64,000 nt of DNA from a virus, in IMG/VR virus record IMGVR_UViG_3300030102_006261, positions 78,161 through 142,160 of that record; one strand, given 5' to 3'. How positions within the stretch are numbered: position 1 is the stretch's first letter; each line of letters starts with the position of its first letter. The translations under genes were made by a program, and so were the position numbers. Shown here piece after piece: positions 1-64,000 of the stretch. Below the pieces are notes generated by a model that had not been told where the DNA came from, made no database searches, and saw nothing but the letters and a program-made list of their open reading frames with translations.

Positions 1-2
1 TA

Positions 3-827
3 GAAAAAGATACAGGTAATATATCAGTGGATAGCGTAAAAGAATTGATTACAAAAAAAACTAAAGCAGTTTTATGTGTTGATTGGGCTGGTTTGCCTTG
101 TGATTTAATCGCTTTGCAGAAGTTGTGTCGTTCACATAATATTAGGTTGATACAAGATGCGGCTCATGCTTTTGGATCAAACTATGAGGGAAAGTCGGTG
201 TGTCACTTTGCTGATTTTACATGCTATAGCTTTCAGGCTATAAAGCACATTACGTGTGGTGATGGGGGACTTTTAGTTTGTGCTAATAAAGGAGACTATG
301 CTAGGGCTAAGAATTTAAAGTGGTTTGGTTTTGATCGAGATGGTTGTAAAACTTCTAAGGGGGAGTGGAAGGGTCAACGTTGGGAAGTTGATATAAATGA
401 GGCGGGGTACAAATTTTACATGAATAATGTGTCTGCTGCGATAGGGTTGTCGCAACTCAAACATATTGACAATGTGTTAAGCTCCCATAAAAATAATGCT
501 AAGATATATGCGAAATACTTCTCCGATAAATTTGAAGTAGAACCATTGACAGTCTCTATTGGTGGAGATCCGGCATATTGGGTTTATACGGTTTTACTTG
601 ATGAAAGTGTGGATAGAGACGGTATTCTGAAAAACTTAAATGATATGGGCATAGGTGCAGGTTTGGTTCATATACCCTGTCACAATTATAGTTGTTTTAG
701 TGAGAGTTTCACAGAGCTACCAATGACTGATTACTTTCACACACATCAATTATCGTTGCCTTGTGGGTGGTGGTTAACTGATTGTGATGTAAAAAATATC
801 ATCAATGAAATGGATGCTATGTTATGA
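3..827 (+). CDS. DegT/DnrJ/EryC1/StrS-family PLP-dependent sugar aminotransferase (5' end cut by window edge)
   Basis: Member of the aspartate-aminotransferase-fold family that transfers an amino group to nucleotide-linked keto-sugars. The frame stays open to the left edge, so the N-terminal third is missing; a GTG at 27 is only an internal codon. Visible family marks, numbered from that GTG: 'IQDAAHA' with Asp44, which contacts the PLP ring nitrogen; 'SFQAIKHITCGDGG' with Lys73, the expected Schiff-base lysine; and 'GYKFYMNNVSAAIGLSQL' for the dimer/substrate region. The 3' end overlaps the next gene by 4 nt (ATGA). Directly followed by an N-formyltransferase-like gene, so the predicted product is an amino sugar that is then formylated. 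The exact sugar cannot be told from sequence. Confidence 0.88.
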   Translation, partial: EKDTGNISVDSVKELITKKTKAVLCVDWAGLPCDLIALQKLCRSHNIRLIQDAAHAFGSNYEGKSVCHFADFTCYSFQAIKHITCGDGGLLVCANKGDYARAKNLKWFGFDRDGCKTSKGEWKGQRWEVDINEAGYKFYMNNVSAAIGLSQLKHIDNVLSSHKNNAKIYAKYFSDKFEVEPLTVSIGGDPAYWVYTVLLDESVDRDGILKNLNDMGIGAGLVHIPCHNYSCFSESFTELPMTDYFHTHQLSLPCGWWLTDCDVKNIINEMDAML

Positions 828-1561
828 CAATAACTTGTGGGATACTTTTTAATTGTAAACAAAAGTTTGATCCATACGTTGATTGGTTGTTGGAAAACCA
901 AGATGTTTATGGGTATACAGTTTATGGTATCCACGCATCAACAGACTATACCATACAACAGTTTATCAGATACAATGATTCATTTAAAACTTTTGATGAA
1001 GTGGTTGAAAATTCTGATATTATATTATCATTAGGTTATTGGAATATAATAGATAGTTCCACCATAAAAAAGATCCCTATGGGGATCATAAATTTTCATC
1101 ACTCATACAAGTTGAAATACAAGGGTAGACACTGCGCCACATGGGCTATAAAAAATAAAGAATCAGTGCATGGTAGCACCATGCACTTTATCGATGAAAA
1201 GTTAGATTGTGGTAAAATAATAGATACAAATTATTTTAAAATACAAGATTATCATACTTCCCAAGATCTTTTCACGAGAGCGACTGATGTTGGATTTAAT
1301 TTGTTGAAGGATAATTTCCCAAAAATAATTGGTAAAGAACATATTGAATATAAATCACATAGCGAAAAGTCTTTTTATAATAAAGAGGTTGATCTGAATC
1401 ATAAAATTGATGTCTCTACCTTACAAGACACAGATGAACTTTATAGGCATATTAGATCTTTAACTTTTGCTGGTTGTCCATCACCATATGTTGTTATTGG
1501 TGGTAAAAAGGTATATCTTAAGTTGGAGGGTTATGATACAGGGGTTTTACATGCAAAGTAA
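824..1561 (+). CDS. Formyltransferase-fold protein, likely sugar N-formyltransferase
   Basis: About 245 residues with the 10-formyl-THF-dependent formyltransferase core shared by methionyl-tRNA formyltransferase, PurN and nucleotide-sugar N-formyltransferases. The catalytic triad is in place: Asn and His in 'GIINFHHS', and Asp in 'FIDEKLDCGKI'. The canonical spacing HGSTMHFIDEKLDCGKII is kept. It starts with an ATGA overlap on the aminotransferase gene, so amination followed by N-formylation of the same sugar is the simplest reading. Methionyl-tRNA formylation is unlikely given the neighbours and short length. Shares 11 nt with the next gene. Confidence 0.82.
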   Translation: MTITCGILFNCKQKFDPYVDWLLENQDVYGYTVYGIHASTDYTIQQFIRYNDSFKTFDEVVENSDIILSLGYWNIIDSSTIKKIPMGIINFHHSYKLKYKGRHCATWAIKNKESVHGSTMHFIDEKLDCGKIIDTNYFKIQDYHTSQDLFTRATDVGFNLLKDNFPKIIGKEHIEYKSHSEKSFYNKEVDLNHKIDVSTLQDTDELYRHIRSLTFAGCPSPYVVIGGKKVYLKLEGYDTGVLHAK

Positions 1562-2234
1562 TAATAGGTTTACTATAAAATATTATGATGAAATAATCAA
1601 AAAAGCAAAATCGAATGATTATGTTTTTGTTACTGTGCATGAATATTTTGATCTAGGTTGCCCTACCACGGGGTATTTTATTCTTAGACATGATTTAGAT
1701 AAACACCCACAAACATTACAGAAGCAATTGGATGTTGAAATTTCTAATGGTGTTCGTTCAACAATTTATGCGAGGGTCACTGCAAACGATTATAATGTTT
1801 TGTCATATCCAGTTTTAAAAATGTTAAGGAGTGCGGAGGATGATGGATTTGAAATTGGATTGCATACTAATTTTGTCGAATACGCAACAATAAATTCTTT
1901 AGATCCTATGAAGGTTTTGTCCATGGAGAATGAACTATTAAGTTCTTTTTTTGATGTGCGAGGTCTTGCTCCACACAGGGATTTAAATTATGCGTACAAC
2001 TCTCTTCCGTTCATAAAAAGAAATTGGAACCAAATAAAAACTATTGGTTTTGACTATGAGGCATATGATGATCAAATCTTTTCCTCTTGTGTGTACGTAA
2101 ATGAAGGTTTTAATCCACATCTATGTTGGAGAAATAACGCACCAGAAGATGTGATTGAGACTGGTGTTTCAATTTATATGATGACACATAACCACTGGTG
2201 GTATGATGAAAATCCATTCGAGGAGTGGAGATGA
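1551..2234 (+). CDS. Polysaccharide deacetylase-like (NodB/CE4-fold) protein
   Basis: About 227 residues from the ATG at 1551, which overlaps the previous gene by 11 nt. A longer upstream frame exists but lies inside the formyltransferase gene. Motifs: 'FILRHDLDKHP' resembles the NodB Asp-Asp metal motif (HDxD), 'EIGLHTN' the second His motif, and 'LAPHRDLNYAY' a later Arg/His-containing strand. These place it among deacetylase-like enzymes acting on N- or O-acetyl sugars. Ends in an ATGA overlap with the next gene. Activity and substrate are inferred from fold only. Confidence 0.65.
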   Translation: MQSNNRFTIKYYDEIIKKAKSNDYVFVTVHEYFDLGCPTTGYFILRHDLDKHPQTLQKQLDVEISNGVRSTIYARVTANDYNVLSYPVLKMLRSAEDDGFEIGLHTNFVEYATINSLDPMKVLSMENELLSSFFDVRGLAPHRDLNYAYNSLPFIKRNWNQIKTIGFDYEAYDDQIFSSCVYVNEGFNPHLCWRNNAPEDVIETGVSIYMMTHNHWWYDENPFEEWR

Positions 2235-2875
2235 AACTAGCATTACTTGGCTATAGAAAATGGGCATTAAATGCTTTTAGTCTTATTCAAAAAGAATATC
2301 CGATGCATGATTACACCGTGATCACGAATCCAGACGAGGTTGGAGATTTAGAGGATTGTGTTGTTTTAGGTGCTGGGTGGAGTTGGTTGATCTCTAACGA
2401 GTTTTTAGCTAAAAATGAAATAGTTGCATTGGTACATCCATCTGATTTACCTGAATATGCAGGGGGCACACCAATACAACATCAAATACTCGATGGACTA
2501 TTGAATACGAAGGCCACTTTGTTTGAAGTTACTAATAAACTTGATGCAGGACCTATAATCTACAAAACAGATTTCAATTTGTCTGGTAGCATGGATGACA
2601 TATTTGTTTCTCTAACCAAAGCAACCATGAATCTTTTTTCTAATTTCTTAGATAATTATCCTGACATACCCAGACGATCACAGAAAGTGGGTATGGTTCG
2701 AAAAAGGTTAACCCCCGATCAAAGTGAATTATCGGCTGATGACTTTAAAACTATGTCTGCACATGACATATATAATCATATTAGATGTAGAGAGTATCCT
2801 TATCCAAATGCGTATATTGAGGATCACTCAGGTAGATTATATTTTAGTAATGTTCGTTTTGAGAGAAGTGAGTAA
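2231..2875 (+). CDS. Second formyltransferase-fold protein, catalytic Asn replaced
   Basis: About 214 residues. The start is the ATG at 2231 (ATGA overlap), two codons inside a GTG alternative. The core reads 'VALVHPSDLPEYAGGTPIQHQI' and later 'FEVTNKLDAGPII', aligning to the N-x-H-P-S...D signature of PurN/Fmt-type enzymes. The His and Asp are present, but the position of the usual catalytic Asn (N in N-V-H) is Leu. Some sugar-cluster homologues I recall also lack this Asn. It may still transfer formyl or a related group, or be a divergent paralogue of the protein encoded at 824-1561. A C-terminal segment 'IRCREYPYPNAYIEDHSGRLYF' matches the C-terminal region typical of sugar formyltransferases. 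Confidence 0.75.
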   Translation: MKLALLGYRKWALNAFSLIQKEYPMHDYTVITNPDEVGDLEDCVVLGAGWSWLISNEFLAKNEIVALVHPSDLPEYAGGTPIQHQILDGLLNTKATLFEVTNKLDAGPIIYKTDFNLSGSMDDIFVSLTKATMNLFSNFLDNYPDIPRRSQKVGMVRKRLTPDQSELSADDFKTMSAHDIYNHIRCREYPYPNAYIEDHSGRLYFSNVRFERSE

Positions 2876-2877
2876 AA

Positions 2878-3795
2878 TTGAAAGAAGATATAATTCAAAT
2901 TGGAATACCTTGTTTTTCCTACGAGGGTGATTGTGAAAACTACGTTAGATTTGTCATACAATCCATGGTTTTGACTGCCAATGATTCAACAAAGTTGGAA
3001 TTTTTAATTGGTCTAAATGGTGATGGTATTGATTTAAAGAAGATGTCTGGTGTGCATGATAACGTAAAGTTTATAGATGTGATTGGCGAGATTGAACGAA
3101 GAGTCGGTGATGCCCCGCATAAAACTAAGTTTACGACTTCATCATTAAATCATGGTGAATTATTAGACACTCTGTTTAAACATCTTGATTCTCGTTATGG
3201 TATGTGGGTTGATTCAGATATGGCATTTTTATGTCTTGATTGGGACATAAAAATGAAAGCTTGCTTAAATGAAAACTGTGCCATAGTTGGATTGACGTAC
3301 CCAAAAAATAGAAATAGATATGAGGATTTTCCTACTGTGATGGCTTGCATGTTTGATGTGGAAGTTATGAAAAAATTAAACATGACGTTCACCACGGAAA
3401 ATATGGGATCTGTTAGATCAACTCTTGTAGATCAAAATGAAAGTAAAATTTTTAATCAGCAAGTAGGATCCACAATAAATCTTGATAGCGGAGAAATGTT
3501 ACCTACTATTCAGCTTCACGGATACAGTGGTAAGCCCATACATAGTATTCATCTTTTTCAAGATGACGGTGTTAGAATTTTCTTGGATCGTGACTTAGAC
3601 GTTGCTAGGAGAAAATCACCAGTCAAAGGTGGGAATGGTAAAATTTGTGAGGGACATTTAGATGGTGAATTAATTTTAACGCACTTGTCGGAATCGCGGT
3701 ATAGAAAATACAATGATGATCCTTTGTCGATAATTTGGCTACAAAAAGTTCAACTTTGGCTCAAAGAAAAATGTGGTGTTGAGGTAGAGATATGA
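2878..3795 (+). CDS. GT-A-fold glycosyltransferase
   Basis: About 305 residues. The opening 'IIQIGIPCFSYEGDCENYVRFVIQSMV' resembles a family 2 glycosyltransferase first strand, and 'YGMWVDSDMAFL' (about residues 108-118) supplies the DxD metal/nucleotide-sugar motif. The C-terminal half has no recognised domain. The start appears to be TTG at 2878, right after the previous stop, with GAGAAGTGAG upstream as a weak Shine-Dalgarno (SD) site. The next gene overlaps by ATGA. Predicted cytoplasmic transferase within the sugar cluster; acceptor unknown. Confidence 0.65.
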   Translation: MKEDIIQIGIPCFSYEGDCENYVRFVIQSMVLTANDSTKLEFLIGLNGDGIDLKKMSGVHDNVKFIDVIGEIERRVGDAPHKTKFTTSSLNHGELLDTLFKHLDSRYGMWVDSDMAFLCLDWDIKMKACLNENCAIVGLTYPKNRNRYEDFPTVMACMFDVEVMKKLNMTFTTENMGSVRSTLVDQNESKIFNQQVGSTINLDSGEMLPTIQLHGYSGKPIHSIHLFQDDGVRIFLDRDLDVARRKSPVKGGNGKICEGHLDGELILTHLSESRYRKYNDDPLSIIWLQKVQLWLKEKCGVEVEI

Positions 3796-4616
3796 AAAAA
3801 GTTGTTTCAGTGAAATACAGTGATGGATTTGGTAATCACATATTTCAGTACTGTGGATCTAGGGTATTGGCGGAAAAAAATGGATATGAGTTATCACATC
3901 ATGGCATACCAGAGTTAAATCTTAAAGACAATATTAGAGACGGTAGTGTTGGTGATACTAGATTTATTTTCAATGTGACAAATAATTTTGAAGACTACAC
4001 CTTATATAAGGATAGACTTGACGACATTAGATCATGGTTTCCAAAAGTAGAAAAAACCAACACTAAGGATCTGATATTACATTTGAGATTGGGTAACAGA
4101 ATAGCTCAAAATACTCATCATATGAATCATGTTGATTCTAAAAGATACTGTAGTGTCATTGAAACTTTTGATTTTGATCGACTGCACATCATAACTGATG
4201 CAGATAAATGGGATGTTCATGAAACAGAGGATGTTAGAAATCTGTACTCAGAATTACAATCATTCAATAGTGTTCGAGGATTCGATCCACGGCACAATTT
4301 GGTATCTGAGTCTACTGCGGTTGATTACATAAACGAACTGGTGAGTGGACTCTCTCATTATGATCCCATAATACACACAGAAAAAGCTGGTGTGATTAAA
4401 AATGAATCTGCCCTTAAAGCTAATTTTATAGATCATTTTAACTTCATTCGTTCCTTTGATAAAATATTATTTAAGGACAGCACGTTCTCTTGGTGGGCAT
4501 CAGTTTTGAGTGAGGCCACGGATGTCTGTGTATATGGTCCATGGAAACCAAATAAAGGGAAGAAAAATAAAAACTTAGGTAAAACAGATTATGCTGGATG
4601 GAGATCATGGTCATGA
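3792..4616 (+). CDS. GT11-like (alpha-1,2-fucosyltransferase-type) glycosyltransferase
   Basis: About 274 residues. The N-terminal 'DGFGNHIFQYCGSRVLAEKNGYEL' corresponds to the GT11 'GxGNQxFQYAxxxxLA' donor-binding start. 'LILHLRLGNR' matches the HxRxGD region, and 'FKDSTFSWWASVLSEA' matches the conserved 'SSFSWWxA' motif near the C terminus. Members of this family transfer fucose or related deoxyhexoses from GDP-sugars. A GDP-mannose epimerase-like enzyme is encoded at 8055-9140, so a GDP-linked L-galactose-type donor is conceivable (inference). Both ends overlap neighbouring genes by 4 nt. Confidence 0.72.
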   Translation: MKKVVSVKYSDGFGNHIFQYCGSRVLAEKNGYELSHHGIPELNLKDNIRDGSVGDTRFIFNVTNNFEDYTLYKDRLDDIRSWFPKVEKTNTKDLILHLRLGNRIAQNTHHMNHVDSKRYCSVIETFDFDRLHIITDADKWDVHETEDVRNLYSELQSFNSVRGFDPRHNLVSESTAVDYINELVSGLSHYDPIIHTEKAGVIKNESALKANFIDHFNFIRSFDKILFKDSTFSWWASVLSEATDVCVYGPWKPNKGKKNKNLGKTDYAGWRSWS

Positions 4617-5677
4617 ATGAGATAATCGCAGATAGAGTTCGTAATATAGAAAAGAAAGTCGGTAAGAATCAACTGTATCCGTTAAATATTGTACCACCTA
4701 GACGGTTGATTCTTGATCGTATCCCAGAAAAAAGAAAGTTACTCGGAACAATAATTCCTGGCGCTCAGGAAACATATGTGTTTACTGAGCAAGAACCATA
4801 CTATAAAGATTATCAAGAAAGTTATTTCGGATATAATTGGAAAAAGGGTCAATGGGATACAGGGAGAAATCAGGAAATCATGATGAATGGTTGTGTCCCT
4901 TTATTCATGGATATAGATAAATGTCCTGAGTATTGTCTTATGCATCACCCCAAAGAAAAATATGAAAGCATTAGAAATCGATACGCTGGAAAATCTCTGG
5001 GATATATTAATAATTTTGATGGTGATGAATATGAGCAGGACTGTTTATGGTTGATGGATTACTGTAGAGAAAATTTAAACAGTGAGGCAATGGCTAAATT
5101 TTCTTTATCAGTAACACAGAATGAGAAAGTTAAAAATGTACTATTCATTACACTTGGTGATCGAGCAGATCAATTGAATGATTACATGTTTATCGGATTT
5201 AGAAATTTATTGGGGAGTGGTGTGGTTGAAACTAATAAATTGTGGTGGGTATATAAAGATGTTAATGAGGGATATACCTATAGAGGAACTAATGATGATC
5301 GAGTTCAGATAAATCCAAATGATCCAAATTTGTCAAAAAAGGACAGAGATGGTTTAGTAAAAAATAAAGTTAAGGTTACCGAGTTGCGTGGTGGTGGCTT
5401 TACTTACTCTGGTCATCTAGATGATGTTGATGTTGACCGGGAGAATATAGAGGATAAAATAAGAGATAAATATTATGATCTAATTGTTTATGGATCTTTT
5501 AATAGGTGCAAAGATCACTTAGATTTGGTTTTAGATAATTATGAAAAAGATAATATTTTCTTTTTTGATGTTGATGATGATGTAGTAAACAAAAAAATTA
5601 GACCTGATACGTATGAAAAATACAAAAGCAAAGGTATTTATTTTTGTCCAGATTTAAGGGTTATGCTGAATGATTGA
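4613..5677 (+). CDS. Probable glycosyltransferase, 'WDxGRNQEIMMNGCVPLF' type
   Basis: About 354 residues from ATG 4613, which forms ATGA with the previous stop and has GGAG 10 nt upstream; in-frame ATGs at 4598 and 4607 are alternatives. The segment 'FGYNWKKGQWDTGRNQEIMMNGCVPLFMDIDKCPEYCLMHHPK' resembles the C-terminal donor-site half of exostosin-like and giant-virus glycosyltransferases, where a Trp-Asp-x-x-Arg and a 'NGC-P-F' stretch are conserved. A second half (about residues 180-350) rich in Asp ('FFDVDDDVV') has no match I recognise and could be a second domain. Function inferred from motif and context. Confidence 0.55.
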   Translation: MNEIIADRVRNIEKKVGKNQLYPLNIVPPRRLILDRIPEKRKLLGTIIPGAQETYVFTEQEPYYKDYQESYFGYNWKKGQWDTGRNQEIMMNGCVPLFMDIDKCPEYCLMHHPKEKYESIRNRYAGKSLGYINNFDGDEYEQDCLWLMDYCRENLNSEAMAKFSLSVTQNEKVKNVLFITLGDRADQLNDYMFIGFRNLLGSGVVETNKLWWVYKDVNEGYTYRGTNDDRVQINPNDPNLSKKDRDGLVKNKVKVTELRGGGFTYSGHLDDVDVDRENIEDKIRDKYYDLIVYGSFNRCKDHLDLVLDNYEKDNIFFFDVDDDVVNKKIRPDTYEKYKSKGIYFCPDLRVMLND

Positions 5678-5697
5678 ACAAAAGGATGTGTGTTGAT

Positions 5698-6399
5698 ATG
5701 AAAAAACTAACGATTGTAATGACGTATTATAACCAAGATAAAATGCTCAAGAAGCAAATTGAAAATTGGAATTCATATTCCAAAGATATCAGAGATCAAG
5801 TGCATTTTATTTTGGTTGATGATTGTTCAATGGAAAATTCAACGGAAAGTTTTGATTTTTCTGGGTGTGATTTTGACCTTGATGTTTACAGAGTTCTTGA
5901 TGACGTTTACTTTAACGTTCCGGGTGCGGTGAATCTCGGTGCGGATAAAACGGAAACTGAGTGGTTTATCAAGCAAGATATGGATACAATTATTCCAGAA
6001 TACACCATGGATGAAATTATACAATTAACTGAATCTGCACCGGAGAAGTCTATCTACAAGTTTTATAGAATAAACGGCACAGAAATAAGCAACGCAAACA
6101 AAATTACCCCAGGTCAGTTTATGATTCGCAAGGATGATTTTTGGGATATCGGTGCTTGGGATGAGGATTTTTGTGAAGACTATGGTATGAATGATCCTGC
6201 GTTTTTCTGGAGAGCGTCCCAAGATAATTACACAGTCTTTGAAAGACACGATCTTCACGTTACTATTGATGGTGATGGTGAGTCTGACATAGAGAGAGAT
6301 TGCACGGTAAACTCTACTTTACTGGAGCAAAAGAAGTCTGGTCAAGTTGAGTGGTCGGATGATTATATCAGATTTAATTGGAAACAAATCGAAATATGA
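5698..6399 (+). CDS. Family 2 glycosyltransferase
   Basis: About 233 residues from ATG 5698, chosen because AAAGGA lies about 11 nt upstream; ATG 5686 is an alternative. Typical GT2 features: 'LTIVMTYYNQDKMLKKQIENW' first strand, 'FILVDDCS' (nucleotide-binding Asp pair), 'GAVNLGADKTETEWFIKQDMDT' with the DxD-like metal motif, and 'DEDFCEDYGMNDPAFFWRA' corresponding to the catalytic ED-type region. Short for a full GT2 and without membrane segments, so soluble. Ends with ATGA overlap onto the next gene. Confidence 0.78.
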   Translation: MKKLTIVMTYYNQDKMLKKQIENWNSYSKDIRDQVHFILVDDCSMENSTESFDFSGCDFDLDVYRVLDDVYFNVPGAVNLGADKTETEWFIKQDMDTIIPEYTMDEIIQLTESAPEKSIYKFYRINGTEISNANKITPGQFMIRKDDFWDIGAWDEDFCEDYGMNDPAFFWRASQDNYTVFERHDLHVTIDGDGESDIERDCTVNSTLLEQKKSGQVEWSDDYIRFNWKQIEI

Positions 6400-7052
6400 A
6401 GATAGCTCTATACACGGTGAATATTGGAAACTACGATGAAAGAATCGTAGCTCCTGAGATACCCGGAGTTGATTTGTACATGATCACCGATGATGAGGAG
6501 GAAGTTCAGGTTCCCGGTTGGAGAATGAAATCTCCCATGGTTCTGTCGGACACGGCTAGAAAAACCTCAAGACATCCGAAAATTAATTCCCACTTATACT
6601 TTCCCGACTACGACTACACAATTTATATTGATTCTAATATGTTCATCAATAGACATCCAAAGTTTTTTATAGAAGAATTTCTTGGCGAACATGATATCGC
6701 TCTACACAAAAATCCATACCGATCATGTGCGTATGATGAAGCAAAAGAAATACGGGATGTTCTGAAGTATGAAGATCCAGACGTTGTTGATCAGCAAGTA
6801 GCACATATGCGGTTTAATGGTTACCCAGAACATAATGGTCTTGGTGCCTGTCATTTATTAGTGCGACGTAATACACCACAGATATCTAAATTAAACGAGC
6901 ACTGGTGGTCTATGGTCGCTCAGTTTAGTTACAGAGATCAGTTGAGTTTTAATTATTCTTGTTATAAAACTAATAATAAATATAAGGTAATAGAACCATA
7001 TAAAAAATATACGGTACAACAGAATCACAAAAAGAAGAAAGTGACTTTTTAA
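6396..7052 (+). CDS. DUF616-type (TOD1/MUCI70-like) glycosyltransferase
   Basis: About 218 residues from ATG 6396 (ATGA overlap with the previous stop). Characteristic order: 'KIALYTVNIGNYDER' first strand, 'YTIYIDSNMFI' (YxDS/N metal motif), 'IALHKNPYRSCAYDEA' (H..R.C.YDEA), 'GLGACHLLVRR' and 'EHWWSMVAQFSYRDQLSF' near the end. This set matches the DUF616 family, now regarded as glycosyltransferases. The C-terminal tail is Lys-rich (KYTVQQNHKKKKVTF). Part of the + strand sugar operon; one nt separates it from the next gene. Confidence 0.75.
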   Translation: MKIALYTVNIGNYDERIVAPEIPGVDLYMITDDEEEVQVPGWRMKSPMVLSDTARKTSRHPKINSHLYFPDYDYTIYIDSNMFINRHPKFFIEEFLGEHDIALHKNPYRSCAYDEAKEIRDVLKYEDPDVVDQQVAHMRFNGYPEHNGLGACHLLVRRNTPQISKLNEHWWSMVAQFSYRDQLSFNYSCYKTNNKYKVIEPYKKYTVQQNHKKKKVTF

Positions 7053-7053
7053 A

Positions 7054-8058
7054 ATGAAAGTATTGATTACAGGTGTAGCAGGGCTTTTAGGATCTAGGTT
7101 AGCTGATTGGATTATAGAAAATAAACCAGAGTGTGAAGTTGTCGGTTATGATGATATGTCTGGGGGATATAAAGAAAATGTAAACCCCGAGGTTAAATTT
7201 TGGACTAGACACCAAGAAAATTTGTTAAACTCAGAGAATCTAAACTGGGTGTTCGAGGAAGAGAAACCTGATTATGTTTTTCACTTCGCAGCGTATGCAG
7301 CAGAGGGTCTTAGTCCATTTATCAGGAGTTACAATTATCAAAACAATACTGTATGCACCGCAAATGTTATTAATAATTGTATTAACCATGATGTTAAGCG
7401 TCTAGTTTTTACCTCTAGCATGGCTGTTTATGGTGATCAACAACCACCCTTTTCAGAGGAGATGGTACGATCACCCATTGATCCGTATGGTATTGCAAAA
7501 TCTGCGTGTGAGCAGGATATAGAAATAGCGGGTAAGCAGCATGACCTTGACTGGTGTGTTATTCGTCCACATAACGTATATGGTATCAAACAAAATATCT
7601 GGGACAAATACAGGAATGTTTTAGGTATTTGGATGTATCAACATCTCAATGGACAACCAATAACTATTTTTGGGGATGGAGAACAGAAGAGGGCGTTTAG
7701 CTACATTGATGATTGTGTCGAGTCATTGTGGAAAGCTGCGGTGGATTCAAGAGCCTCTAGAGAAATAATTAATCTCGGTGGTACGAAAGAATATTCGATC
7801 AATGAAGCCGCTAATATTTTACTTGACGTAATGGGCGGTGGTGAGGTAAAATACTTAGAGGAAAGACACGAAGCAAAATACGCTTGGTCTACACACCAGA
7901 AGTCATTGGATCTTTTGGATTACGAGGACAAGACTTCTCTTAAAGATGGTCTAACTGAGATGTGGAACTGGGCAAAAAAACAAGAAAATCGCGAACGTCG
8001 AGATTTTGATAAATTTGAAATTGACAAGGGAATTTATTCGTTTTGGAGAAAAAAATGA
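7054..8058 (+). CDS. NAD-dependent nucleotide-sugar epimerase/dehydratase (extended SDR)
   Basis: About 334 residues. The N-terminal Rossmann motif 'ITGVAGLLGSRL' (GxxGxxG), the catalytic Ser-x-x-x-Tyr 'SSMAVYGD', and 'YGIAKSACE' (YxxxK) are all present, followed by 'IRPHNVYG' and 'GDGEQKRAFSYIDDCVE', the nucleotide-sugar site of UDP-glucose 4-epimerase-like enzymes. Likely interconverts or dehydrates an NDP-sugar for the neighbouring transferases. It ends with ATGA overlap onto a second epimerase. The specific reaction (4-epimerase versus dehydratase) is not decidable by eye. Confidence 0.85.
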   Translation: MKVLITGVAGLLGSRLADWIIENKPECEVVGYDDMSGGYKENVNPEVKFWTRHQENLLNSENLNWVFEEEKPDYVFHFAAYAAEGLSPFIRSYNYQNNTVCTANVINNCINHDVKRLVFTSSMAVYGDQQPPFSEEMVRSPIDPYGIAKSACEQDIEIAGKQHDLDWCVIRPHNVYGIKQNIWDKYRNVLGIWMYQHLNGQPITIFGDGEQKRAFSYIDDCVESLWKAAVDSRASREIINLGGTKEYSINEAANILLDVMGGGEVKYLEERHEAKYAWSTHQKSLDLLDYEDKTSLKDGLTEMWNWAKKQENRERRDFDKFEIDKGIYSFWRKK

Positions 8059-9140
8059 AAACAGCATTAGTTTGTGGAGCAGGTGGTTTTATTGGTGGAC
8101 ATTTAGTTCAAAGACTAAAGGACGAGGGCTATTGGGTTCGTGGGGTTGATATTAAAAACCATGAATACACGGATCTTCCGTGTGACGATTTTCAGATTCT
8201 TGATCTAAGAAGCGAAACCAATGTTAGACGAGCAATGAAAGCTGCTCTAGGCGATCTCAGTATTACATTCGACGAAGTATATCAACTTGCTGCGGACATG
8301 GGTGGTGCTGGTTACATTTTCACTGGAGACAATGATGCAAACGTTATGCATAACTCAGCGATGATTAATCTTAATGTCGCTAAGGTGGCTAGTGAGTTTA
8401 GTAACCCACCCAAGATCTTTTACTCTTCGTCTGCCTGTATGTACCCCGAGTATAACCAACTGGATCCAGATAACCCAAAGTGCTCTGAGGATTCCGCATA
8501 TCCCGCTGCACCCGACAGTGAGTATGGTTGGGAGAAGTTGTTCAGTGAAAGACTTTACTTCGCGTTCAATAGAAACTACGGGCTTGATATTAGAGTCGCT
8601 AGATTCCATAACATCTTTGGACCCCAAGGATCTTGGAACAATGGTAAAGAGAAGGCTCCAGCAGCTATGTGTCGTAAGGTAGCAGAAGTTGAGGATGGTG
8701 GAGAGATTGAAATGTGGGGAGACGGAGAACAGACTCGTTCGTTCCTTTACATTGATGAGTGTCTTGATGCGATGCGTAAGATGATGGAAAGTGATTTCAT
8801 GGGACCAATGAATATTGGATCAGAGGAGATGGTAACAATCAATCAGCTAGTTGATATTGTCAGTGATGTTTCAGGTAAGACAGTGAATATTAATCATATT
8901 GATGGTCCAACTGGTGTCCGGGGTAGAAACTCTGATAACGATCTTATGCGAGAAAAGCTAAATTGGAGTCCATCGAAGTCTTTGCGAGAGGGTATTGAGA
9001 AGACATACGCATGGATTAGTCGTAATGTCGAAATGGGATTAGATGATGTTGTTATGACAAACGAAGAAGCGATTGAAACTAATCTAAATACATACACAGA
9101 AACCGCAGAGTTAGATACTGCTGACAAGTTTTCATTATAA
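8055..9140 (+). CDS. GDP-mannose 3,5-epimerase-like SDR
   Basis: About 361 residues from ATG 8055, preceded by GGAG 8 nt upstream; a TTG at 8043 in frame is less likely. Rossmann 'CGAGGFIGGHL'; then 'QLAADMGGAGYI', 'FYSSSACMYPEYN', 'YGWEKLFSERLY' (YxxxK) and 'RFHNIFGPQGSWNNGKEKAPAAMCRK'. This chain of motifs is that of GDP-mannose 3,5-epimerase, which makes GDP-L-galactose and GDP-L-gulose. A C-terminal extension of about 30 residues is Thr/Glu/Asp-rich. The last enzyme of the small-molecule part of the cluster. Confidence 0.82.
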   Translation: MKTALVCGAGGFIGGHLVQRLKDEGYWVRGVDIKNHEYTDLPCDDFQILDLRSETNVRRAMKAALGDLSITFDEVYQLAADMGGAGYIFTGDNDANVMHNSAMINLNVAKVASEFSNPPKIFYSSSACMYPEYNQLDPDNPKCSEDSAYPAAPDSEYGWEKLFSERLYFAFNRNYGLDIRVARFHNIFGPQGSWNNGKEKAPAAMCRKVAEVEDGGEIEMWGDGEQTRSFLYIDECLDAMRKMMESDFMGPMNIGSEEMVTINQLVDIVSDVSGKTVNINHIDGPTGVRGRNSDNDLMREKLNWSPSKSLREGIEKTYAWISRNVEMGLDDVVMTNEEAIETNLNTYTETAELDTADKFSL

Positions 9141-9149
9141 GGATTCACC

Positions 9150-10448
9150 ATGGACAAACCAACAATTACATTATGCATGATCGTAAAAGACGAAACTCAC
9201 GTTATCGAAAGGTGTTTGAGATCAATCGCGCCCTTTGTGGATCGTTATGATATCACTGATACCGGATCGACTGACGGAACACCAGAAAAAATTGAAGAGA
9301 TTATGAAGGAGCTAAATGTTCCCGGTAAAGTGCATCTCTCAGACTGGAAGGGGTTTGGTGATCACGGTGAAAAGAAAGGCTCACGAACTGAGGCATTTGA
9401 AAACGCAAAAGAAGGTGGTGCTGATTACGCTTGGGTAATTGATGCTGATGATGAAATTGTTGGTGATCCTGACATTAGCTCCTTAGAGTTTGACTCTTAT
9501 GCGTTGTTAATTCATCGTGGTGATTACAGTTGGTGGAGAAATCAAATTTTTAAACTCTCTGCTGGGTGGAGATATGTTGGTGTTCTTCATGAGTACGCTG
9601 AGTGTATTGGTACACCTGAACCAAAAATTGGTAAATTGGGTGGTGATTACCATGTTCTAGCCAGAACAGAGGGTGCGAGAAATGTTGGTATTGATCCAAA
9701 GGAAAAATACGAACGAGATGCTAAGGAGTTAGAAAAAGCTCTTGAGGATGATCCAAAGAACGGCCGTTATCAGTTCTATCTTGGACAGAGTTACTTTGAC
9801 TCTCAGCAATGGGAGAAATCTGCCGAGGCTTATCAGAAACGAGCAGAGATGGGTGGATGGCCAGAGGAGTGCTATTTTTCATTACTTAGAGTTGCCATGT
9901 GTTACGCTCTACTTGGTAAACCATTTGAAGAGATACAGGAAAAATTTCTTCTTGCACACGCTGCTCGGCCGACTAGAGCGGAGGCTCTTTATCACTTAGC
10001 TAGAATTAATAGGCTGAATGGTAGACCAGCCATCGCATATGTATTCGCTAAAAATGCAGTAGAGATACCATATCCACAAGATGATATTCTTTTTGTTCAG
10101 GAGGACGTATATAAGTGGGGAGTCTTGGATGAAATTGGTGCATGTGCTTATTATGCAGGTAAGCCACATGTTGGATATTCTGCTTGCAAGAAACTCTTAG
10201 AAGACAACCTAGTTCCAGATGGTGAAGCAAAAGAAAGAGTTACGAAGAACTTTTCTGAGTATGAGCGTGTCTTAGGTGAAATTCATGCGGATGAATTTAA
10301 AAATAACATGGATCACGAGTTAGAGGCAATCAAAAAACAAAAAGATGAGATGGAAAAGAAGTTAGAGAAGAAAAAGAATCGGGGAGTTAAGAAGTCAACC
10401 AAAACTCCCGGAGCAAAGGGAAAAAAGAAAACTGTAAAGAGTAGGTAA
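9150..10448 (+). CDS. GT2 glycosyltransferase with TPR-like C-terminal half
   Basis: About 432 residues. The start 'TLCMIVKDETHVIERCLRSIAPFVDRYDITDTGSTDGT' and 'YAWVIDADDEIVG' (DxD) are diagnostic of the SunS/LgtF-like GT2 group that is commonly fused to tetratricopeptide repeats. Residues about 190-330 contain helical repeats ('PKNGRYQFYLGQSYFDSQQWEKSAEAYQKRAEMGG', 'AEALYHLARINRLNGRPAIAYVFAKNAVEI') consistent with TPRs, which could bind a protein acceptor. The last 40 residues are highly Lys-rich. It immediately precedes the collagen-like fibre gene (stop TAA then ATG), so it could glycosylate that protein (inference). Confidence 0.82.
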   Translation: MDKPTITLCMIVKDETHVIERCLRSIAPFVDRYDITDTGSTDGTPEKIEEIMKELNVPGKVHLSDWKGFGDHGEKKGSRTEAFENAKEGGADYAWVIDADDEIVGDPDISSLEFDSYALLIHRGDYSWWRNQIFKLSAGWRYVGVLHEYAECIGTPEPKIGKLGGDYHVLARTEGARNVGIDPKEKYERDAKELEKALEDDPKNGRYQFYLGQSYFDSQQWEKSAEAYQKRAEMGGWPEECYFSLLRVAMCYALLGKPFEEIQEKFLLAHAARPTRAEALYHLARINRLNGRPAIAYVFAKNAVEIPYPQDDILFVQEDVYKWGVLDEIGACAYYAGKPHVGYSACKKLLEDNLVPDGEAKERVTKNFSEYERVLGEIHADEFKNNMDHELEAIKKQKDEMEKKLEKKKNRGVKKSTKTPGAKGKKKTVKSR

Positions 10449-11633
10449 ATGCAATTCATAGTTGCCAAAAACATACACGAAAACTTACCAGTTGGTTCTG
10501 TAGTTGAGCAGGTGAATCCAACTGATCCTGATGTCACTATATCATTGGGATTTGGTTTGGGTGAAGTGCATGTAATAAGTGAAGGTGGTGAAATATTTCT
10601 CTTTCAGGGACCTCAAAAAACAATTAAACAGGTTTTAGAGGTTGTCTATGAAAGTAAACCAACAAAAACTTTACCACCAAAAGTTAAGGAATCTGTCACT
10701 AAACCTAAACCAGTTGTGGAGCAAGTTCAAGGTAGACCTGGTGTACCCGGACCTCCCGGTCAGAAGGGAGATCCGGGTGTCATGGGTCCGGAGGGACCGA
10801 GAGGCTTACCCGGTGCTGATGGTGCTGATGGTGCTGATGGCGTGCCCGGCCCACAGGGTGAACAGGGTGAAGTTGGACCACAAGGAGCACAGGGTGAGCC
10901 TGGTGTGCAGGGAGAGCAGGGAATCGCTGGACCTCAAGGTGAACCAGGCGCGCCCGGATCTCCCGGTTTGGATGGGAAAGATGGTGTTGATGGTAAAGAT
11001 GGATTAGACGGCAAAGATGGTGTTGATGGTAAAGATGGTGTTGATGGTAAAGATGGTTTAGACGGCAAAGACGGCACTGATGGTAGAGATGGTATAGACG
11101 GAAAAGCTGGTGCAAAGGGTCAGCGTGGTCCAAAAGGTTCAAAGGGTGATCCGGGTAAGATTGGACCGAAGGGCGATCGAGGTGATGCAGGTGAAAGAGG
11201 AGAAAAGGGAGATGCAGGAAAAGATGGTGAAGCTCCTGTAATGAGAGCTAAATTCCCTCTTAAACTCGAAGAGGATGGTGTGTTGTCATTCGACAGAGTT
11301 TCTTTGGACAACTTACTTCGAGTTAGTTCTGGTACAAACGGTCCTGACTATGCCGCCGTGAATGACTGGTTGGCAGCAGCGGGTGGTGCGGTTGGTATTA
11401 GAAAAGATGGTAATCTTTTAATTAGTTCCGTTAGTGATATGAAGTTTCGTGGTATAAATATGAATGTAACACTACAAGGAAAAGATGTGGATCTAACCTC
11501 TGGTGTGTATATTTCAGACACTGATCCTACCACAGAGGGTGTAGAGACTGTGTCAGGCGAACTTTGGTTTGATACAAGCGGCGGGGGCGGAGTTTTAAGA
11601 ATGAGAAACGTTAACGAATGGTTTGAAATCTAA
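10449..11633 (+). CDS. Collagen-like fibre protein
   Basis: About 394 residues: an N-terminal globular part (1-94), 56 uninterrupted Gly-X-Y triplets (residues 95-262), and a C-terminal part ending 'GELWFDTSGGGGVLRMRNVNEWFEI'. Collagen-like triplets in phages form trimeric fibre stalks. The C-terminal 'ISDTDPTTEGVETVSGELWFD' resembles phage fibre tips. In the middle the triplets become GKD-GVD/GLD repeats encoded by near-identical 18-nt units (about 10970-11100), which could expand or contract. Adjacent to glycosyltransferases, it is a candidate acceptor for the sugars made upstream. Role as tail or head fibre is inferred. Confidence 0.8.
   Translation: MQFIVAKNIHENLPVGSVVEQVNPTDPDVTISLGFGLGEVHVISEGGEIFLFQGPQKTIKQVLEVVYESKPTKTLPPKVKESVTKPKPVVEQVQGRPGVPGPPGQKGDPGVMGPEGPRGLPGADGADGADGVPGPQGEQGEVGPQGAQGEPGVQGEQGIAGPQGEPGAPGSPGLDGKDGVDGKDGLDGKDGVDGKDGVDGKDGLDGKDGTDGRDGIDGKAGAKGQRGPKGSKGDPGKIGPKGDRGDAGERGEKGDAGKDGEAPVMRAKFPLKLEEDGVLSFDRVSLDNLLRVSSGTNGPDYAAVNDWLAAAGGAVGIRKDGNLLISSVSDMKFRGINMNVTLQGKDVDLTSGVYISDTDPTTEGVETVSGELWFDTSGGGGVLRMRNVNEWFEI
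10970..11105 (+). repeat. Tandem ~18-nt repeats encoding Gly-Lys-Asp-Gly-(Val/Leu)-Asp
   Basis: Units of the form GGTAAAGATGGTGTTGAT recur about seven times inside the collagen-like gene. Codon use drifts (GGTAAA/GGCAAA), so the copies are not perfectly homogenised. Typical of slippage or recombination-driven length change in collagen-like phage proteins. Confidence 0.7.
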
Positions 11634-13036
11634 TGGGTAAAGAAACAATTGCATTTCCAACAACAGGATTAGTCACGAATGTGAGTAAGCACACCATCGG
11701 TACCAAGTCGTGGGTGTGGAATGGTTCTGCGTGGGATAAAGACGAACATGGGCACAGTGGAAATAATGTTGTTGATTCTTTCAACGGTCAAACTGGTGAT
11801 GTGACAGGTGTTGGTTCATTTGATGGTTTGACTGGTAGTGTTCTTGCACGGAACATATTACCACACATTCACCTAGCAGGTATCTCCTCCGATGGTGGAG
11901 CAACCTTTGGTGGTATCGTCAACCACAGTGGTGACGTTAATATTACAGGTGCATTGGACGTAACTGGTAACTCCCACCTCATTGGTGGTATATCTGCTGA
12001 CAGGGGAGCAACACTCAGTGAAATTACTATCGTGGCCGGTAGTGGTATTAAGAACACGAATGATGCACCTAACCTAGCAGTCAAATTCGAAACCGGCAAA
12101 GTAACATTGGGTGACGCCTCGGGTAGTGATGATAACACAACAGTTGTGGTTGATGATGGGAATACAACAATTGAATTGAACTCCCCCACTGTCACAGTCA
12201 GTGAGGACATCGTTCATTCTGGTGACACGAATACTAAACTCACATTCAACACAGATCAGATTAAAACTGATGCTGGTGGAAACACAATAATAGAAGTGAA
12301 CGCTGGTGATTTCAAAGTCCTTACTGGTATATCCGCAGCAGCAGGGGCCACGTTCGCAGGGTTGGTAGAGTCGAGTGGTATATCGTGTGGTACGTCCACA
12401 GTCGGATCGGTTACTATTGGTGGTGGTGTCATGGTAGGTACAGCAACTGTCGCTCTTTTGGCAAACACCGCAACAGCAGCGACTACTGCAACTAACGTTA
12501 GTATATCAGCAGTGGATGATGATACACAATATAGAATTCCTTTTGCAGCAGGTGCAGCAGCAGGAACAGTCGCTCTTGGATTAAAGAGTGACAGTGGTAA
12601 CACATCTGAAGGGCTGTTCTTCCGCCCTGACATCGCAACACTCACAACCGGAACTGTGCAAGCTCTTGGTGTAACTTTAGGTGACAGAGGAATTACGTTT
12701 GCTGATGGAACTGGTATTGTCACCGCCACGAGAACTGATTCATACACTGGACAAATCGAAACTGTATCGGACAAAACATATATCATCGATCCCTCTGCCG
12801 CCACTGACAGAACAATTACCGGGTATTATATCAAATCTGGTGCTGGTACGGTAACAGCAACTCTGAAAAACGCAAACGACACAGTTAAGGCTGCTAGTGT
12901 TGCGACTACAAGCGGTGATCAAAGTTCTTTGGCTAATACCTCCGTGTCCGCAGGTGCAACCATGAGTATTGTTACGTCCAGTAATTCGTCTGCAACTGAT
13001 GTCGTGTTCAGCGTGGAGTATACTACAATATCATGA
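11633..13036 (+). CDS. Fibre-like structural protein with 'GISADGGATF' repeats
   Basis: About 467 residues, Gly/Thr/Ser/Val-rich and almost free of Cys, as in beta-structured fibres. It starts by TAATG overlap with the collagen-like gene. The motif GIS(S/A)(D/A)xGAT(F/L) occurs at least three times ('GISSDGGATFGG', 'GISADRGATLSE', 'GISAAAGATFAG'), with 'LGDRGITFADG' later; such repeats are common in marine phage tail fibres. N-terminal 'KSWVWNGSAWDKDEHGH' looks like a small carbohydrate- or assembly-related beta motif. Virion fibre role inferred from composition and neighbours. Confidence 0.65.
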   Translation: MGKETIAFPTTGLVTNVSKHTIGTKSWVWNGSAWDKDEHGHSGNNVVDSFNGQTGDVTGVGSFDGLTGSVLARNILPHIHLAGISSDGGATFGGIVNHSGDVNITGALDVTGNSHLIGGISADRGATLSEITIVAGSGIKNTNDAPNLAVKFETGKVTLGDASGSDDNTTVVVDDGNTTIELNSPTVTVSEDIVHSGDTNTKLTFNTDQIKTDAGGNTIIEVNAGDFKVLTGISAAAGATFAGLVESSGISCGTSTVGSVTIGGGVMVGTATVALLANTATAATTATNVSISAVDDDTQYRIPFAAGAAAGTVALGLKSDSGNTSEGLFFRPDIATLTTGTVQALGVTLGDRGITFADGTGIVTATRTDSYTGQIETVSDKTYIIDPSAATDRTITGYYIKSGAGTVTATLKNANDTVKAASVATTSGDQSSLANTSVSAGATMSIVTSSNSSATDVVFSVEYTTIS

Positions 13037-13494
13037 GCCCCAAATGGTTATTTTTTCCTGCACCAGCACCAGATCAATACATCTATACATTCAATACTGA
13101 TAGATCAGTTGTTCGCGGTTCCGCATCACCCACCGCCAGGAAGCAAACAGCAGTCGGTACAGAAAGTGGAACTCTAGTGGATCAATTCGCTCCATTTGCT
13201 ACCAACACTCAAATACAGTTGTCGATCCCAAACAGAATTACATTTAAAGTTCAGAGTAACGATACGTCTACGCCGGGGTTTGAAAACACCACGAACATAG
13301 CAAACAATATAACGGCTTGCACTCTTACTGTGGGAGGTAATACGTTTACTCCAGAGTCGATAACAATAGGCGGGAATAACACCAAACCACAATTTCAAAT
13401 GAACACCACTGATGGCTCCGCTAGTACATTTTATAGTGACAACAACCTTGATGACACTGACAACATAGATATTGTCATGACACTAACATTCTAA
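13033..13494 (+). CDS. Small beta-rich structural-like protein, unknown
   Basis: 153 residues, overlapping the preceding fibre gene by ATGA. Asn/Thr-rich with alternating polar/hydrophobic strands ('IQLSIPNRITFKVQS', 'ITACTLTVGGNTFTPESITIGG'), no Cys pairs and no signal peptide. It looks like a small fibre-tip or decoration protein. I recognise no family. Its position between fibre genes and a methyltransferase supports a virion role. Confidence 0.5.
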   Translation: MSPKWLFFPAPAPDQYIYTFNTDRSVVRGSASPTARKQTAVGTESGTLVDQFAPFATNTQIQLSIPNRITFKVQSNDTSTPGFENTTNIANNITACTLTVGGNTFTPESITIGGNNTKPQFQMNTTDGSASTFYSDNNLDDTDNIDIVMTLTF

Positions 13495-13505
13495 AGGTAG
13501 ATAAG

Positions 13506-14030
13506 ATGACAGAAATTAGATACGAAGTGAATGTTCCAAATGGGGTCTCTGGTAACTTTAAGGTGGTTGGTGGGGACGAGACAGTTCTCTACCAAAACAT
13601 CGGTGATAAGTGGATGAACATAATGGATGACAGTGAACTTGAAGCAGAACAAGCGACCGCATTTCTGTCTGCTGCAACTGGTGATGTTTTACTCGCTGGA
13701 CTGGGGTTGGGTATGGTCTTACAGCCGCTGATCGATAATCGAAATGTGACGAGTATTACCATCATAGAAAAATATCAAGAAGTCATTGATTTGGTTTCGC
13801 CTCATGTTGTTTCCTCGAAGACAATTAATATTATAAATGATGATATCTATACTTGGACACCAGACAAAAATTATGATGTGGCGTGGTTTGACTCTTACGT
13901 CTACCCACAGGATGGTGATGAGCCTCTTGGGGATTATCTTATTGACATGACAAACAAATATAGAACAGTTGTTGGATCAGCATATTTTTGGCCCGGTGGT
14001 TCCGTAATCACTGGCCATCGTGCTTGGTAA
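13506..14030 (+). CDS. Class I SAM-dependent methyltransferase-like protein (spermidine-synthase fold)
   Basis: 174 residues, start ATG with AAAGGT upstream. Rossmann-type SAM motif 'GDVLLAGLGLGMVLQPLI' followed by 'SITIIEKYQEVIDLV' (acidic end of strand 2) and 'INIINDDIYTWTPDKNYDVAWFDSY' (strand 4), the order seen in spermidine-synthase-like methyltransferases. Too short for a full aminopropyltransferase. Lies last in the fibre operon; a job modifying a fibre or a sugar is possible but not shown. Ends 8 nt before the dUTPase promoter. Confidence 0.6.
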   Translation: MTEIRYEVNVPNGVSGNFKVVGGDETVLYQNIGDKWMNIMDDSELEAEQATAFLSAATGDVLLAGLGLGMVLQPLIDNRNVTSITIIEKYQEVIDLVSPHVVSSKTINIINDDIYTWTPDKNYDVAWFDSYVYPQDGDEPLGDYLIDMTNKYRTVVGSAYFWPGGSVITGHRAW

Positions 14031-14037
14031 AATATAC

Positions 14038-14065
14038 TTGACTTTTGATACGAGAATGCTATTAT
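14038..14065 (+). promoter_or_regulatory. Sigma70-like promoter giving a predicted leaderless dUTPase mRNA
   Basis: TTGACT (14038-14043), 16-nt spacer, TATTAT (14060-14065), then only 6 nt to the ATG at 14072. The expected start site falls on or next to the start codon, and there is no SD at proper distance. The same geometry recurs at 61424-61451 and 63434-63461. Confidence 0.65.
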
Positions 14066-14071
14066 AACTAC

Positions 14072-14626
14072 ATGCAAATACACAAACTTTATCCTAACGT
14101 AATCGTGCCCAAGCGACAGACGGATCTTTCGGCTTGCTACGATATTCACGCACATCTAAGAAGCGGTGTTATCTCGGAGGACAGAACACCTGAATTCAGA
14201 AAGATCAAAATGATTGATCGAATGAATCATGCAATTGAAATTATGCCGGAAACCACATGGGATAGTGATATGCCACACACTACCATTACAATTCCAGCTA
14301 ATACTCGTGCGCTGATTCCCACAGGTATCATCTTCGATGTTGAACCAGAATATTCAATTCGTATGCATCCAAGATCAGGTCTATCTTGGAAGCATGGTGT
14401 TACCATGATCAATTGTGAGGGTGTGATCGATGCAGATTACAGTGAAGAAGTCTTTATCCCACTGTTTAACGTGTCTGAGGCACCATACACAATTGAACAC
14501 GGAGATAGGATTGCACAGTTTGAAATTGTTCGATATTATGATACAGTTACGTATCTTACTGTAACTGAAGCAGAAGCAAAGAGAAAAACAAATCGAGTCG
14601 GCGGATTCGGATCAACAGGAGTATAA
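14072..14626 (+). CDS. dut: dUTP diphosphatase (dUTPase), trimeric type
   Basis: About 184 residues from ATG 14072. All five motifs are visible: 'SACYDIHA' (1), 'PRSGLSWKHGV' (2), 'CEGVIDADYSEEV' (3, with the catalytic Asp), 'DRIAQFEI' (4) and 'RVGGFGSTGV' (5). Hydrolyses dUTP to dUMP and PPi, keeping uracil out of DNA and supplying dUMP for ThyX (encoded at 21825-22556). An insertion of about 35 residues between motifs 1 and 2 (around 'PEFRKIKMIDRMNHAIEIMPETTW') makes it longer than the usual ~150 residues. Start and promoter indicate a leaderless message. Confidence 0.93.
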   Translation: MQIHKLYPNVIVPKRQTDLSACYDIHAHLRSGVISEDRTPEFRKIKMIDRMNHAIEIMPETTWDSDMPHTTITIPANTRALIPTGIIFDVEPEYSIRMHPRSGLSWKHGVTMINCEGVIDADYSEEVFIPLFNVSEAPYTIEHGDRIAQFEIVRYYDTVTYLTVTEAEAKRKTNRVGGFGSTGV

Positions 14627-14629
14627 ATT

Positions 14630-15124
14630 ATGAATCGCGATGAGTTACTGAAGTTTCACGCATCGGTGTGTGAAGACGCTAGAAATCTTATGAAGCTTAA
14701 GAATCGTGACTATGCTGGGAACGGTGGAACAGAGCCTTTTGCTAATTTTACTAGGTGTGAAGCGATGGGTGTATGTCAGACTGAAGCTGGTATTCTTGTT
14801 CGGGTAATCGATAAGATTAGTCGAATGAGTTCTTTTCTTGAATCTGGTAAGATGCATGTCGAAGATGAGAGTTTTTATGACGCGATGATTGATGTTGTAA
14901 ACTACATGGTTCTTCTTGGTGCTTATGTGCAAGACAAGGATAAATCAGCAAATGCCGAGACGCTTCCCGGTAGTCTGGTGAAAAATTGGTCTTATGGTGA
15001 GGAGGATCTAACTCCAAAGGAAGTAGTGTCTACCATGGACACACACCTTAGTTCTACAGTATCGATGTATGACGAAGAGACTAAAGATTTACCAAGAGAA
15101 ACCATTTTTCATCACCAAGTTTAA
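14630..15124 (+). CDS. Nmad1/DUF1599-like nucleotide-modification-associated protein
   Basis: 164 residues with AGGAG upstream of ATG 14630. 'LKNRDYAGNGGTEPFANF' followed by 'GILVRVIDKISRMSSFLESGKMHVEDESFYDAMIDVVNYMVLLGAYV' matches the all-helical domain called nucleotide modification associated domain 1, related to MazG-like pyrophosphatases. Such proteins sit next to phage nucleotide enzymes, as here between dUTPase and DNA polymerase. Whether it hydrolyses nucleotides or helps make a modified base is unknown. The last ~50 residues are an acidic tail. Confidence 0.65.
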   Translation: MNRDELLKFHASVCEDARNLMKLKNRDYAGNGGTEPFANFTRCEAMGVCQTEAGILVRVIDKISRMSSFLESGKMHVEDESFYDAMIDVVNYMVLLGAYVQDKDKSANAETLPGSLVKNWSYGEEDLTPKEVVSTMDTHLSSTVSMYDEETKDLPRETIFHHQV

Positions 15125-15126
15125 AT

Positions 15127-17649
15127 ATGCAAAATTTTTATACTAATGTTTCGCTAGTTGGGGATGGTATTCTCTATCGGGCGGTGGAGAACGGTGTATC
15201 CGTGAAGAGAGTTGTCAAGTATCAACCAACTCTCTTTGTTCCATCCAATAAAGAAACTAAATTCAAAACTCTTGATGGAAAGTTTGTTGAACCAATAAAT
15301 CCTGGTCATATTTCCGATTGTCGTGAGTTTGTAAACAAGTACAAAGATATTCCTAATTTTAATATTCATGGCAACACAGACTACGTTTATCAGTACATTG
15401 GTGACGAATTCGCAGATGAGGTTGACTATGATATGAATAAGATCGTAGTCGCTCATATCGATATCGAAACTCAATGTGAGCACGGGTTCCCCCAAGTCGA
15501 TGATCCTCAAGAGGAAGTGATTGGTATTACACTTTCTGTTAATCGTAAAAAGTATGTTTTAGGATTGGGTGATTTTAACATTGATGGTGTTGATTGTAGA
15601 AACTATGAACACGAGGAAGATCTTCTTGCCGACTTCTTAGATATTTGGAAGAGTGAACACCCAGACATCGTGACTGGTTGGAACATTAAGTTCTTTGATA
15701 TTCCATACCTTGTCCAGAGAATGAACAAACTTCTTTCCCCGATGGAAACATCTAATCTATCACCTTGGAAAAAGATTCGTGAAAAATTTATTGAGAGATC
15801 AAGTAAAAAGCATCGAACATTTCAAATTCTTGGTGTGTCTATCCTTGATTATCTGGATTTGTATAAAACATTCACATATACAAATCAGGAGTCATATAGA
15901 CTTGATCATATTGCTTTTGTTGAACTTGGAGAACGAAAGTTGGATTATGGTCAATATGAGACTATTCGAGATTTTTATCGAAATGATTTTCAGAAGTTTA
16001 TGGAATATAATGTTCGAGATGTTGAACTGATTGAAATGCTCGAAGATAAGATGAAACTCCTAGAACTCGCACTTGCACTCGCCTATTCTGCAAAGGTCAA
16101 TTATGAGGATGTCTTCTCACAAGTGCGAACTTGGGATCAAATTATCTACCACCACCTGAGAAAGGATAATATCGTAATCCCACCCAAGAAGGGTGGTAAG
16201 AAAGATGAGCAGTACGTTGGAGCATATGTTAAGGATCCGATCACGGGTATGCATGACTGGATTGTTTCTTTTGACTTGAATAGTCTGTACCCTCACCTAA
16301 TCATGCAGTATAACATCAGCCCGGAAACTATGATCCATCAAATGCAGGATCATATTATCACACCCAATGCTATTCTTGGTGAGCAATCCAACCATTTGAA
16401 GCAAGCGTTAAAAAAGCACACCGATAAAAATTATTCGGTGGCGGCAAACGGTACTTGTTACAGCCGAGATACTCGTGGGTTCCTTCCAAAGCTTATGTCT
16501 AAGATGTATGACGAACGTAAAGCGTACAAGAAGAAGATGATCGAGTGTCAGAAACAAAAAGAAAAAGATCCCAGCAATAAGAAGCTCGACTTTGAGATTG
16601 CAAAATACAATAACTTCCAGATGGTTCGTAAGATTCAATTGAACTCAGCTTATGGTGCAATCGGAAATCAGTACTTCCGGTATTACGCCACTGATATGGC
16701 TGAAGCAATTACAACTTCTGGTCAATTAAGCATTCGGTGGATCGCGGACAAACTCAATGAATTTTTAAATTCTACTGTTGGAACAGACGGATACGATTAT
16801 GTTGTTGCATCAGATACAGATTCAGTTTATATTCGTCTTGGTAAATTGGTGGATAAGTTTTTAGATAAAGACTCTGTTGACACGGATAGAATTATTAAAT
16901 TCTTGGATGACAGTTCTGAAAAAATCATTCAACCTTTCATTGACAAGCAATATGACGAACTATGTAAAATGATGAACGCATATGAAAACAAAATGCAGAT
17001 GGGTAGGGAGGTTATTGCGGAGAGAGGTGTTTGGACCGCCAAGAAACGATATGCTCTTAACGTTTGGGACTCTGAAGGTGTTCGTTACGAGAGTCCAAAA
17101 CTCAAGATCATGGGGATTGAAACCACTAGAAGTTCAACTCCGGCAGTTGTGAGACAAAAACTAAAAGAGGCAATCCGTCTTATTCTAACCACGGATGAAA
17201 AGTCTATACAAAATTTTGTGCATGATTTCCATGAATACTTCTTTGCTCTAGATCCAGATGAAATCGCCTTCCCTCGAAGTGTTTCTAATCTGGAGAAGTA
17301 CTCTTCTTCTTCTGACATCTACAAAAAGGCTACACCAATCGCAGTTAAGGGATCACTAATTTACAATCATTTCATAGAGGGTAAAAACTTATCATCCAAG
17401 TATGAAAAAATTCAAGAGGGTGATAAAATTAAGTTCATCTATCTAAAAGAACCAAATCCAATTGGTGGTGGTAGAGGTGATAAGGTAATATCTTTCCCAA
17501 CAAAATTACCAAAAGAACTAGATTTACACAGGTTTGTAGATTATGATAAGCAATTCAACACGAGTTTCTTGGATCCACTTGAGAATATTCTAAATGTGGT
17601 TGATTGGAAGTCCAAACAGGAAGCTTCTTTGGAGGATTTTTTCTCATGA
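15127..17649 (+). CDS. 43: Family B DNA polymerase, T4 gp43-like
   Basis: 840 residues, close to the T4 gp43 size. The N-terminal 3'-5' exonuclease domain shows ExoI 'HIDIET' (Asp112, Glu114) and ExoII 'VTGWNIKFFDIPYL'. Polymerase motif A 'SFDLNSLYPHLIM' (about 380), motif B 'KIQLNSAYGAIGNQYF' and motif C 'ASDTDSVYI' (about 560) are intact, as is the 'KKRYALNVWDSEG' thumb-proximal motif. The C-terminal end '[11 protein letters not shown]' looks like the sliding-clamp-binding peptide of T4 gp43. Replicates the phage genome with the clamp and the helicase-primase encoded downstream. Overlaps the next gene by ATGA. Confidence 0.97.
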   Translation: MQNFYTNVSLVGDGILYRAVENGVSVKRVVKYQPTLFVPSNKETKFKTLDGKFVEPINPGHISDCREFVNKYKDIPNFNIHGNTDYVYQYIGDEFADEVDYDMNKIVVAHIDIETQCEHGFPQVDDPQEEVIGITLSVNRKKYVLGLGDFNIDGVDCRNYEHEEDLLADFLDIWKSEHPDIVTGWNIKFFDIPYLVQRMNKLLSPMETSNLSPWKKIREKFIERSSKKHRTFQILGVSILDYLDLYKTFTYTNQESYRLDHIAFVELGERKLDYGQYETIRDFYRNDFQKFMEYNVRDVELIEMLEDKMKLLELALALAYSAKVNYEDVFSQVRTWDQIIYHHLRKDNIVIPPKKGGKKDEQYVGAYVKDPITGMHDWIVSFDLNSLYPHLIMQYNISPETMIHQMQDHIITPNAILGEQSNHLKQALKKHTDKNYSVAANGTCYSRDTRGFLPKLMSKMYDERKAYKKKMIECQKQKEKDPSNKKLDFEIAKYNNFQMVRKIQLNSAYGAIGNQYFRYYATDMAEAITTSGQLSIRWIADKLNEFLNSTVGTDGYDYVVASDTDSVYIRLGKLVDKFLDKDSVDTDRIIKFLDDSSEKIIQPFIDKQYDELCKMMNAYENKMQMGREVIAERGVWTAKKRYALNVWDSEGVRYESPKLKIMGIETTRSSTPAVVRQKLKEAIRLILTTDEKSIQNFVHDFHEYFFALDPDEIAFPRSVSNLEKYSSSSDIYKKATPIAVKGSLIYNHFIEGKNLSSKYEKIQEGDKIKFIYLKEPNPIGGGRGDKVISFPTKLPKELDLHRFVDYDKQFNTSFLDPLENILNVVDWKSKQEASLEDFFS

Positions 17650-17837
17650 AAATAGAGATTACATCGCAAGAATTGGAAAAGATGAAAAGTGTGATAGATA
17701 AATTATACCAAAATTACAGTGAACAAATTAGACAAGCTTACGCAGATGAAAACACACCGATAAAAGAAATAAATCGACTTAATGGTGAGAGAGATGATCT
17801 CAAGCCAATTTTAGAGATGCTTAAAAGACATAGATAG
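17646..17837 (+). CDS. Small coiled-coil-like protein between gp43 and uvsX, unknown
   Basis: 63 residues from ATG 17646 (ATGA overlap with polymerase). Almost entirely helical and charged, with heptad-like spacing in '[24 protein letters not shown]' and '[21 protein letters not shown]'. No family recognised. Co-transcribed with replication genes, so a small accessory or regulator is possible. Confidence 0.6.
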
Positions 17838-17845
17838 GAGATAAA

Positions 17846-18910
17846 ATGGATCAATTTTTAAATGATTTTGTAAAAGAGAGCGGTAACAAATACGCTAATG
17901 TGGTTTGTGATGGTCTGGAAGGAGCCGATGTTGATGGATTTGTTGATACTGGATCTTTCGCTTTTAATGCTCTGCTCTCTGGGAGTATTTACGGCGGAAT
18001 TCCTAATAATAAAATCATCGCAATCGCCGGGGAGTCTGCCACAGGAAAGACTTATTTCACGCTTGGGATCGTGCATAAGTTTCTTTCTGACAATCCTAGC
18101 GGGGTGGTATTGTATTTTGATACTGAGCAAGCTGTAACTTCGAGCATGTTTACTGATCGTGGAGTCGATTCTAGTAGAGTGGCAGTTTTCCCTGTTGCAA
18201 CGATTGAAGACTTCCGACATCAAGCGATCAAGATTGTTGACAAGTATCTGGAACTTCCTAAGTCTGAGAGAAAGCCGATGCTAATCTGTCTCGACTCACT
18301 TGGGATGTTGAGCACTGATAAGGAGATCGTTGATACCGCAGAGGGTAAAGGAACCCGAGATATGACTCGCGCACAGATGATCAAGTCCACATTTCGTGTG
18401 TTGACCATCAAGCTGGGTAAAGCTGGTATTCCTCTTATCCTCACTAACCACACTTACGATGTGATTGGTTCCATGTTCCCCCAAAAGGAAATGGGTGGTG
18501 GATCTGGTCTCAAATACGCTGCCTCTACCATCGTTTATCTTTCGAAGAAGAAGCTAAAGGAGGGGACAGATGTGATTGGTAATATTATTCACTGTAAGTT
18601 GTACAAGAGTAGGTTCACAAAAGAAAACTCTATGATTGATGTGATGTTGAACTATGATGAGGGTCTTAACCCATACTATGGTTTAATTGATCTCGCTCTG
18701 AAGTATGATCTAGTGAGTAAAGTTTCAAATAGAATTCAATTTAAGGATGGTAGCAAGGTATATGAAAAGCAAATCTACAAGAACCCAGAAAAATACTTTT
18801 CTGAAGATTTTATGCAAGAACTGGATAGAGTCGCACAGAGAGAATTTAGATATGGAAAAGATGATTCGGGAAGTTATAGTGAAGGGGTGGAGGACCAGAA
18901 CGATGGATGA
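17846..18910 (+). CDS. uvsX: UvsX, RecA-like recombinase
   Basis: 354 residues, start ATG with TAGGAG upstream. Walker A 'GESATGKT' (about 62-69), '[11 protein letters not shown]' following strand, Walker B region '[12 protein letters not shown]', and the RecA L2-type region around '[28 protein letters not shown]'. This arrangement is that of T4 UvsX, the strand-exchange protein that drives recombination-dependent replication. Acidic C-terminal tail ('[10 protein letters not shown]'), also typical. Located in the T4-like order 43-uvsX-41-61. Confidence 0.95.
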
Positions 18911-19211
18911 TAATACAGGCTTTAGGTATGTGGATGAGCATACGGATGGTAATATCCCGGTCGAAATAACTGAGGGTAAGTTTAAGGGATTTCAATTTAG
19001 ATATGATGGTGTCTACTTTGAAGAGAAGGACGAAGAGTTGCATTTCAACTATGATTATGATATAGTGAAGAATGAACAGGACTTCGACGAGGATGATCCA
19101 GAACTAAAGAAAGCCATGAATAATATTCTGTTTCAGGTTTTAGATGAACAGCTTTCAATGGTTGGTGAAGAAGAGGAACTTTTACGGGAGACTAATGACG
19201 AAGACTCTTGA
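18903..19211 (+). CDS. Small acidic protein between uvsX and gp41, unknown
   Basis: 102 residues from ATG 18903, overlapping uvsX by 8 nt and the helicase gene by 17 nt; a longer upstream frame lies inside uvsX. Very acidic ('[16 protein letters not shown]', '[15 protein letters not shown]'). N-terminal '[24 protein letters not shown]' may form a small beta domain. It occupies the place of T4 gene 40 between uvsX and 41, but I see no similarity to gp40. Confidence 0.6.
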
Positions 19212-20601
19212 AAAAATCATACTACAGAATCTTTTGTACAACGAAGATTATTCTAGGAAAGTTGCTCCGTTTTTAAAGACGGAGTATTTCCATGACAGAA
19301 GCGAAAGAATAATTTTTGAGATAGCTCAAGGTTTTATATTGAATTATAATAACTTACCCACAAAAGAAATAATTACCATTGAGGTGGATAAACTTAAGAC
19401 AATAACCGAAGAGGATTTCAAAAACATACAAAATATTTTGACCGATCTCTGTGAGGAGGACGTTGATTTTTCATGGTTAGTTGAGCAGACTGAAAACTTC
19501 TGTAAGGACAAAGCGGTTTACAACGCGATTATGGAATCAATTCACATAATCGATGGTGAATCTAAGACTCAAAACTCTAATGCAATACCTGAAATTCTTT
19601 CAGATGCTCTCGCTGTATCTTTTGACACACACGTTGGACATGATTATCTAGAGGACTCAGATGATCGATTTGATTTTTATCATCGTGTTGAAAAGAAAGT
19701 CCCATTTGATCTAGAATACTTTAACACAATCACTGCCGGTGGTACACCTCAGAAAACTCTTAATATTATCATGGCTGGGACTGGTGTTGGTAAATCTTTG
19801 TTTTTGTGTCATCATGCTGCAAACTGTCTGTCACAAAACAACAATGTATTGTACATAACATGTGAGATGGCAGAGGAGAGGATCGCAGAAAGAATTGATG
19901 CTAATCTTTTTGACATGACCATTGATGATGTGCAGGATTTACCTAAGTCCATTTATAGCAAAAAGTTGGAGACGTTAAAGTCTACTATTAAGGGTAAGTT
20001 GATTGTCAAAGAATATCCTACTGCAACTGCGAACGTAAATCACTTCCGCGCTCTCCTTGATGAGTTATGGATGAAAAAGCAATTCAAACCAGATATCATT
20101 TTCATTGACTACTTGAATATTTGTGCCTCTGCTAGACTTAAAAATGGAAATAACGTTAACTCTTATAGCTACATAAAGGCGATAGCAGAGGAACTGCGTG
20201 GGATGGCCGTGGAAAGATCAGTGCCCATATTTTCAGCGACTCAGGTTAACCGTGGTGGTTTTAATAACACTGATGTTGGCTTAGAGGATACGTCTGAATC
20301 TTTCGGGTTACCCGCAACGGCAGACTTTATGATAGCATTAATTTCAACAGAGGAACTGGAAGAATTGAATCAGATCATGGTGAAACAACTTAAGAATCGC
20401 TATAATGACGTAGCGAGTAATAAGAAGTTTCTTCTCGGAATCAACCGAGGCAAAATGAAATTGTATGACGTTGATCATGGATCCGGTGAATTAGTTCAGT
20501 CAAATCAAACCGATAGTCATGATAATGGTAATGGGTTTAACGGAAAAAATTTCGATTCTAAATTTCAAAGTAGTTCTAAATTTGAAAGTTGGAGTATATA
20601 A
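19195..20601 (+). CDS. 41: Replicative DnaB-like helicase, T4 gp41-like
   Basis: 468 residues from ATG 19195, which has GGGAG 5 nt upstream; upstream codons fall in the previous gene. N-terminal helical domain, then the RecA-like motor: Walker A 'MAGTGVGKS' (about 193-201), 'VLYITCEMAEERIAERI' (helicase motif 1a), Walker B 'PDIIFIDYLNI', 'PIFSATQVNR' (sensor/motif 3) and 'FGLPATADFMIAL'. The C-terminal tail is Asn/Ser-rich. Unwinds DNA at the fork together with the primase directly downstream (TAATG overlap). Confidence 0.95.
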   Translation: MTKTLEKIILQNLLYNEDYSRKVAPFLKTEYFHDRSERIIFEIAQGFILNYNNLPTKEIITIEVDKLKTITEEDFKNIQNILTDLCEEDVDFSWLVEQTENFCKDKAVYNAIMESIHIIDGESKTQNSNAIPEILSDALAVSFDTHVGHDYLEDSDDRFDFYHRVEKKVPFDLEYFNTITAGGTPQKTLNIIMAGTGVGKSLFLCHHAANCLSQNNNVLYITCEMAEERIAERIDANLFDMTIDDVQDLPKSIYSKKLETLKSTIKGKLIVKEYPTATANVNHFRALLDELWMKKQFKPDIIFIDYLNICASARLKNGNNVNSYSYIKAIAEELRGMAVERSVPIFSATQVNRGGFNNTDVGLEDTSESFGLPATADFMIALISTEELEELNQIMVKQLKNRYNDVASNKKFLLGINRGKMKLYDVDHGSGELVQSNQTDSHDNGNGFNGKNFDSKFQSSSKFESWSI

Positions 20602-21653
20602 TGACAACTTACATCGATAAAAAGTTTATCAATCTAGTTTCGTCCCACCTAGATAAGTTTAGTTGGAAGAAAAATGATTTAGCGAATTGTCGATGTCCAA
20701 TTTGTGGAGATTCAAAGAAAAACAAAACAAAGGCTCGTGGTTACTTTTATCAGAAAGGTAACGATTTTTTCTACAAGTGTCACAACTGTGGTGCAGGTCA
20801 CTCGCTATATAGATTTTTAGAAATGATTTCTCCTGTTTTGATGAAGGACTATTCCATGGAGAGATGGAAGTCTGGTGAAAACGGGAGATCAAACTATATA
20901 CAACCAGAGGAGCGAGAGATGTTAGGTATTAAATCGAAACCTAAATTTAAACCACAACCAGAGTTACTAAAGAATTTGACGCGGGTGAAAGATCTAAGCA
21001 AAGATCACCCAGCTTATAAATTTGTACAATTAAGAAAAATACCAGAAAAGTTTTATGATATTTTATATTATACAAATGATTTTGGTAGTTTTCAAACTAA
21101 GTTAGATCCAACGGCCATGGCTCTGGGTGAAGAGGAAAGGTTAGTCATTCCATTTTTTAACAAGAGTGGTGATCTTGTTGCTGCACAGGGTAGATTGTTA
21201 AATCTGAAATCTGAACAAAATGCGAGACATACGGCTAGGTACATAACTGTGAAGGCTGACAAAAGCATAGATCGACTTTGGTATGGAATGTGGAGGGCAA
21301 ATCCAAAAAAGAGGGTATATGTCGTAGAGGGTCCTCTAGATAGTCTCTTCATATCAAACACTATCGCCATGGTTGGTGCCGGTGCGATTGAAAAAATACA
21401 TCCTAGATTCGACTCCAGTGATGTAGTTTATGCCTTAGATAACGAGCCTAGAAACAAACAGATCATAAACTATATGGAAAGATTAATTGATAAGAAATGC
21501 AGTGTTTGCATTTGGCCAGATAACGTGAAAGAAAAAGATATTAACGATATGATCTATACGAGATCTCATAGAGAAATAAAGAGTATCATCGATAGAAATG
21601 TTTACACAGGATTAGAGGCAAAAATGAAACTGATGAAATGGAGAAAGGTATGA
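20601..21653 (+). CDS. 61: DNA primase, T4 gp61-like
   Basis: 350 residues. The N-terminal zinc-binding module has 'CRCPICGDS' and 'FYKCHNCGAGHS' (four Cys, about residues 32-63). The central region 'RLVIPFFNKSGDLVAAQGRLL' and the Toprim-type strand 'RVYVVEGPLDSLFI' with 'VYALDNEPRN' supply the catalytic acidic residues. Makes RNA primers as part of the primosome with gp41. Start ATG 20601 overlaps the helicase stop. Confidence 0.93.
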   Translation: MTTYIDKKFINLVSSHLDKFSWKKNDLANCRCPICGDSKKNKTKARGYFYQKGNDFFYKCHNCGAGHSLYRFLEMISPVLMKDYSMERWKSGENGRSNYIQPEEREMLGIKSKPKFKPQPELLKNLTRVKDLSKDHPAYKFVQLRKIPEKFYDILYYTNDFGSFQTKLDPTAMALGEEERLVIPFFNKSGDLVAAQGRLLNLKSEQNARHTARYITVKADKSIDRLWYGMWRANPKKRVYVVEGPLDSLFISNTIAMVGAGAIEKIHPRFDSSDVVYALDNEPRNKQIINYMERLIDKKCSVCIWPDNVKEKDINDMIYTRSHREIKSIIDRNVYTGLEAKMKLMKWRKV

Positions 21654-21832
21654 TGGAAGAGGATATCCCAGATGAGGTTTTTCTTGAGGCCACCATTCAG
21701 TTTGCTAATCACTTCTCTGATTACATAAAAGAATGGAATCATGATGTTTGGAGAAGAGCAGTGGACTACGCAAAGAGTTATACTGAACTAGAAGACTTTG
21801 ATATTTTTTACGGAGATGACAAACGTGACTAA
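21650..21832 (+). CDS. Small acidic protein, unknown
   Basis: 60 residues from ATG 21650, ATGA-coupled to the primase gene, with GAGAAAGG upstream. Helical and acidic ('IPDEVFLEATIQFANHFSDYIKEWNHDVWRRAVDYAKSY'). No family recognised. Coupled to primase upstream and thyX downstream. Confidence 0.55.
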   Translation: MMEEDIPDEVFLEATIQFANHFSDYIKEWNHDVWRRAVDYAKSYTELEDFDIFYGDDKRD

Positions 21833-22556
21833 AATTTTAAACGCAGGGCATGTTGAATTAGTTGATCATATGGGAAATGATTTAACTGTGGTTAATGCTG
21901 CTAGAGTTTCTTTTAATAAAGAAAGTGAATGGACGTACGATGAAGAGGCAATGGAAAGAATTAAGGGATCAAACTGGCAATCTGACAGACTGAGAGAAGA
22001 GTTTAAAAAATTATCAGACGCAGATAAAAAACTCATATCATATTTAGCCAAACACAAGCACTGGACACCTTTTGCACATCCACAGATCACGTTGAGAATT
22101 AAAGCTCCCGTGTCAATTAGAACTCAGTTCTTTAAGCATAAGCAGGGATTTGTTGAGAATGAAATCAGTCGAAGATATGTCTCATATGATCCAGAGTTCT
22201 ATTTACCTCACTGGAGAGGGCAACCAAAGAATGGTGCTAAACAAGGGAGTGAAGATTTTATAGCTTTACCATCAGAATCAATACGAGCATATTCTAAAGC
22301 ACTCGACGCTTCTTTGGAGGCATACCATAAACTAATTGACTCTGGTGTTGCTCCGGAACAAGCACGTTTCGTTTTACCACAAGCGATGTACACAGAATGG
22401 TATTGGACTGGATCTCTCGCAGCATACGCTAGATTTTACAGTCAAAGATCAGATCCACATGCTCAATGGGAAATTCGTGAGTATGCTAGAGTCATTGGTG
22501 AAATAATTCAACCACTTTTCCCATTTTCGTGGAAATCGCTTACTATAAATACATAG
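21825..22556 (+). CDS. thyX: Flavin-dependent thymidylate synthase ThyX with variant signature
   Basis: About 243 residues. GTG 21825 is favoured because GGAG (21812-21815) is 9 nt upstream; ATG 21816 is an alternative but would abut the SD. 'FAHPQITLRIKAPVSIRTQFFKHKQGFVENEISRRYVSY' is the ThyX core. The usual RHRxxSxNExSxRY reads KHK-QGFVE-NEISRRY, with both Arg replaced by Lys and one extra residue. 'QARFVLPQAMYTEWYWTGSL' is the conserved C-terminal substrate motif. Converts dUMP to dTMP using CH2-THF and FAD, downstream of dUTPase. Confidence 0.92.
   Translation: MTKILNAGHVELVDHMGNDLTVVNAARVSFNKESEWTYDEEAMERIKGSNWQSDRLREEFKKLSDADKKLISYLAKHKHWTPFAHPQITLRIKAPVSIRTQFFKHKQGFVENEISRRYVSYDPEFYLPHWRGQPKNGAKQGSEDFIALPSESIRAYSKALDASLEAYHKLIDSGVAPEQARFVLPQAMYTEWYWTGSLAAYARFYSQRSDPHAQWEIREYARVIGEIIQPLFPFSWKSLTINT
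22544..22551 (+). promoter_or_regulatory. T4-type late promoter motif TATAAATA
   Basis: Exact match to the T4 late consensus octamer, 17 nt upstream of the structural gene at 22569 and inside the last codons of thyX. This separates early/middle replication genes from late structural genes transcribed on the same strand. Confidence 0.6.
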
Positions 22557-22568
22557 TAAGGAAAACTT

Positions 22569-23051
22569 ATGGCACAAAAAAATTACGACATAGAAATAGA
22601 TCAGGGTGAAAAGTTTGGACTGTACTTTCAGTTTACTGATGATAATGATAGTCTAATAGATCTTAACAGTTATAAGGCAAACATGGAGCTTCGTAGGTTT
22701 GCCGGTGACTCCGAGATTCTTGTTCACTTGAGTGGTAGTGGTCCAACTGGAATGGGTGCAGGGACCGGTGGTAGATATGGAATTACCGGGGGTGGATCAA
22801 CTGGATTCTTTAGTTCCTTGGCCACTGGGGGTGTGTCTGGAACTGGAGGTATTTTCTTTAATGCATCCTCGACTGGATCTGTTGTATATAATGCAACCGG
22901 AGGAGTATTCATTTCTATGGATGCAGAAACAACTTCAAATGTCCCGTTCGGAAGACATTTCTATGATTTAGAATTTTTAAATCCTTCAAAAGAAACCATT
23001 AAGGTTTTAAAGGGAAGATTTGTTGTCAACAGAGAAGTAACTAGAGATTGA
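22569..23051 (+). CDS. Virion structural protein ('IDQGxxF...DLxxY' type)
   Basis: 160 residues. The opening 'YDIEIDQGEKFGLYFQFTDDNDSLIDLNSYKANMELRR' is a beta domain recurring near fibre or baseplate genes in marine T4-like phages. The middle is a Gly/Ser/Thr-rich stretch of low complexity (about residues 57-115), and the end 'YDLEFLNPSKETIKVLKGRFVVNREVTR' closes the beta domain. Low-complexity insertion between two halves of one fold is unusual. Preceded by a late promoter motif. Confidence 0.6.
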   Translation: MAQKNYDIEIDQGEKFGLYFQFTDDNDSLIDLNSYKANMELRRFAGDSEILVHLSGSGPTGMGAGTGGRYGITGGGSTGFFSSLATGGVSGTGGIFFNASSTGSVVYNATGGVFISMDAETTSNVPFGRHFYDLEFLNPSKETIKVLKGRFVVNREVTRD

Positions 23052-23062
23052 TTGGAGAATAG

Positions 23063-26000
23063 ATGCCTTTTCATGGTGGATTTGGTCAAGACCAAGATGT
23101 TGTAAATCCTGAACTTTACTTAAAACGTTATGTTGAGGGTGATATCTATTCTGGTGCGGTGTTACTAAACGAAAGTCCAACTTCGGTTGATGCTACTCAA
23201 TATGAATACAGTCTGAGTGTATTCTCCAACATGTTCTCTGGAGCAAACTCTGATTTTTTCTCAGCGGATGAATGGCCGATAGAACTACCAAACTCAAATG
23301 GACTTTTTCAGTTTACTGGTAAACTGGGATCCTCCACTACTGCGTTTAAGCAACTTGGCTTTGCGGGACGAAACTTTACCACTGTAGGATTTGATTCTAA
23401 CTCTGATGGGGTGATTGACAATCCTGTTAGTTCATATAGATATAATTTTTCTACAATAAATGAGATCTCTCCTATTCAGACCTTACCGGGTGTTAATTTA
23501 TCTTACGATCCAGTTGAGTCTAGTGCTGTTACAAGATTTACTTATAATCGGGCGTTTCCTGAATTTGCTAGTACAGACTTATATACTACACTCTCAGAGA
23601 GAATCCCAAGACGGCCGAAATACTATAAGTATGGAATGTACTATGATACATCCGAAAACGAAATGCGAAGTATAAAAGAGCAGTCTTTTGCTTGTGGATT
23701 CGACAACGGATTTTATGTTGATCAAGAGGGTAAGATAAAAGTGATGAGTCAAGGTTATGAATTTGCTCGCTCCGCACCAATTTTTGGTATATTTTCTTTC
23801 ATGGACAAATTTTTGTTTAATGAAAATGGTATAGAAACAGCTACAGAATATAATAGTGTTTTTGATCCATCATCTGAGTATTTTATACCAGAGGGAGTTG
23901 ACTGGGAGTATGATTCAAGTGAGGGGCCTTTTCTTGGACTAGATCATAACGCTAGGATGACTAAGTACCTAAATGAGCCTTACGCAAATGTTGCACATTT
24001 AATTAGGTTGTATTTAAATAGAAAATTCTTTGATAAGATGCTGGAGCAGTTACCAGAGTGGTCACATCTATGCTCCGTTATTCAATATTATGACGAAGAC
24101 TTGGAAATAAAATCTATTGCTATGGCAGCGAATGATGCTGCTATCTTATTGGACACTGAGGGAAAAATACACGTAATCAGTAACGCAGGTAAAACTTCCA
24201 GTACTACCACCGATGTAAGTAGCTGCTCTTACGGCGCCGCCCGTGATTTAGTTCAGCATCTTATGGTTTACTACCCCGAAAAATATAGAAAACAAGATTG
24301 GAATCAATATTTAGATTCCAATGGTGTACCAGAAGATCTAGGCTCTTTCCCATACATGAGTTCTGAAAAATATTTTTGGGTCGATGACACTGGAGAATTG
24401 GTCGATACTGAGGATGTAAAGTTTGTATCTGTGCAGGCTGATGGAGGATCTCTTCCGGGAGAAGGTGTCACTTTTCTTGCGATAGATGATCAGGGTAAAG
24501 TGTATGCTCGTGAAATAAAGAGCACGATGACATATGAACCGGTTAGGGTGAATATTCCAGCGACAAATGGAGAGGGTTATAGACGTTTCATAGAGAGACC
24601 TAAATACTCGTCATACAGTTCATCTGGGCTACCATCTTCGGAGCTACATCCTGAATTCATGAAGGGTGGTGAGTTCATAGACTCGACTGGTGGTCGAACA
24701 AGATCACAACCAACGCTGGGTTTCGACGACTTCACTGATCTGCTTGAGGATGTCTTCAATGATATTGGATACGCTTATCCATCTGATCCCACAAATCCCA
24801 ATGCAGAAAACATTCCGTTCTTTGATCCCAGAGTTCGTGAAAGGTATGATAGATTCTTGTTGAATGGTGATCCACACCGAGTGGCTGCTCGTTATAGGGA
24901 CATCACAAATCCCGCAAGTGTAATGATCAATCCGGAAACAGGGAATATTCTTCATACAGATAATTCAATTATGAGATTTTTGGCATCGAGTCTGAGAGAA
25001 ATACCTCTAGACGCTAATGGAAATAGGTGTCGTGTTTTATCACTTACGGACACCTTTGAGCACTTGAGTGCCGTTTTGTATGTAGATGTTAGTGGTAGGA
25101 GTCATGCCACTCTACCCGATGATCCTGGTCCTCTGAATATTGACGCAGAAACGGAGGTCATACCAAACGGTAGGATAGGAATCACTCATATCGGGACAAT
25201 GCAACTGCGCAATGGTAATTTGATGACTTTTCTTTCCAAGAAACTGTCTCCAAGATTGCTTGTAAAAACTTTTGATCAAAATAAAGATCCCCTTGACCCA
25301 TCTTTATATGAGTATATTGATAATACGTCAACGTTTGAAGACAAAACTATGTCTTTTGATATAGCCACGTATCGTAAATTATTTTTACGAGAGGTTGACG
25401 GTAATGAGCACTATATTCCACCTAGAAATATAGGTGGTACTCGATCTGGAGTGGTGATACACTCAAACAATGATAAAATAGCTTATATTACGGCTAGACA
25501 GTGGAAAGGTTCTGAATTTGATCCACCACAGATACAGAATCTACAAGGGCAGGTAGCAGAACTACCCGGTCAAGTACGATCAATATCAGCGTTTAGTGTC
25601 CCTCATCCATTATACTTTAGGACACGACCTCGGGCTAGTGGAATAGATGATATTGTTCCAGATTATGAGCCGTGGAGAAGTTATAATAACTTTACTTCTT
25701 TTAATCTGATGTATAATCGAGGTAATCTTATGGCAAACATGTTCCTCCCAAACAATAGAGTTAATTATAGTTTTAATAACATACAACAAACATGGGATGA
25801 TAAAATATACCCCGCATACTCAGATCCCCTGTATGACAAGACAAATGGAATTCCAATGATGGGATCTCTAAATGGGTTCAACGGTACATTTTTCAATGCA
25901 TACGCTTCAGCATACCCCGGATTGTGCAATCCTCCAATGATTTTTCCAGACGCAGTACCCGGTCCCGCTGACAGCCCCACCCCTCTTTTAGGCTATTTAC

Positions 26001-26983
26001 CCGGCATTCCACCACATGAACCTGGCGGAATTGTCCCGTATTATACAGGGTGGTATCCTGATGGTATTGAGTCTGGTGGTGGACAGCAATATGGTAGGCC
26101 TGGCGCTTTCTACGGTAACCTAGCACAAACTGATGGGCTTGCTGTAGATTTTGATTATATAGATTCTTTGATGGGTGGTAATGGCGAAGAGCGTTTCCTA
26201 GACATAACACACTACGATGTGGATGAGGAGGGGACAGTTGGTGAGGCATTAGTTGACTATAAAAAAGGTTTTTCATTCTGGGCCAACACTGGACAACTTC
26301 CCACCACTATCCCAGAGGAATATACAAGTGATCCACTGTATATGAAAGATTGGCGTATACCGAATGTGGTTAACGAAAAAGCCTTTATTGATGAATCAAA
26401 TGTAGAGTGTATCCCATACCCAGATTCTGTGGGTAGAGAGTACCTACGAAACTCCGATTACACTTTGAATTCTGCAAATCTTTTAATTGTTGACTCTGCA
26501 AATTTAGCCGATAATAGTGGAAGAACAATTGAATATGCCACAGCACACGCTGACGTTTATTATATTGTCTTGAGTGATGGAACGTGTCGTGGTATGTCTT
26601 ATCGAGTGGACGATTCTGACAGTTTAATTTGGTATCCTGCTAGGGGTCCTTTTGATCAGGATGTTACTCAACCTAGAATTGGATTATCTAGACCTACTAG
26701 TGCGTCTTTAGATAGAGAAGCTGGTGTTAGATTAAGAACTTATGGTCCTCCTCCAAAACCAAAACCAAAAAGCTCAGAATCTGAGACACCACCAGCGGCA
26801 CCACCAGTGACACCACCAGTGACACCACCAGTGACACCACCAGCGGCACCTCCCGCTGTACCACCAGCGGCACCTCCGCCACCAGCGGCACCTCCACCAC
26901 CACCAGCGGCACCTCCGCCACCACCAATGTCACCACCACCATCCCCACCATCTTCAGGTGGCGGTGGAGGATACGGATATTAA
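23063..26983 (+). CDS. Large structural protein (1,306 aa) with proline-rich C terminus
   Basis: Start ATG with GGAG upstream. Scattered segments resemble RCC1-like propeller blades, for example 'AANDAAILLDTEGKIHVISN', 'VTFLAIDDQGKVYARE' and 'ATAHADVYYIVLSDGTCRG' (a 'x-x-x-L-x-D-G-x-V' pattern). Residues from about 1235 are Pro/Ala/Thr/Ser repeats (TPPV, AAPP, PPPP) ending in 'SSGGGGGYGY'. No signal peptide. Its place after a late promoter suggests a virion component, perhaps a fibre or adhesin. The Gly-Tyr end resembles the end (GGGYGV) of the giant protein encoded at 46816-56472. Confidence 0.55.
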   Translation: MPFHGGFGQDQDVVNPELYLKRYVEGDIYSGAVLLNESPTSVDATQYEYSLSVFSNMFSGANSDFFSADEWPIELPNSNGLFQFTGKLGSSTTAFKQLGFAGRNFTTVGFDSNSDGVIDNPVSSYRYNFSTINEISPIQTLPGVNLSYDPVESSAVTRFTYNRAFPEFASTDLYTTLSERIPRRPKYYKYGMYYDTSENEMRSIKEQSFACGFDNGFYVDQEGKIKVMSQGYEFARSAPIFGIFSFMDKFLFNENGIETATEYNSVFDPSSEYFIPEGVDWEYDSSEGPFLGLDHNARMTKYLNEPYANVAHLIRLYLNRKFFDKMLEQLPEWSHLCSVIQYYDEDLEIKSIAMAANDAAILLDTEGKIHVISNAGKTSSTTTDVSSCSYGAARDLVQHLMVYYPEKYRKQDWNQYLDSNGVPEDLGSFPYMSSEKYFWVDDTGELVDTEDVKFVSVQADGGSLPGEGVTFLAIDDQGKVYAREIKSTMTYEPVRVNIPATNGEGYRRFIERPKYSSYSSSGLPSSELHPEFMKGGEFIDSTGGRTRSQPTLGFDDFTDLLEDVFNDIGYAYPSDPTNPNAENIPFFDPRVRERYDRFLLNGDPHRVAARYRDITNPASVMINPETGNILHTDNSIMRFLASSLREIPLDANGNRCRVLSLTDTFEHLSAVLYVDVSGRSHATLPDDPGPLNIDAETEVIPNGRIGITHIGTMQLRNGNLMTFLSKKLSPRLLVKTFDQNKDPLDPSLYEYIDNTSTFEDKTMSFDIATYRKLFLREVDGNEHYIPPRNIGGTRSGVVIHSNNDKIAYITARQWKGSEFDPPQIQNLQGQVAELPGQVRSISAFSVPHPLYFRTRPRASGIDDIVPDYEPWRSYNNFTSFNLMYNRGNLMANMFLPNNRVNYSFNNIQQTWDDKIYPAYSDPLYDKTNGIPMMGSLNGFNGTFFNAYASAYPGLCNPPMIFPDAVPGPADSPTPLLGYLPGIPPHEPGGIVPYYTGWYPDGIESGGGQQYGRPGAFYGNLAQTDGLAVDFDYIDSLMGGNGEERFLDITHYDVDEEGTVGEALVDYKKGFSFWANTGQLPTTIPEEYTSDPLYMKDWRIPNVVNEKAFIDESNVECIPYPDSVGREYLRNSDYTLNSANLLIVDSANLADNSGRTIEYATAHADVYYIVLSDGTCRGMSYRVDDSDSLIWYPARGPFDQDVTQPRIGLSRPTSASLDREAGVRLRTYGPPPKPKPKSSESETPPAAPPVTPPVTPPVTPPAAPPAVPPAAPPPPAAPPPPPAAPPPPPMSPPPSPPSSGGGGGYGY
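26790..26940 (+). repeat. Short tandem repeats encoding Pro-rich tail
   Basis: Units such as CCACCAGTGACA repeat in tandem, followed by CCACCAGCGGCACCTCC variants. Low complexity DNA prone to length change, within the 3' end of the 1,306-residue gene. Confidence 0.75.
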
Positions 26984-26991
26984 TTTTTACA

Positions 26992-27019
26992 TTTACTTAT
27001 CAAATAAACCATATATAAT
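26992..27019 (+). promoter_or_regulatory. Sigma70-like promoter of ribonucleotide reductase gene
   Basis: TTTACT (26992-26997), 16-nt spacer, perfect TATAAT (27014-27019), about 36 nt before the ATG, which has its own GGAG. The adjoining gap 26984-27055 holds nothing else obvious. Confidence 0.55.
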
Positions 27020-27055
27020 AGTGTTTTTAAAAAAGAGAGTTGGAGAATTTTTGTT

Positions 27056-29017
27056 ATGAGTGTAGAGTTACCAAGTTTATATCAGTCGTTCATTCATCTA
27101 TCCCGTTACTCTAGGTGGTTACCCGAGAAGGGAAGAAGAGAGACTTGGTCTGAGACTGTTGGTCGTTACTTTGATTTCTTTGAAGGACATCTAAAAGAAT
27201 ATCATAATTATAAAGTAACTAAAAAAGAAAGAGAAGAGTTAGAACAAGCAGTTCTTAATTTAGAAATCATGCCTTCGATGCGAGCTTTGATGACCGCTGG
27301 TGATGCATTAAAGCGAGATAATATTGCTGGTTATAACTGCTCTTTTGTGAGTGCAGGTAGAGTTCGTTCATTTGATGAAATCTTGTATGTTCTGATGTGT
27401 GGGACTGGAGTAGGGTTCAGTGTTGAACGAGACTTTCTTAAGAAACTACCTACCATAGCAGAGGAGTTTGAGGGTAGTGATACGACCATTGTTGTACAAG
27501 ATAGTAAGATGGGTTGGGCCAAGTCGTATAAGGAACTCACCTCCCTTCTTATTGGAGGTCAGATTCCCAAGTGGGATCTCTCGAAGATTCGACCTGCCGG
27601 AGCGAAACTCAAGACTTTCGGTGGTAGAGCTTCGGGGCCAGAACCACTGGACGATTTATTCCGGTTCACAGTGGAAACCTATAAAAAGGCTGCTGGAAGA
27701 AAACTCACCTCCATCGAATGTCACGATATCGTCTGCAAGATTGCTGAGATTGTCGTTGTTGGGGGGGTACGTCGAAGTGCCCTTATCTCACTATCTTCGC
27801 TTACCGATGAGCGGATGCGCGATGCGAAGCACGGACAGTGGTGGATTTCCGACCCTCAAAGAGCACTATCGAATAACTCGGTAGCTTATCGAGAGAAGCC
27901 AGAAATCGGCACATTCATGGAGGAGTGGCTCTCCCTCTATAAGAGTAAGTCTGGTGAACGAGGTATTTTCAATCGTGACGCAGCACAGAAACAAATTGAA
28001 CGTGCAAACGAACACCGTCAGAGCATGGGTGATGGATATCGTCTTCGTGAATCCAACCACGAGTTTGGTACAAACCCCTGTAGTGAGATTATTCTTCGCG
28101 ATAAGGAATTTTGTAATCTAACTGAAATTGTCATTCGTGGTGATGATACCGCAGAGTCTCTAGAAAGAAAGGTTCGACTTGCTACCATTCTTGGTACATG
28201 GCAGTCTACTCTGACTAACTTCAAGTACCTCTCAAGTGAGTGGGAGCGTAACTGTGAGGACGAGAGACTTCTTGGTGTGTCTATGACTGGTATCATGGAC
28301 TGCAAGCTGACGAACGGTAAATCTAGGGGTCTACAAGAGCTTCTGACAAACCTGAAGACTGCTGCAATCCAAGAAAACAAGAAAGCAGCGAAGAACATCG
28401 GAATCAATGAGTCTGTCGCTATTACTTGTGTTAAACCCAGTGGAACCGTCTCTCAGCTTGTAGACGCAGCATCAGGTATTCACGCTCGTCACAATCCATA
28501 CTATGTCCGCACAGTCCGTGCTGATATGAAAGATCCTCTGTGTAGATTCATGGAAACTCAGGGATTCCCTTGTGAGCCAGATGTAATGAAACCAGAACAC
28601 ACTATGGTGTTTTCTTTCCCAATGAAGACACCAAAGAGTGCCGTGTTCAGGACGGACATGACTGCAATCGAACAGTTGGAGCTTTGGTTGCAGTATCAAA
28701 GATTTTGGTGTGAACACAAGCCTTCAATCACTGTCTCTGTGAAGGAGGATGAGTGGATGGGTGTTGGTGCATGGGTATGGGAACACTTTGATGAAGTTTC
28801 CGGTGTTTCTTTCTTACCTTTCTCAGATCATACATATAAGCAAGCACCATATCAGGACTGCACTGATGTGGAATATGAAGAACTTTTAACATCCATGCCA
28901 CAAGATGTGGATTGGAGCAAATTGGGAGAGTACGAACAGGAAGATAACACAGCGGGAACGCAGACGTTTGCCTGTTCTGGAAATTCATGCGAAGTAGTTG
29001 ACTTAACAACAAATTAA
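27056..29017 (+). CDS. nrdJ: Class II (adenosylcobalamin-dependent) ribonucleotide reductase, monomeric type
   Basis: 653 residues. Cys95 in 'GYNCSFV' corresponds to the first redox Cys. 'NPCSEIILRDKEFCNL' carries Cys342 (radical) and Cys353, the 11-residue spacing of the Lactobacillus RTPR enzyme. 'CVKPSGTVSQLVDAASGIHARHNPYYVRTVRAD' is the phosphate-binding region. The C-terminal 'FACSGNSCEV' has the CxxxxC electron-relay pair (640, 645). Lack of partner NrdB or NrdG genes nearby fits class II. Makes dNTPs using vitamin B12, oxygen-independently. Driven by its own promoter. Confidence 0.93.
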   Translation: MSVELPSLYQSFIHLSRYSRWLPEKGRRETWSETVGRYFDFFEGHLKEYHNYKVTKKEREELEQAVLNLEIMPSMRALMTAGDALKRDNIAGYNCSFVSAGRVRSFDEILYVLMCGTGVGFSVERDFLKKLPTIAEEFEGSDTTIVVQDSKMGWAKSYKELTSLLIGGQIPKWDLSKIRPAGAKLKTFGGRASGPEPLDDLFRFTVETYKKAAGRKLTSIECHDIVCKIAEIVVVGGVRRSALISLSSLTDERMRDAKHGQWWISDPQRALSNNSVAYREKPEIGTFMEEWLSLYKSKSGERGIFNRDAAQKQIERANEHRQSMGDGYRLRESNHEFGTNPCSEIILRDKEFCNLTEIVIRGDDTAESLERKVRLATILGTWQSTLTNFKYLSSEWERNCEDERLLGVSMTGIMDCKLTNGKSRGLQELLTNLKTAAIQENKKAAKNIGINESVAITCVKPSGTVSQLVDAASGIHARHNPYYVRTVRADMKDPLCRFMETQGFPCEPDVMKPEHTMVFSFPMKTPKSAVFRTDMTAIEQLELWLQYQRFWCEHKPSITVSVKEDEWMGVGAWVWEHFDEVSGVSFLPFSDHTYKQAPYQDCTDVEYEELLTSMPQDVDWSKLGEYEQEDNTAGTQTFACSGNSCEVVDLTTN

Positions 29018-29026
29018 ACGTATAAT
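28998..29026 (+). promoter_or_regulatory. Strong sigma70-like promoter TTGACT-17-TATAAT
   Basis: TTGACT (28998-29003) lies in the nrdJ 3' end, 17-nt spacer, TATAAT (29021-29026). Expected to drive the small membrane protein and porin genes with a leader of about 60 nt. The best -35/-10 match seen in the window. Confidence 0.7.
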
Positions 29027-29094
29027 AGAACTTTTATTAATCCAGTGTGTTCGTCGGAGAATGAACACATATACTCTAACAAAAGGAGAAACCT

Positions 29095-29289
29095 ATGAGT
29101 AAAACTACTGGAGATTGCCCCGCCGCAGGTTGCGGCAAAGATTTTGTACAGAATTGGCTTGGAAAGATCGGAATCACCCGTTCCCTCCTCGTCACACTCG
29201 CTCTCGTGCCTTTCGCATGGGATGGTGTCCTTTGGTTCCGCGATGCGGTCGCAACCGTTTGGGACTCAGTAACCACTTGGGGTGGCTAA
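29095..29289 (+). CDS. Small membrane protein, unknown
   Basis: 64 residues, ATG preceded by AAAGGAG. One hydrophobic stretch 'RSLLVTLALVPFAWDGVLWF' (about 29-48) predicts a membrane segment; two Cys near the N terminus ('DCPAAGCGKDF'). No family recognised. Co-transcribed with the porin gene (21-nt gap), so a role at the cell envelope is possible. Confidence 0.55.
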   Translation: MSKTTGDCPAAGCGKDFVQNWLGKIGITRSLLVTLALVPFAWDGVLWFRDAVATVWDSVTTWGG

Positions 29290-29310
29290 AGCCACTAAAG
29301 GAGAATCACT

Positions 29311-30339
29311 ATGATTAATATTGCAACTATTCTTCTTTCTGCACCTCTCATGAGTGGTGCAGCGGAAAACGTTAACGTTCATGAACTCATCATGGGGGTT
29401 CGCGAAGATTCTGCAACTCGCATGAGTCTTCGGGGTGACGACAGTCCCGTTACTGTCGATGTTTCTGGTTTCCTTCAGTTCCGTTATCTTTACAATGATG
29501 CCGGCTCGAATGAAGCCACCAGAGGATTTGACATTGATCGTGCCCGGATTAAGTTTTCGGGTGAAGCGTATGAATTTGGATATGCGATCAGTGGACAGTG
29601 GAGTGATACTGAGTTTGAACTCAAGGATGCGTTCCTCACCAAGAACATTGGTGGGTTTGATGTCAAGGCGGGGCAGTTCGTAACTAGTTTCTATAACGGT
29701 TACGTCTCTGATCCAACCACGCTTGTGACTGGTGACTACAGCATCACTGCTCTAACTTATGGACAGGGTTACTCGCAAGGTATTGAAGTTAGCAGAGAGT
29801 ACGATTCTTTCTCATTCTACGCATCATATAACGATGGCTTCAACACCGACAACAGTAGCTTTGGTGACAATGACTATGGAGTCAGTGGACGAGTGGAATT
29901 TACTGGTATCGATAACGTGACTCTTGGTGGTGCATTTGCAAATGAGCAGACTGCAACTGAGAGCTATGATACTTACACGTTTGATGCCAGTTTTGATTTT
30001 GATGAGTTTGTATTTGATGCTGCGTATGTCGCATCAAATCGTGTTGAAGATAGCTGGAACAACTACTCCATTGTTGGCACTGCCAGCTACGTCATGAGTT
30101 CTGATTTCCAGATTTTTGGACAATACGAGTATGGTGTCATGGAAGGTGCCATGTCTGATCTGAATATTGGAACAATTGGTGCGAATATTATCTTCAACCC
30201 CAATGTTCGTTGGACTAACTCTTTTGGATATGCGTTTAACGCTGTCGATGGTGGATACAACCTGTCCGACACTGGATGGGAAAGCTCCTCTACCGACGGT
30301 CAGTATGTCATCAAGAGTATGTTGACTATCAGTTTTTGA
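29311..30339 (+). CDS. Phage-encoded outer-membrane porin (OprO/OprP-like)
   Basis: 342 residues with a probable signal peptide ('MINIATILLSAPLMSGAAEN'). 'VDVSGFLQFRYLYNDAG', 'GFDIDRARIKFSGEAYEFGYAISGQWS', 'ELKDAFLTKNIGGFDVKAGQFVTSF' is the N-terminal strand pattern of phosphate-selective porins. Alternating aromatic/polar strands follow to the end, which finishes 'KSMLTISF' with the C-terminal Phe needed for BAM insertion. GC content is higher than that of the replication genes. Likely a host-derived gene altering solute uptake during infection. Followed by a strong palindromic terminator. Confidence 0.78.
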   Translation: MINIATILLSAPLMSGAAENVNVHELIMGVREDSATRMSLRGDDSPVTVDVSGFLQFRYLYNDAGSNEATRGFDIDRARIKFSGEAYEFGYAISGQWSDTEFELKDAFLTKNIGGFDVKAGQFVTSFYNGYVSDPTTLVTGDYSITALTYGQGYSQGIEVSREYDSFSFYASYNDGFNTDNSSFGDNDYGVSGRVEFTGIDNVTLGGAFANEQTATESYDTYTFDASFDFDEFVFDAAYVASNRVEDSWNNYSIVGTASYVMSSDFQIFGQYEYGVMEGAMSDLNIGTIGANIIFNPNVRWTNSFGYAFNAVDGGYNLSDTGWESSSTDGQYVIKSMLTISF

Positions 30340-30360
30340 TATATAAAGTTATATAATGAG

Positions 30361-30387
30361 GGACTGGATCACCCTCTATCCGTGTGC
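30361..30387 (+). repeat. 27-nt intergenic element, copy 1
   Basis: Begins GGACTGGATCACCCTCTATC and ends CGTGTGC. Identical at 26 of 27 positions to 39430-39456. A perfect TATAAT (30352-30357) sits 3 nt upstream, so a transcript could begin inside it. GGAT/ATCC can pair, and the CCCTCT loop can pair with AGAGGG of the adjacent palindrome. Confidence 0.7.
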
Positions 30388-30413
30388 AAGAGGGGACTTT
30401 AAAGTCCCCTCTT
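30388..30413. terminator. 26-nt perfect palindrome, probable terminator
   Basis: AAGAGGGGACTTT followed by its exact reverse complement, then GTTATTT. Lies 49 nt after the porin stop. The long GC-rich stem with a following T-rich run fits intrinsic termination on the + strand. The rest of the gap 30414-30502 is AT-rich with nothing recognisable. Confidence 0.65.
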
Positions 30414-30502
30414 GTTATTTAATAATTTGTTACTATTTTTATATTTTTTATTTTGTAGTGAACACTTTTTCTTGTAATATTGATTACTGGCATCGTGTGT
30501 CT

Positions 30503-30542
30503 CCCTTGCAAGTATTTATGTTATATAAGTACTTGTGAAGGG
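30503..30542 (+). promoter_or_regulatory. Inverted repeat enclosing a late-like promoter before the RuvC-like gene
   Basis: CCCTTGCAAGTA (30503-30514) pairs imperfectly with TACTTGTGAAGGG (30530-30542). Between and overlapping the arms is TATAAGTA (30524-30531), 7/8 to the late consensus. In RNA the downstream arm contains the GAAGGG SD of the gene at 30551, so folding could hide it. Confidence 0.45.
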
Positions 30543-30550
30543 AAATATGT

Positions 30551-31117
30551 ATGATTGTAGCGGGAATCGATTATTCATTGTGCGGACCAGCGATCTGTGT
30601 ATTTAAGGGTGAAGACTTGGATGTGTTTTCATTTAGTAAATGTAAATTTTACTATCTGACAGACACTAAAAAATATGCAAAAACTTTTCTTACTAACATA
30701 CACGGAAGTGTTTTTGAAGAGTATAATCATGATTGTGAGCGTTACGACACAATTTCCTCTTGGGCGGCTGATGTGTGTTACGGATGTGAACAAGTTGGAC
30801 TAGAGGGATATGCATATGGAGCTAAGGGTAGAGTATTTCATATCGCAGAAAACACTGGTATATTAAAGTACAAATTCTTTCAGAATAATATTCCAGTTGA
30901 AGTAATAACTCCATCTGAAGTTAAGAAACGTGCATGTGGGAAAGGTAATGCAAACAAAGCGGATATGCACAGTGCCTTTCGAAAAGACACTGGATATGAT
31001 TTGACTAAAATAATGACACCAGATAAAAAAGAAGTTACGAATCCGGTGTCTGATATTGTCGATGCTTACTATGTTTGCAAATGTTTGCACGATAACATAA
31101 AATATACACTGATTTAA
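30551..31117 (+). CDS. RuvC-like Holliday junction resolvase (RNase H fold)
   Basis: 188 residues. 'VAGIDYSLCGPAICVF' carries the first catalytic Asp, 'VGLEGYAYGAKGRVFHIAENTGIL' the Glu and the helix typical of phage RuvC-like nucleases, 'VITPSEVKKRACGKGNANKADM' the Lys-rich substrate strand, and 'VSDIVDAYYV' the last catalytic Asp pair. Would resolve branched DNA before packaging, filling the role of T4 endonuclease VII. The following 62 bp lies between convergent genes and holds a weak hairpin (31146-31171) ending in TGTTTTT. Confidence 0.78.
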   Translation: MIVAGIDYSLCGPAICVFKGEDLDVFSFSKCKFYYLTDTKKYAKTFLTNIHGSVFEEYNHDCERYDTISSWAADVCYGCEQVGLEGYAYGAKGRVFHIAENTGILKYKFFQNNIPVEVITPSEVKKRACGKGNANKADMHSAFRKDTGYDLTKIMTPDKKEVTNPVSDIVDAYYVCKCLHDNIKYTLI

Positions 31118-31145
31118 ATACAACACCGGCGATCTCTCACCGGTA

Positions 31146-31171
31146 TTGATTGGGTTTATATTCAATTGTTT
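31146..31171 (+). terminator. Weak candidate terminator between convergent genes
   Basis: ATTGA...TCAAT arms followed by TGTTTTT, after the RuvC-like gene. The stem is only 5 bp and AT-rich, so this is tentative. Confidence 0.3.
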
Positions 31172-31179
31172 TTAGACTT

Positions 31180-33012
31180 TTACTCCGTTTGTGTAAAGTA
31201 AACGCCAGTGATGGGACACCACCACGGGTCGTTTGGTCCGAAAGGATTCTCGAATACGTCATCGACATTCATGTTGGAATTCCACATGAGTTCGTCTGGA
31301 CCATAGAAAGTCCATGATGCACCAGCAGTCGGTGCAGGGAACCAAGGTTGAGTCCTATCCCAATCCTCGAAACAGTCCTCAATCTTGACATTCTCGAATC
31401 GCCAGGTTTGGTTTGTTTCACTCCATGTCCACGGGCCCTCTTCGTTTCGTGAACCATCAGGATTGCTCCTGTCGAAAGTGAACGTGCTATGTCTATCGGG
31501 AAGGTTACTTTGCTTCTGGACAAGAATACAATCCTTGAACAAGTTGTTCTTCGCAGGACCACACCATCTCCAGATGAGAGAGACTGGACTACACTCAGGA
31601 ATGCCATTTCCTCCTTGGTTTGAGAGTTGGACATTCACCCATGCAGAGTTATGAATACCACCACCAGGCCTCTCACCGGGACAACCATGCACACCCTGCT
31701 CTCTGCAAGTATGATTGCCGTAGATGTCACGAAGAATCACGTTCTGGTGAATGTAGTCGATACCGTTGTATTGCATGTAGTCAATGTGACATGCGGTGGG
31801 ATCAATTTCACCCAAAGGATTGTGATTGGTGATTTCGATACTCAGAAGCAACTGTGCAAAGTGCAATTCAAGTGCATCGCAAGCAACACTGTCAAGCACA
31901 CAGTTACGCATAATGATGCCAGTCGTGCCTTCTTGTGTCCAAGTGTGTATGGTATCAGTCCACCACTGAAATCCACCCTTGCCTGTGACAAACATGGTTT
32001 CGGTATCCTCGCTGTAGTCGTGACCCTTGATGATACAACCATCGTACCACCGTCCACCGTATCTCTTCGTTCCACCATTCAGAATTCTTTCCTGATCGGT
32101 ATCGACGAAGACATCCTTGAGTCTGCATAGACTCTTCGTGAGAAATCCACCACCACTTGAGGTGTTCTCGTTTGCAACAATCTTACAGTCTGCCGATGCG
32201 ACGCCGGGTGCCGGTGTAATCGTGAAGTATCGTCCGTTGCTTTGACGGAACGAGTTCAGTGGCCAACCGCCGCTTGCATCGATAGTGTGTTCGCCTTCGA
32301 GTAGGTAGACGGTAGTTCCACCAATCTCGGCGTATGGTTGTTGCAGACCAGAACGAAGTGCATCGTGGAGTCCCTTGTATGGGTTCTCCCGTGTGCCGTC
32401 ACCATTCACATCATCACCATCGGGAGAAATATAAAGTTCTCTCGTTGGCCAGTAACCTGTATTGTTACTGAATAGGTTCACCCCGTTGTACTGGGGTAGT
32501 GGGTAGTTCTCATCGTAAACATCACGATCAAGAACGACACTTGGGCCCATCGTGCCGAACACTTCTGCCGATACTGTAATCTTTGTGTCTGGATGTTTGC
32601 GAGTGTCAAGAGGGAACCAATACTCCATCTCACCCGTTCGAGGATTCAGAGTCATCTCCTTGACTCTAATAATTTCTGGTTTGTGTGGAACCTGATGTCC
32701 CCATGCACCAAGGAGATGAGTGATTTCTCTCCCCCCAACTCCTGCTCCCCATTGTCTCAGAAGAACAGAGAGGTCTTCCCCGTCTACAATCTCGTCGTGA
32801 TTCCAATCTCCGACGTATCCTTGACGGTTGATCGTGAACTCTACACGATCTATGCCTTCTAAGTGGTAGGCGACTACTCCCACTTCAAATACACCAGTAA
32901 CATCTTGCTGTGGCACAACATCAAAATATGCCATAGGGGGTTCTGTTTCTGGGGCGTAAACGGGAACGTCGCCGTTGCATAATATTGATAATCCAACCAA
33001 TAAATCTAGCAT
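31180..33012 (-). CDS. Secreted right-handed beta-helix protein with dockerin-like segment
   Basis: About 610 residues from ATG 33012 (GGAG 9 nt upstream; codons further up lack an SD). Hydrophobic signal 'MLDLLVGLSILCNGDVPVYA'. Residues about 70-100, 'GDWNHDEIVDGEDLSVLLRQWGAG', match the type-I dockerin-like calcium motif frequent in planctomycete exported proteins. From about 190, 'LYISPDGDDVNGDGTRENPYKGLHDAL' opens a parallel beta-helix of the pectate-lyase/polysaccharide-binding kind. Cys residues are numerous. Likely exported from the infected cell or shown on the virion; could bind or cut a polysaccharide. Base composition is GC-richer than its surroundings, suggesting transfer from the host. 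Confidence 0.65.
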   Translation of the reverse strand: MLDLLVGLSILCNGDVPVYAPETEPPMAYFDVVPQQDVTGVFEVGVVAYHLEGIDRVEFTINRQGYVGDWNHDEIVDGEDLSVLLRQWGAGVGGREITHLLGAWGHQVPHKPEIIRVKEMTLNPRTGEMEYWFPLDTRKHPDTKITVSAEVFGTMGPSVVLDRDVYDENYPLPQYNGVNLFSNNTGYWPTRELYISPDGDDVNGDGTRENPYKGLHDALRSGLQQPYAEIGGTTVYLLEGEHTIDASGGWPLNSFRQSNGRYFTITPAPGVASADCKIVANENTSSGGGFLTKSLCRLKDVFVDTDQERILNGGTKRYGGRWYDGCIIKGHDYSEDTETMFVTGKGGFQWWTDTIHTWTQEGTTGIIMRNCVLDSVACDALELHFAQLLLSIEITNHNPLGEIDPTACHIDYMQYNGIDYIHQNVILRDIYGNHTCREQGVHGCPGERPGGGIHNSAWVNVQLSNQGGNGIPECSPVSLIWRWCGPAKNNLFKDCILVQKQSNLPDRHSTFTFDRSNPDGSRNEEGPWTWSETNQTWRFENVKIEDCFEDWDRTQPWFPAPTAGASWTFYGPDELMWNSNMNVDDVFENPFGPNDPWWCPITGVYFTQTE

Positions 33013-33033
33013 TGTAATTCTCCTTATGTACAT

Positions 33034-33197
33034 GCCTTTGTCGAGTTGTCAAATAAATATCCCAGATAAAAACGTATCATTTTAATCGGGGATCCTGCAA
33101 CTTAACGCAGGAATTAAACGAGTACGACCTCGTTCCGATTCTAGAATCGGATTTGCATTCATAAAGAAAAATCAATTGGTATCGTAATATGTATGTG
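33034..33197. other. Intergenic region with a multi-hairpin structure
   Basis: Three adjacent hairpins: CCTGC (33094-33098)/GCAGG (33107-33111), CGAG (33119-33122)/CTCG (33129-33132), and the 16-nt palindrome CCGATTCTAGAATCGG (33135-33150). AATCGG (33084-33089) can also pair with CCGATT (33135-33140) to close a three-way junction. It lies in the 5' leader of the secreted-protein gene (- strand). It is not a canonical tRNA: the candidate anticodon loop has 8 nt and a T arm is missing. Function unknown. Confidence 0.45.
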
Positions 33198-33416
33198 TTA
33201 GTTAGTTTTTTCTTTCCATGTTTTTACAGTTATTATCACTAATACGATAATAAGTAAAATATACCATGGAATCCATGTGCGAGTTGCGGTTTCTGCGGCA
33301 ACCGCGATGTTATTTATTTTTTCCGGTTGTAGTGAGGGTTTAGCGTTGTTGATAACACGACCAGTTTCACAACCAAACAATAAAAGTAACGACATAAATG
33401 GAATTAAGTATTTCAT
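33198..33416 (-). CDS. Lipoprotein with C-terminal membrane segment, unimolecular-spanin-like
   Basis: 72 residues. N-terminal signal with lipobox 'LLLLFGC' (Cys16), about 33 residues of linker, then a strong membrane segment 'WYILLIIVLVIITVKTW' near the C terminus. That topology (outer-membrane lipid anchor plus inner-membrane segment) is the hallmark of u-spanins such as T1 gp11, which fuse the membranes at lysis. It is shorter than known u-spanins, so an alternative is a small two-anchor membrane protein. ATGA overlap with the holin-like gene supports a lysis cassette. Confidence 0.5.
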   Translation of the reverse strand: MKYLIPFMSLLLLFGCETGRVINNAKPSLQPEKINNIAVAAETATRTWIPWYILLIIVLVIITVKTWKEKTN

Positions 33417-33862
33417 GCTCTGTTTGCCGCAACTGCATTACCAAAGTAGAATCCTACGATGCTAATTAGAATTTGTCTATTTTCTTTCAGTAAAAGATAA
33501 CCATCTACTGGCTCTAGTGTGGTTGTTGTTTGTGATCCCGCCAAACCAAAGATATCCCACCACTGTCGTCCAGTCTCTTCTATTTCAACAACTGTTGGAA
33601 TTCCAAAGAATGGTAAGAGGAAGGGTGCTAGTATCGTACCAAATAATATCGCTATCACAATACCTCTACGCACCCATTTACCAGCACTCACTGATACGCG
33701 ATCGACTGCACCATCGTAATTTTCATTACTTGCTTTGTTTGCTTCTATTATACGATTGAAAACTTCAGCTTGCTCTTTTCTTCTTTCTGCATTCGATCGA
33801 AATAAGAAACCAACAAGACTACTTCCCACTAGGGACAAAAATTCAGCGGTTAAGAATTCCAT
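33413..33862 (-). CDS. Putative holin, three membrane segments
   Basis: 149 residues. Membrane segments at 'LSLVGSSLVGFLF' (N-term), 'GIVIAILFGTILAPFLLPFFG' (about 70-90) and 'ILISIVGFYFGNAVA' (C-term), with a charged helical stretch 'NAERRKEQAEVFNRIIEANKA' between the first two. Overall layout and the 'GFYFG' ending recall the GTA_holin_3TM family. Would permeabilise the inner membrane at lysis. Lies at the end of the late operon that starts at 39326. Confidence 0.55.
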   Translation of the reverse strand: MEFLTAEFLSLVGSSLVGFLFRSNAERRKEQAEVFNRIIEANKASNENYDGAVDRVSVSAGKWVRRGIVIAILFGTILAPFLLPFFGIPTVVEIEETGRQWWDIFGLAGSQTTTTLEPVDGYLLLKENRQILISIVGFYFGNAVAANRA

Positions 33863-34414
33863 TTACTTCCTCTTTTTTCTTTTTTTCTTTCTTCTTGATA
33901 AAAAAGTTTTTCTATCCATACCAAGGGGAATATCAAATCCCTGAATCGCATCATTCCTTGATGATATACCAACGTCTGGTCCAGCACCAAATGCGGCTGC
34001 ACCCATGGAGTTTGTTGCGATACCTCCAGCACCATTCTCTTCTTTCAGACTAAACATAATAGACTTTAGATTTTCAATGACATATTCTCTATCCGCTCCC
34101 ATTTTTTCGGCCTCCTCGGCAAGTAAACCGAGAGCGGTAGTGAAACCTCTTAACTTATAATTGATTGCCGGATTTGGAATCATCTCAAAAAGTTGTTTAA
34201 TTTTAAATACTAATTTCTTAAACGGAGTGACAATCTGTTTCTCCTCTGCGGTTAAGCTAGAGTATTTCTTAGTAAGGTCTCCCTTTTCGTTTATCAGCCC
34301 CTGTCTGTATGCATCAGTTTGCATGAATGGGGTGGTAAGCTCTTGTACAAAGGTGTATAAAGTGAACGCATTTATTAGTTCGGAAGCAGCCAAATTTTCT
34401 TCTATTCTTTGCAT
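33863..34414 (-). CDS. Conserved T4-like phage protein, unknown function
   Basis: 183 residues. 'LYTFVQELTTPFMQTDAYRQGLINEKGDLTKKYSSLTAEEKQIVTPFKKLVFKIKQLFEMIP' matches a conserved arrangement I know from marine T4-like phages ('L..PF..WDAYK.GIIDE.G'). C-terminal 50 residues are Gly/Ala-rich and end in a run of Lys/Arg (RRKKKRKKRK). The basic tail suggests contact with nucleic acid. Location within the late operon suggests a virion or assembly role. Confidence 0.55.
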   Translation of the reverse strand: MQRIEENLAASELINAFTLYTFVQELTTPFMQTDAYRQGLINEKGDLTKKYSSLTAEEKQIVTPFKKLVFKIKQLFEMIPNPAINYKLRGFTTALGLLAEEAEKMGADREYVIENLKSIMFSLKEENGAGGIATNSMGAAAFGAGPDVGISSRNDAIQGFDIPLGMDRKTFLSRRKKKRKKRK

Positions 34415-34791
34415 GTTATTTCCTTTAACTTTAGATCTATTCTGTGATCAGTCGATATGAGATCTAAATCTATTTCGGGTATTGTTTTTGGCATTAATTT
34501 TAAGTAACTCAAAAAGCTTTTTACCATTCCGTGGTATTCAGTGTCTAATTTGTGAAACAGTAATCTAGTGCATGATCCATATTTAAATACATTGTTTAGT
34601 ATTATAATGTGATTTAGTATTAACCTTATCTTTAACTCACCTGTTTTTTCAAATCTACTAAATAACCTTTTAATGTATTTTATTCTGTTTAGATCCTCTT
34701 GGAATTCGGCTTCACTTTCACAAGACGGGTTGTCATACATTTCACGAACAAATAAATCATAATTTTCCTCTTTAAGAGGTTGACTAAACAT
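34402..34791 (-). CDS. Conserved T4-like phage protein, unknown function (helical)
   Basis: 129 residues. 'SEAEFQEDLNRIKYIKRLFSRFEKTGELKIRLILNHIIILNNVFKYGSCTRLLFHKL' is a well-kept block in marine T4-like phages, in my recollection usually next to the gene family of the preceding entry. All helical; no catalytic motif seen. Overlaps the downstream gene by 13 nt. Confidence 0.55.
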   Translation of the reverse strand: MFSQPLKEENYDLFVREMYDNPSCESEAEFQEDLNRIKYIKRLFSRFEKTGELKIRLILNHIIILNNVFKYGSCTRLLFHKLDTEYHGMVKSFLSYLKLMPKTIPEIDLDLISTDHRIDLKLKEITCKE

Positions 34792-34797
34792 TCAAAT

Positions 34798-35367
34798 TCA
34801 TTCCTCTTCTTCTGGTGTCACCTCTTCAGAGTCAGTTTCTTCTTCTTCCATCTCTTCGGTTGCATCATCAATGCTTAGATCTAGTCTGTGTAGACCGTTC
34901 GGTGTTTCTTCCAAATTAATTGTAAGATTTAATCCAACACCACCTCTAGCATCAGAGATACCATCAGAGTTTATGAATCCATTTTTTAACAGATCATGAT
35001 CTGGTGAAGTTCCAAAAACACCACCAAAACGTGTCATTCTGTAAACCATAGGCTCACCGGTTCGCATAGCCATTTCACAGTCATTTTTAGCGGGATTGAA
35101 ATCAAAATCTAGTCCAATGATGTTCAGTTTAGATCTAAGAATTGACAGAGCTGCCTTTGGATCTAAGTATTCTTTTCTGCTAAACGCATTCAAGAAAGCG
35201 GATACTCTCTTTTTCTGACTATCCTTCTCTATTCGGTGAACACCTTCATCACTATGAATGGAGTTTGCTCCACCCGGAGCGGATGGTGTACCACCGAGAG
35301 CGCCACCCTCGGTATATTCCATTTCATGTAGATTTAAGCTGTTGGCGAGTTCCTTAAACTTTTTCAT
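34798..35367 (-). CDS. Unknown late protein with possible capsid-targeting N terminus
   Basis: 189 residues. The N terminus 'MKKFKELANSLNLHE' ends in Leu-x-Glu, as in T4 head proteins cut by the prohead protease. The C terminus is a strongly acidic tail ('TEEMEEEETDSEEVTPEEEE'), reminiscent of scaffold-like or internal proteins. Middle part 'LSILRSKLNIIGLDFDFNPAKND...YRMTRFGGVFG' unrecognised. ATGA overlap with the gene upstream. Confidence 0.5.
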   Translation of the reverse strand: MKKFKELANSLNLHEMEYTEGGALGGTPSAPGGANSIHSDEGVHRIEKDSQKKRVSAFLNAFSRKEYLDPKAALSILRSKLNIIGLDFDFNPAKNDCEMAMRTGEPMVYRMTRFGGVFGTSPDHDLLKNGFINSDGISDARGGVGLNLTINLEETPNGLHRLDLSIDDATEEMEEEETDSEEVTPEEEE

Positions 35368-36143
35368 CGATCTTCTCTCCTATAACGAGTTACTTCGTTT
35401 AGATTTTTTAGTCTACCATTATTTAGGTAATTGTAAAACTGCTCATTTTTTGATTTTCTCTTTTTACCCTTTTGCTTATTCTTTCCACGTTTTCTAGGAT
35501 TCTCACCCTTCGCTCGAATAGTAGCAATAGCGTAAGCCATGTCAGATACAGATCCTCGTGATGGCTTTAGATCACCTTTGTCGAGCAACTCTTTAGCAAT
35601 CTTGTCTCTTTTTTCTTGCTCTGCCTTAGTTAGTTTTCTTTCACTGAGCATCTCGCCTTGTGGGTCATATGAGTCTTCTACTTTACTACCCGCTCTCCAC
35701 TGACGACAGCTCCAGTATCCTGCTTTAGTTTTGTCTTTCTTTTCATCGCAATTGTGTCGAGCACGGAAATTTTTTCTTCTCTCTGGATCGTCTCTTTTGA
35801 TCTCCATGTTTGGATCACCGAATGAAACTTTGATGATATTGCCTTTTTGGTTGCGAACATACACGCCAAACTTTTTGTTACCACCACTTTGTCGGAAAGG
35901 TTTATTGAGAGTTACCTTCTTACCCTTGTACTCAGCTTCACTGATGTTTACTGACACACTTACTGTATCATCATAACGAAGACGAATTGAATCACTTTCT
36001 TTTTCCTCATCTAATACCTGAATTTCACAGAAACTTTTTGATATTTTATCAAGTGACACAAACTGATATACATCATTTTCTATGATAAAAATATCATTCT
36101 CAATTAAGTCACAAACTCTTTTTTCATAGTTTTTAGATTTCAT
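35364..36143 (-). CDS. Late protein with 'FGDPNMEIKRDDPERRKNFRARHNC' domain
   Basis: 259 residues. The central block 'KKFGVYVRNQKGNIIKVSFGDPNMEIKRDDPERRKNFRARHNCDEKKDKTKAGYWSCRQW' is a conserved domain present in many large marine phages and some large eukaryotic viruses. Two Cys, His and Arg residues could bind metal. An N-terminal beta part and a basic C-terminal part ('ENPRKRGKNKQKGKKRKSKNE') flank it. Exact biochemical role unknown. ATGA overlaps on both sides place it firmly in the late operon. Confidence 0.55.
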   Translation of the reverse strand: MKSKNYEKRVCDLIENDIFIIENDVYQFVSLDKISKSFCEIQVLDEEKESDSIRLRYDDTVSVSVNISEAEYKGKKVTLNKPFRQSGGNKKFGVYVRNQKGNIIKVSFGDPNMEIKRDDPERRKNFRARHNCDEKKDKTKAGYWSCRQWRAGSKVEDSYDPQGEMLSERKLTKAEQEKRDKIAKELLDKGDLKPSRGSVSDMAYAIATIRAKGENPRKRGKNKQKGKKRKSKNEQFYNYLNNGRLKNLNEVTRYRREDR

Positions 36144-36418
36144 TGTCTACCCCTTGCTGACATCTCTTCTAGCTCTTTTCTTATCCAGAGGAGATCGGTT
36201 TTTATTTCTGCTAGATCAGCCGCTAAGGTTATCCTAAAAGCTTCGGCGGTATCTAATCGTAGATCGAGTTGAGTTAATTCAGCCTCTATTGAATCAAGTC
36301 GCATCGAATAGTTAGCATCTTTTACCGCAACTTGCCAAAGCACGGAGGCTATGGTCAACCCCCACCCAATCAATACCGCATAGATTGTGATATTATTTTT
36401 TGCTGTTTCTTTTGTCAT
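36140..36418 (-). CDS. Membrane-anchored coiled-coil protein, inner-spanin-like candidate
   Basis: 92 residues: a single N-terminal membrane segment 'ITIYAVLIGWGLTIASVLWQV' (about 10-30) followed by a periplasm-sized coiled coil 'DSIEAELTQLDLRLDTAEAFRITLAADLAEIKTDLLWIRKELEEM'. This is the topology of an i-spanin, though no overlapping o-spanin frame is seen. Alternatively a simple membrane accessory protein. Overlaps the upstream gene by 26 nt. Confidence 0.45.
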   Translation of the reverse strand: MTKETAKNNITIYAVLIGWGLTIASVLWQVAVKDANYSMRLDSIEAELTQLDLRLDTAEAFRITLAADLAEIKTDLLWIRKELEEMSARGRQ

Positions 36419-39326
36419 GCTTTACTTTCTTTTTTTGTGGGGTTTGACCTGGTGTGTCCCTTAAGTATTTATTCAGTAATTCTGTAGTGCCCTCGAAGCC
36501 AGCTCCATACTCCTCGTTTGCTCTTTTTCTTTGACCATTGTCTGATCTATTTGCACTTCTACTTCTTACTCTTAAATTTGACTCTTCATTTGAGCCACCA
36601 TTACGTAAGGGTTTTTCGTGATCTACATCTTTACCCTGAAGAGCTTCTTTTCCCATTTGCTTTTCTTTTTTTCTTCTCGCCATAACTCTATCGCTGCGAT
36701 TAGCTCTTTGCTCGGGCTTTGAGTGGTAGTTATCGTATTCTTTTCTGTAGTTTCTATTTTTTTCAAGAACGATGAAATCAAACATTCTATCGATGTACTC
36801 GACCTCTTCATTTGTAATCATTTCAAAGTTCGGATCTATTGGGATTCTGACACGTCTACCATTTATCTCAAGCTCGTTGAATTTGGTAGATTTGTCCATC
36901 GTGTATTCTGTGAAGTCTATTGGCTCGGTATCAACACTTTCTACACCCAATTTCATAAATTCCATAAGTTTAAATACATCTTCACCAACGTTTTCAAGTG
37001 CAGCTCGAAGGTACTCTTGACTGTTACCAGATCCGTAATCTTTGAATTGTCCAGTGTATGATGGGTCAGTGTAGCTCATGGTCTGATCAGAATACCTTTG
37101 CACATCAGATTCAAATCCACCCATGTTATAACCTGCGGGTTCCGATTCCATGTAATCCATATCTGAACCTGCCCCACTAGCGAGTCCAGAGTCACCAACA
37201 CCACCAGTGTACTCTTTCAACGAAACCATATTTTTCAAACTGATTTTTTGTTCTTGTGTAACCATTGGTGGTTGGTATTTGCCCATGTGCATCTGTAACG
37301 CTGTTCTGAAGTTAAATGCTTGGGCCTCTTCTTCAGTTGCGGGATCATCCAAATCATAAAATGGCGCACTCAGAGCTAACATCATCTTTGGTGCTTGTGC
37401 AATTTTTTCAATATATTCATCCGTGATTGGTGTTAGATTTGTATTCGTACCATCTTTGTTTCCGCTAATAATTGAATTTGCGGATGCAATTGATTCTGGA
37501 CCGAACTTCAACTCTCCAGTTAAAGATTCACGCACAAATGATTTTTTAAAATCATTATTTTGTGTGAAGATATTTTCTATGTTTGATGAGATGTCAGTTG
37601 TAACTTTCTCAATCTCTTTCATCTCTGGAAGTTCTTCAATCGACTTTTGTTTTTCCCTCTCTGTTTTAGCTTGCATCGCGGTGATGTTTATAAAAGTCTC
37701 GCTTAGTCTCTTGGTGGTATCTTTTACAAACTTCTTAACTTTAGGGCTTTGTGCGATTGATTCACCAACCTCAGTCGTTGCTATTGCATTGAAAATTGGA
37801 GGACCGTCTGCAAGTGGATTGGATATGATTTTAGCCATACCAATTTTCATGGCTGCTTTTATTGTTTCCTCTGATGTATCTTTCTTACCTTTAGGTTTGA
37901 AATAAACTTCAGTGATTGGAGTTGAGTCAGTTCCACCTACTAGCTGCCAATTTTTATTTGTTTTTTCTGTTCCGGGTGTGAGAATTACCGCTTCGAAGTT
38001 TTGTGGAATCTTCTCCGTTAATTTTTCTATAGCTCTGAATCCAGCGGCCTCTAGAGTCTCACTCTCTCCGATTTTGGACAAGTCTGGATCGTTAAGTAAA
38101 CCACTAAACGGGTTGTTTTTTGTTGCAGAGTTCCAAGCATGTACGATACCTGCATCCAAATCATTCGCACCATGATCCCAATCTGGGAATACTGATCCCT
38201 TCCCTGTTATTTCTTTCCCGTCAGGTGGTAGTCTTGGTGGTTCGGGTGGTGGTGACATCATAAGAGGGTTCATGGGTGCCATCTGTGGATCAGCCGATAT
38301 TGCTTGCCCCTCGGGAGACATCTGTTGACCGCCTCCCATCTGAGGCGAATCCAAACCAAACATCTGAATTAGTCGTTTTGATGTTTTGGATTGCTCAAAG
38401 TCTGGTTCTTGCATTACGCTAAACGTGGTCTGGGGAGTAACCTCACCTCTAGGTGGTAAACCCTTTATGTTACCTGTAACTAGTTCATGCTTTTTGTAAC
38501 TGAAGTCTGCCTTTGGAATAATACGAAGCTTACCATCTTGTGTTGTTCTCACAATAGCGAGTTCTGGCCAGGGGTTAGTCTTCATTTTGTCTCTGGACGC
38601 AGCTCTGTCGGTTCTCTTGCGATCTCTGTCCACTGTCTCGTCGCCGTCAGGATTGCTTCTTGCGTTGTCTAGTTTCATCTGACGAGTGACTGGTTTTTCT
38701 TTTGTCATTTCTTGCTCTGACAATAGCTCTTGCACACCGTGATATGCGTCAGCAAATTCATAGAACTCCTCTAGATTGAACCACTCTGGAATATTTTCGT
38801 AATCAAAGTTTTCGTTTGTGTTCTGCATTTGTTTTATGAATTCCTCTTTGGTTTCGTCGCTCACCGGAGCCATCATGTCATTTACTTGTTTTTTATTTCC
38901 GGATCTCGCTGCATCACGCAGTGCAGTGCCAGAGTGACCTCCCAAGGTCTCTCTGTCAATGGAGTTTACATTGATATTTATGCCCCCAAAGTCTTTGTGT
39001 GATGCTATTCGTTTCATTTCAGCCTCTCTGTCATCACCTACATGGACGTTAACGGTGCTGAAATTATTTTCTCGTGCATGATCTACGGCATGTTCAAACG
39101 CATGGAATGCGCTTTTTACTGGAAGAACAGATGTTCCTTTGGGTGCTACTTCTTTTATTGCTTTTTGTCTGTGCTCTACTGTCAGGGGATATCGTGGATC
39201 CTCTGGATCGTGTTTTTGTGTCACAAAAACAAACTTGTTGTGATCCTCGGGCATTTGATTAAACACACCATGATGTGCCTTGGTGAGTCCATGATAACGC
39301 CCTACTGTAAAGCTAACTTCTGACAT
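36393..39326 (-). CDS. Fusion of nucleotidyltransferase-like domain and HNH domain (977 aa)
   Basis: N terminus 'FTVGRYHGLTKAHHGVFNQM' resembles the HxGH motif strand of cytidylyltransferases, with 'HSGTALRDAARSGN' as the later (I/S)SGTxxR motif (about 140). A long middle (200-880) is Pro/Met/Gln-rich and partly helical, without a known domain. The C terminus 'KEALQGKDVDHEKPLRNGGSNEESNLRVRSRSANRSDNG' is an HNH-type nuclease signature (DH...N...N). Starts behind an exact late promoter and heads the operon that ends in the lysis genes. Possibly a virion protein bearing two enzyme domains. Confidence 0.7.
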   Translation of the reverse strand: MSEVSFTVGRYHGLTKAHHGVFNQMPEDHNKFVFVTQKHDPEDPRYPLTVEHRQKAIKEVAPKGTSVLPVKSAFHAFEHAVDHARENNFSTVNVHVGDDREAEMKRIASHKDFGGININVNSIDRETLGGHSGTALRDAARSGNKKQVNDMMAPVSDETKEEFIKQMQNTNENFDYENIPEWFNLEEFYEFADAYHGVQELLSEQEMTKEKPVTRQMKLDNARSNPDGDETVDRDRKRTDRAASRDKMKTNPWPELAIVRTTQDGKLRIIPKADFSYKKHELVTGNIKGLPPRGEVTPQTTFSVMQEPDFEQSKTSKRLIQMFGLDSPQMGGGQQMSPEGQAISADPQMAPMNPLMMSPPPEPPRLPPDGKEITGKGSVFPDWDHGANDLDAGIVHAWNSATKNNPFSGLLNDPDLSKIGESETLEAAGFRAIEKLTEKIPQNFEAVILTPGTEKTNKNWQLVGGTDSTPITEVYFKPKGKKDTSEETIKAAMKIGMAKIISNPLADGPPIFNAIATTEVGESIAQSPKVKKFVKDTTKRLSETFINITAMQAKTEREKQKSIEELPEMKEIEKVTTDISSNIENIFTQNNDFKKSFVRESLTGELKFGPESIASANSIISGNKDGTNTNLTPITDEYIEKIAQAPKMMLALSAPFYDLDDPATEEEAQAFNFRTALQMHMGKYQPPMVTQEQKISLKNMVSLKEYTGGVGDSGLASGAGSDMDYMESEPAGYNMGGFESDVQRYSDQTMSYTDPSYTGQFKDYGSGNSQEYLRAALENVGEDVFKLMEFMKLGVESVDTEPIDFTEYTMDKSTKFNELEINGRRVRIPIDPNFEMITNEEVEYIDRMFDFIVLEKNRNYRKEYDNYHSKPEQRANRSDRVMARRKKEKQMGKEALQGKDVDHEKPLRNGGSNEESNLRVRSRSANRSDNGQRKRANEEYGAGFEGTTELLNKYLRDTPGQTPQKKKVKHDKRNSKK

Positions 39327-39347
39327 AATAACTCCATATAGCTATTA

Positions 39348-39355
39348 TATTTATA
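39348..39355 (-). promoter_or_regulatory. Late promoter motif TATAAATA (- strand)
   Basis: Exact late octamer read leftward, 21 nt before the ATG at 39326, with GGAG as SD in between. It begins within the T-run of the upstream terminator, so termination and restart are packed into about 40 bp. Confidence 0.6.
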
Positions 39356-39385
39356 AAAAAACCGGAGAGCCCCGAGGGGCTCTCC
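39355..39385 (-). terminator. Intrinsic terminator (- strand)
   Basis: Stem GGAGAGCCCC/GGGGCTCTCC (39364-39385) followed on the - strand by GG and seven T (39361-39355). Ends the transcript coming from the genes at 39498-41482. Confidence 0.8.
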
Positions 39386-39388
39386 TGT

Positions 39389-39491
39389 ATTCGTGTCAAG
39401 CTTTAAGGCTTTTATATTTTAAAGGGTTTGGACTGGATCACCCCCTATCCGTGTGCTAAAGTACTTTGAAAGACCTTAACTTAACACGAAT
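39389..39491. ncRNA. Candidate structured RNA around element copy 2
   Basis: ATTCGTGT (39389-39396) and ACACGAAT (39484-39491) form an 8-bp closing stem. Inside are AAGC/GCTT and AAAGTACTTT self-complementary segments and the 27-nt element. No ORF is supported in this 170-bp gap. Strand and function unknown. Confidence 0.35.
39430..39456 (+). repeat. 27-nt intergenic element, copy 2
   Basis: GGACTGGATCACCCCCTATC then CGTGTGC; one mismatch (C for T) to 30361-30387. Located between two - strand genes, just upstream of a terminator hairpin, and again outside coding sequence. Confidence 0.7.
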
Positions 39492-39497
39492 AGTGGT

Positions 39498-39623
39498 TTA
39501 GTCCTTATTCCATGGTAAGAATTTTTTAACCCAATTCCAGAGTGGAGTACCAATTAATGCGCCTGCTGCAAAAACTACTATGGTGAAAAAGGTGGTTCCT
39601 AATATGTCGTTAATCGCTTGCAT
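39498..39623 (-). CDS. Small membrane protein (41 aa)
   Basis: Starts at ATG 39623 with AAGGAG 8 nt upstream; a longer frame upstream lies inside the next gene. 'MQAINDILGTTFFTIVVFAAGALIGTPLWNWVKKFLPWNKD' has a single membrane helix and an amphipathic aromatic/basic tail. Antiholin-like or pinholin-like size, but function unknown. Confidence 0.55.
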   Translation of the reverse strand: MQAINDILGTTFFTIVVFAAGALIGTPLWNWVKKFLPWNKD

Positions 39624-39624
39624 T

Positions 39625-40092
39625 TTAATACTCCTTCTTTCTGCATGTGTACTTTTTGTGGTGTTTGCGCTTTCCTCGCGCAACCTCATACATTGCTGAT
39701 TTATTAAGTTTATGATCCCGGCAGAACTTACTGAAGTTTTCGATTTCAGTTTCGTTTCCTTCTGGATCCGTAATTATATATAAACTTTTTTGATTGGCAA
39801 CAGAATTTTTTATGGTATTTACGTCACCCTCAGAGAGCGATATCCTTGATTTAAATGGATCTATGGGATTTATTTGATATTTTTTCTTTTGATTTGTATT
39901 TTTTTTCTTTGGTATGGGTAGGATCTTTGGTTTGTTGATTGGGGGAAAATACTGGTACCAGCTACCATTGTGTCTGAATTCTCCACCATTATTTTCCACA
40001 TAAATTTTTCTTAATTGTGCAGCTCTGGTGTTATCATTAAATTTTGTCCACATGGCAGAGTGTTTTACGTTAATTAAATCATGTACATTCAT
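39625..40092 (-). CDS. Putative DNA-binding protein with NUMOD-like C-terminal motif
   Basis: 155 residues. C-terminal 'LYIITDPEGNETEIENFSKFCRDHKLNKSAMYEVARGKRKHHKKYTCRK' resembles the NUMOD-type helix-turn-helix modules attached to phage homing endonucleases ('L..FC+..+L..S.+...A.GKRKHHKGW'). N-terminal 'MWTKFNDNTRAAQLRKIYVENNGGEFRHNGSWYQYF' is a separate small domain. No nuclease motif is visible, so it may be a stand-alone remnant or regulator. Confidence 0.55.
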   Translation of the reverse strand: MNVHDLINVKHSAMWTKFNDNTRAAQLRKIYVENNGGEFRHNGSWYQYFPPINKPKILPIPKKKNTNQKKKYQINPIDPFKSRISLSEGDVNTIKNSVANQKSLYIITDPEGNETEIENFSKFCRDHKLNKSAMYEVARGKRKHHKKYTCRKKEY

Positions 40093-40472
40093 TTCGTATT
40101 TTCCATTTCACTCTTAATTCTCGTCAATAGTGTGTATGCAGCAAAAGTTCCATTTACTTCACGTTTAAATCTACTAAGTAACTTTCGTTCATCATCACCT
40201 TTCGTTTTAGACCATGAACGAAACCCCCTGTAGCTCAGTGGATATGATCTTGTTTTTCTGTACGATTGCACAAAATCAGCCAGTAATTTAGCTGCCTTGG
40301 GATTTGCATCCAATACTGATAGGAAACCAAATATTTCCCTAAACGTTTTCTTCAACAGGCCTAGATTAGATCCTATTTTTTTATCTTCTAATTTTTCGAT
40401 AGCGTCCCTGAGTGCTGATCTACTGAAAGCAGATGTCTCAAAATTGACTGAAGAGATTGGTGTGTTCTTCAT
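40089..40472 (-). CDS. Unknown helical basic protein
   Basis: 127 residues, ATGA-coupled downstream and overlapping the exonuclease-like gene by 35 nt upstream. Helical with basic stretches ('FVQSYRKTRSYPLSYRGFRSWSKTKGDDERKLLSRFKREV'). No family recognised. Co-expression with a nuclease-like gene hints at DNA metabolism. Confidence 0.5.
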   Translation of the reverse strand: MKNTPISSVNFETSAFSRSALRDAIEKLEDKKIGSNLGLLKKTFREIFGFLSVLDANPKAAKLLADFVQSYRKTRSYPLSYRGFRSWSKTKGDDERKLLSRFKREVNGTFAAYTLLTRIKSEMENTK

Positions 40473-41115
40473 GGTACTCTCTTATCGTTTCATATAATTT
40501 TTTAGTATAGTCTATTGTCCTACCGCTAAAGACTTGTGAGTTACCATCTTCACAACTAATCAGTATGTGGAAGTGTGGTATCTCCTCCTTGTATATGTCT
40601 TGCCACATAAGAGCATAAGCAGTCGCTTGTAGGTAGTAATTTTCAATGTCCCGAAGACGTTTAGTTCTCGTTGAGCCTTTGAAGTCTATGATCGATAACT
40701 TTCCATCATACTCAGCGACACAGTCCGCTCTACCAGCTAGACCCACCTTGTCACTCCACAAACCAGTTTCTAAACCTCGTATGTTGTCTATCTTGTCTAG
40801 TTCTGGTTTTAATTGATTGAATAGTGTCAGTAAACTATCGGGAATATCGATACACTCATCAGTAATTAGAAGATTATTGTAGAGATATCGCTCGATGAGT
40901 TCATGAAACTCATTACCCCTCACTGTAACTCTCTTGGCCTCTTTTGGATTTTTTCTTCTCCAACTAGCAAAGAATTTAGACTTCTTCCAACCAGTAACCG
41001 TAGTCACGCTTGGTAGATGCTTACCAGAGGGAGAAAGATAATATCTGCCGGTATCGGTGGTGACAGCAGATATATCTTCTAAAATCTTAGATTGTGTCAC
41101 ATGATTAAATGTCAT
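40438..41115 (-). CDS. PD-(D/E)XK nuclease (RecB/MGME1-like exonuclease)
   Basis: 225 residues. 'LPSVTTVTGWKK' and 'RGNEFHELIERYL' (helix with catalytic His/Glu), 'GLAGRADCVAEYDGKLSIIDFKGSTRTKRLRDIENYYLQATAYALMW' gives the D-x(n)-D/E-x-K core (Asp in GRADC, Asp-Phe-Lys in IIDFKGS) and the QxxxY motif of the Cas4/RecB/MGME1 group. Expected to process single-stranded or branched DNA ends during recombination-dependent replication. Confidence 0.8.
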   Translation of the reverse strand: MTFNHVTQSKILEDISAVTTDTGRYYLSPSGKHLPSVTTVTGWKKSKFFASWRRKNPKEAKRVTVRGNEFHELIERYLYNNLLITDECIDIPDSLLTLFNQLKPELDKIDNIRGLETGLWSDKVGLAGRADCVAEYDGKLSIIDFKGSTRTKRLRDIENYYLQATAYALMWQDIYKEEIPHFHILISCEDGNSQVFSGRTIDYTKKLYETIREYHEEHTNLFSQF

Positions 41116-41134
41116 AATAAAATTATATCAGAAT

Positions 41135-41482
41135 TCAGTCTTCAGTCAATGAATTATTATGGGCATTAAGTAAAGATTCGCCTAAGTGAACCTTGGCTTC
41201 GTCATCGAGGTTGTTAATTTCCTCCATGATCTTTGTGCTCATTTCATTGATCTGTTTATCATCGAACTCTACATTGAGGCTTTCCTCTACCGAGCCAATA
41301 TACTCTGCAATACCCTCAATCAATAATGAGTCAATGAGAACAGCTAACTCTTGAACTGCCTCATCAGTTTGTGTCGATTCTGACAGTTCTTGAGAAACAG
41401 TTTCCTCTTCCTCTTGAATGTCTCTGGTCATGATCTTTAAGGCAGTTTTTGCCAAATCTTTGGTTTTGTTATCTGAAAACAT
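41135..41482 (-). CDS. Small acidic helical protein, unknown
   Basis: 115 residues, ATG with AAAGGA upstream. Rich in Glu/Asp/Ser ('IQEEEETVSQELSESTQTDEAVQELAVLIDSLLIEGIAEYI'). Preceded by TATACATA (late-like). Scaffold-like composition but no recognised family. Confidence 0.5.
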   Translation of the reverse strand: MFSDNKTKDLAKTALKIMTRDIQEEEETVSQELSESTQTDEAVQELAVLIDSLLIEGIAEYIGSVEESLNVEFDDKQINEMSTKIMEEINNLDDEAKVHLGESLLNAHNNSLTED

Positions 41483-41512
41483 GGTTTTTTCCTTTAGTTT
41501 AGGATTACTTTA

Positions 41513-41520
41513 TATGTATA
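41513..41520 (-). promoter_or_regulatory. Late-like promoter motif TATACATA (- strand)
   Basis: 7/8 to TATAAATA, 30 nt upstream of ATG 41482; an SD (AAAGGA) lies between. Confidence 0.5.
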
Positions 41521-41523
41521 TGT

Positions 41524-42348
41524 TTAAAATGTTGAGTAGCCGGGAATGCCTTGACTCGTGAAAGTTGTGCCGAGGTAAGGATCAGTTTCACCTCTCTTGG
41601 CTCTTTCGAATCTGTCGGACTGGTATCCGTAGAACTTACCAGCAAGAACTGCTGCGAGTGATCCAGTTGCGGCCGCGGCGATATCGGGAGTTTTACTTTG
41701 TCCACGAGCCACCATCGATCGGACTCTGTTAAGTCTCTGCTGTCTGAGTTGCCCTGCTGCAACGTAAGATGATCTGGTTGGTCTATATCCGGCTGCGCGT
41801 TGCGTTGTTCCTACGGGTATCTGAGCTGCTTGAGTTGGAGTTCTACGAGTCGAACCGGTGGTCCTCGTCGCCGCTCGTTGCCCACGACTTGCTCTGAATC
41901 CCGGTGCCGCTTTTTGAATTACTTTTCCAACACCAGCACCCAGACCAACCCCTAACGCAGCAGGAAGAAGGGACATTCCAGTTTCGGGATCAGCTATTCC
42001 GGCTCCACCACCAATAATAGCACCGACGAGCCCGCCGAGCCCTCCTTTTAAAGCTCTTCTACCAATTCTCTTTGCTCTAGTTCCACCCCTAGTTCCCCCA
42101 TACTGAGATGCAAGGGCACCAATGGCCGCTCCACCGGCCGCACCCCTTAGGGCTCCCTGTGGTCCATAGAGAGATGCTGCTCGTTTTGCAAGTGCTTGTT
42201 CTAATCCAGCCCTGTAATATGGAAATAGTTGATTAGAATCAGAAGCTCTCTGTGACACCGACTTGGTTTTGAGTAGATAATCACCTAGTTGGCTGAATCC
42301 CCCCTTTGGGGCTTGTTCGTTTATTGGATTTGTGTTGTTTTCTTTCAT
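41524..42348 (-). CDS. Gly-zipper, Arg-rich putative internal/ejection protein
   Basis: 274 residues. N terminus 'MKENNTNPINE' ends in Ile-x-Glu (T4-like capsid-targeting cleavage pattern). Residues about 70-145 alternate Gly/Ala zipper segments ('GALRGAAGGAAIGALASQYGG', 'GGLGGLVGAIIGGGAGI', 'ALGVGLGAGVGKVI') able to insert in membranes. The following part is very Arg/Thr/Gln-rich. Such mix suits a protein packaged with DNA and ejected on infection (inference). Confidence 0.5.
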   Translation of the reverse strand: MKENNTNPINEQAPKGGFSQLGDYLLKTKSVSQRASDSNQLFPYYRAGLEQALAKRAASLYGPQGALRGAAGGAAIGALASQYGGTRGGTRAKRIGRRALKGGLGGLVGAIIGGGAGIADPETGMSLLPAALGVGLGAGVGKVIQKAAPGFRASRGQRAATRTTGSTRRTPTQAAQIPVGTTQRAAGYRPTRSSYVAAGQLRQQRLNRVRSMVARGQSKTPDIAAAATGSLAAVLAGKFYGYQSDRFERAKRGETDPYLGTTFTSQGIPGYSTF

Positions 42349-42352
42349 GGTA

Positions 42353-43843
42353 TCACCTTGACATTACTGCGTCAACTCCTGCTGCTGTTGGTGAAAATCT
42401 TGGATTATACCCACCGAGAGATTTTAGAATTTCTAGACCTTGAGTTCCGGCGAGTAGTTGTGCTCCGCCCACACCAACATCACTTATTGCGTCTCCCACG
42501 GATCGACCGCTACCACTTTGTCCGAACCCCCCAAGCGCACTTAATCCAAGAGTTGCAGCAATTGCTGACATTATTGACTTCCCTGTTTCTCCTTTGGGAA
42601 AGGCTGCTTTAATGCGATCTAAGACTTTTGCTGTTGTGCCACTTTGCTCCATAATTGTTTTAGCAACTCCATATGAGAATTCCTCTCTGAATCCTCGTGG
42701 TGAGACTAACCTACCCATGCTTTGTCGTGAACGTTTGAATTCTGGATCATCTATTGGGGGAACTAACTCCTGTGGAACAGGGCGATCTTGTTGTGGTTGG
42801 TTTGGGTTGGTTGGTTGAACTGGTCGGACTGGTTGAACTGGTTTTCCTTGATCTTTAGGAGCTGTATTGGTGTCTGTATCTGTACGAGTTATTGGTGCGG
42901 GAGCTGGACGAAGAAGTATTGTTGTCCCAGTCGCCGCGGCCGCGGCTGCGGCTGCGGCCGCAGCTTTTTGTCTGGCTGTCATTCTTCCGGGTGCTACATC
43001 CACCTCTACTTTTCTCGCTGGTGTTGTTCTTGTCGTTGTTCCTGTTTCAACCCTGGCTCTTGCGGGTTTTGGATCCATCCGGAGTCCAGGCTGAGATGGT
43101 GCCTGCTCGATATCTCTTAGTAATCTTCCCAGAGGATCTCCACCCTCCTTACCACGAGCTAATGCTTGACGTGATACTGGAACATTACCTTGAGCAATCT
43201 CTGAAGCAAATTTACCTTCAATTGCCGCCATTTCTGCTGCTTCATCTGGAGTGAAAAACTTCTGCTGCCCGGGCAGGTCAACGTTCTTCAGATCCTCGGC
43301 ATCAAGATCTTTTACTGCTCTCTCCACTTTCGCTTTTCGTCTGGCTGCTGCTGCCGCCATATCAGCTTCTTTTGCTACGTCACCCATGCCTGGGAGTGCT
43401 TTTTGACCTTTCACTATTGCGGGTGCGGCCGCAGCAGCTAACTTTACTCCACCAACAGCTTGACCAGCAGCGGGAACCATCGCGCCCACGTTCATAGCAA
43501 GATCACCTAGTTTTAGATTGACAAGAGAGTCAATTGCTGCCGCGAAATCAGCACCTGCACCAATAACTGGTGTCATTCCTGCTCCTGTGAGAGCGAGCTG
43601 TCTTGCATCATAGTCAGTCGCTAATTCAACTGCTCTGGACGAGAGGAACTTGTTTAGCATCGACTGTTGCATGTCTGGGGTCATTCTGTCAGCGGCAGTG
43701 GAACTTGGTTTGAATCCATCAGGACCGTACATCTTGAACGGATCATTCTTCGCATTCAGAGCAGCCCTGTTATTGACTGCGTTGGGTTCATCAGTTGGGT
43801 TGCGTGACTCCATTATTTCACGATACTTTTGAAATCGGTTCAT
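42353..43843 (-). CDS. Ala-rich putative internal head protein
   Basis: 496 residues. N terminus 'MNRFQKYREIMES' fits a capsid-targeting peptide with cleavage after Ile-Met-Glu. Middle shows Ala-rich helices ('AAAAAPAIVKGQKAL', 'ADMAAAAARRKAKVERAV') and a hydrophobic run of eleven Ala followed by TGTTILL (about 293-312), a likely membrane helix, then a Pro/Gln linker. C-terminal Gly-rich region. ATGA overlap with the gene upstream, which has a similar N terminus. Possibly ejected with DNA; not recognised by family. Confidence 0.5.
   Translation of the reverse strand: MNRFQKYREIMESRNPTDEPNAVNNRAALNAKNDPFKMYGPDGFKPSSTAADRMTPDMQQSMLNKFLSSRAVELATDYDARQLALTGAGMTPVIGAGADFAAAIDSLVNLKLGDLAMNVGAMVPAAGQAVGGVKLAAAAAPAIVKGQKALPGMGDVAKEADMAAAAARRKAKVERAVKDLDAEDLKNVDLPGQQKFFTPDEAAEMAAIEGKFASEIAQGNVPVSRQALARGKEGGDPLGRLLRDIEQAPSQPGLRMDPKPARARVETGTTTRTTPARKVEVDVAPGRMTARQKAAAAAAAAAAATGTTILLRPAPAPITRTDTDTNTAPKDQGKPVQPVRPVQPTNPNQPQQDRPVPQELVPPIDDPEFKRSRQSMGRLVSPRGFREEFSYGVAKTIMEQSGTTAKVLDRIKAAFPKGETGKSIMSAIAATLGLSALGGFGQSGSGRSVGDAISDVGVGGAQLLAGTQGLEILKSLGGYNPRFSPTAAGVDAVMSR
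42925..42966. repeat. GC-rich triplet run (GCN)n encoding poly-Ala
   Basis: Short alternating GCC/GCG/GCT run (CGCGGCCGCGGCTGCGGCTG) in an otherwise AT-leaning area, inside the 496-residue gene. A natural slippage site. Confidence 0.6.
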
Positions 43844-44631
43844 TTTCTTGTTGCTCTTTCTTTTGATCTTCTAGTCTCAAGTGTGCCTTTAACTTTTTTC
43901 TTGATTGTTTTTGATCTCGGTCCCTCTTGTGCTAGCTCTCCACCGGGAACACCCTTTAGTTTTCTTGTTTTTGCAAGTGCTGCTTCAGGTCCTCTGGGAG
44001 TGGTGACGGTTCTCTCCACACCAAGTAAAGCGTTCATTTCATCGGGTGATGCGCCGAGGAGGTTCGACAAATAGTCATAAGCGGCTAAACTACCTACTTG
44101 AAATCCTAAACCCCTTAGAATTCCACCAAAGCTTTCGGTAATTGTGGATTTGATGTGATCATGTCTGGTGCTTTCTAATGGTGTGTAACCTCTAGCTTCC
44201 AGATCTTTCTCTTCTTTCTCTTTTTTCTTTTTATCATGAGCTGCTATTAGCGCCATGATTTCTTCTTCAGACATACCGGGTTTAATTCCTACTTCTTCGG
44301 GGGTGCCGAAACCTGATATGACGGCGTTAGTAACATTTCCAAGAAAATCTCTAACCATCTGAAAGTAGCCCTTGCCCTCTGCTGGACTTGTTTCTGGTGA
44401 CATGTAGTTATCAAAATATGGAATTTCGACATTTCGACCCAAAATGCTCTGAGTTTTAAATCCAGCGGGTTTTATATCACCGGCTGATGCCGGTGTGGGG
44501 ACTTTAACAGAGGGTTCATTTCTTTTCTTTGCGAATCCGGTGGCTGGATCTAATTTAAAACCACCAGTGGGAAAATTGCCACTTCCACCAATCGACTCCA
44601 TGATTGTTCTTATGTTTTTCTCTAAGGACAT
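43840..44631 (-). CDS. Putative internal head protein with capsid-targeting N terminus
   Basis: 263 residues. Starts 'MSLEKNIRTIMESIGGSGNF', nearly the same pattern (IME|S) as its downstream neighbour. Basic C terminus ('SKTIKKKVKGTLETRRSKERATRK'). Mid-region charged helix 'HDKKKKEKEEKDLEARGYTPLEST'. No domain recognised. Preceded by TATATATA (late-like) and GAGG SD. Confidence 0.5.
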   Translation of the reverse strand: MSLEKNIRTIMESIGGSGNFPTGGFKLDPATGFAKKRNEPSVKVPTPASAGDIKPAGFKTQSILGRNVEIPYFDNYMSPETSPAEGKGYFQMVRDFLGNVTNAVISGFGTPEEVGIKPGMSEEEIMALIAAHDKKKKEKEEKDLEARGYTPLESTRHDHIKSTITESFGGILRGLGFQVGSLAAYDYLSNLLGASPDEMNALLGVERTVTTPRGPEAALAKTRKLKGVPGGELAQEGPRSKTIKKKVKGTLETRRSKERATRK

Positions 44632-44654
44632 ATTTACCTCACAGTGTTATATAG

Positions 44655-44662
44655 TATATATA
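44655..44662 (-). promoter_or_regulatory. Late-like promoter motif TATATATA (- strand)
   Basis: 7/8 to the late octamer, 23 nt upstream of ATG 44631 and directly after a terminator hairpin on the same strand. The surrounding TA-rich stretch lowers the specificity of this call. Confidence 0.4.
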
Positions 44663-44666
44663 AAAT

Positions 44667-44711
44667 AACCCCCACCAAAGACGGATCACCCTCTGACTAA
44701 TGGTGGGGGTT
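44667..44711. terminator. 11-bp hairpin terminator containing a partial repeat element
   Basis: AACCCCCACCA (44667-44677) pairs with TGGTGGGGGTT (44701-44711); the 23-nt loop contains GGATCACCCTCT (44683-44694), the core of the 27-nt element found at 30361 and 39430. On the - strand it is followed by ATTTTATAT. Confidence 0.6.
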
Positions 44712-44712
44712 T

Positions 44713-44755
44713 TAGCGCGGTCCCAAGGTAGCGGGCGCAAAGCCCATCGGCGCTA
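44713..44755. other. GC-rich nested hairpin overlapping a stop codon
   Basis: TAGCGC (44713-44718)/GCGCTA (44750-44755) enclose GGGC (44733-44736)/GCCC (44742-44745). The outer arm includes the stop codon of the LysM gene. Much GC-richer than flanks. May stabilise the mRNA 3' end or belong to the adjacent terminator. Confidence 0.4.
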
Positions 44756-45595
44756 TTTCTGGTTTATATTTTCCATTGACTTTAGTCTTTTGATATTTTT
44801 GGGTGCCATCGGACCACTCGTGTATAATCTGTTGAGTTCACGATACATCTTTGAGTCAACGTATTCTGCTTTGGCTTTATCAACATCACCCGCTTCAATG
44901 GCAGCAGACATTTTTGGAAAGGGCTTCCCAGATTCTCTTGTTATTGCTGCCACTGTTTGTTGAACATCCTTTGGTTGCTTCGCGTAACTAGGAACAGCCT
45001 TTTCAATCTTGGGTAGATCTTTACTCAAGAAGTGGTGTCGCATCATGGATTTGTTAGTCTCTGGATCCAATCCCTGTCTGGTTCTAGGATCTAGGCTGAA
45101 GGCTTTATATGGATCCACACCGGGTTCCATCGCTGTTATTATGTCTTTGAAGTGTCGTGGTACTTCTTTTCCATAATTAAAAGATGCGAGACCACCCTGC
45201 TGTGTTGGAACTTTTTCCTTATGTGTGGGATCCTCCTCTGCATACATTTTTCCATCAGGGCTTACTGTGAACCCTTCGGAATCTTTTTGATCAGGTAGAA
45301 TATTCTTGTCGTAGTCTCGGGTGTCTCTTGCACGTTTCATCAAGGCAAACATCTCTGGGGACATTCTATTTTTTCTTGTCGTGGTGGTTGGGGTTTCCGA
45401 CTCTTCTTTTTCTTTCTTTGGTCCGGGTAGGTTTATTGATTGTCCGATTTGAAGTTTCGTAGCATCTACATTTGGATTTGCTTTGGTGATATCATCTATT
45501 GATATGCCAAGATCTTTGGCGATACCATAAAATGTATCACCCTTTTTTATTTCTCTTTGCTCTTGTTCTGCTAAAAAACCAATAAATGATAACAT
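44753..45595 (-). CDS. LysM protein with lysozyme (GH24)-like C-terminal half
   Basis: About 280 residues from ATG 45595; the upstream frame overlaps the next gene. N terminus 'MLSFIGFLAE' fits a T4-like head-targeting peptide (Leu-x-Glu). LysM at about 15-55: 'REIKKGDTFYGIAKDLGISIDDITKANPNVDATKLQIGQSINLP', a peptidoglycan-binding domain. From about 175, 'HHFLSKDLPKIEKAVPSYAKQPKDVQQTVAAITRESGKPFPKMSAAIEAGDVDKAKAEYVDSKMYRELN' follows the C-terminal lobe of T4-type lysozymes, but no clear catalytic Glu-8aa-Asp-5aa-Thr is seen. Either a divergent cell-wall enzyme or a wall-binding virion protein. Confidence 0.55.
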   Translation of the reverse strand: MLSFIGFLAEQEQREIKKGDTFYGIAKDLGISIDDITKANPNVDATKLQIGQSINLPGPKKEKEESETPTTTTRKNRMSPEMFALMKRARDTRDYDKNILPDQKDSEGFTVSPDGKMYAEEDPTHKEKVPTQQGGLASFNYGKEVPRHFKDIITAMEPGVDPYKAFSLDPRTRQGLDPETNKSMMRHHFLSKDLPKIEKAVPSYAKQPKDVQQTVAAITRESGKPFPKMSAAIEAGDVDKAKAEYVDSKMYRELNRLYTSGPMAPKNIKRLKSMENINQK

Positions 45596-45611
45596 GTAGA
45601 TGATTCCGAAA

Positions 45612-45896
45612 CTAGCCAAGAAGATAAATTTGATTGTCTGTGTTATGACTCTCGTATGAACGAATTTGAATTGGGAGCACATATGGAAGGTTTCCGTATC
45701 CTCCGCTGAGACCTGGAACTCCGAACGTTTGGCCGGCGAACGTGCCGAATGTAATCCCAGCACATCCTATGTTCTGGGGACCGCCGGCGGTGTCACCCAC
45801 GAAGGCAATAAAGACCCCCTTGTTGGGACCGACGCCTTGGGATCCAGCGCCATTTATTAATGCTTTTGCGCTTCTGTACTGATCATAACCTGCCAT
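45612..45896 (-). CDS. Small Gly-rich structural-like protein
   Basis: 94 residues with GGAG upstream. 'GVFIAFVGDTAGGPQNIGCAGITFGTFAGQTFGVPGLSGGYGNLPYVLPIQIRSYE' reads as a small beta-barrel-like protein of the sort found among marine phage virion genes. Behind its own late-like TATACATA. No firm family. Confidence 0.5.
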   Translation of the reverse strand: MAGYDQYRSAKALINGAGSQGVGPNKGVFIAFVGDTAGGPQNIGCAGITFGTFAGQTFGVPGLSGGYGNLPYVLPIQIRSYESHNTDNQIYLLG

Positions 45897-45913
45897 GTGT
45901 GCTCTCCTTAATA

Positions 45914-46765
45914 CTATGTATAATCTAGTTCTTCTCGCTTAGATTTTGGTGTTAGCTTGTGTCTGAGTTTACCAAATACACCTTTATATATGCCTGTGGA
46001 GGTGCCCCATTTGTTAAGTGGACATGATGTCTGTGGCATTTTGATCTTGTTGGTGAGTCTCGCTCTTGGATTAGCGCCACAACCACACTTTGTGCAGAAT
46101 CCTAGTGGATCTGGGATTTTATCATGAGTTTTTCTGTGTGGACATTCACCACAAATTTTCTCTCGCTCTTTGAATACGGTAAGAGACACTGGACCTTGAG
46201 TTGCAAGAGACTGCTCTGCTCTGAAGTAATTGATGACATTTGTCAGAGTGAACTTAGTCTTTTCCTCTTCCTTTGTCATTCTTTCAGGGGATCTGTTGAT
46301 GAGATTCTCTATTTTTCTTTCAGATCTCTCTGCTGGGTGAGATTCTCTCAGTAACCTATTAATATGTAATTTTTTCTTTTCATTGCCTTCATCCACATCA
46401 TCCCGAACCGCTCTGGGATTGATGGGAATATCATGTAATGTACCGTCCTCCACCTTTTTGGTATACATGTCTCGGTACTCTTTCTCCGAGTACTCCATCG
46501 CGGCCTCTTTTGGTATTGGTTGAAATCCCTCATCATATAGTTTTTTCAGATACTCTGCTTGTTTATCTGATTGCATACCATCCCAGTTTGTCTTGTACTC
46601 TCGCTCAGTATCAGCATACATGTCGTAAAGGCTGTATGTTTCATTTGGACTGAAACTTCTGTTCATCCTAGAACCATAGGACTCTTTCGTGGCTGGCTTA
46701 TTACAGGTTTGACACTCAGTGTCATCTACATTTTTGTTTAGTTCTTCGTCCACTTGAATCTCCAT
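45914..46765 (-). CDS. Zinc-binding protein with Cys-rich C-terminal module
   Basis: 283 residues. The C-terminal 'ICGECPHRKTHDKIPDPLGFCTKCGCGANPRARLTNKIKMPQTSCPLNKW' gives a CxxC...CxxCxC...C zinc module known from phage and bacterial small proteins. The N-terminal 'CQTCNKP' adds another Cys pair. Charged helical middle. No SD precedes ATG 46765, but GGAG precedes an in-frame GTG at 46753, so the true start may be there. Confidence 0.55.
   Translation of the reverse strand: MEIQVDEELNKNVDDTECQTCNKPATKESYGSRMNRSFSPNETYSLYDMYADTEREYKTNWDGMQSDKQAEYLKKLYDEGFQPIPKEAAMEYSEKEYRDMYTKKVEDGTLHDIPINPRAVRDDVDEGNEKKKLHINRLLRESHPAERSERKIENLINRSPERMTKEEEKTKFTLTNVINYFRAEQSLATQGPVSLTVFKEREKICGECPHRKTHDKIPDPLGFCTKCGCGANPRARLTNKIKMPQTSCPLNKWGTSTGIYKGVFGKLRHKLTPKSKREELDYT
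45915..45922 (-). promoter_or_regulatory. Late-like promoter motif TATACATA (- strand)
   Basis: 18 nt before ATG 45896, overlapping the stop of the upstream gene; AAGGAG SD follows. Same octamer as at 41513 and 56511. Confidence 0.5.
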
Positions 46766-46807
46766 TAAATAATTTTTAATTATACAGAAAACCTAAACTA
46801 CCGCAAG

Positions 46808-46815
46808 TATTTATA
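46808..46815 (-). promoter_or_regulatory. Late promoter motif TATAAATA (- strand)
   Basis: Exact octamer followed by CTTG, 42 nt before ATG 46765, immediately after the stop of the giant gene. Confidence 0.6.
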
Positions 46816-49800
46816 TCAAACCCCATAACCACCCCCAGCTTGTTCTCCCCCAGCTTGGGTTCCGTCAGATGAATCCTGACATATACCACTTTCACAATAT
46901 GTGTCAGCCCCTTGGAATATTCCCCCACTGGCAACACATTCTTGCTCAGTTAGCCCGTCAGCACACTGAAGGGATCCATAGCAACATGCTCCGACTGGAT
47001 CTGGACAAACATTTTCAAGTTGATCATCTTCGTTTCTCTGACATATACAGCAAGGCTCATCCTCGTGCCAAGTCCAACCGGGGCGTTGCGTGCATTGAGC
47101 TTCTGTTTGTGCTTCAATGCATTCTTCATCACAACCGACTGGATCCCCACCACCACCTGCGGTCTGTGGTGTGGTCAGATTACCAACACCACCAGCGTCA
47201 TCACCACATGCTGCTGGTGGACAACATGCACCGGTCTTCTGATCACAACCACACACATCAAGGCTCCGCGCTAGATCCACGCAAACTTCGTCCCAACCAA
47301 TACCAAAGGCTTCACAGCATGTTGGATCAATGTCACATACGGCACTACAGCACACTTCATCACTACAGAATGGGGTTTCATGTGCCGTACAACAAAGACC
47401 AGTGTCGGGAGATCCACAATATAGATCTTTACAGAATGGTGATGGTGATCCTGCCATATATGTCTCAAAGGCTTGAGTGCAGTTTTCATCCCAACCACCA
47501 AATCTACCGTCATTGCAATAATAGTAGAGTGGATTGGAGGAGAATGCATCACAGCATCGCTCTGCTATTGATACTGTTTCACCATCATACGTGCTAGTTC
47601 CGGGTATTGTAACTTCTTGTTGTTGCTCACATCTATCTGCGTTAGCCTCGGCTTGAGAACAGAAACAAGTTGGCCTCACAGAGGAATCATAGTCTCCAAA
47701 CAGCGCACAGTCTGGTTTATCTATTTCAATGACGCAGGTGCCATATTCCTGAATCTCCCAATGTAATCTCGCATAAAATGCCTCTAAACAGTTTCTGAAA
47801 CCATGACATGAACATGCATCATTGTACGGACCATTTAACGAACCGGCACACCTACCGGTGATATTTGCTCCGGGGCAACCAGAGCCGTTACCTTCACCAT
47901 AGTCAATCCTGTTACTGGGTGCCACTTCGATTGACCATGGATCACTACATCCCTTGGTACCTACCCCATCCGGACTGTCGGGGAACGGGCTGTCAACCAC
48001 TGGATCGTATACCATAGTACCCGAAGTGCCTAATTCTGTGAAAACTGGCGCAGCATATGATCTAAGTGCAGCTCTACTGCCACCCTGGCTTACTAACTCA
48101 GGCTCATCACGAAGAGTGAGATCTATAGGTCTGATGTCATAGAGGATCATGTTCGGTTCATATTTGTCTAAAAATCCGGATTCATTTTCACTATCGTCAA
48201 CACATGGTTCAGAGGTAGAGTCACAACCTCCTACGTCCCATATATAATATCCGTAGTCGTTGTAACGCATTGCACTTGGTCGGGCGGCATGGGTCATGGC
48301 GACTGTCAAATTAAGCTGATCACAGATTCCTGTATTCTCATCGAGATACCGAATAAATTTGGGACTTGTTAGTTCGTATCTACCACCAAGAGGCCAATCA
48401 AGGGTGGAAAATCCGGCGCGAGATGAATCTTCATGAATTCTAAATTTCATGCTACCCATCTTGAGTGTATTCATTGCTGTATTCATACTCGCGTGGTCTT
48501 CAAAAACAAACCCAACTCTACCTAGAACGGTTTCATGTCTAAACTCACCATCAGCTAAATCGGTTCTGTCTTTTTCCTGATTAAATTCCGGAGTGTCTAG
48601 AATAGGATTCTTTGAGGCCTCATACCTGTTATTGATTCCAATAATATCCTCTGATCTAAATGTAACATCGAACGGGGGTCCGTAATTACTGAAGAAATCA
48701 CTGTTAGCGTATCTATAGTTTTCAATTGGATCATCTGGATCCACATCTTCGTAACTAGAAAAGTTCCATTTTGCAAAATTATCATACCTAAGTCTTGGCA
48801 TTCCTGCGACAATTCCTCTTGCCGGATTTACTGGTGTTGGACACACCTCTCCGGGCTGTACAACACATCCCTCGATCTCTTCTTCATCAGAGCACTGAAG
48901 ACAAATGACATCCTCTATCGGCAGCTCGGTGCCCTGTGCTCCTTCGGTATTCCAGTGAATATATGCCGTGTCTAAAACGTATGCGTCCCCTCTTACCTTA
49001 TGGTTTACATACTTTGGAGTATAATCACCGTTATCTGGATCAGCGTACTCAACTTGAGCATTGGCAGGTCTTATGCCAGGTTCAAGGAATCTACCAGAGC
49101 AGAACCATCCACCAAATGGTATGATTGCACCAACTCGTCTACCCTCGTTTTCTCCATCCTGTAGACTGAAGAACCTATACGCACCCGCTGCCTCTTGGAA
49201 TCCATACTGGTTCGGTCCTTCCGTGTGTGTTGACTTAGGAATTGGTCTGTTCTCATCTCCGACTACAATTTCTGGTGGACTCCATCCGGGATACTGTGGC
49301 ACACCTCCCACTACTAAATTGTCTGATACGTGAAGATCTAGATCCTTAAATGTTTTCCAACCGATCGGTGTTCCCGTGATTAAACGTTGCTCATTTTCAC
49401 CAAACCACTTAGATCCTTGACGAATGTGTGGCTCTGTTGGATTGAGAATATTGAAGAATCTAACTTCTTTGAACTTGGGAAGTTCAGTGTTCAGCCAGTG
49501 GTTAGTGGGTATGTCTGTGGCGATTCCAGTCTCTTCAAATTCCTCGTTTGATCTGTAGGTAGAGCAGTACATTTCAACGTCTTCCGCCGTTTCTGGATTG
49601 CCGGGGTTGAATTCGTCTCCAGCATTTGCCGGATCAAGAAACGCAGTGGGATATCCCGTGTTGGAATTTCCACCATCAAGTTCATCTAAGAATAGAGTGC
49701 TTCCCTCCTCATTAGTCTTTACTCTCTTGAGAGTCTTAATTTCAAGTCTTGTGGTAACCACATCAGCACCTTGGTCATAACAGTCATGTGGCGTTGGTGG

Positions 49801-52800
49801 TCCATCCAGTGCGAATCCACATCTTCTCCATTGACCACCAGGCACATCTGTGTCTAAACTATATTCTGACGCACCCTTTCTTGCATATTCATATGGACAG
49901 TGATATGGGAGTTTACACACACCAGACACAAACTCTGGTACTCTTTGAACTCCACCGAAAGGATCTTGAATCAAGGTTGAACCGTGACCAAAAACAAGTG
50001 GTGATGGTTGTATATTGGTTTCTGTTCTGTTAAGAGGGCAGTAGTAGGCGCAATTATCGCAAGCATCTCCACCATCCTTAAAGCACCATTCGTCCATCTG
50101 TGCCTCACCCCACTCATAATCAATGATCCACGGGACGTACCACCCATGTGGTGTTCTAGCTCTATCTTGATCTGGACCGTTAAATATAACACCGTATTCT
50201 ACGATACCACCACCATAGACATTCTGACATGATCGAGGCTCGGACTCACAAGGTCCCGTGTAACATCGTCCACATTTGGGCTCCGGTGAATTACAATTGC
50301 TGTTATCAGCGGCACAGGGTCCACAAGCACAGGGATCTTCCCCACAATTATGTGAGTTTTCCCTAATTTTTCCCCCTATCCAGATCTTATCAAACTCTGG
50401 ACGAAGGTTGTTGGGTCTTGGCAATAGGGAATTATACATTGTTTCAGACCACTCAATGCAACCAACTATGTCTATTGCACCACCATCTCCTCCTGTTATT
50501 ATCTCTCGTCTGTCAGGATTGTCCGTTGGTCCGGGTGTTGGTCCTATTGGGGCGTCTCCCGGTGGTGGATCAGATCCGGGAGTGCCGGGTGGTGCATATC
50601 CACCAAACTCAGCTGGCTCTTTTACTCTAGTATCCAAATCACTAGCTACACAATTTAGATCAAATGGGAATAGAAGAGTCTCTTGATAATATGTTCTCCA
50701 AAACTCATCAATTGGAACTATTCTCTGACAGTCAATATTCTCGCCAGGGCATGTTCCCTGCTGCCATACCGCTTTTTCTAGAATTCTAACCCCATAATTA
50801 TTACTGGTCAAGATGACATCATTACATCCACCATATTGACTAAGACCATTTGCACAACCAGCTGGTCCTATACCGATCTGTGGTAAGTCATACCATTGAT
50901 CACATGGAGCACTAATTTCTGGTGGATTGCAAGGATCTGAGCTAGACGCTGTACACCGTTCTCCGGCGCAGTCTCTGAACGGATGATTCCATGATGTGAG
51001 TCTTGAGTTTTTATCGCTTGCCCTTGGTAAGAATTGTGGAATTCCTGTAAATGTATCCGGACTCCAGTTAAATCTTACTATTTGTGTTCCAAAGGGGAAT
51101 GCGACTGAGGGGAACGATCCGCCTGGGTGGGACCAACAAGGGGCATTTTCGAAACCAAAAAAGTCTAGTAATACATAAGGTCCACCTCTTGATGAACTCA
51201 GAAGATCCCATGGTTGAATTGATCCAACGAAACCAAATACACTGGGGCGCACAATTGGGACAAATGACCAACCACCGGGCTTTGCGTGAAGGTATATTGG
51301 ATTGTTAGCAAGATAAATTTTGTAGTATCTAATGAGATTTTTTTGCTCTTCGATCTCATTCTCCAGAAACTCCACTCTTGCATCATATTCTTCTTCACTC
51401 TCGAAATCACTGGGATCTAGATTGTTAAGTTCAGCCCTTATGTCATACTCATCGTTTTCGTTTGGATATGGTAACCATCTGGGATCATTACTCGCCGCCC
51501 TAGTTCCGGGTATTGCGTTACCAAAATTGGGATAGGCTTGATTGGCGTTCAGGTTACCAGCAACTCCCCATCCATTTGTTTCAACCACTTCTCTATCGGT
51601 GGCCTGATCTCTGAATGGATTGCGGTTATTTTTAGCAGTGGGATTATAAACGGGCATTTCACCAGAAAGTCTTGTCCCGTTAAAACGTTTCATATTAATT
51701 AGACTGGGAGTCAGAGGCTGAATACCAGAACAAGTTCCCCACTTACCGCTTAGTGACACAGGGATTCTTTTTCCATTTTCCTCAACGATCCTCAAGTCAG
51801 CGGTATTATAATAATCACCAGAACCTTGGAAATCAAAATTAGCCTGCGCCATGGCATTTTCATATATGTCTCTGGTAATGAAGTGCAAACCAGTCTTATC
51901 GGTGGGATCGAAATCAATGTCATCCTCATCTTTAATGAAAATAACCGATCTTTTTCTAACTGGAAGTAGCTCACTTTTTGCTCCGTCACCAGATATTGGT
52001 GGATCAGTTAGAGATGGTGGATTTTTCCAATCACCACCCTCTTCTTCACACTGCTCTGGACTATCCACGGTCAAATCACATCTAGGCACTTGATCTATCT
52101 CTGAGGGTTTGAAGCAACATGCACCCCCCCACATTCCACTTGCGATCCGACCTCCAGTCTTGTTCATACCAGCGTATCTACCATCATTCGCCGTCGATCC
52201 CTCTGATCCAGCTCCTAAGAATTGATCCCATGTTCTATAGAGGTACCTCTGATCATCTCTCCAGTCCCTCATCTCTAGGATTCCAGCGTCCCAGAGCTTA
52301 TCTCCAAAATCTTGTATAAAGCTACCGATTGCTCGCAGAGCTGGGAGTCTCTCAAGCTCACCACTATTATCACCATAAACGTAGTTTAGGTGATCTGGAT
52401 TTCTGATGTTACGTATGTCGCCCATGCTGAGTTTACCCTCTAGCATTAGACCCCAAAGTTCAAAATCAAAAATGGGCACACCAGAGCACTTGTATACCCA
52501 GTACTTTGGAGTTGTACAATACTTAACAAAGTCTTTATATGGACAAGTGGGATCTTCGTTATTTGCCAGACAACTCTGACAACCGGCTGCTGATGCCTGC
52601 ATCTTATCATTTACGACAGGTGGGTAGAAGGTTTGTGGTCTGAGATTCCTTAGATCCTCTTCATCTCGGAAGCAAGATGCAAATGGATCATCAGGGCAAG
52701 TCATGAATGGTCCAGTAAGTGATTCTGTCCAGAAATCGCCTCGGACGAATACTCTCATTCTGTGCATGGTTCCAACCAAACAATCGTGTAGGTTTGCTTT

Positions 52801-55800
52801 CTGATTTCTAAATGGACTCCAGAAAATAGGCTTACCATCTGCGTATGACATAATATCTAAAAGCCATCTACTATCTTGAGTCGCTGCCATGGTGTTAAGC
52901 TGCCAGTCACTCAATCCACTCTTTCCATTAGTCTGGTATGCGGTATTCGATACATTACTCTGATATGGAGATTTGGGAACGAACGGAACATTCCATTGTC
53001 TTGGACCGATCTCAGAACATCCACCTTGTCTTGCAGTTAGTGAGTGTATTCCATTTCCGGCCCACTGATGTCTCCACACATCTAATGCTCCGCCTGCGCC
53101 GGACACATAAACGACATTACCGCCCGCGTTAAATAACAATTCAGCGATAGTCCGCTCGCCCGATATTGCACTTCCCTCTAGGGGACTTGGCCAATATCCA
53201 GAAAGTAACGCTGGAGTATGGTGTGGTGTGGTTTGTGGAGTGTCGCCCGACACCGCTAAGGTTGAATTTGCTAAATTACTGACAGTGATATCATCAAGAC
53301 TATCTCCAATCCCCGCATTTCCCCATGGATTTGGTGGTGAGTATCCACCTGCTGACCAGACACTTCTTGGATCCATTCCCTGTCTCATTGAGGGTTCGCA
53401 CACTAGATTTACATTTGAAATGCCAGCAACACAGTTATCGTCTTCACCATCTGTGGATGGTGCAGTGATTGGATTAAAAATTGTCTCTTCCTCTGTGGTA
53501 TTTGGCACGTCAGTAAATCCATATACTACTGGATTACCTCTGTATCTGTTAGTTAATTGCTGTCCCGGATATGTAAATGGAACAGGATTTTTTACGCTAG
53601 GTACATATCTGTCGTTAGGAAATCCTGCTGGGACCTGAGGATCTTCTCCGCCGATACCATGGACACCTGCGGGTGTTGCAAGGGCTTGAAATGTGTCTGA
53701 ATCCCTTCCCCAGTCAAAGTACCAATAATCTTTGATGTGATGGAAAAGAGTATATACCGGACTCGAAAAAGGAACTTGAGTCTTTTTATTGATCGTGTAA
53801 AAAGCCGCGCCTCCGTCACCCGAGACTGAGGGTGGGTCAACGGTGCCTGCACCAACATTTCCAGTAATATTGCTGGTGATTGTGTTCGTAATTGAGCTGG
53901 TGATTGTGCTCGTGACATTGACAGGGTCTATGGTATTTGTACTAGTGCTAGTTGAACTGTTAGTTTGACTGTTAGTGCTAGTATTGGTTGAACTGTTGGT
54001 GTTGGTATTGGTGGAACTGTTGGTGCTAGTATTGGTTGAACTGCTGGTGTTGATGCTTCCAATATTTGACGTTATCGTATTTGTGATTGTTGATATAATG
54101 TCACCAACATCGCCACCGTTTACTGGTGGATCACCGTCACAGTCAACTATTTGCCAGTTTCCCTCAGTGGGAACCTGATCACCGGGGCAATAAGCACATT
54201 GAGTCCAAATAGTTTCATCCACATCATCCGGCTGCGCTCGACGTAAACAATCGGGTTCCATCACGACACTTTCACAGTTTGTCGTGCCATCCTCATAAAT
54301 CGTACAACAGGATCCAGTTGGCACACATCCCACCGGGCGACCTAAATCGTCTACAAAGGGCAAATCATTACAAGTCGTGGGCCACACGTTCCATCTTCCA
54401 CCATTAGCTATGCAATCAGCTTCAAGTATTCCCTCTCGGCAATCACCATTACAGTAACAACAAGATCCTGTAATCGGACATGGATCACCATTTGGAGGGC
54501 AACCAAGACCACCAGTTTGGTGGGCACAAATACCACCGCTGTCTGAACAGGCTGTCATTGTTAAATCTTCTCTACAAGTGCCATCAGGTAAACAACATTT
54601 AGGGCATACAACTATATCACTACATGCGCCACAAGATCTAGAGCTGGGATGGAGGGCGCCTGGACATGATGTTGTCGATGTATCGATGCAGTCGCATATG
54701 GCGGTATCGGAGTCGTAATTCCAATCGCAACAGATTCTAAATGGACATCCGCTGGCGGCATTAAGTGGTTCACATGGATCTTGTCCACCAGGCACAATTA
54801 CAGGAGGAATGTAGAATTTACAACATTCCTCGACCGAGGCACTAGCTGGACATGTAACAGTTACTGGACCACAGAGGTAATCGGATGAGCAGCAACACTG
54901 CACAGTTTTCTCCGGAGGACCACCACCACCACTACCCACAGCGGCTGCTCTTTCCTCTACAGATTCACCATCATCCTCCTCCTCAATCTCCACATCTAGA
55001 CTAGAATCTCTGGGGAGCCCGGGTGGAACTTTGAGATTATTTTCTTTCTCAAACTCTCCGGGTAGTTCAGTTAATTCTGGGAAAGGAAAGTCAGGTCCGG
55101 CAACTTGTTTTCTATTTGAGAATTTGAATCGATCTTTGTCGGTGGCGTTTCTCTTGATTTCAAGACCATATTTTCTTTTTAACCCCGCCTCGGTCTTGTC
55201 TAATGGCTGCTCTAATTCTTCATCCTCATCCTCAGTTGGATCACTGTACGAGATATTCTGATTTACTTTATCAAAGTGATTCGGATCAAGTATTTCTATT
55301 GTCTCTCCAGTTTCCGGTGGTGGGTTTTCTTGAAGAGCCAAACGATTAATGAACTGCTCTGATCCAATTACGTTAATTGGTATTGTTGGATCTGGATTGC
55401 CCTCATAACCCCACAGTGTGATCCTTACGTTTTCATTGATTCTTATCTCATCAACAACTCTTTGCGTTCTCGTAGACTGTTCCCCAGCATACACAACCAT
55501 CACACCGTGAGTCTTTTTGTTACCACCAAACGCTTTTGTTCTGGCAGTAAAGGTTACGGGGCTAATTTCTTTTGATCTGTATTGTTTGTTGCTCGATTCG
55601 ATATAGTTCATATCGACATACTCAGTGTCTAATATAAACTTATCTCTATCCTGGCGAGACTGAAATATAAAAATGAGTGAGTTATTTTGACTTAGGTAAT
55701 CTAATACGGCGTAGTTCGGGCTTAGCCCCATGTGTTTTTGGTTGTTCCGGTTTACCGTAAAGTATGGTACCTTTACGGATGGAGTCCCCGGAAGACCTCT

Positions 55801-56472
55801 ACCACTAATGCGAAGTTTTCTCTTCTTCTTTCGCATATTGAAGACATGAAATTTATTACTTTCCTTATATTTCTCTAGTCGCTTGATGTAGTTGTTCTTG
55901 AATATTTTATCATTGTAGACAGGAAAGTCAATGACCGGGTTATCAGCATCAGATGGATTTAGGGATATTATGCGATGGAAGTTGTATGTTGACACAGGAG
56001 ATTGGAGATTGTATCCGGACTCTTTGCTTCTGAATCCGTGAATGTCAAACATTTCACTTCGCATACCACCATAATACAAATCGAGGGCCGCGAGGTGATC
56101 GCCGCTAATTCTTGGTGCATCAGAAACAGAGTCTTCTTCGGGTGCAACAAGCCCCATCGCACCACCGGGTGTGATTGTTTCAGTTCCCCATATTGAGTAG
56201 GGAAAGTTTGAATTTTTCTGAACAAGCACGTTTGTGCATAACATGCACGAATTACCGTTGTTCACACCGTAGTCTTGCGGATTTGCTAAATTTTCATTGT
56301 TGTACATGGCTCGGTAGCCAAGACTCATCGAAGGAACTCCACTACCAAACTGATTTGGGTTGTGGGGTACATCACCTTCACGGGTAAAGAATTTGTCACC
56401 ACCAAGACAGGATACCTGTAACCCACCCGGTCCTGTTCCATCTTTACAGCAACAATTTCTTTGTGTTGACAT
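46816..56472 (-). CDS. Giant Cys-rich structural/adhesin-like protein (3,218 aa)
   Basis: The largest gene here. N-terminal 'RNCCCKDGTGPGG'. Residues about 530-770 are Cys-rich ('GSCCYCNGDCREGILEADCIANGGRW', 'GSCCTIYEDGTTNCESVVMEPDC'). About 785-870 is a Ser/Thr/Asn tract ('STNTSTNSSTNTNTN'), probably a flexible or glycosylated linker. Later stretches are beta/loop-like. Residues about 2835-3218 hold more Cys modules, including 'DPTCCEAFGIGWDEVCVDLA' and 'GACCYGSLQCADGLTEQECVASGG', patterns I associate with Phycisphaerae surface proteins. Ends 'GGEQAGGGYGV'. No signal peptide. Likely a virion adhesin or host-range protein (inference). Behind late-like TATACATA. Confidence 0.6.
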   Translation of the reverse strand: MSTQRNCCCKDGTGPGGLQVSCLGGDKFFTREGDVPHNPNQFGSGVPSMSLGYRAMYNNENLANPQDYGVNNGNSCMLCTNVLVQKNSNFPYSIWGTETITPGGAMGLVAPEEDSVSDAPRISGDHLAALDLYYGGMRSEMFDIHGFRSKESGYNLQSPVSTYNFHRIISLNPSDADNPVIDFPVYNDKIFKNNYIKRLEKYKESNKFHVFNMRKKKRKLRISGRGLPGTPSVKVPYFTVNRNNQKHMGLSPNYAVLDYLSQNNSLIFIFQSRQDRDKFILDTEYVDMNYIESSNKQYRSKEISPVTFTARTKAFGGNKKTHGVMVVYAGEQSTRTQRVVDEIRINENVRITLWGYEGNPDPTIPINVIGSEQFINRLALQENPPPETGETIEILDPNHFDKVNQNISYSDPTEDEDEELEQPLDKTEAGLKRKYGLEIKRNATDKDRFKFSNRKQVAGPDFPFPELTELPGEFEKENNLKVPPGLPRDSSLDVEIEEEDDGESVEERAAAVGSGGGGPPEKTVQCCCSSDYLCGPVTVTCPASASVEECCKFYIPPVIVPGGQDPCEPLNAASGCPFRICCDWNYDSDTAICDCIDTSTTSCPGALHPSSRSCGACSDIVVCPKCCLPDGTCREDLTMTACSDSGGICAHQTGGLGCPPNGDPCPITGSCCYCNGDCREGILEADCIANGGRWNVWPTTCNDLPFVDDLGRPVGCVPTGSCCTIYEDGTTNCESVVMEPDCLRRAQPDDVDETIWTQCAYCPGDQVPTEGNWQIVDCDGDPPVNGGDVGDIISTITNTITSNIGSINTSSSTNTSTNSSTNTNTNSSTNTSTNSQTNSSTSTSTNTIDPVNVTSTITSSITNTITSNITGNVGAGTVDPPSVSGDGGAAFYTINKKTQVPFSSPVYTLFHHIKDYWYFDWGRDSDTFQALATPAGVHGIGGEDPQVPAGFPNDRYVPSVKNPVPFTYPGQQLTNRYRGNPVVYGFTDVPNTTEEETIFNPITAPSTDGEDDNCVAGISNVNLVCEPSMRQGMDPRSVWSAGGYSPPNPWGNAGIGDSLDDITVSNLANSTLAVSGDTPQTTPHHTPALLSGYWPSPLEGSAISGERTIAELLFNAGGNVVYVSGAGGALDVWRHQWAGNGIHSLTARQGGCSEIGPRQWNVPFVPKSPYQSNVSNTAYQTNGKSGLSDWQLNTMAATQDSRWLLDIMSYADGKPIFWSPFRNQKANLHDCLVGTMHRMRVFVRGDFWTESLTGPFMTCPDDPFASCFRDEEDLRNLRPQTFYPPVVNDKMQASAAGCQSCLANNEDPTCPYKDFVKYCTTPKYWVYKCSGVPIFDFELWGLMLEGKLSMGDIRNIRNPDHLNYVYGDNSGELERLPALRAIGSFIQDFGDKLWDAGILEMRDWRDDQRYLYRTWDQFLGAGSEGSTANDGRYAGMNKTGGRIASGMWGGACCFKPSEIDQVPRCDLTVDSPEQCEEEGGDWKNPPSLTDPPISGDGAKSELLPVRKRSVIFIKDEDDIDFDPTDKTGLHFITRDIYENAMAQANFDFQGSGDYYNTADLRIVEENGKRIPVSLSGKWGTCSGIQPLTPSLINMKRFNGTRLSGEMPVYNPTAKNNRNPFRDQATDREVVETNGWGVAGNLNANQAYPNFGNAIPGTRAASNDPRWLPYPNENDEYDIRAELNNLDPSDFESEEEYDARVEFLENEIEEQKNLIRYYKIYLANNPIYLHAKPGGWSFVPIVRPSVFGFVGSIQPWDLLSSSRGGPYVLLDFFGFENAPCWSHPGGSFPSVAFPFGTQIVRFNWSPDTFTGIPQFLPRASDKNSRLTSWNHPFRDCAGERCTASSSDPCNPPEISAPCDQWYDLPQIGIGPAGCANGLSQYGGCNDVILTSNNYGVRILEKAVWQQGTCPGENIDCQRIVPIDEFWRTYYQETLLFPFDLNCVASDLDTRVKEPAEFGGYAPPGTPGSDPPPGDAPIGPTPGPTDNPDRREIITGGDGGAIDIVGCIEWSETMYNSLLPRPNNLRPEFDKIWIGGKIRENSHNCGEDPCACGPCAADNSNCNSPEPKCGRCYTGPCESEPRSCQNVYGGGIVEYGVIFNGPDQDRARTPHGWYVPWIIDYEWGEAQMDEWCFKDGGDACDNCAYYCPLNRTETNIQPSPLVFGHGSTLIQDPFGGVQRVPEFVSGVCKLPYHCPYEYARKGASEYSLDTDVPGGQWRRCGFALDGPPTPHDCYDQGADVVTTRLEIKTLKRVKTNEEGSTLFLDELDGGNSNTGYPTAFLDPANAGDEFNPGNPETAEDVEMYCSTYRSNEEFEETGIATDIPTNHWLNTELPKFKEVRFFNILNPTEPHIRQGSKWFGENEQRLITGTPIGWKTFKDLDLHVSDNLVVGGVPQYPGWSPPEIVVGDENRPIPKSTHTEGPNQYGFQEAAGAYRFFSLQDGENEGRRVGAIIPFGGWFCSGRFLEPGIRPANAQVEYADPDNGDYTPKYVNHKVRGDAYVLDTAYIHWNTEGAQGTELPIEDVICLQCSDEEEIEGCVVQPGEVCPTPVNPARGIVAGMPRLRYDNFAKWNFSSYEDVDPDDPIENYRYANSDFFSNYGPPFDVTFRSEDIIGINNRYEASKNPILDTPEFNQEKDRTDLADGEFRHETVLGRVGFVFEDHASMNTAMNTLKMGSMKFRIHEDSSRAGFSTLDWPLGGRYELTSPKFIRYLDENTGICDQLNLTVAMTHAARPSAMRYNDYGYYIWDVGGCDSTSEPCVDDSENESGFLDKYEPNMILYDIRPIDLTLRDEPELVSQGGSRAALRSYAAPVFTELGTSGTMVYDPVVDSPFPDSPDGVGTKGCSDPWSIEVAPSNRIDYGEGNGSGCPGANITGRCAGSLNGPYNDACSCHGFRNCLEAFYARLHWEIQEYGTCVIEIDKPDCALFGDYDSSVRPTCFCSQAEANADRCEQQQEVTIPGTSTYDGETVSIAERCCDAFSSNPLYYYCNDGRFGGWDENCTQAFETYMAGSPSPFCKDLYCGSPDTGLCCTAHETPFCSDEVCCSAVCDIDPTCCEAFGIGWDEVCVDLARSLDVCGCDQKTGACCPPAACGDDAGGVGNLTTPQTAGGGGDPVGCDEECIEAQTEAQCTQRPGWTWHEDEPCCICQRNEDDQLENVCPDPVGACCYGSLQCADGLTEQECVASGGIFQGADTYCESGICQDSSDGTQAGGEQAGGGYGV
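53865..54110 (-). repeat. Degenerate Asn/Ser/Thr-encoding repeats inside the giant gene
   Basis: Short units encoding (S/T)(S/T)TNTST recur for about 80 codons with AAC-AGT/ACT variation on the - strand. A low-complexity linker prone to copy-number change. Confidence 0.65.
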
Positions 56473-56510
56473 TAACTAGATAATCCCATGATAAAATATT
56501 ATGAACAAAG

Positions 56511-56518
56511 TATGTATA
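56511..56518 (-). promoter_or_regulatory. Late-like promoter motif TATACATA (- strand)
   Basis: 38 nt before ATG 56472 of the giant gene and followed by CTTTG, resembling the CTTG after the octamer at 46808. Confidence 0.5.
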
Positions 56519-56522
56519 TCGA

Positions 56523-56816
56523 TTAACCGGACCAACGCTGACCAGTTCTACTAGAAGCTCGATCTAGAGCGTGTTTTGCTTTTGGTGAAAGTGTCCTATC
56601 CATTTTTTGCATGAGTTCATTCCACTGACCGCCTGTCACCTTGTTTGGTGTGATGTTTGTATCAACACAGATACCATAGCCACTGATTTCTCGAACCACT
56701 TGTTTTTCACTACACTCCGGGCATGGATTTTCTGTGGGTTTATCCCTGTCATTGATTAGACTGAATTCTTCCCAAATGTGCTCACACGCATTGCATTTGT
56801 AATCATAAGTCGGCAT
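56523..56816 (-). CDS. FmdB-type zinc-ribbon protein
   Basis: 97 residues. 'MPTYDYKCNACEHIWEEF' then 'NPCPECSEKQVVREISGYG' is the CxxC...CxxC zinc ribbon of FmdB-like small proteins, common in large marine phages. The C-terminal half 'NELMQKMDRTLSPKAKHALDRASSRTGQRW' is helical and basic. Possible transcription-related or assembly role, not established. Confidence 0.7.
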   Translation of the reverse strand: MPTYDYKCNACEHIWEEFSLINDRDKPTENPCPECSEKQVVREISGYGICVDTNITPNKVTGGQWNELMQKMDRTLSPKAKHALDRASSRTGQRWSG

Positions 56817-56833
56817 AATATAAATTCCTTTAT

Positions 56834-57733
56834 TTACTTGTATTGTTCACGTAACATTGTAACAAATTCTGACGGAGATGTGGGGAAATAATTTTCGCTT
56901 TGCATAAATTCACTTCTGGATTGACCGCCAGCCTCGGCTCTTCTTGCATCTCGTCTGGCCCTTCTTTCCTGTCGTCGTCTCTGCGCTATCTCACGATTGA
57001 TGGCATATCGTTCCTCTCTACTTCCAGCCGCTGATCTTCTCCCCCGAAGAGCCGCAATATCATCTGCAAATTGATCCCTGGCTCCACCAAAGCGATATTC
57101 ATCGCTTACTTTCTTCATCTTATCTCTGTATTCCTGCGCCCTACTTCTGTATGTCGCAAGATCGATGGTAGCTTCACCCGAATCAGCCAGATCCTTATTA
57201 ATCTTATCCATTTCTCTAGTTTCTCTGTCCGCCTTGATACGATCCATCTGAGCCTGGTTATTTGCGGAGATCTGTTTGTCAATTTCACCTCGTAGCTCCT
57301 CATCACTCATAGCCTCAAACTCTGCTCGTCTACCTTGATTTGCGAGAATATCCTGAATAGCTTTTTCTCGATCAGGATTACTCACTCCTCGCCTGTCTTG
57401 CGCGATGTCAGTGTAGGTGCTTCCACGGGTGCCTGTCTTTGATGGGTGAGTGGCATCTCCGTACCTTGGAGCGCGAGCCTGTCTCAAGGCATCTTGGACC
57501 TGTGCCCTGCGAATCTCCCTCTGTGCTCCGGGTGCAGTGGGATCAAAGTCTGGATTAGACCGAACACCCGATTCGTTTGGTTTAGAATCGAACTGTGATT
57601 GGGGAATTCCTCGCATCCCAGATATCCTGGCCACCTCTTTTGCGATATTGGCGTTCATTTTTTGCATTTCGGCTTCAACTCTTGCTTGCTCTGCGGCAGA
57701 TAGCTCAGTTTGCTCATTGACATGATTCTTCAT
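56834..57733 (-). CDS. Arg-rich helical late protein, unknown
   Basis: 299 residues from ATG 57733, chosen for GGAG 6 nt upstream. N terminus 'MKNHVNEQTELSAAEQARVEAEMQKMNANIAKEVARI'; mostly charged helices with many Arg-Asp/Glu pairs ('RRRQERRARRDARRAEAGGQSRSEF'). Ends 'YFPTSPSEFVTMLREQYK'. Composition like internal or core proteins. Behind late-like TATAGATA. Confidence 0.5.
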   Translation of the reverse strand: MKNHVNEQTELSAAEQARVEAEMQKMNANIAKEVARISGMRGIPQSQFDSKPNESGVRSNPDFDPTAPGAQREIRRAQVQDALRQARAPRYGDATHPSKTGTRGSTYTDIAQDRRGVSNPDREKAIQDILANQGRRAEFEAMSDEELRGEIDKQISANNQAQMDRIKADRETREMDKINKDLADSGEATIDLATYRSRAQEYRDKMKKVSDEYRFGGARDQFADDIAALRGRRSAAGSREERYAINREIAQRRRQERRARRDARRAEAGGQSRSEFMQSENYFPTSPSEFVTMLREQYK

Positions 57734-57762
57734 GGGATTCTCCAAATGAAATTTGACTACAT

Positions 57763-57772
57763 TATCTATAAT
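57763..57772. promoter_or_regulatory. Divergent promoter core: late-like TATAGATA (-) overlapping TATAAT (+)
   Basis: TATCTATAAT reads TATAAT on + (57767-57772, toward ATG 57798) and TATAGATA on - (57770-57763, toward ATG 57733). It sits in the 64-bp gap between divergent genes. No good -35 for the + side. Confidence 0.4.
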
Positions 57773-57797
57773 AGCTACATATTGATGGAGAAACATC

Positions 57798-58934
57798 ATG
57801 CGCGGTTTTACAAATTACATTCAATATATGACAGAGGACGTTCAGACTACAGGTCACCTCACACACCTGTCTGATCTGGTTCTCAGTGGCAACCATGAAA
57901 GTGCCTTTGCTCATGTTGACGCCACAACCAAGAGGTTCAACAATTCGGTCACAAAGGGGCATGATCTGTCCCTGAAAGCAGATGGCGGCATGAGTGTCAT
58001 CGTCGGTAGAGATCGAGCCGGTGATCATTTCGTATCCTACAAGTCAGGCAAAGAACGACACTACAGGCACGACTCAATTGCAAAAACAGGCAAACAACAC
58101 ATGATTGATACGCTGTCTCCACTCCTGTCCGGAGCATCGAAGATGAAGAGTCTCAAGCCAGGCACAGCATTCCAAGCCGACGTTCTGCATACTCCAGAGC
58201 ATTCAGACTCGACACATACGCCTAACACAATCTCTTACAAAACATCTCATCCCGGCAAACTATCCATTGCAGTCCACGGGCAGTTCGCTGTTGCAGGAGA
58301 CAGCATCACAAGGACATCCAACGTTCCCGATCTGTCCCAACTCAAAGGAGAGGGGGTTCACACACCGAACCTACATGTCCACAAGAAGATGAACCTGTCC
58401 CTCTCGGATGACAGACACCACGATATCAATCAACACATGAGAGATGCTCGACGTTCGATGGGTTCTGAAGGCACAGCCGAGTTCGCTCAGAGTCTGCCAC
58501 AGAACAAGAAGTTCTCTGCTATGATGCAGGCTTACTCGAATCACTCAGCAAGAACAGACGGCAAGGTATCGGTGGACGGTCTTCGCACTTTCATGAAAGG
58601 GCATGTGGAGAAGAGGAAGGTGTCGGATGGACTCAAGGCAAAGGAACTGGACAGCCATACAAGTCTCATCAACGACAACGAGAATCACTTCACCAACATG
58701 TTGAGTGCCCATAACAGTCTCACCTCGGTCACCAATGAAGTAACGAATGCCCTGCGTAACAATGCCAGTAACTTCTCCCTGACACCCAAAGCCAACAAGC
58801 ATTACTCTGAACATGAGGGGCTTGTCTCGTCTCTCGAAGGGCACACACCAGTCAAGTTCGTTCGCCGTGGTGAGCAGGGATTCTCTCGGGCGAATAAAGC
58901 CTCGGGTGAGGAGCGGTTCGGTTCCACACCCTGA
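57798..58934 (+). CDS. DUF6267-like protein with KxDG (nucleotidyltransferase/ligase-fold) motif
   Basis: 378 residues, GGAG upstream. 'MRGFTNYIQYMTEDVQTTGHLTHLSDLVLSGNHESAFAHVDATTKRF' then 'GHDLSLKADGGMSVIVGRDRAGDHFVSYKSG' matches a marine T4-like family that normally reads 'HLEHLED...VTVKWDGAPAI..G.D...F.V.TK'. The K-x-D-G (about residue 55) is the adenylation lysine motif of the covalent nucleotidyltransferase superfamily (DNA/RNA ligases). Later parts are His/Ser/Asn-rich. The N terminus resembles head-targeting peptides (MTE). GC-rich unlike upstream genes. True activity unknown. Confidence 0.6.
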   Translation: MRGFTNYIQYMTEDVQTTGHLTHLSDLVLSGNHESAFAHVDATTKRFNNSVTKGHDLSLKADGGMSVIVGRDRAGDHFVSYKSGKERHYRHDSIAKTGKQHMIDTLSPLLSGASKMKSLKPGTAFQADVLHTPEHSDSTHTPNTISYKTSHPGKLSIAVHGQFAVAGDSITRTSNVPDLSQLKGEGVHTPNLHVHKKMNLSLSDDRHHDINQHMRDARRSMGSEGTAEFAQSLPQNKKFSAMMQAYSNHSARTDGKVSVDGLRTFMKGHVEKRKVSDGLKAKELDSHTSLINDNENHFTNMLSAHNSLTSVTNEVTNALRNNASNFSLTPKANKHYSEHEGLVSSLEGHTPVKFVRRGEQGFSRANKASGEERFGSTP

Positions 58935-58945
58935 TGTGGCTACTA

Positions 58946-59134
58946 TCAACGTGCCTCTTTGTACCTATCGATCAGTTCGTTTATCCACTGCCGTGCATCC
59001 CACACATCTTTCCTGCCACTTAACTGTGTCTTGAACACCATCTCATGTAGACCGTTTGCAATGTGATCGTCCAGTTCAATCTCCAGAACGACCTTGTTTC
59101 CAGTCTCGTCTGTTTCTTTTGGCATCTTTGTCAT
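58946..59134 (-). CDS. Small acidic protein, unknown
   Basis: 62 residues from ATG 59134 (GGAG 8 nt upstream) or 59 from ATG 59125 (AAGGA upstream). 'VVLEIELDDHIANGLHEMVFKTQLSGRKDVWDARQWINELIDRYKEA' looks like a small alpha/beta protein, perhaps ribbon-helix-helix-like in its second half. Co-directional with the VWA gene. Confidence 0.55.
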   Translation of the reverse strand: MTKMPKETDETGNKVVLEIELDDHIANGLHEMVFKTQLSGRKDVWDARQWINELIDRYKEAR

Positions 59135-59231
59135 CCTTCTTGCTCCAGGTCTTGGAGCGGAGCGATTGCCGCCCCGCCCCATCCTTGTTCCACTGAGATC
59201 CACGCCTCGACTTGGGTGCCTTCCGTTTCAT
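59076..59231 (-). CDS. Possible 51-aa basic protein, ATGA-coupled to the VWA gene
   Basis: ATG at 59231 overlaps the stop of the VWA gene. The product 'MKRKAPKSRRGSQWNKDGAG...' is strongly Lys/Arg-rich. It overlaps the next small gene in another frame, so one of the two, or both, may be translated. Supported only by coupling and composition. Confidence 0.35.
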   Translation of the reverse strand: MKRKAPKSRRGSQWNKDGAGRQSLRSKTWSKKDDKDAKRNRRDWKQGRSGD

Positions 59232-61417
59232 GCGATGATGTCGATGAAGCGGTTGAGCATGGCACGAGAGGTGCCAGTCTGCTTCATAGCCTTGACGAAG
59301 CTGTTGCGGATCTTGGTGATGGTCACACCGTCCTCGTCAGCACGACCGATGCTGTCGAAGGCATCTGCGTTCTGAACCGTGTTCTTGCCGAACATGATGA
59401 ACCGCTCGTCGAAGCCCTGCTTGCCATCATCTGTGGCAACAGTCCACTTCTCCTTCTTGAACTGAGCCACCTGACGCTCTCGTTCGAGGGTGTTCTCGCT
59501 GAGGTCAACGTACCAGGCTCGGTTGATGTTCTTCTTCTCGGTCAGGAAGAACTGGATCAGCCGAGTCCCGCTCTTGTGGCGGAGGACATCCAGAGCCTGC
59601 TCGGTGGTACGAGTCGAGCTTCTTCTGGACTGGCGGAAGTATCGGAAGCCGTCTCGGATGGTATGACAATCAGCCGGCTGACTGGTGGTGGCACCATCGG
59701 AGATGATCAGGGTGTTCATCACTTCGATGCCGTTCTCTGCACGATACTTGGGCAACCAGTTGGTGGCAGTCCAGATGGCATCGTCGAGAGGAGTAGCACC
59801 AAGACGGTCGTTGTACCGGGTGGTGAGGTTGGATCTCCACCCATAGGTCTCGGACATGATCGCGACTCGCTTGCAGGCATCGAAGAACCGCTGCTTGGGC
59901 ATACGAGACGAGAGGTAGTTCCGCATGATCAGACCGGTACCGCAGATCTTCTCACCAGTGTCGGCATCAGTGAAGTGAATGCCGCTGTCTCTGCCGTCCC
60001 AGTACGACTGTCTGCGTTCCTGATCCACGTTCGAGAAGGAGTACATCTCGAAGGGGATGTTGATCATGCGGCAGAACATCGCCATCTGAATAGCCTGTCG
60101 GATGGTATCCTTCATCACCTGCTCCATGCTCTGGGACCAGTCAACGAGGATCAGCAGCCCATGGTTCTTACCGTCTGGCATGATGGTAGTCTTGCGGAAG
60201 ATGTCCTCGGACCACTTGTAGTTGACCATCTTCTGCATGTCCAGAACACCAGTCTTGGCAACAGTAGCACGGCGGAACGCAACGGCTTTCTGCTTGCGGA
60301 GGAACTCCTGAGCCATGGCACGGCAAGTCTTGCGAGACTCGTCAAGGAAGCGGTCAACCTCGTCGAGAATACCGATAGGCGTGTTGTCATCTCTGTAGTA
60401 GCCATCGACGCTGCCACCTTCATCCTGCTTGCCGTTGTAGAGAGTGGTCCAGTCCTGCATGACTTCCTCCGGCTTGATCGTCAGAGGTCCACAGAACGAA
60501 TCGGTCATCCCATTGTAACGATCGCGGAGGAGGTCCACGTTCTGCTCGAACTTCTGCTGAGTCTCGGACCGCTCGATCTTGTTGGACTGATCAGGCGCGG
60601 TGGGAGTGGACTGGTCGTCACCGATGGTGGGTGACTGCGGCGCATCATCGTCGGTGACATCACCACCACCAGAGGCAGACTCATCGTCACCCTTGTCAGC
60701 CATGCTGTCACCAGAGCCATCAGTGTCACCAGTCTCGACATCATCCATGTCCATGGTGGTCGAGTCATCGCTCTCGTCTGCCGACTGCTCGTCCTCCTGT
60801 TCGTCCTCAGGCAGGGAACCAACGTAGTCGAGGATGGCATCGGCACAGTCGAGGATGTCATCCCATGACTCAGCGGCATCGATCTGATCGATGAACGGCT
60901 GCTCGATGGTGGCAAAGTCGATGCAAGCACCAACGGTGCCAGCCTTGTAGTGCAGGTTGATGCGGTCGATGAACTGCATGGCAGCAACCTTGTCATCCTG
61001 AAGGGCATTCTCACCGAAGAAGCCACGCTCGATCAGATCGTTGTATGCCGTGATGAAGTCACGGCGAAGACCGGGGAACTTCTGCTTCATGAGCCGCTCG
61101 ATACGAGCATCCTCGACCACATTGATGTAGTCCTTGGCAACCATGACATCAACGCTGTGCTTGGCTGCGAGATCCTGAACGGCATCGATGTCAGCAGGAG
61201 TGTACAGGGCATGTCCAACCTCATGTGCCACGAGCATGTCGTAGAGGCTGTCGCTCATCTCGTTCCAGCGAGGCAGGGTGAGTACACGGCTCTGGGTGTT
61301 GAACGATGCGGTGTGGGCTTTGCCATCGTGGAGAACGTGAATGTTCTCGGTGGCAAGCATCTTTGCGAATCGGTCCTTGGCGGTGACGTTGACGGTGTTG
61401 TTGCTGTTCTTGCTCAT
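59228..61417 (-). CDS. CobT-like VWA protein with HExxH metallopeptidase motif
   Basis: 729 residues. N-terminal 'MLVAHEVGHALYTP' (His65-Glu66...His69) with 'VVEDARIERLM' (about 101-110) as the third-ligand region forms a zinc-peptidase-like site. A long acidic Asp/Ser-rich linker (about 205-280) follows, as in CobT. The C-terminal von Willebrand A domain has 'LLILVDWSQSM' (MIDAS DxSxS, about 420) and later 'NTLIISDGATT'. Pairs with the AAA+ ATPase encoded at 61982-63427 as in CobS/CobT or MoxR/VWA. Might assist metal insertion or remodel a target protein. Predicted leaderless mRNA. Confidence 0.8.
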   Translation of the reverse strand: MSKNSNNTVNVTAKDRFAKMLATENIHVLHDGKAHTASFNTQSRVLTLPRWNEMSDSLYDMLVAHEVGHALYTPADIDAVQDLAAKHSVDVMVAKDYINVVEDARIERLMKQKFPGLRRDFITAYNDLIERGFFGENALQDDKVAAMQFIDRINLHYKAGTVGACIDFATIEQPFIDQIDAAESWDDILDCADAILDYVGSLPEDEQEDEQSADESDDSTTMDMDDVETGDTDGSGDSMADKGDDESASGGGDVTDDDAPQSPTIGDDQSTPTAPDQSNKIERSETQQKFEQNVDLLRDRYNGMTDSFCGPLTIKPEEVMQDWTTLYNGKQDEGGSVDGYYRDDNTPIGILDEVDRFLDESRKTCRAMAQEFLRKQKAVAFRRATVAKTGVLDMQKMVNYKWSEDIFRKTTIMPDGKNHGLLILVDWSQSMEQVMKDTIRQAIQMAMFCRMINIPFEMYSFSNVDQERRQSYWDGRDSGIHFTDADTGEKICGTGLIMRNYLSSRMPKQRFFDACKRVAIMSETYGWRSNLTTRYNDRLGATPLDDAIWTATNWLPKYRAENGIEVMNTLIISDGATTSQPADCHTIRDGFRYFRQSRRSSTRTTEQALDVLRHKSGTRLIQFFLTEKKNINRAWYVDLSENTLERERQVAQFKKEKWTVATDDGKQGFDERFIMFGKNTVQNADAFDSIGRADEDGVTITKIRNSFVKAMKQTGTSRAMLNRFIDIIA

Positions 61418-61423
61418 GGGTGT

Positions 61424-61451
61424 ATTTTACCACATCTCAGGGTGTACACAA
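61424..61451 (-). promoter_or_regulatory. Sigma70-like promoter of VWA gene, leaderless geometry
   Basis: TTGTGT (61451-61446), 16 nt, TAAAAT (61429-61424), 6 nt, ATG 61417. The -35 overlaps a partial dyad (GTGTA...TACAC, about 61442-61462), a candidate operator. Confidence 0.6.
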
Positions 61452-61482
61452 GGGGTATACACTGTATTCGACGAAAATAGTG

Positions 61483-61519
61483 AAAAAAAAAGTGCCTCTC
61501 GAATCGCTCCGAGAGGCAC
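61483..61519 (-). terminator. Strong intrinsic terminator (- strand)
   Basis: Stem GTGCCTCTCG/CGAGAGGCAC type (61492-61519) followed on the - strand by nine T (61491-61483). Separates the AAA+ / small-gene transcript from the VWA promoter. Confidence 0.85.
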
Positions 61520-61528
61520 CTATGAACA

Positions 61529-61633
61529 CTACACCAAATCACCATTTAGGTCTTCTTCTCCCAGAAGCTCTAATGCCTCTTCTTCAGAGAGCATCACGGG
61601 CATCCAGTCGAGCATGTCTTCAGACGTATTCAT
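61529..61633 (-). CDS. Small acidic protein (34 aa)
   Basis: ATG 61633 with GAGG 7 nt upstream, overlapping the end of the upstream gene. Product 'MNTSEDMLDWMPVMLSEEEA' plus 14 residues, acidic and helical. Followed directly by the terminator. Supported by SD, position and absence of another explanation. Confidence 0.4.
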   Translation of the reverse strand: MNTSEDMLDWMPVMLSEEEALELLGEEDLNGDLV

Positions 61634-61841
61634 CTGTCTGCCTCACTTCCACCACACGGTCGTTCTCAATCTCGTCGAGGAAGCCATCGTCGGAGTAGGC
61701 ATACGGATCTGCCTCCACCCAGATGTTGTCCTCGATCCAGGCTTCGATCTCGTCTTCGGGAATGTCATCCGGCACCTCAATCGGCACGGTGGCGGTATGA
61801 TTCCGAATCTCGGTCCATGTCATTTCGGCTTCGTACATCAT
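61620..61841 (-). CDS. Small acidic protein (73 aa), unknown
   Basis: Starts at ATG 61841 with GGAGG upstream, ATGA-coupled to a tiny gene. 'IPEDEIEAWIEDNIWVEADPYAYSDDGFLDEIENDRVVEV' is acidic, with Trp residues. No family recognised. Confidence 0.55.
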   Translation of the reverse strand: MMYEAEMTWTEIRNHTATVPIEVPDDIPEDEIEAWIEDNIWVEADPYAYSDDGFLDEIENDRVVEVRQTDEYV

Positions 61842-61963
61842 CGGTCGTCCTCCATATCGTAAAGGTCAATGTAATCGGCTTTGCTCATCTCATCACCACT
61901 CGTCTCTGCGGCACACTCGCGCCAGTAGGGGTGATCGTACTCGTAGTCAGGGTCAGGTCTCAT
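61838..61963 (-). CDS. Small acidic protein (41 aa)
   Basis: ATG 61963 with AAAGGA upstream; the stop overlaps the next start as ATGA. Product starts 'MRPDPDYEYDHPYWRECAAE' and ends '...YIDLYDMEDDR'. Acidic, Tyr-rich. Lies 18 nt after the AAA+ gene in the same operon. Confidence 0.5.
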   Translation of the reverse strand: MRPDPDYEYDHPYWRECAAETSGDEMSKADYIDLYDMEDDR

Positions 61964-61981
61964 CGTGTTCGGTCCTTTCGA

Positions 61982-63427
61982 TTAGGAATTCATTGCCATG
62001 TTGAGAATGTTCTCGCCCGTGGAGAGCTTGCGAGGATTGTAGGTCACCACTCGATCCCATCGCCCCATCTCTCGATTCTTGTGCATGTCAGAAGCCACTT
62101 CGACGGGGAGGTACCAGTACTTCCCTTCGGCATCCCACTTGGCTTCGGGGAACTCTCGTCGGAAGTCATCCTTCTGCTTGTAGGGAACATCGAGGATCAC
62201 ACGGTCACAGTTCTCCCAGCCAGCCGGGTTGTCGTACCATGCTCCCTCCTCATCAGCAGGCATGTGTACATCGGCATCCACCTTGGTGTAGAGGTTGGAG
62301 AAGGCTTCACGGGTGGACTCATCGAAACGAGCCAGAACCAGATCCACCGACTTCATGCGGTCACCGAACATGGCGAACGCCTTGACTGCATCCTCCAGGC
62401 GACGAGTCGAGATCACCTTCTCGACGGCACCCTCGGTGAAGGCTTTGCGAGTCACCTCTGCCCATGTCACCAGATTGTCGAGGAAGCCATCATCAGAGGC
62501 ACCATACTTCTCAGCCTTCTTCTTGAGGATCTTCAACTCGGTCTTCTTGGGTGCATACGCCTGATCGTAGGTGAATGCGAACCGATCAAGAAAGGCTTCG
62601 TTCTGAATGTTGGTATGGGTGAACATGCCATCATCGGAACCTTCACCCTTGGTGTTGGCAGTAGCGAACACGGTGAAGCCAGACGCAGGAGAGATCCACT
62701 CACCGGTCTTCTTGAGGAAGACACCCTTGCCCTCCAGCACAGGCTGAAGACACATGATGGGAGCCAAACCCAGATCAACCTCATCGAGGAGAAGGACAGC
62801 ACCACGCTTCATGGCTTCAACCACAGGTCCGTAGACGAACTTGGTCTCACCATTGACGAGACGGAAGCCACCCAGCAGATCATCCTCATCGGTCTGAGCC
62901 GTGATGTTGACGCGGAACATCTCACGCTTGAGCTTGGCACAACACTGCTCGATCATCGTGGTCTTGCCATTACCAGACAGTCCAGTGACGTAGACATTGG
63001 CATTGATGCCACTACGGAGAATGGACTCGACATCCTTGTGATGCCCCCATGCCACGTAGTCACGCATGACAGTAGGCACCATGGTATCAGAAACCAGAGA
63101 AAGGGCATAGCTGTTCATGTCAACAGCCTCCTGTGGAGTAGGGGTAGCAGCCACTGGAGCAGGAGCAACAGGGGAAGCCACAGCGGAAGATGAAGTGAAG
63201 GAGGAAGCCTCCGCCACGTAGTAGGTACCACGATCTGGTCCCTTACGAGAGGCATCCTGAACGATCCATGCAGGTGGATACTTCATGCCAAGGTCATTGG
63301 CAGTAGCGAGGAGTTGACCTCGGCTGTACCATACCTGACCAGTCATGTCAGTCTGCTCGGTGCCATGGGCACGGATGAGTTCACGGATGAAAGCCTCTTG
63401 CTTGGTTGTCAGTGTGGTGTTGTTCAT
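61982..63427 (-). CDS. CobS/MoxR-like AAA+ ATPase with C-terminal DUF5710-like domain
   Basis: 481 residues. N-terminal helical part, Pro/Ala linker (about 75-100), then AAA+: Walker A 'GLSGNGKT' (about 149-156), 'QTDEDDLLGGFRLVNGETKFVYGPVVEAM' (MoxR-type insert), Walker B 'AVLLLDEVDLG' (about 210), sensor 'VFATANT'. The C-terminal 'VILDVPYKQKDDFRREFPEAKWDAEGKYWYLP' matches the DUF5710 pattern (VPYxxKD...AKWD...WYxP), a small domain often attached to DNA-metabolism proteins. Likely partner of the VWA protein. Leaderless promoter. Confidence 0.85.
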   Translation of the reverse strand: MNNTTLTTKQEAFIRELIRAHGTEQTDMTGQVWYSRGQLLATANDLGMKYPPAWIVQDASRKGPDRGTYYVAEASSFTSSSAVASPVAPAPVAATPTPQEAVDMNSYALSLVSDTMVPTVMRDYVAWGHHKDVESILRSGINANVYVTGLSGNGKTTMIEQCCAKLKREMFRVNITAQTDEDDLLGGFRLVNGETKFVYGPVVEAMKRGAVLLLDEVDLGLAPIMCLQPVLEGKGVFLKKTGEWISPASGFTVFATANTKGEGSDDGMFTHTNIQNEAFLDRFAFTYDQAYAPKKTELKILKKKAEKYGASDDGFLDNLVTWAEVTRKAFTEGAVEKVISTRRLEDAVKAFAMFGDRMKSVDLVLARFDESTREAFSNLYTKVDADVHMPADEEGAWYDNPAGWENCDRVILDVPYKQKDDFRREFPEAKWDAEGKYWYLPVEVASDMHKNREMGRWDRVVTYNPRKLSTGENILNMAMNS

Positions 63428-63433
63428 GCGAGT

Positions 63434-63461
63434 ATTTTACCACGCCCAGAGGACATTGCAA
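63434..63461 (-). promoter_or_regulatory. Sigma70-like promoter of AAA+ gene, leaderless geometry
   Basis: TTGCAA (63461-63456), 16 nt, TAAAAT (63439-63434), 6 nt, ATG 63427. GTGGTAAAATAC around the -10 is identical to the VWA promoter, and both carry a C-rich ACCCC(C)TTG just around the -35. The rest of the gap to 63577 shows nothing more. Confidence 0.6.
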
Positions 63462-63577
63462 GGGGGTAGAAGGGATATATGGGAAGAAAAGTGAAGTTTT
63501 TTTGCCTATTGTGTACGGGTCAGGGGGAAATGAAGAGGCATAAAAGAATGTGGCAATAAATGGGGGTAAGCGGCTTA

Positions 63578-64000
63578 TTACGGAGAGGCATTGGGACCTG
63601 AACCACCACTCAGTTCCCTCTCAGACCGTATGAATGCAGACGGTATCTTCTCCAGTGAGCCACACTCATCAGGTCCAATGGTACTCAGCAGGGAGATGTG
63701 GTCCTCGTCACGGTAGACCACATAGCCCACTGAGTGCATAACTGGGCAGGGTTTCTTCGCTTTCGTCAGTGTTTCACTCAGGTCGTTCCAGCCGATGTCA
63801 CCGGACTCTTCTGCGTCAATCCAGACCACCTCAGTGATCGGTAGGTCGGAGACGTTCAGCTTGTTCTTTCGTCGTGCCACTTTATGCCGCCAATTCATGA
63901 TGCGTAGACCTGACTCATAGTATATATCTCCCAGACTGGCTGAGTGGCTGGGGTACGGCGGGGGAGGCGGCAGAGGATCGCAGTGATCCCCACAGTTGAT
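63578..64000 (-). CDS. Unknown protein, possibly cut by right window edge
   Basis: An internal ATG at 63898 gives 106 residues ('MNWRHKVARRKNKLNVSDLPITEVVWIDAEESGDIGWNDL...'). The same frame stays open to the right edge, with 'CGDHCDPLPPPPPYPSHSAS' upstream, so the gene may begin outside. A second open frame ends at 63895 with ATGA overlap on the ATG 63898, so the short form cannot be excluded. Contains 'VMHSVGYVVYRDEDHISLLSTIG', a strand typical of small phage proteins that act on cellular alarms or metabolism, but no family assigned. Confidence 0.45.
   Translation of the reverse strand: MNCGDHCDPLPPPPPYPSHSASLGDIYYESGLRIMNWRHKVARRKNKLNVSDLPITEVVWIDAEESGDIGWNDLSETLTKAKKPCPVMHSVGYVVYRDEDHISLLSTIGPDECGSLEKIPSAFIRSERELSGGSGPNASP

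Follow-up and report, generated by a model that had tools for sequence, protein, structure and literature searches.

In phage T4, a capsid-targeting sequence of about 10 residues is conserved in IPII and IPIII (PMC9958956), and the NAD-using Alt is packaged by the same phage (PMC9503650). Among cyanophages, mass spectrometry has detected the NMNAT-like proteins S-CREM2 gp154 and S-SCSM1 gp91 in virions (PMC10665884 Table 3, PMC9602691), with the authors' caution that such virion-detected proteins might be purification carry-over (PMC10665884, PMC9602691). The gene family of these two proteins adjoins or is fused with another one in related phages, DUF6267 (PF19782, phrog_455), which is nearly universal in the sequenced, very abundant marine T4-like phages, yet has no assigned function. 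No paper naming DUF6267 was found in an open-access search. The first-pass annotation of the gene described here had noted that its family has no known activity, which is supported. A total of 470 phage records contain DUF6267, almost all from marine T4-like phages, and the hosts are mostly Synechococcus and Prochlorococcus, although phages of Pelagibacter, Methylophilales, Vibrio, and others are also represented. A plasmid search for relatives returned none, while a genome collection gave 37 matches, mostly in metagenome-assembled genomes. As a T4-type major head protein gene was also present in all four tested assemblies with a match, these matches look like phage contigs.

A divergent DUF6267 member and its surroundings

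The window, i.e., the whole stretch of 64,000 nucleotides analyzed here, belongs to a virus record of 142,160 bases (G000) encoding homologues of T4-type gp21, gp22, and gp23, with a major head protein nearest to those of marine T4-like phages (53–54% identity). The record carries a single copy of the gene in question, with GGAG as a ribosome site ahead of its ATG (Table 1). A twin locus (L002) encodes a protein 92% identical, and the substitution rates between the two (pS 0.43, pN 0.045, dN/dS 0.07) identify the open reading frame as a coding, selected protein. In a frame search, PF19782 gave the window protein 79.3 bits against a curated cut-off of 27, whereas a Pfam hmmscan of the protein did not list DUF6267 and the twin (G001) had no PF19782 match in the same frame search. 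Because of this failure of the twin, we built our own profile HMM leaving out the clade of the window protein, and it assigned 112 bits (E 3e-32) to the window protein and 106 bits to the twin, whereas none of 200 shuffled versions of the window protein scored above 7.6 bits. In addition, phrog_455 matches the protein (E 4e-9), and tblastn retrieves cyanophage members that are themselves DUF6267. Membership in DUF6267 is practically certain, and the protein is a divergent member of DUF6267/phrog_455. It displays full-length homology to this family, which is also cyanophage T4-GC 71, and has all invariant residues in common with it, but is only 20–28% identical, carries KADGGMS where the family has KWDGAPA or KYDGSPS, and, unlike the family, is encoded by a gene standing alone, divergent, and away from any NMNAT-like gene.

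Table 1 Coordinates of the DUF6267 gene and its features in the window
Feature	Position	Strand	Remarks
DUF6267 coding sequence, 378 aa	57798–58934	+	PF19782 79 bits; own HMM 112 bits; dN/dS 0.07
N-terminal 13 codons MRGFTNYIQYMTE, putative degenerate capsid-targeting-like tag	57798–57836	+	Our reading; residues 1–18 predicted disordered
Motif I, K60-A-D62-G63	57975–57986	+	K, D, and G invariant; in the model, a beta strand stops at K60
K82, after the FVSY strand	58041–58043	+	Invariant in 162/162, outside the selection filter
Motif III-like, Q126-A-D128	58173–58181	+	Q and D in 162/162, outside the filter; beta strand 123–131
Helical insertion, residues 204–321, between motifs III and IV	58407–58760	+	AlphaFold2 model; same in L042
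Motif IV, E340-G-L-V343	58815–58826	+	Invariant; strand 341–346
Motif V-like, K353-F-V-R-R357	58854–58868	+	K kept by all complete relatives, V and R by almost all

The gene is the only plus-strand one among minus-strand genes, and the long genes on either side (56834–57799 and 59228–61417) both run on the minus strand, agreeing with the divergent transcription reported in the first-pass annotation. Its placement in a different base-composition block holds only in part, as GC increases gradually toward the right, from about 44% to about 55%, and the gene, with 46–51% GC, lies in the transition. For this reason, the composition argument adds little, and base composition is rejected as a sign of foreign origin. 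A T4-type late promoter was not found before the gene, either as TATAAATA or as the near variants tried, while CATAAATA precedes the DUF6267 ATG in the twin L002. In L002, a plus-strand ORF of 1109 residues (2582–5911) lies between a gene encoding 331 residues and DUF6267 and is missing from the window, suggesting that the spot gains or loses genes. To the left, a minus-strand ORF of 3218 residues (46816–56472) is cysteine-rich with an NTSST-type low-complexity stretch, and possibly encodes a large fiber or surface protein. To the right, the minus-strand block 59228–63427, with about 55% GC more GC-rich than the remainder of the window's right half, encodes a peptidase-like phrog_459 protein and an AAA/MoxR-like ATPase, the CobT/CobS-like pair of T4-like phages.

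Ligase-type motifs and the predicted fold

The covalent nucleotidyltransferase signature KxDG, proposed from the window alone, corresponds to KADG at residues 60–63 and is kept in relatives. All 162 relatives compared are identical at K60, D62, G63, G70, F78, K82, Q126, D128, Y147, H160, and N248 as well as at E340, G341, V343, K353, V355, and R357. These relatives were selected by a filter demanding K.DG, EG.V, and K.V.R, making those columns partly circular, but the columns of K82, Q126, D128, H160, and N248 are free of the filter and hence independent. Furthermore, loci failing the filter all keep KxDG, the C-terminally complete ones among them keep EG.V, and in the last motif of the latter, only V or R varies in most, while K is kept. 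Of the KxK of motif V, the first lysine is invariant and the second is replaced in the window protein (KFVRR). The motifs match, in their order and spacing, those numbered I, III, IV, and V in ligase/capping nucleotidyltransferases, with K60 as the predicted nucleotidylated lysine.

T4 Rnl1 (PF09511) is a candidate for a protein working in a similar manner. It displays the same motif order, its KxDGS...KSKG resembles the KxDG...GTKG of DUF6267, and it likewise has EGYV...K. By eye, we take K82 of the window protein to be comparable in position to K119 of T4 Rnl1. Motif IV, EGLV, aligns with EGYV of both T4 Rnl1 and Rnl2 in a profile comparison of weak score. However, DUF6267 differs from T4 Rnl1 in giving no HMM match, in a motif V without KxK, in its C terminus, and in the long helical stretch inserted between motifs III and IV. 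Comparing the DUF6267 profile with those of the Rnl1 and Rnl2 families gave nothing significant; the alignment of EGFV...K with EGYV...K of Rnl1 had a non-significant score that was still above that of Rnl1 versus Rnl2, and since these two scored no better, the comparison lacks power here. A PDB sequence search with the DUF6267 family profile found no relative.

An AlphaFold2 model of the window protein built with 43 relatives reached a pLDDT of 77 and a pTM of 0.81, with residues 1–18 disordered (pLDDT < 50). DNA or RNA ligases made up 43 of its 50 best PDB fold matches, of which the best had an E of 0.013 and none reached E <= 0.001, with TM-scores of about 0.2 and high rmsd. In BFVD, the first named matches outside the family are phage RNA ligases (E 3.4e-4 with a probability of 0.99, then 0.92), and other ligases and some unnamed proteins are also among the matches. 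The model of family member L042 is of higher confidence (pLDDT 92, pTM 0.90), residues 1–12 being its only disordered part, but its PDB matches are weaker (E 0.4 or worse), perhaps due to the long helical insertion. Ligases account for eight of its 50 best matches and have the highest probabilities among the matches listed. The predicted structure thus appears ligase-like, and the lack of such a fold, which would have spoken against the first-pass annotation, was not observed, although no PDB match is individually significant. A ligase-superfamily fold is quite probable for the window protein, and it is likely, if less so, to be an active nucleotidyltransferase.

Alternatively, the window protein could be a degenerate and inactive member of the family, with no role but that of an internal or structural protein of the head. 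In its clade, the APA/SPS following KxDG in the family has been lost and is GMS here, with M in place of the conserved proline, while HFVSYK stands for FFVGTK, T replaces the conserved K at position 312, and the N-terminal tag is degenerate. Yet, all catalytic-type residues are kept and purifying selection is strong, and we regard such decay as improbable.

A capsid-targeting-like tag and an NMNAT-like partner

DUF6267 relatives start with MxxFxxF/YL/IxE, fitting the same pattern as MKTYQEFIAE of T4 IPII/IPIII, e.g., MITFQTFIAEA in L042, although the bodies of IPII and IPIII are unrelated to DUF6267. A strict pattern modelled on the capsid-targeting sequence of IPII/IPIII is matched by 110 of the 162 relatives, extending the head-targeting-like N terminus first noticed in the window protein to a tag conserved family-wide. 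In 65 kb of T4, this pattern picks out IPII, IPIII, and a single further short ORF, while in G000 it finds five ORFs versus 0.26 expected from shuffles. The tag is also borne by 13/90 immediate neighbors of DUF6267 versus 6/166 other ORFs of the same loci (p 0.002). The window protein itself fails the strict pattern, as its spacing is three residues longer and M instead of L/I precedes TE, and MRGFTNYIQYMTE fits only with shifted spacing. Accordingly, the MTE end that had been pointed out within its first 13 residues can be read as a degenerate form of a real family tag, but its spacing is unusual. A homologue of the prohead protease gp21 is encoded by G000 (phrog_207, 9.4e-80). It seems likely that the tag directs packaging in the DUF6267 members bearing it, whereas for the window protein, judged by its degenerate sequence, the chances of being packaged in the head appear about even.

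Other frames also bear the tag. In the window, a LysM/endolysin-like protein on the minus strand (44753–45595) has an internal start, MLSFIGFLAE, that is capsid-targeting-like, and four further tagged ORFs are found in G000 outside the window (2988–4061, 6058–6342, 7187–7594, and 12430–13560). In T4 (L196, 16211–16441), an open frame of 76 residues at the 3' end of uvsW starts with MLLEFKQFLYEAS and matches the capsid-targeting pattern, possibly by chance or possibly as a small internal protein.

The commonest recognizable neighbor or fusion partner of DUF6267 is an NMNAT-like nucleotidyltransferase. Of 52 representative loci, six have the two fused and 12 have them side by side, while in 31 the sequence available, often with short flanks, showed no NMNAT-like gene. 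The tag is also present in six NMNAT-like proteins encoded close to DUF6267 genes. The same holds for the virion-detected S-CREM2 gp154 (MKNFSSFLTE) and S-SCSM1 gp91 (MKSFLQFLKE), which share the N-terminal tag with DUF6267 but are HxGH-type nucleotidyltransferases of unrelated fold. The DUF6267 proteins of these two phages, S-CREM2 gp87 and S-SCSM1 gp257, have no tag and are not among the virion proteins detected in the two proteomes. This rules out that DUF6267 itself had already been seen in these virion proteomes, and so far virions have yielded no DUF6267 protein. Detection of the tagged NMNAT-like proteins and not of the untagged DUF6267 proteins fits the notion that the tag is what matters.

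Candidate roles of DUF6267

Considering the conserved ligase-like features together with the family tag, a ligase-like enzyme may be delivered into the host by these phages when they inject their DNA. Here, Lys60 would attack ATP or NAD+ to form lysyl-AMP, D128 and E340 would help bind metal, K353 and R357 would contact the nucleotide, and the helical insertion after motif III would shape the substrate site. For the majority of DUF6267 members, and probably for the window protein too, the tag would carry the enzyme to the prohead core, where a gp21-type protease would presumably cut after the tag glutamate, E13 in the window protein. Finally, the enzyme would enter the host with the DNA and modify or seal nucleic-acid ends. 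Taken as a whole, our best explanation, to which we give an even chance, is a ligase-fold nucleotidyltransferase that is packaged in the head for the larger part of the family and probably for the window protein as well. As for the reaction, end sealing is a working hypothesis somewhat below even odds, and NAD+ is a possible donor given the NMNAT-like partner. More tentatively still, marine T4-like phages could package and inject DUF6267, often with or fused to the NMNAT-like enzyme, as a two-enzyme kit for nucleotide- or NAD-linked end repair or modification. The interpretation given in the first-pass annotation is partly supported, and is better grounded than the window alone allowed, mainly by the family-wide tag and the virion-borne, tagged NMNAT-like partner, while its packaged end-sealing enzyme stays a hypothesis.

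Neither PF01068 (DNA_ligase_A_M) nor PF09511 (RNA_lig_T4_1) was found in G000 and six marine relatives, while both are present in T4, and PF09414 (T4 Rnl2-type RNA ligase) was absent in five of the six relatives. The window protein has no HMM match to PF09414, nor to PF01068 (ATP-dependent DNA ligase), which matches nothing in G000. With T4-type DNA ligase and Rnl1 lacking from G000 and the six relatives, it is plausible that DUF6267 serves as a ligase, whether within the cell or during injection. One could speculate that DUF6267 is a divergent polynucleotide ligase standing in for the replicative or repair ligase that marine T4-like phages seem to lack, and that it acts intracellularly and not in the virion, as the cyanophage gene comes after gp43, uvsX, gp41, and mazG and short cyanophage forms have no tag. 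However, the tag is present in most non-cyanophage members, the chain of the window protein ends 21 residues after motif V with no C-terminal OB domain, and the phage could use a host ligase, leaving this explanation rather unlikely. The ligase-fold reading offers a direct assay and could account for the handling of broken ends in phages lacking T4-type DNA ligase and Rnl1. The tag, in turn, provides a sequence rule by which injected cargo proteins of marine phages can be sought.

The frequent fusions of DUF6267 to an NMNAT-like protein, or its location beside one, the presence of NMNAT-like proteins in virions (PMC10665884, PMC9602691), and the packaging of NAD-using Alt by T4 (PMC9503650) would also suit a protein- or RNA-modifying nucleotidyltransferase that acts with the NMNAT-like partner on host targets, in a role like that of Alt and without ligation, e.g., by AMPylation or by NAD capping or decapping of RNA. 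Yet, the fold matches are ligases, RNA ligases included, no target is known, and the NMNAT-like gene is not seen in the majority of the representative loci counted above, and we consider such a role slightly less likely still than the intracellular ligase. In the window, a minus-strand ORF of 977 residues (36393–39326) has TATAAATA 29 bases upstream of its ATG and an N terminus (VGRYHGLTKAHH) that weakly matches CTP_transf_like (15 bits, below the Pfam cut-off). This N-terminal part is the only NMNAT-like candidate in the window and might be a partner of DUF6267.
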